The translations under genes were made by a program, and so were the position numbers. Below, in pieces: positions 1 through 23,049 of a stretch of DNA of 23,049 bases. Position 1 is the stretch's first letter; each line of letters starts with the position of its first letter. Source of the stretch: a virus; IMG/VR virus record IMGVR_UViG_3300037485_001799, positions 1 to 23,049 of that record; one strand, written 5' to 3'. Below the pieces are notes generated by a model. That model saw only the letters and a program-made list of their open reading frames with translations. It searched no databases and had not been told where the DNA came from.

Positions 1-82
1 TTAAATGCTAGAGACGATTACTTCACTGTTCTTCATTCGCCGTCTTTTTAATAAAAACTACAATGAAGTAACCGCTATGGGT

Positions 83-111
83 GTATTAACTAATTGGAGA
101 TGTTTTGTCAA
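83..111 (-). promoter_or_regulatory. Candidate leftward promoter
   Basis: On the minus strand TTGACA (111-106) is followed after 17 bases by TAATAC (88-83). The -35 is perfect and the -10 is weak. A small inverted repeat ACACT-AAAA-AGTGT (112-125) sits just upstream and could be an operator. It would drive genes to the left of the window. No gene is supported in bases 1-115. Confidence 0.35.
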
Positions 112-115
112 TACA

Positions 116-373
116 CTAAAAAGTGTAAATAGTTTTTCGTTTTGGGAAAATTTCAGCGCCTTTTACAATTCTATAGTCGCTTATTACCCTATCGTTTTCT
201 TCCAAATATTCTCTTAGTTCACGTTGATTTTGCGCAACAAACTTAATTTCTGCTAAGTAGAATTTGGACCTCTCTCTTTTAGCACCTGACTCCTCAGCTT
301 CTAATTCCTCTGATCTTTCTTCACATCGATCAATTGCACCTTCAAGTTCTTCAAATGGATTTTTCTCGCTCAT
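116..373 (-). CDS. Small acidic coiled-coil protein, unknown function
   Basis: An 85-aa leftward ORF. Its ATG at 373 is preceded on the minus strand by an AAGGGG ribosome binding site at good spacing. Residues 5-65 are dominated by E, R, K and L with few glycines or prolines, which suggests a long helix or coiled coil. There is no recognisable domain, signal peptide or membrane segment. It is divergent from the gene starting at 449 and its stop abuts a candidate leftward promoter, so it probably belongs to a leftward early operon that continues outside the window. Function is unknown. Confidence 0.6.
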   Translation of the reverse strand: MSEKNPFEELEGAIDRCEERSEELEAEESGAKRERSKFYLAEIKFVAQNQRELREYLEENDRVISDYRIVKGAEIFPKRKTIYTF

Positions 374-448
374 GGTTGTTATTCCCCTTGCTATTGATGT
401 TAAATTTTGACTATCTTACATTTGTCCAGACGAAAGGGGAACAGAAAA

Positions 449-655
449 ATGACTAGAAAATTGAAACAATACAACGATTTGATAAAAATAACGATTTGGA
501 TTGAAAGAGGCGATTGGAATAAACTAGGCGATTTAGTCGGAGAAGGGGAAAGATCCCAAATTTTGAGAGACTATGTTGAGCGATATGTAGGAAAAGAAAA
601 ACCAAAAAAAAGGGTATCAAATGGCAAAAATGTCAGGTCTTCGGTTAACGCTTAG
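449..655 (+). CDS. Small basic protein, possible DNA-binding (ribbon-helix-helix-like)
   Basis: A 68-aa product. I chose ATG 449 rather than in-frame codons upstream because GAAAGGGGAA lies just before it. The sequence is basic, with a short strand-like KITIWI segment (residues 11-16) followed by a predicted helix and GERSQILRDYVERYV (28-42). Strand then two helices would fit a ribbon-helix-helix regulator, but this is only a pattern impression. The 3' end overlaps the next gene by 35 bases, so the two are translationally linked. Function not established. Confidence 0.55.
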   Translation: MTRKLKQYNDLIKITIWIERGDWNKLGDLVGEGERSQILRDYVERYVGKEKPKKRVSNGKNVRSSVNA

Positions 656-977
656 GCTTATAATGGACACACACCGGCTTAACTCCAGCGAAAAACTTCT
701 GATGATGATCATAGCGGTTAATTCCACCGAACAAGGGCTTTGCTTAAAGATGGATAGCGAAATGCTCTCTCAGTGTGCAGGTCTATCTAGAAGCGTGATT
801 AGTCGCATTACGGCTGATTTAGAGAGGCTCGGTTATGTTATAGTTATAGAAACGGAGAAGCGTGGCAGGAAGTATAAACAGTATTCAATTAGTGAAAAAC
901 TAATGGTCGATTATAAAACTTTAAAAGAAATGGGCATACAAACTAAGATAGAGTTTGGAAAAAATTATCATGATTAA
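621..977 (+). CDS. Winged helix-turn-helix protein
   Basis: A 118-aa protein. Residues about 20-95 read as a winged HTH: a helix rich in L/M/I, then DSEMLSQCAGLSRSVISRI as the HTH, then a helix ending in LGYV and a wing with basic residues (EKRGRKYKQY). The same layout occurs in the N-terminal domain of the protein encoded at 1253-2305, so the two look like relatives of the HTH_36 type found in phage replication and regulatory proteins. A GGG-containing site lies upstream of the ATG. A terminator hairpin follows the stop. It could be a replication accessory protein or a regulator; I cannot decide. Confidence 0.7.
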   Translation: MAKMSGLRLTLRLIMDTHRLNSSEKLLMMIIAVNSTEQGLCLKMDSEMLSQCAGLSRSVISRITADLERLGYVIVIETEKRGRKYKQYSISEKLMVDYKTLKEMGIQTKIEFGKNYHD

Positions 978-995
978 AGACTGGTTTTAATAAAA

Positions 996-1032
996 AAAAG
1001 GCCGGAAAAGTTTGTTGACCTAACCGGCTTTT
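996..1032 (+). terminator. Rho-independent terminator after the HTH gene
   Basis: A stem of AAAGGCCGG (997-1005) with CCGGCTTTT (1024-1032), containing one G-U pair, with an 18-base loop. The left arm is preceded by an A-run (992-999) that would become a U-run on the minus strand, so it may work in both directions. It ends the unit 449-977. Confidence 0.6.
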
Positions 1033-1132
1033 AAAGCTATCAACCTTTGAGACAAATCACCCACAAATGACACTCGCTAAAATATACACTTGGGTAAAGA
1101 TTTGCAAAACACACAAAGGATTTTACTAGAGC

Positions 1133-1224
1133 GAAAATTATTTAACTAAACACATGAACAAAATAATTTTCACAAAAACAAATTGTGAATAAAGCAAATT
1201 GTCACAATATGCAATGTGAAAATT
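1133..1224. repeat. Nested inverted repeats upstream of the replication gene (candidate origin or operator)
   Basis: The AT-rich gap 1033-1252 has three overlapping perfect inverted repeats: GAAAATTATTT (1133-1143) with AAATAATTTTC (1161-1171); AATTTTCAC (1165-1173) with GTGAAAATT (1216-1224); and, inside the second, ATTGTGA (1182-1188) with TCACAAT (1202-1208). AAATTGT is also directly repeated at 1180 and 1196. The position just before a replication-initiator-like gene fits an origin or autoregulatory operator. This is inference; no iteron family was recognised. Confidence 0.45.
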
Positions 1225-1252
1225 CTTCTATTTAGAAGGATTTCTATAACAC

Positions 1253-2305
1253 ATGATAAACAAATCACAAAATAATTCTAATTTCATTCAAAGCCAAATT
1301 TTTAATCCTTTCCACGGTGGAATTGCTCTTGGCGCAATATATGCAATGGATGACCTTGACGCTTATGAAACCTCTATCTTGGTTTTTATTGGAAGCAAGT
1401 TAGTTGTCCATGGTGATCATCACGCTTGGCTCAAAATGAGTAAGAGAGAAATAATCTCGGCAACAAAAATCGGTAGGTCTAAAGTCACACAAGTCATACA
1501 GACGCTTCTAGATAAATCCTACATATACGTCGAAAGCAACTTTGACGAATTCAATTCTCAACAAGAGAACACTTATTACCTATCTGACTACCTATTCGCA
1601 AAATACATAGAAATGTATGAGTCAAGACCAAAAAGACGCCAAAGTGTCACCACCCCTGCCGTATTACGGACCCCCCCCGGCCACGAGGCGGCCTGTTATA
1701 ATACTAGCGTAGCGTCTTTGTCTTCCGTTGTGGATTCTCTGGAAGCCGAGCGCAGCGAAGAAAAAGAGAATAAAAATAATAATATAGAATTAAAATACTG
1801 TGGGAGTGGAGTCGAAGACGAACCACTAAGACTATGTCAAAGTTGCCGGAATTTCGAGCAAAAAGAAGATTCCGGCTCTCCTTCGGATCGCTCGGCACAC
1901 AAATTAGAAGAAGTTGATTTGGGTAATTTTGAGGATATCCAAAAGAAGAAAATTAGTGCTAAAGATCAATTTGAAGCGAAGATAAGCCAAGTTGCTATAG
2001 ACCATCCTGAATATATCCCTCTGAAAGTTACATCTTCTCACAGAAAGATGATCGCTATCTTCAGAATAACCGATCCAAAAGTTAAGAAGAAAAGTTGGGT
2101 TAAGGACAACGATATCCATTTTTTCACCGATCAGGTTTTTGATAAGTACGGCGATATAGCGCACAACATCATAGATGTTTTGTATAAGGATATGAAAGAT
2201 ACGGGCAAATGTGGACAAATAGCATGGGACATCAACACAGCGTTTAAGAGAGTGGAAATTGCTTATTCGCGATACCTCAAAATGAAGGATAGAAAGAATG
2301 ACTAG
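1253..2305 (+). CDS. Replication-initiator-like protein with N-terminal winged HTH
   Basis: A 350-aa protein. Residues about 35-125 form a winged HTH: SKREIISATKIGRSKVTQV is the HTH, followed by a wing and a terminal YYLSDYLFAKY, as in phage replication O-like/HTH_36 proteins. Residues about 128-225 are a low-complexity linker encoded by unusually GC-rich DNA full of inverted repeats, with a C8 run at 1671-1678. The C-terminal domain (about 240-345) contains a KYG motif at 298-300 that faintly resembles the repeated unit of the next gene product. The ATG at 1253 follows AGAAGGA at a rather long 12-base spacing. The stop overlaps the next start by 8 bases. The expected role is origin binding and recruitment of the host helicase. 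Confidence 0.7.
   Translation: MINKSQNNSNFIQSQIFNPFHGGIALGAIYAMDDLDAYETSILVFIGSKLVVHGDHHAWLKMSKREIISATKIGRSKVTQVIQTLLDKSYIYVESNFDEFNSQQENTYYLSDYLFAKYIEMYESRPKRRQSVTTPAVLRTPPGHEAACYNTSVASLSSVVDSLEAERSEEKENKNNNIELKYCGSGVEDEPLRLCQSCRNFEQKEDSGSPSDRSAHKLEEVDLGNFEDIQKKKISAKDQFEAKISQVAIDHPEYIPLKVTSSHRKMIAIFRITDPKVKKKSWVKDNDIHFFTDQVFDKYGDIAHNIIDVLYKDMKDTGKCGQIAWDINTAFKRVEIAYSRYLKMKDRKND
1659..1896 (+). repeat. GC-rich palindrome cluster inside the replication gene
   Basis: This in-frame segment holds many perfect inverted repeats: CCGTA-T-TACGG (1659-1669); GGCC/GGCC (1679-1693); CTTCC/GGAAG (1722-1745); ATTCTCT/AGAGAAT (1734-1771); AGTGG/CCACT with inner GTC/GAC (1805-1827); GCCGGAAT/ATTCCGGC (1845-1876); and an outer GCCGAGCG/CGCTCGGC (1745-1752, 1889-1896). 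It encodes a hydrophilic linker. Base composition differs sharply from both flanks. It may be an inserted palindromic element. Confidence 0.5.
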
Positions 2306-2903
2306 AGAGTATGAACAACTAGATTCAGGAAGAAATGGAACAACTCCCGATTTCTTAGAAGCATTAGCGTTTATTCGGGCAATCTATTGGCCAAAACCCA
2401 AGGCCAAAGGGCAACTAGCCTATTTTGTAACTCCCGATGAAATCGACCATGTAACCATTAATGCACTAGCTCGTTATGGAATTGATACTATTAGGAAGTT
2501 TTATGAATATGCAGAAGCTAACGGAATGCTTGGAATGAGGGACAGTTGGGTTATATCGGCTGTAGAGGATGATATTGAAACATTCTTAGGCAGAAAAACA
2601 GAGAGTAAGCCTAATCCATCTCCAATCAAGAAACCTTTCACAGATGAAGAACAAGCTAGTCGTTATTTTCATTTGATCTACGCGCCTAATGTAATCAATG
2701 TTGATATCCTCAAAGAAAAGCCTATTGAACAAATAACGCTTCTTTCGCAAATGATGCTTAAAAAATATGGTTTTAAGGCAGTTGAAACCTTGATTGATTA
2801 CTGCATATTCCATCGTTTAACACCAAGGAAAATGGAAGTAACACAATCTCTGGTCGAAGATGATATGCGAGCAGCAATTAAATGGGCATGTAAAAGCCTA
2901 TGA
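2298..2903 (+). CDS. Internally duplicated protein, possible replication accessory factor
   Basis: A 201-aa protein built from two copies of one unit. Landmarks recur at a constant offset of 97-98 residues: IYWP at 29 and IYAP at 127; YG at 60 and 157; VEDD at 89 and 186. The copies (about 22-97 and 120-196) are joined by a polar, proline-rich linker. No catalytic motif is visible. The start overlaps the upstream replication gene by 8 bases and has a GGATAGAAAG site, so it is translationally coupled to it. By position it could be a helicase loader or replisome organiser, but I do not recognise the family. Confidence 0.65.
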   Translation: MTREYEQLDSGRNGTTPDFLEALAFIRAIYWPKPKAKGQLAYFVTPDEIDHVTINALARYGIDTIRKFYEYAEANGMLGMRDSWVISAVEDDIETFLGRKTESKPNPSPIKKPFTDEEQASRYFHLIYAPNVINVDILKEKPIEQITLLSQMMLKKYGFKAVETLIDYCIFHRLTPRKMEVTQSLVEDDMRAAIKWACKSL

Positions 2904-2949
2904 GTAAAAGTGTGTAGCCTACCTGACATATCTCTATGAAAAATTCCAT

Positions 2950-3049
2950 AGCGCACATTAAAAGCGCAATAGCGCAATATACCAAAAATACATAGTAACA
3001 ACAAATAAGTGTTGCTTGCATAGCAAACTCATGTTAATAAAACGCAACA
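2950..3049 (+). promoter_or_regulatory. Repeat-rich leader and candidate promoter of the Gp157-recT unit
   Basis: The 173-base gap has AGCGCA three times (2950, 2963, 2971) and two competing stems: TTGCT/AGCAA (3012-3026) or TGTTGC/GCAACA (3010-3049). A possible promoter is TTGCTT (3012-3017), a 17-base spacer and TAATAA (3035-3040). The promoter match is moderate. Confidence 0.35.
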
Positions 3050-3076
3050 TTGTTTTTCGTTGGAAAAGGAACATAT

Positions 3077-3631
3077 ATGCAGATAAAAGAATCATTATGG
3101 TCATTACAAGATCGGCTTTTAGAGTTAGAAGAAGAGATAAATTCGGATGATACCGAGCTAGAATTATTGCTAGGAGATATCAGTAAAAAAGTAGATGATA
3201 TCAAGTATGTAATTGACATCTTTGAATCAGAATCAGAGAGGTTTAAAAAATACAAAGATGATATGGACAATAGACAAAAATCTTTGCAAAAAGCTGCTGA
3301 CAGGCTTAAGGGTTATACTATAAAATGCCTAGAAGCGCATGGATCTACTTTTGAAAAAGGCACAGTTTGGGTAGCAAAAATTAGAGAGTATAAGAAGGTT
3401 GATACCTATCTTGCTAAACCCACAACAAATGATTTGCTAGCAATAGGTATGAAGCACAACATATTCAGAACAGTATATGACTGGGATAAGACCGAGCTAA
3501 AGAAGCTTCTTTCTGACGAGAACCATGATCCAGACTTAGACAGCTACGCCAAGATTGTAACAACCAAATCACTTAATTTTAGCGCAGTCAATGCAGCTTC
3601 AAAGCAAAAAGAAAAGGAAGTTAACGCATGA
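3077..3631 (+). CDS. Siphovirus Gp157-like protein
   Basis: A 184-aa protein. ATG 3077 is chosen because AAAAGGA ends 6 bases upstream; an in-frame TTG at 3050 lacks such a site. Residues 1-80 are a long charged coiled coil ending in KSLQKAADRLKGYTIKCLE. After it comes a smaller beta-containing domain. This matches the plan of phage Gp157 (Sipho_Gp157) proteins: an acidic helical N-terminus, a basic helix, then a short compact tail. These genes commonly sit beside recT or other ssDNA-annealing genes, as here. The stop overlaps recT (ATGA). The precise biochemical role of the family is poorly defined. Confidence 0.7.
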   Translation: MQIKESLWSLQDRLLELEEEINSDDTELELLLGDISKKVDDIKYVIDIFESESERFKKYKDDMDNRQKSLQKAADRLKGYTIKCLEAHGSTFEKGTVWVAKIREYKKVDTYLAKPTTNDLLAIGMKHNIFRTVYDWDKTELKKLLSDENHDPDLDSYAKIVTTKSLNFSAVNAASKQKEKEVNA

Positions 3632-4581
3632 ACGAACAAGCACAAACAGGAAAAGCATTACAGGTTAACAAGCTAGATACTCTCAAAGGTCTTTTAGAGA
3701 AGGGCAAAGGTTCCCTGGCTTCTGTTCTACCTAAGCACATGACCGCTGACCGCATGGTAAAACTCGCAACGGTAGCAGCTAGCAAAGATGCAAAGCTTCT
3801 CGATTGTGATCCCATGAGTATGCTTAGGGCTTTGATGGATTCAAGTCAGGTAGGGCTAGAACCTTTCACACCACTTCAACAAGCTTATATTATCCCTTAT
3901 TTCAACGGCAAAAAACGCCAAATGGAAGCACAATTCCAAATTGGATATAGAGGGCTAATCGAACTCGCAAGAAGAAGCGAGAAGCTAATTTCTCTGGAAG
4001 CGCATGTTGTTTATGAGAATGATGAGTTTCAATGCGAGTTAGGTCTAAATTCTGTTCTTATACATAGGCCATGTTGGGACGGTGACCGTGGAAAAATGAA
4101 ACTCGTTTATGCAGTTGCGAAACTTAAAGATGGTGGTTGTCAGTTTGACGTCATGGGCAGAAACTCAGTGGAAGAAATCAGGAAGAAATCAAAAAGTGGC
4201 GAAAGCGGACCTTGGAAAGATTATTTTGATGAGATGGCAAAGAAAACTGTCATTAAAAGACTAATCAAGTTTCTCCCATTATCTATTGAAGTGATGAAAG
4301 CCGTGGCTCTTGATAATAAGCATGAAGATGTAAGCGATGGTTTTGTAATTGATATCGATACTCCAGAAATTGAAGATATTGCGCTAGAACCTGTTAAAAC
4401 CGTACAGCAACTAGACAGTGAACAAAACTTTAGACAGCAAAAAGAGCAGCTACATAAAAGAATCAAGGAAGCTGATATTGAGCAGAATACTAAAAGCGAT
4501 TTGCTGAATAAACTCGTTGTCGTTACAGACAAAAAAGGAATAGATGATTTAGTCTCGATTATCATGCTGCATATCAAGTAA
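3628..4581 (+). CDS. recT: RecT single-strand annealing recombinase
   Basis: A 317-aa protein of usual RecT length. The conserved core is clear: a DCDPMSMLRALMDSSQVGLEPFTP-like stretch (about 55-79), then YIIPYFN and FQIGYRGLIELARRSE (about 102-118), and KKTVIKRLIKFLP near residue 210. RecT binds ssDNA, anneals complementary strands and promotes strand invasion in phage recombination. The C-terminal third is charged and less conserved, as is usual. It overlaps the Gp157-like gene by 4 bases and has AAGGAAG upstream. The usual 5'-3' exonuclease partner (RecE, YqaJ or lambda-exo type) is absent from this window. Confidence 0.93.
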   Translation: MNEQAQTGKALQVNKLDTLKGLLEKGKGSLASVLPKHMTADRMVKLATVAASKDAKLLDCDPMSMLRALMDSSQVGLEPFTPLQQAYIIPYFNGKKRQMEAQFQIGYRGLIELARRSEKLISLEAHVVYENDEFQCELGLNSVLIHRPCWDGDRGKMKLVYAVAKLKDGGCQFDVMGRNSVEEIRKKSKSGESGPWKDYFDEMAKKTVIKRLIKFLPLSIEVMKAVALDNKHEDVSDGFVIDIDTPEIEDIALEPVKTVQQLDSEQNFRQQKEQLHKRIKEADIEQNTKSDLLNKLVVVTDKKGIDDLVSIIMLHIK

Positions 4582-4599
4582 ATAGTACTTGATATTTTT
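4571..4599 (+). terminator. AT-rich hairpin overlapping the recT stop
   Basis: ATATCAAGT (4571-4579) pairs perfectly with ACTTGATAT (4587-4595) around a 7-base loop, and a T5 run follows. It overlaps the recT stop codon. It is likely a first, weaker terminator before the one at 4667. Confidence 0.5.
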
Positions 4600-4666
4600 C
4601 GCTACATAACACAATTTATGGTTAGTTCTAGTTCGATAATCGTTGTACAAAAATAGTCCGTTAGCT

Positions 4667-4697
4667 AAAGACTCCTTTCAATGTGGAGTCTTTTTTT
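4667..4697 (+). terminator. Rho-independent terminator of the recT unit
   Basis: A perfect 9-bp stem AAAGACTCC (4667-4675) / GGAGTCTTT (4685-4693) with a 9-base loop, continuing into T7. It lies between the convergent recT unit and the leftward gene whose stop is at 4696-4698, and may insulate both. Confidence 0.85.
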
Positions 4698-5241
4698 ATT
4701 TTGGAGGTAGGATATTTATCCCGTTCAAATTCGCAAACTCGATTAACTCTGGTACTGTTTTAATAGATTTCCCATTATCCAACGGTATCTCGGTTCCATT
4801 CTCAATCATCTTTATTAGCTCGTCAATGTGAGGGATTCTTCCACCCATGCGCAAAAACTCGCTCTTTGCAAGACAGGTTGGGCATAGCTCAAACTTGTCG
4901 GTATACATTTCCATGAAATCACTTTCCGGTATTACTCCAATCGGCTCAAACGATTTCTCATTGTAGAGCACAAAATCTCTTGGGTTAACTTGTACTGTTT
5001 GCCCATTTCCTAGGGTGCATCGTCCGTGGGTGCATACCCGAATCATTTTACTACCTTGTGAAAAGTAGTTTTCTACTTCACTTCCCCTTAAAATATCCTT
5101 GGGATCAAAGCTTTGCTGTGGTGGCGGTTGTGGTATGTCGATTAAGACATCGACCACGTTTGGCAAATTACTAAATGGTGTCCATTGTTTGGAATATACT
5201 CTTTTTGGAATTCTTGTAAATATCGTACCGTATTCAGCCAT
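4696..5241 (-). CDS. Accessory protein with Cys pairs, unknown function
   Basis: A 181-aa product from ATG 5241, which has AAAGGAAAG upstream on the minus strand; in-frame codons further upstream lack such a site. Visible features are a proline-rich PQPPPQQ (37-43), a pair C70/C75 in CTHGRC, and CPTC (120-123). The two Cys pairs could bind zinc or form a disulfide. It has no signal peptide and no membrane segment. The last 40 residues look helical and amphipathic. It is transcribed away from the two paralogous genes at 5352 and 5717 and shares a promoter gap with them, suggesting a common module. I do not recognise the family. Confidence 0.6.
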   Translation of the reverse strand: MAEYGTIFTRIPKRVYSKQWTPFSNLPNVVDVLIDIPQPPPQQSFDPKDILRGSEVENYFSQGSKMIRVCTHGRCTLGNGQTVQVNPRDFVLYNEKSFEPIGVIPESDFMEMYTDKFELCPTCLAKSEFLRMGGRIPHIDELIKMIENGTEIPLDNGKSIKTVPELIEFANLNGINILPPK

Positions 5242-5269
5242 TTTTAATGCTTTCCTTTCTAAACCTGTA

Positions 5270-5298
5270 TTGACGTTTAATATTTTTAGTAATATCAT
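5270..5298 (+). promoter_or_regulatory. Promoter of the duplicated gene pair
   Basis: TTGACG (5270-5275), a 17-base spacer and TATCAT (5293-5298): a good sigma-70-type match. An 11-bp perfect inverted repeat, TTTTTAGTAAT (5283-5293) and ATTACTAAAAA (5322-5332), has one arm in the spacer/-10 and the other just before the ribosome binding site. Its position suits a DNA operator, since the left arm lies upstream of the expected start of transcription. Confidence 0.6.
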
Positions 5299-5351
5299 AA
5301 AATTACATAAACAATCTATTTATTACTAAAAAATCAGTGAAAGGAAACTCT

Positions 5352-5654
5352 GTGGACCAAAACATTTATGACATCATTTTAGGTCAAATTGCTAACGATG
5401 TTGCTCTACAAGCAAGGGCGGCTAACTCGGCTTTTATCACTAACATGTCGGGCGTAAACGCTGTTCATGCTCGTTGCGCGCAAGTAATTGATAAAAGGAT
5501 TGCAGAGTATGACATTGAGGAAGTGAGGGCAACAACATCATTCGACCCAGCAAGTCAAAGTTTCTGGTTATCAAAAACTAATCAAGACAACGGTGCAGGT
5601 CAAAACGCAACTGGTCAACTATTAGAAATTTTAAGACAGATGCAAAAAAAATAA
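5352..5654 (+). CDS. Alanine-rich ~100-aa protein, paralog A
   Basis: A 100-aa product. GTG 5352 is preferred over GTG 5337: the site AAAGGA lies 6 bases before it, and the resulting N-terminus aligns with that of the downstream paralog. The sequence is helical and alanine/glutamine-rich (ANDVALQARAANSAF), then HARCAQVIDKRIAEYDIEE, then a more polar tail with DPASQSFWLSK and a helical end. It has no signal peptide, membrane segment or known catalytic motif. It matches the 5717 product at 53 of 67 core positions by my count. Function is unknown; the small size and duplication suggest a self-assembling or paired structural or effector protein. Confidence 0.7.
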   Translation: MDQNIYDIILGQIANDVALQARAANSAFITNMSGVNAVHARCAQVIDKRIAEYDIEEVRATTSFDPASQSFWLSKTNQDNGAGQNATGQLLEILRQMQKK

Positions 5655-5716
5655 ACCCTTAGCTAGTGCCGAACAGCTATCGGATATTTTAATTTTAACA
5701 AAGGAAGGGATAAATT

Positions 5717-6025
5717 ATGGCACAAGGAAGTGATGTTTTAGAATTAATTAATGGCCAGTTTGCTAATGATGTTGCATTGCAAGCGCGCGCGGCTAACTCA
5801 GCGTTTGTTACTAACATGGCAAGCGTACAATCAAATCATGCTCGTTGCGCGCAGGTTTTAGATAAGCGTATCTCTGAATACGATATCGAAGAAAACCGAG
5901 CGGCAACAAGTTGGGACCCAGCAAGTCAAAGCATGTGGCTATCTAAAGCGAATGCTGATAGCGGCAATGTAAACATTGGCACTGGCCTACTTCTCGAAAT
6001 TCTTCGCACAGCACAAGCAAAGTAA
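5717..6025 (+). CDS. Alanine-rich ~100-aa protein, paralog B
   Basis: A 102-aa product and tandem duplicate of the gene at 5352, with AGGAAGGGA before its ATG. The core from GQ.ANDVALQARAANSAF through DPASQS.WLSK is nearly the same. Differences cluster at residues 1-12, around SVQSNH and in the Gly/Asn-rich stretch before the C-terminal helix LLLEILR. Conservation of one Cys (HARCAQ), DKRI and EYDIEE in both copies points to selection rather than a decaying copy. The 62-base gap holds no convincing terminator, so both copies probably come from the promoter at 5270. A strong terminator follows. Function is unknown. Confidence 0.72.
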   Translation: MAQGSDVLELINGQFANDVALQARAANSAFVTNMASVQSNHARCAQVLDKRISEYDIEENRAATSWDPASQSMWLSKANADSGNVNIGTGLLLEILRTAQAK

Positions 6026-6075
6026 GTTGACTGTTTTCCGGTGATAGTCTATTTATAGCTGGTCAACGGGAAAAC
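6026..6075 (+). ncRNA. Possible pseudoknot in the 3' leader-out region
   Basis: Two perfect complementary pairs cross each other: GTTGAC (6026-6031) with GTCAAC (6062-6067), and GTTTTCC (6033-6039) with GGAAAAC (6069-6075). The order A-B-A'-B' gives an H-type pseudoknot in the RNA just before the terminator. No known RNA family is recognised. Confidence 0.35.
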
Positions 6076-6082
6076 AATTCGG

Positions 6083-6122
6083 ATAGTCGGAAGGAAGCAA
6101 TTCCAACCGACTATTTGTTTTT
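6083..6122 (+). terminator. Strong terminator after the paralog pair
   Basis: ATAGTCGG (6083-6090) pairs with CCGACTAT (6107-6114). Inside, GGAA/TTCC pairs around a GCAA loop, with an AA/AA internal mismatch, and a T-rich tail follows. It overlaps the stop codon of the convergent gene at 6111. The segment GATAGTC is also present at 6043-6049, offering an alternative partner for the right arm. Confidence 0.8.
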
Positions 6123-6566
6123 AAGCATATTGAAGATTTTTGTTTGGAGTGTAAATGTTTCAACGATTAATTCGTTGATTTCATTTTTACCGACAATTCC
6201 TGATTCATAGAGGGCATCAAGCTTTTTTCTTAGCACATTTACATCAGCATAAATGCTCTCAAGCGGCGCGGTTGAATACTGGCTAGTCGATTGGGCTTTT
6301 GGTGGGGTAGGGCTTTCGATTGGTGACATACAATTCCTTTCATTCGTTTCATTTGAGATATTCTCAATTGTCGGCTCTTTTGCAAGAGGCTCTAGGGCTA
6401 TTGGCTCTTTTCCTTCTTTGATAGATCTAATATTAGCGACTGTACGCGCTGCTTTATTAGCTCCATCTAAGATTGTGTCTAACATATGCTTCTGGTCTTC
6501 AGACTTGCTGTAAACCATAGTCTTTAAAATTTGTAACATGATTAGTTTCTCCAACATATCGTCCAT
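6111..6566 (-). CDS. Helical protein of unknown function
   Basis: A 151-aa product if translation starts at ATG 6566 (GGAAG about 12 bases upstream). TTG 6584 and ATG 6557 are in-frame alternatives, so the start is uncertain. The N-terminal third is helical and hydrophobic/charged (MLEKLIMLQILKTM), the middle is a proline- and serine-rich linker (about 65-105), and the C-terminal 45 residues are again helical with heptad-like leucines. This dumbbell layout suits a scaffold or adaptor. It converges on the duplicated gene pair and closes the accessory island. No family recognised. Confidence 0.55.
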   Translation of the reverse strand: MDDMLEKLIMLQILKTMVYSKSEDQKHMLDTILDGANKAARTVANIRSIKEGKEPIALEPLAKEPTIENISNETNERNCMSPIESPTPPKAQSTSQYSTAPLESIYADVNVLRKKLDALYESGIVGKNEINELIVETFTLQTKIFNMLKNK

Positions 6567-6602
6567 TGTGGTTTTTGCTTCCAAGTCATGTTAAGTTTTT
6601 GT

Positions 6603-6619
6603 ATACAGTAGATACAGTA
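6603..6619. repeat. Direct repeat ATACAGTA x2
   Basis: ATACAGTA occurs at 6603-6610 and 6612-6619, a 9-base period, in the gap between the divergent genes 6566 (leftward) and 6639 (rightward). It is a candidate regulator binding site, unproven. Confidence 0.3.
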
Positions 6620-6638
6620 TATGGGAAAGGGTTTATAT

Positions 6639-6842
6639 ATGCAAAATACAGTTTATTTTCATTTTGTGAAAAAGTTTCTGGTAAGGATAAATCAAAAATT
6701 CTGTGTCCATAGGTGGAGTTACAATAAGTCTGTCACTTTGGTAGGCCGTCGTTGTGCTGAATATGTTTGTGTGAAATGTGGTAAACTAGGGCATATAATC
6801 TATAGGCATGAATATGAAATTAAAAACGGGAAGGCTTTATAA
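6639..6842 (+). CDS. Small Cys/His-rich, zinc-ribbon-like protein
   Basis: A 67-aa product. ATG 6639 is chosen because GGAAAGGG lies 7 bases upstream; ATG 6621 contains that site and is less likely. C22/H24, C39 and CVKCGKLGH (C44, C47, H52) give enough ligands for one zinc site, and the protein is strongly basic. Small phage proteins with this CxxCGK pattern are common but their function is mostly unknown. It starts the run of small genes to 9532, and its end overlaps a 38-codon membrane ORF. Confidence 0.6.
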   Translation: MQNTVYFHFVKKFLVRINQKFCVHRWSYNKSVTLVGRRCAEYVCVKCGKLGHIIYRHEYEIKNGKAL

Positions 6843-6924
6843 AGCAGGGTTTTTGACTTGTTTTTCGATCACGGTTTTAGCTCTCTATTCGATTAATGAT
6901 ATTAACCGCCCTGCACTAAAGTAA
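6808..6924 (+). CDS. 38-aa single-span membrane peptide
   Basis: A short ORF (ATG 6808, or ATG 6814 with AGG at proper distance) overlapping the end of the preceding gene in another frame. It encodes a basic N-terminus (MNMKLKTGRLYK) and one hydrophobic segment, AGFLTCFSITVLALYSI, with positive charge on the N side. It resembles other tiny membrane ORFs in this block. It could be a chance ORF, but the membrane-span layout and nearby AGG make it plausible. Confidence 0.4.
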   Translation: MNMKLKTGRLYKAGFLTCFSITVLALYSINDINRPALK

Positions 6925-6950
6925 TTATACTCAAAACCGGAGTTAAGCAA

Positions 6951-7232
6951 GTGAAATTAGCCGCTAATGATGTTGTAAAGAAGCTTTCGCAAAGGGATAT
7001 ATGGGAACAACTTAACCAGACACAAGAAGAATGCGGCGAATTAGTGACCGCAATATCTCATCTAAGAAGAAAAAAGGGTGTAGATCCCTATGATTTGTTA
7101 TGTGAAGAAATAGCGGACGTTTTCATTATGATTAACCAGTGTTATTTATTTCTTGACAGCAAAAAAATTGATAAAAAAGTTAATGAAAAAATAGCACGAG
7201 CAAAAGAAAGGCTAGAAAATGGAACTATCTAA
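6951..7232 (+). CDS. MazG-like nucleotide pyrophosphohydrolase
   Basis: A 93-aa all-helical protein with the paired acidic signature of the MazG/dUTPase-like superfamily: EExxE at residues 26-30 and EExxD at 52-56, which coordinate magnesium. Members hydrolyse (d)NTPs to NMP and pyrophosphate. Phage versions are thought to clean the nucleotide pool or change (p)ppGpp-linked signalling; substrate cannot be read from sequence. The start is GTG 6951 with CGGAG upstream. The last 14 bases overlap the next small ORF. Confidence 0.8.
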   Translation: MKLAANDVVKKLSQRDIWEQLNQTQEECGELVTAISHLRRKKGVDPYDLLCEEIADVFIMINQCYLFLDSKKIDKKVNEKIARAKERLENGTI

Positions 7233-7335
7233 TCTATCTACTTTAGCAATTATAATTATTGCGAGTGTTAACGGCATGGCATGGGGTGCATTATTAACCT
7301 GCGCTATTTTATATTTCATAGGAAAAAATAGATAA
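7219..7335 (+). CDS. 38-aa membrane protein
   Basis: A short ORF starting inside the end of the MazG-like gene, with AAAGG 8 bases before its ATG, and ending TAATG into the next start. It encodes one long or two short hydrophobic segments (LAIIIIASV and AWGALLTCAILYFI) with a basic GKNR tail. The exact overlaps on both sides and the good ribosome site make it a real gene, likely co-translated. Function unknown. Confidence 0.65.
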   Translation: MELSNLSTLAIIIIASVNGMAWGALLTCAILYFIGKNR

Positions 7336-7538
7336 TGATTTCTATTCTGGTCACAATATCCATAGTTTGGATAGTTATATTAACTGTTTGTTTGCTAGGT
7401 GTAATGTCGCTTTATCAAGCACTAAAAATTGAACAAGGGCAAATTAATAAACTATTCGATAAAAGACATTGGTTTTTAGATGAAAAAATCACAATGGTAA
7501 ATGAGCGAGTCAACAACATGAAAATAAAATATAAATGA
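7335..7538 (+). CDS. Small protein with N-terminal membrane anchor
   Basis: A 67-aa product starting in TAATG with the previous gene. Residues 3-27 are a hydrophobic helix (ILVTISIVWIVILTVCLLGVM); the rest is a charged helix ending in basic residues. A short anchored protein with a cytoplasmic or periplasmic helix recalls Rz-like spanins or superinfection proteins in layout only. It overlaps the next gene by 4 bases. Function unknown. Confidence 0.65.
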   Translation: MISILVTISIVWIVILTVCLLGVMSLYQALKIEQGQINKLFDKRHWFLDEKITMVNERVNNMKIKYK

Positions 7539-7744
7539 AAGTTTATTTGCAGATAGTTTTGGCTCTATCAACATCATATCTGATCACATGTATCATATGC
7601 GAATTCATGCTTAAGGTTACTAAAAAACGAGATGAAGACTACGGCGGCGATGGTTCTTTGAATTGTCCACACTGCAAAAAACAGCTTAGCCTATGGCAAA
7701 CTCTCAACATGTCTCGTTGTCCACGCTGCAAACGCTTTTGGTAA
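7535..7744 (+). CDS. Membrane-anchored zinc-ribbon protein
   Basis: A 69-aa product. Residues 5-26 are hydrophobic, followed by KKRDED and a Gly-rich linker, then CPHC (44-47) and CPRC (62-65), a four-Cys zinc ribbon at the extreme C-terminus. It starts ATGA-coupled to the gene before, and is the last gene before an inverted-repeat-containing gap. A single-span protein with a C-terminal ribbon might hold a partner at the membrane; this is inference only. Confidence 0.7.
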   Translation: MKVYLQIVLALSTSYLITCIICEFMLKVTKKRDEDYGGDGSLNCPHCKKQLSLWQTLNMSRCPRCKRFW

Positions 7745-7748
7745 TATT

Positions 7749-7838
7749 CCCTATTAGTTGTCAAAATACACAATCTTTTTATTGAGATATCTATTCAAAT
7801 CATTTATAAGGCAAGTTGCGTTATCGCAACTAATAGGG
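7749..7838 (+). promoter_or_regulatory. Long-range 12-bp inverted repeat covering a ribosome binding site
   Basis: CCCTATTAGTTG (7749-7760) is perfectly complementary to CAACTAATAGGG (7827-7838), which contains most of the AGGGG ribosome binding site of the gene at 7846. A local stem GTTGCG-TTAT-CGCAAC (7815-7830) competes for the CAAC bases. A promoter lies between the arms. Only RNAs that start upstream carry the left arm and could fold over the ribosome site. Confidence 0.55.
7782..7810 (+). promoter_or_regulatory. Internal promoter for the 7846 operon
   Basis: TTGAGA (7782-7787), a 17-base spacer and TATAAG (7805-7810); each hexamer matches consensus at 5 of 6 positions. Transcription would begin near 7817, downstream of the left arm of the inverted repeat at 7749-7760. 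Confidence 0.6.
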
Positions 7839-7845
7839 GCGCTTT

Positions 7846-8040
7846 ATGCAATTAAAGGGATTTTTAAGAAATAAAACCGACAAGTTTATGAAAATCGGTA
7901 AGAAAAAAAGAAACTCTCAAAATGCTAAATATATTTTTATAGTTCTCGTTACTTGTGCAATTTACTCGATAGCATCATTAATAGTAGACTATTACAAAGA
8001 AAAACACGAATTCATCGAAAAAATTGAAAGGGAAAAATGA
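7846..8040 (+). CDS. Small single-span membrane protein
   Basis: A 64-aa product. The N-terminal 27 residues are very basic, then comes one membrane helix (YIFIVLVTCAIYSIASLIV) and a charged C-terminal helix. By the positive-inside rule the N-terminus is cytoplasmic. Its AGGGG site is part of the inverted repeat at 7827-7838, so expression may depend on which promoter made the RNA. It overlaps the next gene by 4 bases. Confidence 0.65.
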   Translation: MQLKGFLRNKTDKFMKIGKKKRNSQNAKYIFIVLVTCAIYSIASLIVDYYKEKHEFIEKIEREK

Positions 8041-8465
8041 TGCTTGAATCTTCGCAGCAATGCGATATTTGCCAAGGCCGAACGACTTGTTATTATTGCG
8101 GCAACATTCGAACGGAAAGAAAGACTTCAGCAAAAGAGCTAGAGCTAATAGACATCTATTACAATGGTGGGAAAATAGTTCATATGTCTTTAGAGGATTC
8201 AAAAGATTCTCAGGTTGAAACGCAGGAAATTACCAGGGATATGGTAAAAGATATCGGCGCAGTAATCACGACACATACCTATGAGGTTTATCCAAATTTT
8301 TTCCCTTTCTGGCCGGAAGCTGGAAAGTATGTTGATATTTTAGGTAAATTGCTGCAAAAGGATGAAACGGTTGGGAGAATTATCACAACATCAAACAAAA
8401 TGACGAATGGAAGAATAAGCAAAATTGTGGCTTTCGAGGTGAAACATGGAGAAGTTAGATCTTAA
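8037..8465 (+). CDS. Protein with N-terminal Cys4 zinc-binding motif
   Basis: A 142-aa product beginning in an ATGA overlap. Residues 9-21 carry CDIC then CYYC five residues later, a compact Cys4 motif like a zinc knuckle, followed by a helical and then beta-rich domain with no recognised motif. It could bind nucleic acid or a protein partner. Its last 20 bases overlap the HTH gene at 8446. Family unknown. Confidence 0.65.
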   Translation: MMLESSQQCDICQGRTTCYYCGNIRTERKTSAKELELIDIYYNGGKIVHMSLEDSKDSQVETQEITRDMVKDIGAVITTHTYEVYPNFFPFWPEAGKYVDILGKLLQKDETVGRIITTSNKMTNGRISKIVAFEVKHGEVRS

Positions 8466-8640
8466 CAAAGAACAGATGAGAATTGTCAATCTTGCTATAG
8501 CTAAATGTGGTTCTGTGGACACGCTAGCAGCTAGGCTAGGTGTTTGTAGGCAAACCGTATTTAAATGGAGAAGCGGAGTACACAGCATGAAATGGTCAAT
8601 GGCTATGGAATTAATGAAATGGGCAAATAGGAAAAAATGA
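8446..8640 (+). CDS. Cro/YdaS-like helix-turn-helix protein
   Basis: A 64-aa protein almost wholly made of a lambda-repressor-type HTH: SVDTLAARLGVCRQTVFKWRSG (about 23-44) is the classic helix-turn-recognition helix, with TVFKW reading the DNA. Length and layout fit Cro or YdaS-type phage regulators. GAGGTGA precedes the ATG, which lies inside the end of the gene before. A second protein of the same type is encoded at 11109-11279. Its operators may be the paired palindromes at 10115-10165 and 10629-10679; this is a guess. Confidence 0.75.
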   Translation: MEKLDLNKEQMRIVNLAIAKCGSVDTLAARLGVCRQTVFKWRSGVHSMKWSMAMELMKWANRKK

Positions 8641-8643
8641 TAA

Positions 8644-8814
8644 ATGGTAAGCAAAGGGGATGGTGAGGCGTTTTTAGTCGCTTGTATGGTAGCAGCTTTT
8701 TTAATTGGGATAGGCGCGTTTGGCGGCTGGACAGCTAACAGTTGGTATCATTCTGATAAATATTCTGTGTGTCGCGAATATGAGAAGTTTAGGAATAAGG
8801 AAAATAAGGAATAA
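8644..8814 (+). CDS. 56-aa small membrane protein
   Basis: A short ORF directly after the HTH gene, with AGGA about 11 bases upstream of ATG 8644. It contains one hydrophobic segment (AFLVACMVAAFLIGIGAFGGW) and a charged C-terminal tail with one Cys. It lies in an otherwise empty stretch between coding genes, which supports it being real. Function unknown. Confidence 0.6.
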   Translation: MVSKGDGEAFLVACMVAAFLIGIGAFGGWTANSWYHSDKYSVCREYEKFRNKENKE

Positions 8815-8882
8815 ACTTGCAACAAAATAGTTAAAACGGTATGCATGTTTTTTCGGATAAAACACTATGAGAGGTAATAAAA

Positions 8883-9233
8883 ATGAGAGAAGCGGTTGCT
8901 ATAGTTAGTAAAGACGAAGATCTAATTGTTGTTCAAAAAGAAATGAAAGAATGCCGTGGTGTTCTTGATGAGTTAGAAAAAGAAATTAATCTTAGGGCTA
9001 GAGAAATTGTTAAGACAAAAATTAATCCGCTGTGGGAAAAGCTAGTCTCGGTTTGTAAAGAGAAGGGATATCTTCCAGCCGATTTTGAAGAACACAAATA
9101 TAGTGTTGGTTTAGAAGACGGTGTGGTTTTCATAGAGGAAAAACTTGGCGCTGATGAAGAAATGAGCGATTTGGTTAAGAGAGTTATGTTTAGAGATGAT
9201 GAAGTTGAAGATATAGAGTGTAAGGAAGCATAA
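8883..9233 (+). CDS. Acidic helical protein, unknown function
   Basis: A 116-aa product with GAGAGGT upstream of ATG. The first 60 residues are a charged helix (VQKEMKECRGVLDELEKEI), the rest is mixed, and the tail (DDEVEDIECKEA) is strongly acidic. Acidic small phage proteins sometimes mimic DNA or inhibit host enzymes, but nothing here shows that specifically. A GTG-started gene follows two bases after its stop. Confidence 0.65.
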   Translation: MREAVAIVSKDEDLIVVQKEMKECRGVLDELEKEINLRAREIVKTKINPLWEKLVSVCKEKGYLPADFEEHKYSVGLEDGVVFIEEKLGADEEMSDLVKRVMFRDDEVEDIECKEA

Positions 9234-9235
9234 CC

Positions 9236-9532
9236 GTGTATTTAGTTATAAATAAATCTATTACGCTCAATCTAGATCTATATTTATACTATCAAATTAC
9301 TTCTACACAAACTAGAGGTGACGCTAGAGACATAGAGCTAGTAGTCTGCTTTGGTAAATTAGTTAAAGGTGAGTTTGATAGCTATATTCTTTGTAGTGTG
9401 CATCATTCTAAAGCAGATGAAACAGTTGCAAGAATCAAAACTATGATCGATAGTGCTATTGTCATGGGTAGGTATCTTATAGATATATCTCATGATTTGA
9501 CGATTATGAATAATAACGGGTTTGATATCTAA
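9236..9532 (+). CDS. Hypothetical 98-aa protein
   Basis: Starts at GTG 9236 with AAGGAAG 8 bases upstream, inside the end of the previous gene. It has alternating beta-like segments (SITLNLDLYLYYQIT, IELVVCFGKLV, SYILCSVHH) and a helix, suggesting a small alpha/beta fold. There is no signal peptide or known motif. It ends in a 4-base convergent overlap with the RuvC-like gene. Function unknown. Confidence 0.6.
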   Translation: MYLVINKSITLNLDLYLYYQITSTQTRGDARDIELVVCFGKLVKGEFDSYILCSVHHSKADETVARIKTMIDSAIVMGRYLIDISHDLTIMNNNGFDI

Positions 9533-10029
9533 ACACACTCAATAAATAGCAAATCATTTGGAACCGTGACGCTGTTATCTTGCCCTGCAAAGCGCGCAAT
9601 AAAGAAAGCGTCTATAATTCCATCATCTCCTTTTTGAATCTTCCCAAAACTCGGATTAAGCCTTTTAAACGCTATAAGGCTTTTTTCTTTTGCAGTTAAA
9701 TCTTTAGATCCCTGACCAACATGCGCTTTGGCTTGCCATTTTTTGGGTGTTACAAGCTGATTAGGGTGTTTCTTGATCATTAGTCTCATCTGATTATAAT
9801 AACCGCCAAACGCAAAATTGTTAGGAATTCCCCAAATTTTATTAGAATGTACTTGCTCCAAGTAAATGAAATCAGCGCAGCGAAAATTGAACATAGCATT
9901 AATCAAATCAACTTCAAGTAGTCCATCTTCGCAATATGGAATTTTCATGTATCTACAGGCTTTTTCATATGTATCTATCTCAACAATAGCGCCACGATTT
10001 CCGGGATCGATGCCAATCAAAATTGTCAT
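9529..10029 (-). CDS. RuvC-like Holliday junction resolvase
   Basis: A 166-aa leftward protein. The RNase H-like active site is readable: D8 in GIDPGNRGAI, E58 in YLEQ, and D135/D136 and D140 in GDDGIIDAFFIARFA. Length and motif order match phage RuvC-type resolvases, which cut four-way and branched DNA, so it would debranch replicating DNA before packaging and complete RecT-mediated recombination. The start has GGAAGGAAT upstream on the minus strand. It stands alone on this strand with its own promoter. Confidence 0.88.
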   Translation of the reverse strand: MTILIGIDPGNRGAIVEIDTYEKACRYMKIPYCEDGLLEVDLINAMFNFRCADFIYLEQVHSNKIWGIPNNFAFGGYYNQMRLMIKKHPNQLVTPKKWQAKAHVGQGSKDLTAKEKSLIAFKRLNPSFGKIQKGDDGIIDAFFIARFAGQDNSVTVPNDLLFIECV

Positions 10030-10058
10030 TATTTTATTCCTTCCATTGTTTGTAAATA

Positions 10059-10087
10059 ATATTACATAGATACCGTTTTTTTAGCAA
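10059..10087 (-). promoter_or_regulatory. Promoter of the RuvC-like gene
   Basis: On the minus strand TTGCTA (10087-10082), a 17-base spacer and TAATAT (10064-10059). It is divergent from the promoter at 10114. Confidence 0.45.
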
Positions 10088-10113
10088 TTATTTTTATTTT
10101 CGATAAAAAAAGA

Positions 10114-10165
10114 TTGACACGAATGTCATGCTATACTATAACTCGGACATGGCACTAATGCCATG
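10114..10165 (+). promoter_or_regulatory. Promoter with paired operators, copy 1
   Basis: TTGACA (10114-10119), 17 bases and TATAAC (10137-10142). Two inverted repeats with the same 4-base centre flank it: TGACA-CGAA-TGTCA (10115-10128) over the -35, and CATGGCA-CTAA-TGCCATG (10148-10165) over the start site. Copy 2 at 10628-10679 has the same arrangement, so one repressor should control both. Confidence 0.7.
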
Positions 10166-10185
10166 ACGGACTAAGGAAAAACAAA

Positions 10186-10377
10186 ATGAAAAGAATGATA
10201 GATAAATCAAAAATGTCAGGCGTGAAAATACTAGGAGAATTCAAGTTTGTTGATAACGGTGCTTGTTGGGCAGTTTATAAAGAAATTAATGGAGCATATA
10301 TCTATCAATATACGACAAGTAAAATATATAAAGAATCAAACATTAACCTATACAATAGCGTAAAAGAAAAAATGTAA
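10186..10377 (+). CDS. Small hypothetical protein under operator copy 1
   Basis: A 63-aa basic product with AAGGAA before its ATG. It has short beta-like stretches (VKILGEFKFV, CWAVYKEI, YIYQYT) rich in Tyr and Lys, and no recognised domain. It is the first gene behind a repressible promoter, so it is likely made either early or in lysogeny. Function unknown. Confidence 0.6.
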   Translation: MKRMIDKSKMSGVKILGEFKFVDNGACWAVYKEINGAYIYQYTTSKIYKESNINLYNSVKEKM

Positions 10378-10421
10378 AAAACTCTTTAGACAATTACCAA
10401 GATGAAACAAATGGGTAAATC

Positions 10422-10631
10422 ATGAAAATTAAACTAACAAATTCCTTTCATAATACAGAAGCGTATGTGATCACAAAAGACGGAAATTTATCTTCTAGGC
10501 AAGTAAAAGCAGCAAGGAAAAAGCTTTGTCCATATGGCAATTGTCAATGTTCTGGACCTCTTGGAATTAGAGGAGGCGATATTGAAGGAATAGTTTGGCA
10601 CGATCATACGGCTACAATAAAAAACTATTGA
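10422..10631 (+). CDS. Small phage protein with FHNT and Cys motif
   Basis: A 69-aa product. FHNTEAYV near the N-terminus, then a basic helix SSRQVKAARKKL and CPYGNCQCSGPLGIRGG. I have an impression of a recurring small phage family with FHNT followed by a Cys-rich LGxRG segment, with no known role; this is memory, not a search. The Cys residues could bind a metal. Its stop overlaps the -35 box of operator copy 2, so the two units are tightly packed. Confidence 0.6.
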   Translation: MKIKLTNSFHNTEAYVITKDGNLSSRQVKAARKKLCPYGNCQCSGPLGIRGGDIEGIVWHDHTATIKNY

Positions 10632-10679
10632 CACAAATGTCATGTTGTTATAGAAGTTGTTCATGGCACTAACGCCATG
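10628..10679 (+). promoter_or_regulatory. Promoter with paired operators, copy 2
   Basis: TTGACA (10628-10633) with a weaker -10: TAGAAG at 17-base spacing or TATAGA at 15. TGACA-CAAA-TGTCA (10629-10642) and CATGGCA-CTAA-CGCCATG (10662-10679, one mismatch) repeat the layout of copy 1 at almost the same spacing. Confidence 0.65.
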
Positions 10680-10698
10680 TACAACGAAAGGAACGAAG

Positions 10699-10905
10699 AT
10701 GCAAACAGCTAGCCATAGATTGATCAATAACATGATTTGTAACCGCATGGGAAAGATCGAAGATTTAACACAAAAGATGTTTCATGAAGCACTATCTAAA
10801 GAATTCGAAGCTGAATGCATCAATGCAACGGACACAACGAACATAGGTCTTAAAAATTCAATCATTGCAAGACTTGATACGATAATCGAACAACTAGAAT
10901 ATTAA
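10699..10905 (+). CDS. Small helical protein under operator copy 2
   Basis: A 68-aa product. ATG 10699 is chosen because AAAGGAAC lies 6 bases upstream; an in-frame TTG at 10657 would lie inside the operator. It is mostly helical and charged, ending in IIARLDTIIEQLEY, a leucine-zipper-like tail. No recognised domain. It heads a three-gene unit ending in an HTH gene. Confidence 0.6.
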   Translation: MQTASHRLINNMICNRMGKIEDLTQKMFHEALSKEFEAECINATDTTNIGLKNSIIARLDTIIEQLEY

Positions 10906-10915
10906 GGAGAAAAAC

Positions 10916-11107
10916 ATGTTTCAAATCATAAAAACCAAAAACGAAGAAACAAACAACGACCAATGGACATTACAAAGGGTAGACGGGAAAAGCTGGGAAG
11001 ATGGTGTTGTTGGATGGAATTTTGACTACACAGATGAAGGCGGGCTAGCTGCTTTAAACTGCATGGAAAGACTAAATAAAAGATATAACCTAGAAGTTAA
11101 GGAATAA
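10916..11107 (+). CDS. Small acidic hypothetical protein
   Basis: A 63-aa product with AAGGAGA before its ATG. It has beta-like N-terminal strands, aromatic-rich WTLQRVDGKSWEDGVVGWNFDY, then a helix AALNCMERLNKRY. It is followed one base later by the HTH gene. Function unknown. Confidence 0.6.
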   Translation: MFQIIKTKNEETNNDQWTLQRVDGKSWEDGVVGWNFDYTDEGGLAALNCMERLNKRYNLEVKE

Positions 11108-11108
11108 T

Positions 11109-11279
11109 ATGAAAGTTGAACAACTCATAAAAAACAGCATAAAGGTAACTAAGACTAACATTGCACTAGCTGCTTACCTAGGCTGTAACGAAAGAACAAT
11201 ATACCGATGGTTAAGCGGCCAATTTGTTCCTAATTCTAAGTTTGTCATGAAAATGATAGAGCTAACCAAAAATCTGTAA
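11109..11279 (+). CDS. 56-aa Cro/YdaS-like helix-turn-helix protein
   Basis: A short ORF with AAGGA 6 bases before ATG. NIALAAYLGCNERTIYRWLSG (about 17-37) is a clear HTH that shares LAAxLG....T.(Y/F).W.SG with the protein at 8446. It is the last gene of the unit driven by operator copy 2, a natural place for an autorepressor of that operator pair. No CI-sized repressor is in the window. Confidence 0.72.
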   Translation: MKVEQLIKNSIKVTKTNIALAAYLGCNERTIYRWLSGQFVPNSKFVMKMIELTKNL

Positions 11280-11283
11280 AAGG

Positions 11284-11619
11284 CTACTTATTCGAGTAGT
11301 ATTCTGTGGCTCTTGCCAAAGCCATTGCTTCAATTCTCTTCAGCATGAAACTTGTACAATCATCTTTTACCTTGCGATTGTGAAGCTTGTAATCACGCAA
11401 ATGACCGATCACTAAATGACAATTCCTGCACAAAGTAATCAAATTCTTCTCATTCAATTCTAATTCAGGGTGTATATGAAAAGGTTCTATATGATGAACC
11501 TCTAACTTGCTATCAGCGGCGCAAGCTGTGCATCTCTTATTAATCTTCAGAAAATTAGCTCTCACTGAATGCCAATCGGGACTTCTTCCTTGGAAAGCAA
11601 ATTTTATTCGATTAAACAT
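11284..11619 (-). CDS. HNH endonuclease
   Basis: A 111-aa protein with the beta-beta-alpha-metal fold: zinc-type C30/C33, LEVHHIEPF (H42, H43), NLITLCRNCH (N59, C64, C67, H68). HNH nucleases next to terminase genes assist DNA cutting or packaging in several cos-type phages. Here it is encoded on the opposite strand to terS, which is less usual. AAGGAG precedes the ATG at 11-12 bases. Its start overlaps the end of the zinc-ribbon gene, so the two form a unit. Confidence 0.85.
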   Translation of the reverse strand: MFNRIKFAFQGRSPDWHSVRANFLKINKRCTACAADSKLEVHHIEPFHIHPELELNEKNLITLCRNCHLVIGHLRDYKLHNRKVKDDCTSFMLKRIEAMALARATEYYSNK

Positions 11620-11845
11620 TGCCGCAACACTCCTTATTAAGTGGTATGATATCTACTATAAGCTGTTTTGGTGTTCCTACTTCTACAAACGCTTGCATCG
11701 TTGGTAAAGGCAGAATTGTCAATCCTCTTGAACAATCCGAGCAGCGATACATAAAAGAGTTTTGAAGCTGGCCTATGATTGTTGAAAATTCTCTATCGCA
11801 ATATGGGCAACTTGCATTAACTAAAAATTCTTTATACGCAAACAT
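11612..11845 (-). CDS. Zinc-ribbon protein
   Basis: A 77-aa product with C13PYC16 and C35SDC38, a four-Cys zinc ribbon, then a hydrophobic/proline-rich tail. It resembles small Com-like zinc-finger proteins of phages in size and spacing only. GAGGT lies before its ATG at 11845. It is co-transcribed with the HNH gene, overlapping it by 8 bases, and divergent from terS. A role with HNH is inferred from position. Confidence 0.65.
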   Translation of the reverse strand: MFAYKEFLVNASCPYCDREFSTIIGQLQNSFMYRCSDCSRGLTILPLPTMQAFVEVGTPKQLIVDIIPLNKECCGNV

Positions 11846-11880
11846 GGCTTACCTCAAAACTCTTAACATTTACATAGTTA

Positions 11881-11889
11881 TGATATAAT
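11881..11889 (+). promoter_or_regulatory. Extended -10 promoter of the late operon
   Basis: TGA-TATAAT (11881-11889) gives a perfect -10 with the TGn extension. Upstream, TTAACA (11863-11868) is 15 bases away, a poor spacing, so the extension probably carries recognition. It lies 38 bases before the terS ATG. Confidence 0.55.
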
Positions 11890-11927
11890 AATAATAAACC
11901 ACACAATAAATTAAAAGGATATATTTA

Positions 11928-12368
11928 ATGGCTTATAAAAATAGGAATGCAAAGAAACCACCAAAGGATTCACCGTGGAAAGACAACGGCGGTGATCGCG
12001 AAGGGTCAGGAAGACCACCGATAAAATTATCTGATGAGTGGTGGCATCTTCTAGAAAAATACGCTTTGGCAAATTGTACTAAAGAAGAAATTTGTGGCTT
12101 TACTGACATTCATCTTGAGACGCTTTCTAAGCTTATACAAGAGCGATATTCAGTTGATTTTTCGACGTGGAAAGAAAGATTTTCATTCGGTGGTAAAGCT
12201 AGTTTGCGAAGAAGACTTTACCATATTGCTATGGGAGATAGTAAAGACGCATGTAAAGCGGCTATCCATCTTTCAAAGCACTATCTAGGGATGAAAGATA
12301 GCTCACAAGTTGATTTTGGCGACAAGCCTTTTATGTTTGCATATAATCAGGATGATAATGCAGAGTAA
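11928..12368 (+). CDS. terS: Terminase small subunit
   Basis: A 146-aa protein just before TerL, as expected. The N-terminus is basic and Gly-rich (GGDREGSGRPP), followed by helices with an HTH-like stretch (KEEICGFTDIHLETLSKLI) that would bind the packaging site, and a second helical part, KAAIHLSKHYLGMKD, a motif often near the end of small terminase subunits. AAAGGA precedes the ATG. It overlaps terL. Confidence 0.8.
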   Translation: MAYKNRNAKKPPKDSPWKDNGGDREGSGRPPIKLSDEWWHLLEKYALANCTKEEICGFTDIHLETLSKLIQERYSVDFSTWKERFSFGGKASLRRRLYHIAMGDSKDACKAAIHLSKHYLGMKDSSQVDFGDKPFMFAYNQDDNAE

Positions 12369-13842
12369 CGCAGCACTAAAACTAGATGATATTGACTATT
12401 ATTGGAAACGAAGAGACTCGATTTCAACCAATAGCGGCGTGACGATTGACACGTTTAAGCCGGTCATTCCATGGCAAAAAAAATGTCTTTTTGATATTCG
12501 GCGAAAATATGACTACTCGCTTGGAAAGCATGAGGTTTTGCTTTCTGGCTCGGTTGGATCGGCTAAAAGTATCTTTCTAGCTCACCTTGCTATAAGCCAT
12601 TGCCTTATGTTTTCTAAGGCATGTGTAGGGCTATTTAGAATGTCTTTCCCTGATTTAAGGGACACTATTTTTAAAGAGATAGTTGACCATTTAGTTTGCG
12701 ATGGCTTGGTAGAAGGACGAGACTATTGGATCAATAACACTCGTTGTCAAATTCATTTTAGAAATGGATCTAGTATTATATCACGATCTTTTACCGATGG
12801 TAAATACACCAAGGTAAGATCACTCAAGCTATCCATGGCAATCTTTGAGGAAATGACAGAATTTAGGGGAAAGCACGAACAGGCGATTAAAGAGGTTAGG
12901 AATAGGCTAGGGCGAATTCCAGAAGTTTGTAAATATGAATGTTTGCTCATTGGCGCCACTAACCCTGATGATCCATCTCACCATCTCTATGAGTATTATA
13001 TAGAGGGTTCTGAAAAGCATGAGACGAGACACGTCTATTATTCCCTGACATTTGATAACCCGTTTCTACCTAAATCTTACATTGTAGGCATCATCAGGGA
13101 TCTTGACGAAAAACAAGTATTAAGAATGATTTTTGGACGCTGGCTAGAACTAAGGTCAGAAGTCATTTACTATCAATTCGGTGATCACAATGTTGTCAAA
13201 AAAGCCTATGAAGTTGATTTAGCATTACCTGTCCACATCTCATGGGACTTCAACATAGGCAATGGAAAGCCTCTCTCTTGTGCTGTATTCCAAGTAAAAG
13301 ATTGCGGTGACTACTTTACCTTTCATTTTTTTAATGAGGTTGTCGTTGAAGGTATGCGTACCTTAGATAGCTGTGAAGCATTGGCGGATAAAGGAATTCT
13401 AGATAATTTTTCACATGAAATCATTGTGCATGGTGACGCGGCTGGCTCACATAACGACACAAGAAGCAAAAAAACCGACTACGATATCATCATGGGCTAT
13501 CTTCAAAATTATGAAAGAAAAGACCAAAAGAAACTCATTGTTTCAAAGAAAATACCACTAGCTAATCCACCAATTCGAACAAGACATAATAAAGTTAATG
13601 GTGTTTGTAAAAATGCACTAGGCGAAATAATGCTTTTTATATATCAAGGGTGTAAAGTTTTAATCAAGGGCATGAAACTAACAAAGCTAAAAGATAAGGC
13701 CGGTTTGATTGAAGATGATTCAAACGACTATCAGCATATCACAACGGCTTTAGGCTATGGGATCATAGCTTCCGAACGGTATTACTCGAATAAGAAAACT
13801 TTGGATGATGCAATAAAGAGAAGGAATATTGACTATGAGTGA
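12358..13842 (+). CDS. terL: Terminase large subunit (packaging ATPase and nuclease)
   Basis: A 494-aa protein. ATG 12358 has AGGA 5 bases upstream and overlaps terS; an upstream TTG at 12310 is not credible. The ATPase domain has Walker A GSVGSAKS (64-71), Walker B AIFEE (161-165) and coupling motif GATNP (199-203). The RNase H-like nuclease has D297 in SWDFN, D360 in HGDAAG and a third acidic cluster at D454/D457 before YQHITTALGYGI. It pumps DNA into the prohead and cuts the concatemer. It is complete and of usual length. Confidence 0.95.
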   Translation: MQSNAALKLDDIDYYWKRRDSISTNSGVTIDTFKPVIPWQKKCLFDIRRKYDYSLGKHEVLLSGSVGSAKSIFLAHLAISHCLMFSKACVGLFRMSFPDLRDTIFKEIVDHLVCDGLVEGRDYWINNTRCQIHFRNGSSIISRSFTDGKYTKVRSLKLSMAIFEEMTEFRGKHEQAIKEVRNRLGRIPEVCKYECLLIGATNPDDPSHHLYEYYIEGSEKHETRHVYYSLTFDNPFLPKSYIVGIIRDLDEKQVLRMIFGRWLELRSEVIYYQFGDHNVVKKAYEVDLALPVHISWDFNIGNGKPLSCAVFQVKDCGDYFTFHFFNEVVVEGMRTLDSCEALADKGILDNFSHEIIVHGDAAGSHNDTRSKKTDYDIIMGYLQNYERKDQKKLIVSKKIPLANPPIRTRHNKVNGVCKNALGEIMLFIYQGCKVLIKGMKLTKLKDKAGLIEDDSNDYQHITTALGYGIIASERYYSNKKTLDDAIKRRNIDYE

Positions 13843-15241
13843 TTTAGATACGAGAAAACAGATAGGTGAAATTTGGAAAGATGATCCAAACAAAAGAAGA
13901 TATAGCGCGGCAATTCTCTATGATCTTTATGAAGGCGCGATTGAAAAGCACGTTATAAACAGAATCAAAAATGAAATCATAGATCCCAAAGAGCGCAAAG
14001 AAATTGCGTCAAGAATTCTTGACGTCCAGCTTACCAGCCGAATAGTTGACAAACTCAGCAAGGCATACATGCAAAATCCTGTTCGAAGGCTAGTGGATGG
14101 TGTTGAATCTGATGAAGAAATGTTAACATGGTATTTAAAAAACATTAGTTTTGATGAAATTGGAACCAAGTTAGATAAGAATTATAACCACTACAAAGAG
14201 TTATTGTTATATTGTTATTATCATAACGCTACTAATAAACCAGCTATTAAACTATTAGAACCTTCTAGCTATATTGTTGTGAGCGAGGACACACAAGATT
14301 GCACAACGGCGAACATTATAGCGCAGTATTATGGACAAGACGCCAAAAAAAGAGACATGCTCCTTTGCGTTTCTGACTTTGAAGTTTGGATACAGTTTCT
14401 TGATGGTGAGCTAGCTACAGAAGCAATGAGCGCAATGGAAAACATTGACGGTGTTAACATCTATGACAAGCTTCCATATGTTTACGCTAGAAAATCTTCA
14501 TCATCATGTATGCCTTATCCTGATGAATCTATGATCAGCGTTTCTACGCTTATTCCCATGCTGTGCGGTGACATCAACTATGCTGTGAAATATATGTCCT
14601 ACGCTATGATTTGGGGAGTGAATGTAAAAGAGGAGTTAGTAAAAAGGGGACCAAACGCTTTTTTTAATCTTCTTCCTGTAGATGAAAACTCACCAAACAA
14701 ACCAGAAGTAGGAGTTTTAAAACCTGACATCGATATCAAAGAAGTGTTTGATGGTATCATGCTTCAACTTCAGCTTTGGCTTAACTCAAGAGGCATATCT
14801 GCTAGTGTGATTGGCTCTAATAGCGGACAGATATCATCAGGTATCAGCAAAATGATAGATGAAGCTGATGTGTCTGCTATCGTTTCTAAAAACCAGGAAA
14901 CTTATAAAAAAGCAGAACGGGCTATGTTTGATTTCATTCTTCATCATGGGCATGATATTTGGAAGTCTCAAAATCCTTCTATTCCACAAGGAATGTTCTC
15001 TCCTAACTGCTACGTTGAAACTACTTTTGAACAACCAGAAGTCATTAAAACAAAATCGGAAATCATAGATGAAGTTGTCAAAGAGTTAAAAGATTCTTTG
15101 ATTTCTAGAAAACGCGCAATCAAAAAGCTTAACCCAACTATGTCACAAAGTGAGATAGATGAGTTAATCGCTGAGATACAAGAAGATAGGACAATTGCTT
15201 CTAACCCAGTGGTTGAAAAAGTTATACCAATGGAGGTTTGA
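13835..15241 (+). CDS. Portal protein
   Basis: A 468-aa protein overlapping terL by 8 bases, with AAGGA upstream of ATG 13835. SSGISKMIDEADVSAIVSKNQ near residues 337-357 and the helical C-terminus are typical of dodecameric portal proteins, which form the DNA channel and bind terminase. Position directly after terL supports the call. No protease or maturation domain is fused. Confidence 0.88.
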   Translation: MSDLDTRKQIGEIWKDDPNKRRYSAAILYDLYEGAIEKHVINRIKNEIIDPKERKEIASRILDVQLTSRIVDKLSKAYMQNPVRRLVDGVESDEEMLTWYLKNISFDEIGTKLDKNYNHYKELLLYCYYHNATNKPAIKLLEPSSYIVVSEDTQDCTTANIIAQYYGQDAKKRDMLLCVSDFEVWIQFLDGELATEAMSAMENIDGVNIYDKLPYVYARKSSSSCMPYPDESMISVSTLIPMLCGDINYAVKYMSYAMIWGVNVKEELVKRGPNAFFNLLPVDENSPNKPEVGVLKPDIDIKEVFDGIMLQLQLWLNSRGISASVIGSNSGQISSGISKMIDEADVSAIVSKNQETYKKAERAMFDFILHHGHDIWKSQNPSIPQGMFSPNCYVETTFEQPEVIKTKSEIIDEVVKELKDSLISRKRAIKKLNPTMSQSEIDELIAEIQEDRTIASNPVVEKVIPMEV

Positions 15242-15242
15242 A

Positions 15243-15746
15243 ATGGGCGCGGACTGGCAAAAATTTGATATTATCCTTCCAAAATCCATCAAGACTAATG
15301 AAGAAAAGTTAGCTCTTGGTGAGGATATTATCGAGTACATGCGAAAGCGAACAGAAAGCGGCAAGAATAATGCAGGTGGAAGGTTCCCTAGGTATTCGAA
15401 AGAGTACATGCAAAGCCTAGATTTTAAAATTGCCGGTAAATCTTCTAGCGTGGATCTAACTCAAACGGGTGACATGCTAGCGGACATATCGGTATTAGAC
15501 ATTAAGGATAATAAGCTTGTCATAGGTTTTGAGAGAGGTTCTTTATCTAATGACAAAGCTGATGGACACATTACAGGATGGCAAGGAAGATCGAAAGTTA
15601 AAAGACCGTTTCTTGGTTTTGTTGGTGATGAGAAAAACAAACTCAACTCAATCATAAAAAAGCACGAAAAGCCAGTTAAAGAGGATAGCTTTGCTCTAAA
15701 GGCCCTAGCTTGGATATCGGGAAAGGACTTAAAACGTGGCAAATAA
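15243..15746 (+). CDS. Head-tail / virion-morphogenesis protein, copy 1
   Basis: A 167-aa product; ATG 15243 follows GGAGG at 7 bases. LTQTGDMLADISV...LVIGF and later RPFLGF are the landmarks of Phage_tail_S-like (P2 gpS, virion morphogenesis) proteins, which act in head closure or tail completion. It shares LT.TG.ML and N..VIG with the next gene product. The location between portal and scaffold is a common one. The family assignment is from motif memory. Confidence 0.55.
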   Translation: MGADWQKFDIILPKSIKTNEEKLALGEDIIEYMRKRTESGKNNAGGRFPRYSKEYMQSLDFKIAGKSSSVDLTQTGDMLADISVLDIKDNKLVIGFERGSLSNDKADGHITGWQGRSKVKRPFLGFVGDEKNKLNSIIKKHEKPVKEDSFALKALAWISGKDLKRGK

Positions 15747-16221
15747 AGATTTGGATAGATTTGTAAAAAATCTTAATAACACAATTGAAGCTTTGACAGA
15801 TAAAAAACAGTTAGAATCAATAGGGCAATTCATAGTTGAGAAAATTAAGGTTAGAACGCGGCTTGGTTCGGGTGTTGAAGAAAATTTGCAAGAGAAGTTT
15901 CCTCTTAGAAATTTTCCGATAACCGAAAAGTATATCATGTTTAGAAAAAAGTTTAAAGGTTTGTCAAGTAGCACTACTCCAACTAGAAACAATTTAACCT
16001 TAACAGGCTCTATGCTTGATTCTCTAAAAGTGAAAGCTATAGGGAAAAACTCGGTTGTTATTGGACCAACTGGAACTGATAGGTCAGGTGTTAGTAATGA
16101 ATCAAAAACAAAATGGCAAGCCGAGCGCAATAGAATTTATATGAAGATGAGTTTTCAAGAAGTAAAACAGGTGAGAATTTTTTGGCTTCGTTCATTTTCG
16201 GGCTTGCTAAAAAATAAATAA
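15736..16221 (+). CDS. Head-tail / virion-morphogenesis protein, copy 2
   Basis: A 161-aa product from GTG 15736, overlapping the gene before by 11 bases. LTLTGSMLDSLKV...SVVIGP lines up with LTQTGDMLADISV...LVIGF in copy 1, and RIYMKMSFQEV takes the place of RPFLGF. It is a diverged relative. The two copies probably do related jobs at the head-tail joint. Confidence 0.5.
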   Translation: MANKDLDRFVKNLNNTIEALTDKKQLESIGQFIVEKIKVRTRLGSGVEENLQEKFPLRNFPITEKYIMFRKKFKGLSSSTTPTRNNLTLTGSMLDSLKVKAIGKNSVVIGPTGTDRSGVSNESKTKWQAERNRIYMKMSFQEVKQVRIFWLRSFSGLLKNK

Positions 16222-16246
16222 TTAGTTTATCATGAAAGGAAGAGTT

Positions 16247-16888
16247 ATGGTTACAGAGAATGAAAATTCAAACGATGATTCTAATCAAAATGGTTCCAGT
16301 GGGACCGATCCTAATGCCGGTGGCAGCGGGCAAAAAAATCAAGACAATAAAAGACAAGTTTCATACGAAACTTATACTAAAACTTTGGATGAAGCAAAGG
16401 CAGCGAAAGCTAGGCTTAAAGCTTTAGAAGAAAGTTTAAATAAGGTTTCAGATGAAAAAATGAAATCCGATGGTGACTGGAAAGGTCTTATCGAAGCTAG
16501 GGAAAAACGTATTCAAGAGTTAGAGGCACATACTCAAGAGGTATCTACTAAGTATGAAACTTTAAACGAAAGAATCGTCTCTAGTCATAAGCTTTCTAAA
16601 GTCATTTCAAAACTTGGTGGTGGGCTTGACGAAAAATACTTCGGATTGATTGATTTAAACGAAGTAAAAGTTAATCCCGAATCAGGTGAAATAGATGATT
16701 TATCGGCGGCTAAAGTTGCTGAGAGTTTTAGAACTATGTACCCAGAAACTATAAAGCCAAAAGGAAATACTAGGATGATGGGGGAAGTTGGTTCAAAAGG
16801 TAGTGGAACACAGCTTACTTATGAAGCATGGTCTAAACTAACTTATCAAGAGCAAAAGACGCGTTACAAAGATGTAATCGACAAATAA
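16247..16888 (+). CDS. Head scaffolding protein
   Basis: A 213-aa product. ATG 16247 follows AAAGGAAGAG; ATG 16232 contains it. A disordered Asn/Ser/Gly-rich start (NENSNDDSNQNGSSG), then a long coiled coil (about 45-125, with DEAKAAKARLKALEESL) and a small C-terminal segment YEAWSKLTYQEQKTRY. This layout, directly before the major capsid gene, is typical of scaffolds that shape the prohead and then leave. Confidence 0.8.
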   Translation: MVTENENSNDDSNQNGSSGTDPNAGGSGQKNQDNKRQVSYETYTKTLDEAKAAKARLKALEESLNKVSDEKMKSDGDWKGLIEAREKRIQELEAHTQEVSTKYETLNERIVSSHKLSKVISKLGGGLDEKYFGLIDLNEVKVNPESGEIDDLSAAKVAESFRTMYPETIKPKGNTRMMGEVGSKGSGTQLTYEAWSKLTYQEQKTRYKDVIDK

Positions 16889-16904
16889 ATAAAGGGGAAA
16901 CATT

Positions 16905-17786
16905 ATGGTAGCAGGGGCAACACTCTTAGGTGACGTTACAAACCAAATCCAAAAGTTTTGGGCACCAATGTCAGCAAACCAACTTGTTCAAAATAACCCA
17001 TTTCTAAATGTGGTTAACCGTTCTTATGAAGGTTCTATCGGGAGAAAAGGCGATACCGTTTATGTAAACGTGATCAACCCTATGACAGCCGAGAAAAGAA
17101 CAGCCGGTGTTGACGCTGACATCTTCTCTGCTCAAAAAGTAGCCATGACAAGAACAGCAATCGTAGCTGATAAACTTTTCAGCATTGCGGTTGAAGTTGA
17201 AGATTTGGCGCAACTCCAGTCAATGCTTGATACTGGAGATATGAAACTACGCGAAACCATGACACAAGCATTAAACGACAAAATCAACGCTCACCTTTAT
17301 TCTTTCCGTAAGACAACTCTTACTGATGGCGTAACGGTTGATAGCGGTGTTGCCACAATTTCTAAGACAGAATTTCGCGGCGCTAGAGTTTATGCAGGTG
17401 CTAAAAAATGGCCAAAGGATGGTAACTGGTTTGCTTTCATCGATCCAAGTTATAACGGTGATATCTCGATTGATACCACACTTGCTAACAGCGACTATGT
17501 AAGTGACGCTCCAATTTCTGCTACATCTAGTTTCAGAAGACTTCTAGATTTTAATGTTGCTGAAGATAACTCGCTCTCTACAGCACAAGCAATGTTTATG
17601 CATCGTGATTGGCTCTATTGGGTAATGCAACAACAACCAGTTTGGAAGCTTTCCGATCTTCACTCTAACTATAAAAACGGTGTGCTTCTTAGTTGCCAGC
17701 TAGTAGGCGGCGCGGCTAAAAACGCATACGCTGGTGATGATCTTCACTACATGGTTTACAACTCTGCTTGGACCGATCCAAGCTAA
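16905..17786 (+). CDS. Major capsid protein
   Basis: A 293-aa protein with AAAGGGGA upstream. N-terminal arm and FLNVVNRSYEGSIGRKGDTVYVNVI, a DKLFSIAVEVEDLAQLQ helix and a C-terminal beta region with VGGAAKNAYAGDDLHYMVYNSAW. Size, position after scaffold and the pattern fit the HK97-fold capsid group (P22 coat-like). No protease is fused or adjacent, so maturation may not need cleavage. Confidence 0.87.
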   Translation: MVAGATLLGDVTNQIQKFWAPMSANQLVQNNPFLNVVNRSYEGSIGRKGDTVYVNVINPMTAEKRTAGVDADIFSAQKVAMTRTAIVADKLFSIAVEVEDLAQLQSMLDTGDMKLRETMTQALNDKINAHLYSFRKTTLTDGVTVDSGVATISKTEFRGARVYAGAKKWPKDGNWFAFIDPSYNGDISIDTTLANSDYVSDAPISATSSFRRLLDFNVAEDNSLSTAQAMFMHRDWLYWVMQQQPVWKLSDLHSNYKNGVLLSCQLVGGAAKNAYAGDDLHYMVYNSAWTDPS

Positions 17787-17797
17787 TTGAGGATTAA

Positions 17798-17989
17798 ATG
17801 GACTACACTAAATCACAATGTTTAACATTCGTATCAGAAAAAGATGCGAATGAGTTTCTGAGAAGTGGCAGAGTAGGCTATTTAATCAGCATCGTGCCAA
17901 AAATGAGTCATTTTGTTGTTTTCTTTATTCCAAAGGATGAGATTAAAATAGAAATGGCTCAAACTGAAGTTAAACAAAAAAAGAAATAA
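17798..17989 (+). CDS. Small protein between capsid and decoration genes
   Basis: A 63-aa product with GAGG before ATG. A compact mixed fold (CLTFVSEKDANEFL, VGYLISIVP, FVVFFIP) then a basic lysine-rich tail. It may be a minor head protein, by position only. Confidence 0.55.
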   Translation: MDYTKSQCLTFVSEKDANEFLRSGRVGYLISIVPKMSHFVVFFIPKDEIKIEMAQTEVKQKKK

Positions 17990-18016
17990 AACTTTCGAAA
18001 CAAAAGGGGTTTAAAT

Positions 18017-18445
18017 ATGACTGACGTAGTTACTAAAGCACACCAAACTTTTGCGCCTTGCTTCACCGGAGAAACAAAAAGAGTAGCTTTAATTTATGAT
18101 TTCACAAAAGACGCCGGTGCTTATTCCGGCAAAGTTTATATTCTTGGTACTCTTTCAGGCAAAACGCTAATTGAAAAAGTTATTGTTCGTGTTCCTACGG
18201 CTGTAACTTCTGGCGGCTCGGCTACGGTTGTTGTTGGACACACTGACAATGCTGATGCTTTCGTTGATGCAACGGCTGGCGCGGTAGCTAACTTAACAGC
18301 AGACGCAGTTGCGGCGGCGGCTACAACTTCGGTTCCAATGATTTTGGCCGATGGTAAAAAAATCACAATGACAATCGGAACGGCTGATTTATTGACCGGA
18401 AAAATTGTAGTTGAAGTTTGGTACAAGGATGTTAACGCCGGTTAA
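18017..18445 (+). CDS. Capsid decoration-like structural protein
   Basis: A 142-aa beta-rich protein. SGGSATVVVGHTDNADAFVDATAGA and the closing GKIVVEVWYKD fit an Ig- or jelly-roll-like virion surface protein of the kind often found after the major capsid gene. It has AAAGGGG upstream. A terminator follows, so it closes the head block. It is most likely a decoration or head-fibre protein; the exact role is uncertain. Confidence 0.6.
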   Translation: MTDVVTKAHQTFAPCFTGETKRVALIYDFTKDAGAYSGKVYILGTLSGKTLIEKVIVRVPTAVTSGGSATVVVGHTDNADAFVDATAGAVANLTADAVAAAATTSVPMILADGKKITMTIGTADLLTGKIVVEVWYKDVNAG

Positions 18446-18493
18446 TTAGGGCTTTTAATCGGTGTTTTACATACACATTCCTTTCATGTGTGG

Positions 18494-18530
18494 ATGTTAA
18501 GCTAATTATATTGGCTTAACATTTCATTTT
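18494..18530 (+). terminator. Terminator after the head block
   Basis: A perfect 9-bp stem ATGTTAAGC (18494-18502) / GCTTAACAT (18514-18522), 11-base loop, then TTCATTTT. A smaller stem ACACAT/ATGTGT (18473-18491) lies before it. It probably attenuates transcription into the tail genes so that capsid proteins are made in excess. Confidence 0.7.
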
Positions 18531-18549
18531 ATATATTTAAGGTTAAAAC

Positions 18550-19392
18550 ATGATAAATCAAAGTATAGTTTTGACCAAAATTTCAAATGTGATTACTGAT
18601 ATCACTAATTTTGTGACAGATGTTAATCATGTTGGTTCTAGTCTAACTCTGGCCGCAACGGATGCAATATATATTGGATCAATTCTTCCTTTTAACGCTT
18701 TATATCTTAAACTTCTAAGCACAGCAGTAAATAACAACGCTAGTGTGCTAAGTGTTGCTTTTTGGGACGCGACTTCATTTACAGACTTTTATAAGGTGTT
18801 GGATGGTACGGCTGTATCAGGCGCGACACTGGGTAAAAGTGGAACGATTAATTTGATAGCAAAAGATGATAAGGCTCCATGCTCGTATGATTCCAGGTAT
18901 ATTGCTGAACTAAATAATGTTGATGGCTACTACGGTATGTACTGGACAAGACTAAAACCATCTTTACTACTTGATGCTATTACTCTGCAATATGTCGGGC
19001 AACTCTTTGTTGATGCTGATACAACTCTTTTTATGCAGTATCCCGATCTAAACAGTACAAATTACTTTAAAGTTTTCGGCGCTACTAAAACAGATTGGCT
19101 AGATCAAAGAATTATCGCTACCGACTTAACAATATCAGAATTGATAGCTAGAAATCAGGTCATTTCAGGCGAACAGTTTCTTGATTGGCGTCTCATGAAA
19201 GAACCAGCTTTACACAAAACGGCTGAATTAATTTATCGTGGCATGGGTGTACGCTACAAAGACGATATGAATCAAGCAAACAAATCATTTGTGCAATCGC
19301 TTGAATCAAGAAAATACTGTGCTCCAAAAAGCACAACTCTTATTAAGACAGGTCAAACTAATCAGCGGCAACCTATGGGATTTTACAGATGA
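18550..19392 (+). CDS. Virion structural protein, head-tail connector region
   Basis: A 280-aa product. The N-terminal half is beta-rich (SSLTLAATDAIYIGSI), the C-terminal part helical. The ribosome site is weak (AGG). It lies between the decoration-like and tail terminator genes and is coupled to the latter by a 4-base overlap, so it is likely a connector or virion protein. Family not recognised. Confidence 0.55.
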   Translation: MINQSIVLTKISNVITDITNFVTDVNHVGSSLTLAATDAIYIGSILPFNALYLKLLSTAVNNNASVLSVAFWDATSFTDFYKVLDGTAVSGATLGKSGTINLIAKDDKAPCSYDSRYIAELNNVDGYYGMYWTRLKPSLLLDAITLQYVGQLFVDADTTLFMQYPDLNSTNYFKVFGATKTDWLDQRIIATDLTISELIARNQVISGEQFLDWRLMKEPALHKTAELIYRGMGVRYKDDMNQANKSFVQSLESRKYCAPKSTTLIKTGQTNQRQPMGFYR

Positions 19393-19844
19393 CAATTATA
19401 GGTGACTCATATACTGCTTTAGTTAATATTGTAAAAAATACTCTTACTGGTTGGTATAGGCTTACTGACCCTAATGATATTTCAAATAACTTTGATGCTT
19501 TTTTGCGTCAAGGGTGGTCATTAATTGCGGATTCAAGCCAAAATGTTGACAGATATCTATGCTCTATTTCAACTTGGAATAGAACCTATATGCTCACGAT
19601 ATCAGTTGAAGCTTTTGGAACAAATAGCGATGATGATCTATATGATGATTCAGTAAAAAAACTTCTGGAAGCGATTAACTCGGTATGCATAGCCATTGAA
19701 TCCGATCAAACCATTGCGGTATCAGGTGGAAATGTTATCGCAAGGGTTAGAAATGACAACGGTGTTCTTCCAGTTTCGAGAGATGATAAAAAGTTTATCA
19801 TGTGCGAGTTAAAAATAGATGTGGAAACTAGAATTTCATTTTAG
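19389..19844 (+). CDS. Tail terminator-like protein
   Basis: A 151-aa protein of the usual size for siphovirus tail terminators (gpU-like). It has an N-terminal helix, a central beta-hairpin with WNRTYMLTISVEAFG, a helix DDSVKKLLEAINSV and closing strands (MCELKIDVETRI). Such proteins cap the tail tube at the head end. It lies just before the tail tube gene, as expected. It overlaps the previous gene (ATGA). Confidence 0.65.
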   Translation: MTIIGDSYTALVNIVKNTLTGWYRLTDPNDISNNFDAFLRQGWSLIADSSQNVDRYLCSISTWNRTYMLTISVEAFGTNSDDDLYDDSVKKLLEAINSVCIAIESDQTIAVSGGNVIARVRNDNGVLPVSRDDKKFIMCELKIDVETRISF

Positions 19845-19855
19845 GAGTTATTAAA

Positions 19856-21364
19856 ATGCCAATTAGTAATAAATCAACTGTTTTTGCTATCATGAAAGAA
19901 GCTACCGAAGGGACTATCACAAAACCAGCGGCGGCAACTGATTTTATACCTATTCAATCTGACTTAGAGATGGTTCCAGAAATCGAGAAGCTAGATAATG
20001 AGGAAATGAAAAACTCGTTAGGTATGGCTAAAAAGATCACAGGCGCAGAAAACCCAACGGCTAGCTTCTCTCACTATGTGAAATCAAGCGGAGTAGAAGG
20101 ACAAGCGCCAGCATGGGGAAAACTCTTAGAATCGCTTTTCGGTGGTGTTAGAGTAGCGGCGGCTGAAAGAGTTACCGTAGCAGGTTCAACAATTACGGCT
20201 GTAAAAGTAGCAGACGCTTCATTGTTTGTTGTTGGTGAACCTTTACTCATCAAGGATGCAACAAACGGCTACTCGATTGCTTTTATCCATGCTATCGATA
20301 CTGTGACCGATCTTATGACCCTTGGCTTTAACATTCCAGTAGCTCCAGCGGTTGGTGTTAGTCTTGGCAAAGCTATCACATACTACCCAGTCAATACGGC
20401 AACACATCCAAGCTTAAGTTTGTGGCGCTACATTGGTAACGGCGGCGCTAAAGACATGATGCGAGGCGCAAAGGTAACTGAAATCAGCTTTTCAGCCGAA
20501 GCTGGCCAGCTTATAAATGGAAATTTCAAGCTAGAAGGTTTGGAATACTTCTTTAATCAAATTGAAATCACCGTAGCTAACGACACACTTGATTTCACAG
20601 ACGACACTGGAACCTATGCTGCTCGCGTAGCAACTGGATTTTACAAAACACCACAAGAGCTAGCATCGGCACTTCAAACAGCTATTGACGCTCTTACGGT
20701 TGAAACTATTACTGTAGGTTACTCAAACTCTACAGGTAAATTCACAATTGCAACTTCTAGTAGTGCTATTCTCTCTCTTCTTTGGAATACAGGAGCGAAC
20801 ACAGCAAGAACCATTGGAACGACTTTAGGTTTTGCGGTAGCGGCTGATGAAACTCTTGCGGTTACCTATACCGCTCCAACTGCGCAAGTTTATACCGCTC
20901 CATTTACACCAAGTTTTGACGAGAGTGATCCACTATCTGCAAAAGGTCATATCGTTTATTTTGGTGACGCAACTGATAACGTATGCTTTGGACCATCAAA
21001 GGTTGAAGTAACTCTTACTAACGAGAGAAAAGTTATTGACAACATTTGCGCGGCTTCTGGCCGGTCTGGTTCTGTGATCACTGGCCGAACAGTGAAAGCA
21101 ACTGTTTCAGGACTTATGAATCAATTCGATGCTGATAAAATAAACAGACTTCTACAAAACTTGGAATCTAGGTTTCAGTATATCGGCGGTTTAAAGAGTG
21201 GTGGTAACTGGGTTCCAGGTAAAAACTTTGGAATCTATCTTCCATACTGCTCGGTTGATAGCTTTACCGTGGGTGATGATGAATCACTTACTACGGTAGA
21301 GTTTGAAGTGAGCGCGTTTGTACCTGATGATGGTTCAAGTGAAGTTTTCATGGGTTTTGTCTAA
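19856..21364 (+). CDS. Tail tube protein with inserted domains
   Basis: A 502-aa protein, longer than most tail tube proteins. The N-terminal MKEATEGTITKPAAATDFIP and C-terminal VEVTLTNERKVIDNICAASGRSGSVITGRTVKATVSGLM with DDESLTTVEFEV are typical tube core. Two beta-rich insertions break it: residues about 103-178, and about 234-345 (FTDDTGTYAARVATGFYKT..., GKFTIATSS, LLWNTG, LGF), a module seen in many phage structural proteins. The insertions probably decorate the outer tube. TAGGAG lies before its ATG. Confidence 0.8.
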   Translation: MPISNKSTVFAIMKEATEGTITKPAAATDFIPIQSDLEMVPEIEKLDNEEMKNSLGMAKKITGAENPTASFSHYVKSSGVEGQAPAWGKLLESLFGGVRVAAAERVTVAGSTITAVKVADASLFVVGEPLLIKDATNGYSIAFIHAIDTVTDLMTLGFNIPVAPAVGVSLGKAITYYPVNTATHPSLSLWRYIGNGGAKDMMRGAKVTEISFSAEAGQLINGNFKLEGLEYFFNQIEITVANDTLDFTDDTGTYAARVATGFYKTPQELASALQTAIDALTVETITVGYSNSTGKFTIATSSSAILSLLWNTGANTARTIGTTLGFAVAADETLAVTYTAPTAQVYTAPFTPSFDESDPLSAKGHIVYFGDATDNVCFGPSKVEVTLTNERKVIDNICAASGRSGSVITGRTVKATVSGLMNQFDADKINRLLQNLESRFQYIGGLKSGGNWVPGKNFGIYLPYCSVDSFTVGDDESLTTVEFEVSAFVPDDGSSEVFMGFV

Positions 21365-21407
21365 AAAACAAAGCCTAGTTTTGTTTACACATGAAAGGAA
21401 TATAGAA

Positions 21408-21722
21408 ATGCTTTTAAAGAAAATACTATTAAGCCAAATTTGCGAAGATACAGGATTCACCGAAGATTCTTATGTTGTTATCGATATTCCATCAGTAAAA
21501 GAAAAGATGGATTTTCGTTCAAAATATGAAGGTCTAGGAGATAGCGAAGACGCTAATGTTAAGATAATTGTATCTCTTATTTCTAAGGTTAACTGTACTC
21601 CAATTGATGGTAGTGATCTTATAACTGATTGGGACACACTTAGTTGCTATTCAATTACTACTCCATTTTTAAAATTTTTAAGTGAAGTTGTAACTAATGG
21701 CTATGTCCCAAAAAAGAGTTAG
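21408..21722 (+). CDS. Tail assembly chaperone, short form (G-like)
   Basis: A 104-aa product from ATG 21408, which has AAAGGAAT 8 bases upstream. It is helical with acidic patches and lies between tail tube and tape measure, where lambda-like phages encode G. It ends in PKKS shortly after a slippery run. Most ribosomes make this short form; a fraction shift -1 to make the long form. Confidence 0.8.
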   Translation: MLLKKILLSQICEDTGFTEDSYVVIDIPSVKEKMDFRSKYEGLGDSEDANVKIIVSLISKVNCTPIDGSDLITDWDTLSCYSITTPFLKFLSEVVTNGYVPKKS

Positions 21723-21973
21723 ACCGGTTAAGATTTTCTACTAAATGTTGGTATAAAGGCATTAATGAGGGCGTAAATCCTGAATCAATGCCTTTTTTAG
21801 CATTATACATTGAAAGAAAAACTCTTGCCGGTCTTGGATATACTTCAAATTTAAATGAGCTAGATTGCTACACAGTAACTTGTTTGCTTAATGTTGAAGC
21901 AGAAATAAAAAAGCAGGAATCCGAAGCTAGGAAACACGAAGCTTCCAAGGGAAGGGGAAAACGTGGCAGATAA
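21408..21973 (+). CDS. Tail assembly chaperone, long form (G-T fusion by -1 frameshift)
   Basis: Ribosomes that slip -1 on A AAA AAG (21710-21716) continue with E-L-D-R-L-R in an open frame to 21973: 103 plus 85 residues, 188 aa in all. That frame has no usable start of its own near the junction, and the in-frame ATG at 21788 has no ribosome site. In lambda the same arrangement makes gpG and gpGT, which hold the tape measure and recruit tail tube protein. The T part ends with a very basic KGRGKRGR tail. Confidence 0.82.
21707..21716 (+). promoter_or_regulatory. Programmed -1 frameshift site
   Basis: CCCAAAAAAG in the G frame contains two overlapping in-phase slippery heptamers, C CCA AAA (21707-21713) and A AAA AAG (21710-21716); the second is the one used in E. 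coli dnaX. The G stop follows four bases after. Confidence 0.8.
21755..21798 (+). repeat. Hairpin with T-run inside the T frame
   Basis: AAAGGCATT (21755-21763) pairs perfectly with AATGCCTTT (21787-21795) around a 23-base loop, and T6 follows (21793-21798). It has terminator form but lies within the frameshift extension, 39 bases after the slippery site. Confidence 0.45.
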
Positions 21974-23049
21974 TAACATCGATTTAACCGCGTCATTTGA
22001 TGCAAGCAATGCAATAAAAGGTGTTAATGATTTTGGTAAGGCTGCTAATAGCGCGGTTGATGGAGTTAACGAGTCTTTTAATGGACTTCAAAAATCAATC
22101 GCTAAAACATCTCAAACAAAATTAAACATTGATGCATCTTCGGCTATTTCATCGCTTGATAACTTAAAAGGTAAAATTGTAGCGGTTGGCGCTGGTATTG
22201 CTGCTTACTTTTCAGCGCAAATGGTTACCGGATTTTTTGGCAAAATGATTGACGAGGCTGTAGATGCTGAGAACAATTTAAATCAGCTTAACGCAGCACT
22301 GGCAAGAAGCGGGCAGCTTACAACTGAAACATCGGCGTCCATGCAAAAGTTTGCAACGGACTTAATGGCTGTTTCAACGATTGATGATGATGTTATCAAT
22401 GGTCAACTTGCCATAGCTATGAACTTCACGAAATCATCTACCAAAGCGCAGGAGCTAGTAAGGGCGGCGGCTGACCTATCTTCAGCCATGAAGATCGATC
22501 TAGGAACGGCTGTAGAACTATTAGGCAGATCTTTAGACGGAACGGCTGGTAGGCTTAATGAAACTGTTCCAGCACTTCGCGGTGTATCCGAGGAGGCTTT
22601 AAAGAGCGGCGCGGCTATTGAGATAGTGGGTAGGGCGTTTTCGGGCGCGGCAACGGCTGAAATCAGCACATATTCAGGCGCTATGGCCCAGCTTTCAAAC
22701 GTATATGGTAATTTTGCGGCTTCATTGGGTAACATGATAGTTCAAAACCCTATGGTCGCTCAATCGATTAAAGAGATATCGAATGCTTTCATGGGCGCTA
22801 CGGCAAGCATAGAGGCTGGAACAAGCTCTAGCATAGGCTTTGTCAATCGCGGACTATCTGCGATGATATCAGGTATCAGGGATCTCATTCCTTCGCTCAA
22901 CTCTGTCTCGTCCTTCATGAAGTCAATTGCCTTTCTTTTTGAAGCAATGCTCAAAGGGGTGATGAGTTTCGTTGATGGTCTAAAGATTCTTGGCAACTCT
23001 TGGCTATGGCTTGTTGGTACTATGTCAGGTAAGCAGACAGCTTTGGACG
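21963..23049 (+). CDS. Tail tape measure protein (partial, runs off the window)
   Basis: An open frame from GTG 21963, with GGAAGGGGAAAAC as ribosome site, to the window end: 362 codons without a stop. It overlaps the T frame by 11 bases. It is rich in Ala, Ser and Gly, with long helices and hydrophobic stretches (GKIVAVGAGIAAYFSAQMVTGFFG), and LLGRSLDGTAGRLNETVPALRGV, which is typical of tape measures. The protein sets tail length and is ejected into the host envelope. The missing 3' part probably holds most of the gene. Confidence 0.9.
   Translation, partial: MADNNIDLTASFDASNAIKGVNDFGKAANSAVDGVNESFNGLQKSIAKTSQTKLNIDASSAISSLDNLKGKIVAVGAGIAAYFSAQMVTGFFGKMIDEAVDAENNLNQLNAALARSGQLTTETSASMQKFATDLMAVSTIDDDVINGQLAIAMNFTKSSTKAQELVRAAADLSSAMKIDLGTAVELLGRSLDGTAGRLNETVPALRGVSEEALKSGAAIEIVGRAFSGAATAEISTYSGAMAQLSNVYGNFAASLGNMIVQNPMVAQSIKEISNAFMGATASIEAGTSSSIGFVNRGLSAMISGIRDLIPSLNSVSSFMKSIAFLFEAMLKGVMSFVDGLKILGNSWLWLVGTMSGKQTALD

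Follow-up and report, generated by a model that had tools for sequence, protein, structure and literature searches.

In this work, the segment at positions 1659-1896 of a bacteriophage record (IMGVR_UViG_3300037485_001799, whose whole stretch of 23,049 bases is here called the window) emerged as a candidate for the central part of a replication origin of the lambda type that lies within the initiator gene of the phage itself, a reading that we consider probable. The earlier note had put forward a lambda-like origin as one of two explanations of the segment, and it is the one favoured here: the position in the linker of the initiator, the repeats in the relatives, the AT-rich tract and the pairing potential argue for it, although the iteron-like units of the window itself are weak. 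The case for an origin draws more on the relatives than on the window. The genes concerned are the following.

621-977: winged-helix gene of 118 aa, just upstream of the initiator-like gene, with matches to replication initiator families.
1253..2305, + strand: initiator-like gene of 350 aa with a winged-helix N-domain, a disordered linker and a helical C-domain (open reading frame, weak PHROG matches, AlphaFold2).
2298-2903: 201-aa gene, downstream of the initiator-like gene.

Other genes of the window include Gp157/Gam-like, RecT, Holliday-junction resolvase, terminase and portal genes. A homolog of lambda P was not recognised downstream of the initiator-like gene; no protein family matched the 201-aa product encoded there at E values up to 0.1. 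Searches for close relatives among viral and genome contigs returned the sister phage alone (L002, record G001), and the A2 profile gave no match in seven terminase-sharing records. A GCCGG...CCGGC stem followed by TTTT, terminator-like by eye, lies after the winged-helix gene at 1001-1034; a terminator scan, which covered short loops only, did not return it. Farther on, positions 5337-5654 and 5717-6025 hold a duplicated gene pair with 73% DNA identity, and the distantly related records G002 and G005 have these genes paired likewise.

The PHROG matches of the window protein (P0001) to O-like and DnaD-like initiators are weak (E 0.008 and 0.049), and the sister protein (P0002) has a better one (4e-5). 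AlphaFold2, run on four homologs with low overall confidence (mean pLDDT 52), predicted a winged helix at residues 24-123 (pLDDT mostly 70-90), a disordered linker at residues 124-259 (pLDDT below 50) and a helical C-domain from about residue 261. In Foldseek searches of the PDB, the DnaD N-domain was among the top folds with an E of about 2e-3, amid many winged helices, and phage O and DnaD proteins were among the matches in viral models. The family of the C-domain was not recognised. The sole named relative in the phage and plasmid protein searches was the N-domain of a protein from a Pigmentibacter ruber plasmid (AP029161), with 29.7% identity to the window initiator over 29% of the query. 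The predicted N-domain fold of the window protein is that of the winged-helix phage initiators of the PHROG O-like and DnaD-like groups, and its gene has the same setting, beside a wHTH gene, a Gp157-like gene and RecT; it differs from these groups in lying under the usual thresholds, its best E being the 0.008 given above, and in its unrecognised C-domain. The segment 1659-1896 corresponds to residues 136-215 and is therefore wholly inside the predicted linker, between the winged-helix and C-terminal domains. Along the gene, the winged-helix domain is followed by candidate palindromic units, an AT-rich tract and hairpins, the latter three in the DNA of the disordered linker.

1622..2029, + strand: coding sequence of the linker, residues 124-259 (AlphaFold2 disorder; DNA fold z -6.3 against synonymous shuffles).
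1656..1672, + strand: candidate palindromic unit 1, containing CCGTATTACGG (arm pattern; same place as the palindromic units of the homologs L045 and L104).
1678..1694, + strand: candidate palindromic unit 2, GGCCACGAGGCGGCC, which follows unit 1 at a 22-bp step and has 5 mismatches in 17 to the L045 unit TGGCCGCGAGACGGCTA.
1741..1762, + strand: 22-nt run GGAAGCCGAGCGCAGCGAAGAA, identical in L045, holding the 16-mer GCCGAGCGCAGCGAAG (1745-1760).
1758..1797, + strand: A-rich/AT-rich tract, a candidate for the element that unwinds; at 0.10 GC, no other 40-mer of the gene is as low.
1845..1876, + strand: hairpin GCCGGAAT / ATTCCGGC with a 16-nt loop; in the sister the arms are the same and 5 of the 16 loop bases differ.
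1881..1896, + strand: right outer arm CTTCGGATCGCTCGGC, the same in the sister and not seen in L045.

In the account of PMC7466680, the lambda origin lies in the middle of gene O and consists of iterons, which are imperfect inverted repeats, together with an AT-rich tract, and two iterons plus this tract are enough for unwinding. The window resembles the origin in gene O of lambda and its Stx-phage relatives in the mid-gene location between the DNA-binding and C-terminal parts, and furthermore in candidate units with the form of imperfect inverted repeats, in the AT-rich tract alongside them and in the concentration of the gene's hairpin potential at this place, as that account has it for lambda (PMC7466680). 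On the other hand, the window has two weak 17-bp units 22 bp apart, whereas lambda has four iterons built on 19-bp inverted repeats; it has extra GC hairpins past the AT tract, which do not figure in what PMC7466680 describes for lambda; and no DNA sequence homology was seen between the two. We hypothesize that the N-terminal winged-helix domain would bind the palindromic units encoded at the start of its own linker (1656-1694) and that the strands would open at the AT-rich tract right after them (1758-1797). The conserved 22-nt motif would border this opening tract, and the hairpins would then follow. Since the linker protein is disordered, the linker DNA would be free to serve as binding and unwinding site.

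The earlier note had described the segment as a GC-rich cluster of seven or more perfect inverted repeats that encodes a linker without a stop. The arms and the open frame are confirmed: the reading frame is open throughout, and the outer 8-bp pair is present (GCCGAGCG at 1745-1752 and CGCTCGGC at 1889-1896) and can be lengthened to arms of 16 nt with 81% complementarity, 120 nt apart, with a second perfect pair formed by the hairpin arms at 1845-1852 and 1869-1876. The number of repeats and the uniform GC-richness did not hold. Six perfect inverted repeats with arms of at least 6 were counted, where window tiles of the same size have a mean of 7.1 and 123 of 192 such tiles hold at least six, so the count is not above chance and was dropped as evidence. 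GC-rich arms are somewhat unusual, the segment having two of them, a number reached by 7 of the 192 tiles. The GC content of 0.479, which 34 of 2281 overlapping tiles attain, exceeds the mean of 0.376 but is patchy, with 0.358 at 1761-1880, and the most AT-rich 40 bases of the whole gene lie at 1758-1797. The outer 16-nt pair was also considered as a conserved stem and rejected, as the sister alone keeps it; L045 has the left arm, and the right arm was not seen there.

The linker shows more pairing potential than its coding content requires. The predicted single-stranded DNA fold of 330 nt has -47.8 kcal/mol against -29.3 +/- 2.9 in synonymous shuffles within the segment that keep the protein and the codon make-up fixed (0 of 60 shuffles reach it). 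When 57 coding segments of the window were compared, the most extreme was the one at 1583, which overlaps this stretch (z -4.8); the next had -2.97, and the mean was -0.6 with an sd of 1.1. Against dinucleotide shuffles, the z of the DNA fold over 1640-1910 is -2.7 (1/200). The fold excess is lower in the relatives, with z of -0.9 in the sister, -0.8 in L045, -1.9 in G002 and -2.5 in L104. The hairpins might act in the mRNA instead, for example by slowing translation or by binding a regulator between the two domains. L045 and L104 do have a common hairpin where their linkers are best conserved (33/37 and 29/33 columns identical), in which, by eye, two pairs are changed on both sides (columns 4/44 and 12/18) and one pair is broken in L104. 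However, this hairpin is not present in the window, and the RNA fold of the window is weaker than the DNA fold, with a z of only -1.3 against dinucleotide shuffles (20/200), so a function in the mRNA seems improbable to us.

Within the window, the candidate units are less distinct than in the homologs. The pattern GCC[AG]N4[AG]CGG, derived from the arms of L045, occurs at 1658 and 1680 only in the 23 kb on both strands, and the two units are alike mainly in their arms. By three weight matrices, unit 2 ranks 2, 5 or 7 in the window, and unit 1 falls outside the top 8 in every scan. Direct repeats were not significant in the window gene (a repeat score as high arises in 190 of 500 shuffles) or in the sister gene (81/500), and base-pair covariation of five 17-bp units was not beyond shuffles (172/500). 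A palindrome-like 17-mer resembling the linker units lies at 800-816, inside the upstream winged-helix gene, and outscores them in two of the three weight-matrix scans of the window; its counterpart in the sister (L002 4580-4596) has the top score of that record by two of three matrices. The 22-nt run is the longest exact run common to the window and L045 genes, the second longest having 11 nt. Given the peptide, the probability of such identity from synonymous codons alone is about 8e-4. The run borders the edge of the AT-rich tract, and its 16-mer is absent from L104.

In IMG/VR, 74 stretches contain the exact 16-mer GCCGAGCGCAGCGAAG; the GC content of the flanks is 45% or more in 71 of these, and its median over the full set of 74 is 62%. 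The three AT-rich ones are the sister (L081), the diverged homolog L045, which carries the 16-mer at the same linker place as the window, and L078, where it lies outside any such gene. L045 was first found via this exact 16-mer, a selection in its favour, but a peptide pattern independent of the 16-mer recovered it among nine loci, three of which match the profile (the sister, L045 and the new homolog L104). Protein identity to the window initiator is 34% for L045 and 32% for L104. Scanning viral and genome contigs with the A5 profile returned no relative, but the viral scan also missed the known homologs, so this result has little weight. The initiator of L045 has a small gene upstream too, comparable to the 118-aa winged-helix gene of the window. 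As a positional equivalent of the initiator, G005 10379-11269 was considered; it has no similarity and was not used.

Repeats are found in the linkers of the relatives. In L104, a 31-nt sequence occurs in two perfect copies at an offset of 33, each copy holding the palindrome TAGTCGGGAGACGACTA. In L045, the facing palindromic units TAGCCGTTTCCCGACCA and TGGCCGCGAGACGGCTA lie 21 bp apart and jointly form a 38-nt palindrome whose arms are 84% complementary. The initiator of G002, which has no sequence similarity to that of the window, has four of the six copies of CCGCACAA in its 35-kb record inside 135 nt of the linker; the order there is CCGCACAA repeats, AT-rich tract (lowest-GC 40-mer, gene position 465) and GC-rich hairpins. 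Repeats of the GCAAAACCTGCA type recur in 22- and 44-bp steps in the gene of the Pigmentibacter plasmid (P0003). In L045, L104 and G002 (0/500 each) and in P0003 (9/500), 8-mers recur beyond what synonymous shuffles give, and in all four genes the repeats are located just after the winged-helix or DNA-binding domain. Farther on in the L045 linker, at 10547-10594, there is a tandem 24-nt pair containing C runs seven long, which read GGGGGGG on the strand of the gene.

The other explanation offered earlier was an in-frame mobile palindromic element of the Rickettsia type that had invaded the gene. Such elements (RPEs) are about 150 bp long and able to fuse in frame with genes, as given in PMC10969869. 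The segment is like them in being palindromic, in frame and coding for a hydrophilic stretch; moreover, the 16-mer is present in two diverged gene lineages, absent from a third, and found once in the AT-rich contig L078 outside the gene family. It is unlike them in that the phage records yielded no dispersed copies, no empty site was found, and the host is not known to be Rickettsia. When homologs with and without the segment were compared, none lacked the linker: all four full homologs have one of 104-143 residues, GC-richer than the rest of the gene. A second full copy was not found in the window, G001, G002 or G005. With up to 4 mismatches, the 16-nt arm matched only itself and its partner arm in the window and sister, and G002 and G005 gave only matches with 3-4 mismatches. 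Besides the sister, no examined locus aligns over more than about 31 nt of 1697-1910, and the IMG/VR matches to the 16-mer are mostly in GC-rich sequence. We therefore regard an invading element as very improbable.

Comparison with the sister phage places a boundary inside the linker. The identity of the two phages is 99.6% over 4784-23049, 99.1% over 1697-4487 and 93% over 1-1124 of the window. Between 1125 and 1696, blastn gave one 100-base sister match only (1173-1271, 87%), and it gave none over 1271-1697. As the N-domain and the linker start differ and the rest is nearly the same, there is a recombination junction in the linker near 1697. This junction and the exact 22-nt run kept with L045 are among the points in favour of the in-gene origin. 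In 1697-1896, the sister differs at 19 positions. None of the 19 touches the two arm pairs, which make up 48 of the 200 nt compared (P 0.004), and in the right part alone, 0 of 11 changes between the sisters fall in arms (P 0.014); the unchanged arms are suggestive, but the arms had been chosen after the sequence was read.

The strongest rival to an origin inside the gene places the origin, or an operator, just upstream of it.

1167..1222 (1167 +, 1183 -, 1199 +, 1214 -): array of four TTTTCACAA-like boxes that alternate in orientation, located upstream of the initiator gene; a candidate for an operator or for an alternative origin.

In this explanation, the linker would be no more than a disordered tether that changes fast and accumulates repeats and GC-rich codons through drift and recombination. 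The four boxes are 15-16 bp apart and alternate in orientation, and their sequences differ between the sisters along with the N-domain, the upstream wHTH protein being nearly unchanged; at the place of the array, the sister phage has boxes of a different sequence, of the CAAATTGC type. Moreover, the amino acids of the linker vary freely, 10 of the 15 codons changed between the sisters in 1697-1896 being non-synonymous (hand count). Against it, the linker repeats in four relatives and the excess folding of the window linker go beyond synonymous shuffles, the exact 22-nt run is kept with L045, and no such array was seen by eye upstream in L045 and L104. We consider the upstream boxes, with the linker as a mere tether, a possible but doubtful explanation. 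That the array could be the true binding site counts against the in-gene origin, as do the outer 16-nt pairing, which L045 does not keep, the absence of the 16-mer from L104, the weaker folding excess of the relatives, the failure to recognise a lambda P homolog and the dissimilarity of the G002 initiator.

Beyond the in-gene origin itself, a wider scheme may be imagined, which we think unlikely. In it, origins inside initiator genes would form a family that diverges fast, and the winged-helix domain of each phage type would be paired with the palindromic units of its own linker. Initiator specificity and origin would be swapped jointly at one recombination spot near 1697, and the conserved 22-nt motif that borders the unwinding tract would be a loading or priming site beyond the lambda model. 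If the in-gene origin is true, the lambda plan, with an origin hidden in the disordered linker of the initiator, would extend to environmental phages of little sequence similarity. It would then be possible to find origins in metagenomic phages by looking for linker repeats, an AT tract and excess hairpins in winged-helix initiators, and it would suggest how an initiator and its origin stay matched through phage recombination.

Follow-up and report, generated by a model that had tools for sequence, protein, structure and literature searches.

A possible promoter-dependent mask over the ribosome site of a small phage gene

Can a single segment of phage DNA yield either a translated or a silent message, depending on where transcription starts? 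The question is raised by the leader of a small gene starting at 7846, where an inverted repeat overlies the ribosome site and a promoter sits between the two repeat arms. The DNA is an IMG/VR virus record of an uncultured phage; "the window" is the whole 23,049-nt stretch that was analysed. Terminase and major head protein genes were found in the window, the terminase having only distant matches (∼23% identity) among sequenced phages.

Anatomy of the 7846 leader

Gene order around the leader (7745–7845) is a MazG-like protein (6951), small proteins (7335 and 7535), the leader itself, 7846, 8037 and a helix-turn-helix-like protein (8446). Genes are co-directional from 6639 onward, the 7846 region included, and no terminator-like site was found in 6500–7900, that is, none separating the upstream genes from 7846. 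Read-through RNA into 7846 is therefore expected. The features of the locus, with their counterparts in the relative L012, are as follows.

7535–7744, plus strand: upstream gene, 69 aa, stop codon TAA at 7742–7744; ortholog at L012:2777–2977 (39% identity)
7749–7760, plus strand: left arm, CCCTATTAGTTG (7748–7761 with G-U ends), from repeat search and folding; absent in L012
7782–7810, plus strand: sigma70-like promoter by sequence match, TTGAGA (7782–7787), 17-nt spacer, TATAAG (7805–7810); consensus score 10/12
7814–7831, no strand: dyad AGTTGCG-TTAT-CGCAACT over the predicted transcription start; L012 has GTTGCGATATCGCAAC in the same place
7827–7838, plus strand: right arm, CAACTAATAGGG, from repeat search and folding; overlies the AGGG of the ribosome site
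7835–7839, plus strand: Shine-Dalgarno AGGGG, 6 nt ahead of the ATG at 7846
7846–8040, plus strand: gene putatively controlled by the leader, 64-aa basic protein; ortholog at L012:3803–3988 (47% identity)

The 7846 product has one hydrophobic segment and no PHROG family match, and is probably a small membrane protein. The 7535 protein combines a hydrophobic N-terminal stretch with zinc-ribbon-like CxxC pairs, its zinc-ribbon matches being weak and under the Pfam cut-offs. Elsewhere in the window, 5352–5654 and 5717–6025 encode tandem paralogous proteins of ∼100 aa each, also in tandem in L012, with no PHROG or Pfam match.

The perfect 12-bp repeat over AGGGG reported in the sequence-only reading was borne out: the arms are exact complements separated by 66 nt, and the folded stem gains the pairs U7748-G7839 and U7761-G7826, for 14 in all. 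The promoter reported between the arms was likewise recovered, although the promoter scan applied demands T as the last −10 base and so passes over TATAAG. From the usual spacing, transcription is predicted to start at about 7817. The local stem described at 7815–7830 is present and slightly longer (7814–7831; 7 bp, loop TTAT, −8.6 kcal/mol).

The fold of 7740–7870 is predicted at −30 kcal/mol (z −3.7), with 0/200 shuffles equally stable. Perfect repeats of at least 12 bp with a loop of at most 100 nt number 2 in the whole window, versus 0.18 expected, and arose in only 5 of 20,000 shuffles of the 101-nt leader. A stem of at least 12 bp covering the ribosome site arose in none of 20,000. Among ∼200 genes in five phage records, the 7846 stem is the longest covering a ribosome site, and when the gene sets were shuffled, 2 of 60 reached a 12-bp stem of this kind. 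The stem is probably not accidental, though it was chosen after the fact. Searching Rfam models against the window gave one match, at chance level and outside the leader, and no known RNA family or riboswitch in the leader. In IMG/VR, beyond the window, the repeat pair occurs solely in the near-identical contig L002.

These counts bear on whether the inverted repeat is a functionless product of chance or of mutation by template switching, which we hold improbable. Its restriction to one lineage would suit such an origin, as would AGGGG masking of similar strength in 20% of shuffles and the triviality of the remaining ribosome-site-covering repeats here, which arise where divergent genes have ribosome sites complementary to each other; the scarcity of 12 perfect pairs over a ribosome site, in leader shuffles and shuffled gene sets alike, argues the other way. 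Inverted repeats flanking a promoter could also be recombination sites between which the promoter flips. This we find very hard to credit: a search of the phage record and four relatives, records that may be fragments, found neither a tyrosine integrase nor a serine resolvase domain, the segment has the same orientation in the near-identical contig, and 66 bp between sites is very short.

Those other covering repeats were considered as signs of a general rule in this phage and rejected, because they appear to be complementary divergent ribosome sites. At 4696–5241 (minus strand) and 5352 (plus strand), GAAAGGAAA faces TTTCCTTTC; the same applies to 116–373 (minus strand), whose divergent partner was judged from the ORF list. 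Wherever two divergent genes have such matching ribosome sites, inverted repeats over both arise automatically, a trap for searches for masked ribosome sites.

Predicted opening of the ribosome site in long and short RNAs

We tentatively propose, at somewhat less than an even chance, that the 7846 leader masks its ribosome site in a promoter-dependent manner, by the logic of phage T4 gene e and Bacillus sigG. The internal sigma70-type promoter would lie between the arms of the 14-pair RNA stem. In read-through RNA the long stem would form, hiding AGGGG and leaving 7846 poorly translated; RNA from the internal promoter would lack the left arm, and its AGGGG would be mostly free. As RNA, the dyad would compete with the long stem, helping to free AGGGG if the start is at 7815 or before. 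We infer that both RNA forms exist, that the long stem reduces translation and that their difference in timing is of use.

Folding predictions made the masking of read-through RNA, a central claim of the sequence-only reading, thermodynamically plausible, with ∼4 kcal/mol needed to open AGGGG (3.5–5.7 kcal/mol in RNAs with the left arm). Complementing the left arm in silico brought the cost down to 0.43 kcal/mol. The further claim, that the short RNA keeps a free ribosome site, depended on the 5′ end: for ends within 7762–7815 opening was predicted to be easy (0.2–0.55 kcal/mol at 7762–7800 and 0.8–1.2 at 7812–7815); for later ones the cost rose to 2.2–2.5 kcal/mol at 7816–7818, with 2.4 at the predicted +1 of 7817, and exceeded 3 kcal/mol at 7819–7820. 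With a start at 7817 the site would be less open than the sequence-only reading assumed, because the RNA then has just the right half of the local stem, which can pair elsewhere. With both transcript forms folded, the long one was masked and the openness of the short one depended on its exact 5′ end; in these models, the exact transcription start matters for access to the ribosome site. Minimum-energy folds of the growing chain placed the local stem earliest, with the long stem forming once 7839 had been made.

The AGGGG opening cost is in itself unexceptional, matched by 199/1000 shuffles of the upstream block, because CCC-containing sequence pairs readily with AGGGG. The cost of opening a 30S-sized footprint was rarer in shuffles (5/300).

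Masked ribosome sites can also be released by translational coupling, as in phage MS2 and in ribosomal-protein operons. Applied here, read-through RNA would stay closed unless 7535–7744 were translated, and a ribosome at 7742–7744 would free AGGGG. As in the known coupling systems, a ribosome halted at the upstream stop codon would cover the left arm, which starts just 5 nt past that codon. With 7728–7752 or more held unpaired, as by a terminating ribosome, the predicted opening cost of the read-through RNA dropped from 3.9 to ∼1.6 kcal/mol. In L012, the upstream gene holds candidate left arms in its final codons, and an ATGA overlap joins the 7846 ortholog to its own upstream gene. A terminating ribosome departs quickly, however, and the stem can reform; moreover, unlike coupling systems, the 7846 leader has an internal promoter, which coupling alone makes superfluous. 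We regard coupling as a strong rival to the masking switch and the best one, although as the explanation of this leader we think it doubtful, and equally doubtful that the amount of 7846 protein follows that of the upstream protein. Coupling and switch are compatible: translation of read-through RNA would then go no further than translation of the upstream gene allows.

Known systems with the same logic

In T4 genes e, soc, 49 and I-TevI, and also in Aeh1 mobE, the ribosome site is masked in early or read-through RNA and free in late RNA (PMC3014915, PMC2988022). Like the T4 gene e group, the 7846 leader has its ribosome site in a predicted stem and a promoter so placed that the short RNA lacks the 5′ strand. 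It differs in that its promoter is of sigma70 type, where T4 uses a late promoter, its loop is 66 nt long, a dyad is added at +1, and the gene and phage are unrelated; the resemblance is one of sequence. In Bacillus subtilis sigG, a large hairpin (20+ pairs) is proposed to block spoIIG read-through RNA and is missing from RNA of the sigG promoter; the ribosome site of that RNA is itself covered by a small hairpin (PMC5942855). Shared with the 7846 leader are the inability of own-promoter RNA to form the large hairpin, the proposed masking of read-through RNA and a co-directional upstream operon, whereas the longer stem, sporulation control and cellular gene set sigG apart.

The 7846 leader is thus a probable further example, on its sequence, of a known type of switch. 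If the reading is true, this adds an independent case in which the place of transcription start decides whether the message of one DNA segment is translated or silent, here in a phage distant from T4, and it shows that sequence can reveal such switches. It would also explain how a small membrane protein is kept off in a co-directional operon until its own promoter fires. The masking logic is already known from T4 and sigG. The general picture is unchanged.

Promoter and start-site dyad in relatives

Relatives of the 7535, 7846 and 8037 proteins were found in IMG/VR only in L002 and L012, and none of the 8037 protein in GTDB genomes. L002 is 99.6% identical to the window; the two do not differ anywhere from 5265 to 11239, which leaves no covariation to test. 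The only diverged syntenic relative found was L012 (record G001), with an ortholog of 8037 (55% identity) as well as those of 7535 and 7846. There, three other genes lie between the 7535 and 7846 orthologs, and a 106-nt leader directly 3′ of the 7535 ortholog aligns to the window leader better than 1000 of 1000 shuffles. It reads TTGAAA-17-TATAAC, then AAG, then GTTGCGATATCGCAAC; the promoter is conserved as TTGAAA-17-TATAAC in L012 and L140. Common to the window and L012 is a dyad just 3′ of the promoter, GTTGCG[A/T]TATCGCAAC, which supplies most of the alignment signal: without it, 53/1000 shuffles matched. The 12-bp repeat was not found in the L012 leader: an alignment gap takes up most of the left arm, and no right arm is there. 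The conserved core is therefore the promoter plus dyad, and the repeat is lineage-specific; it is probably a block like those of T4 gene e and sigG.

The dyad could equally be an RNA 5′ hairpin or a DNA repressor operator. Both fit alike because the two phages share the dyad arms exactly and differ in the loop alone. The functional element may instead be the promoter plus an operator over +1 for a repressor, with the 12-bp repeat incidental or minor; to our minds this is unlikely as the whole account. It would explain why the promoter and dyad are the parts conserved and why the L012 dyad (L012:3046–3061) is a perfect 16-bp DNA palindrome, centre included. Other window promoters, at 10114 and 10628, have dyads in the same position, and two small helix-turn-helix-like proteins, both weak matches, are encoded in the window at 8446 and 11109. 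An operator nonetheless leaves unexplained a 12-bp ribosome-site-covering stem that is absent from shuffles, and no second copy of the dyad was found in the window.

In L012 the leader precedes a lipoprotein-like gene; the 7846 ortholog comes later in the operon and is entered via the ATGA overlap. Because the leader adjoins the 7535 ortholog and not the 7846 ortholog, it travels with the upstream gene. Opening the L012 ribosome site AAGGAA (footprint −14 to −5) is predicted to cost 5.4–6.2 kcal/mol in RNA reaching at least 150 nt upstream, 1.2 at 110 nt and 0.4–0.5 from the predicted starts. When 187 genes were ranked by the difference in opening cost between long and short RNA, the L012 gene came fifth and the window's 7846 eighth. 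Shuffles of the upstream block reached the L012 masking in 29/1000 cases, and in 16–19/300 in a second test, a hint, weakly beyond chance, that masking may also occur in long RNA of the L012 leader, by different sequences. Promoter and dyad might then be conserved and the masking arms reinvented in each lineage, leaving the downstream gene, whichever it is, silent in read-through RNA; we rate this decidedly unlikely.

The sequence anatomy, the rarity of the stem and the conservation of promoter and dyad hold as observations. Promoter-dependent masking gains from that rarity and conservation, from the effect of the left arm on opening and from the expected read-through; against it stand the absence of the arms in L012, the 2.4 kcal/mol at 7817 and the prospect that a terminating ribosome could lift the block. 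It is the reading that fits most facts, accounting for the largest share of them.

We noted the palindrome GTTGCGATATCGCAAC in many of the >100 IMG/VR contigs matching GTTGCGNTATCGCAAC, including loci L015–L132, where the palindromic form is far commoner than other variants. It often lies directly 5′ of AGAAAGGAG-ATG or has a stop codon on one side and a terminator-like hairpin on the other, and sometimes adjoins a sister palindrome, GTTGTGACGTCACAAC; we did not find it in print in the literature searched. Its presence in >100 phage contigs was set aside as support, since it is over-represented but the leaders are not homologous.

A different leader recurs at window 10114–10165 and 10628–10679, and in a related phage at L006:8677–8728. 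Its layout is TTGACA with a TGACA-N4-TGTCA dyad over the −35 (N3 in L006), a hairpin CATGGCACTRAYGCCATG 5 nt past the −10 (imperfect in L006), then a ribosome site and ATG. By sequence, the three look like a family of co-regulated promoters. Finally, L012:3359–3604 and window 10422–10631 encode small cysteine-containing proteins, related by eye, at differing places in the two phages; each has a promoter carrying a start-site dyad close by, suggesting cassette shuffling around such promoters.
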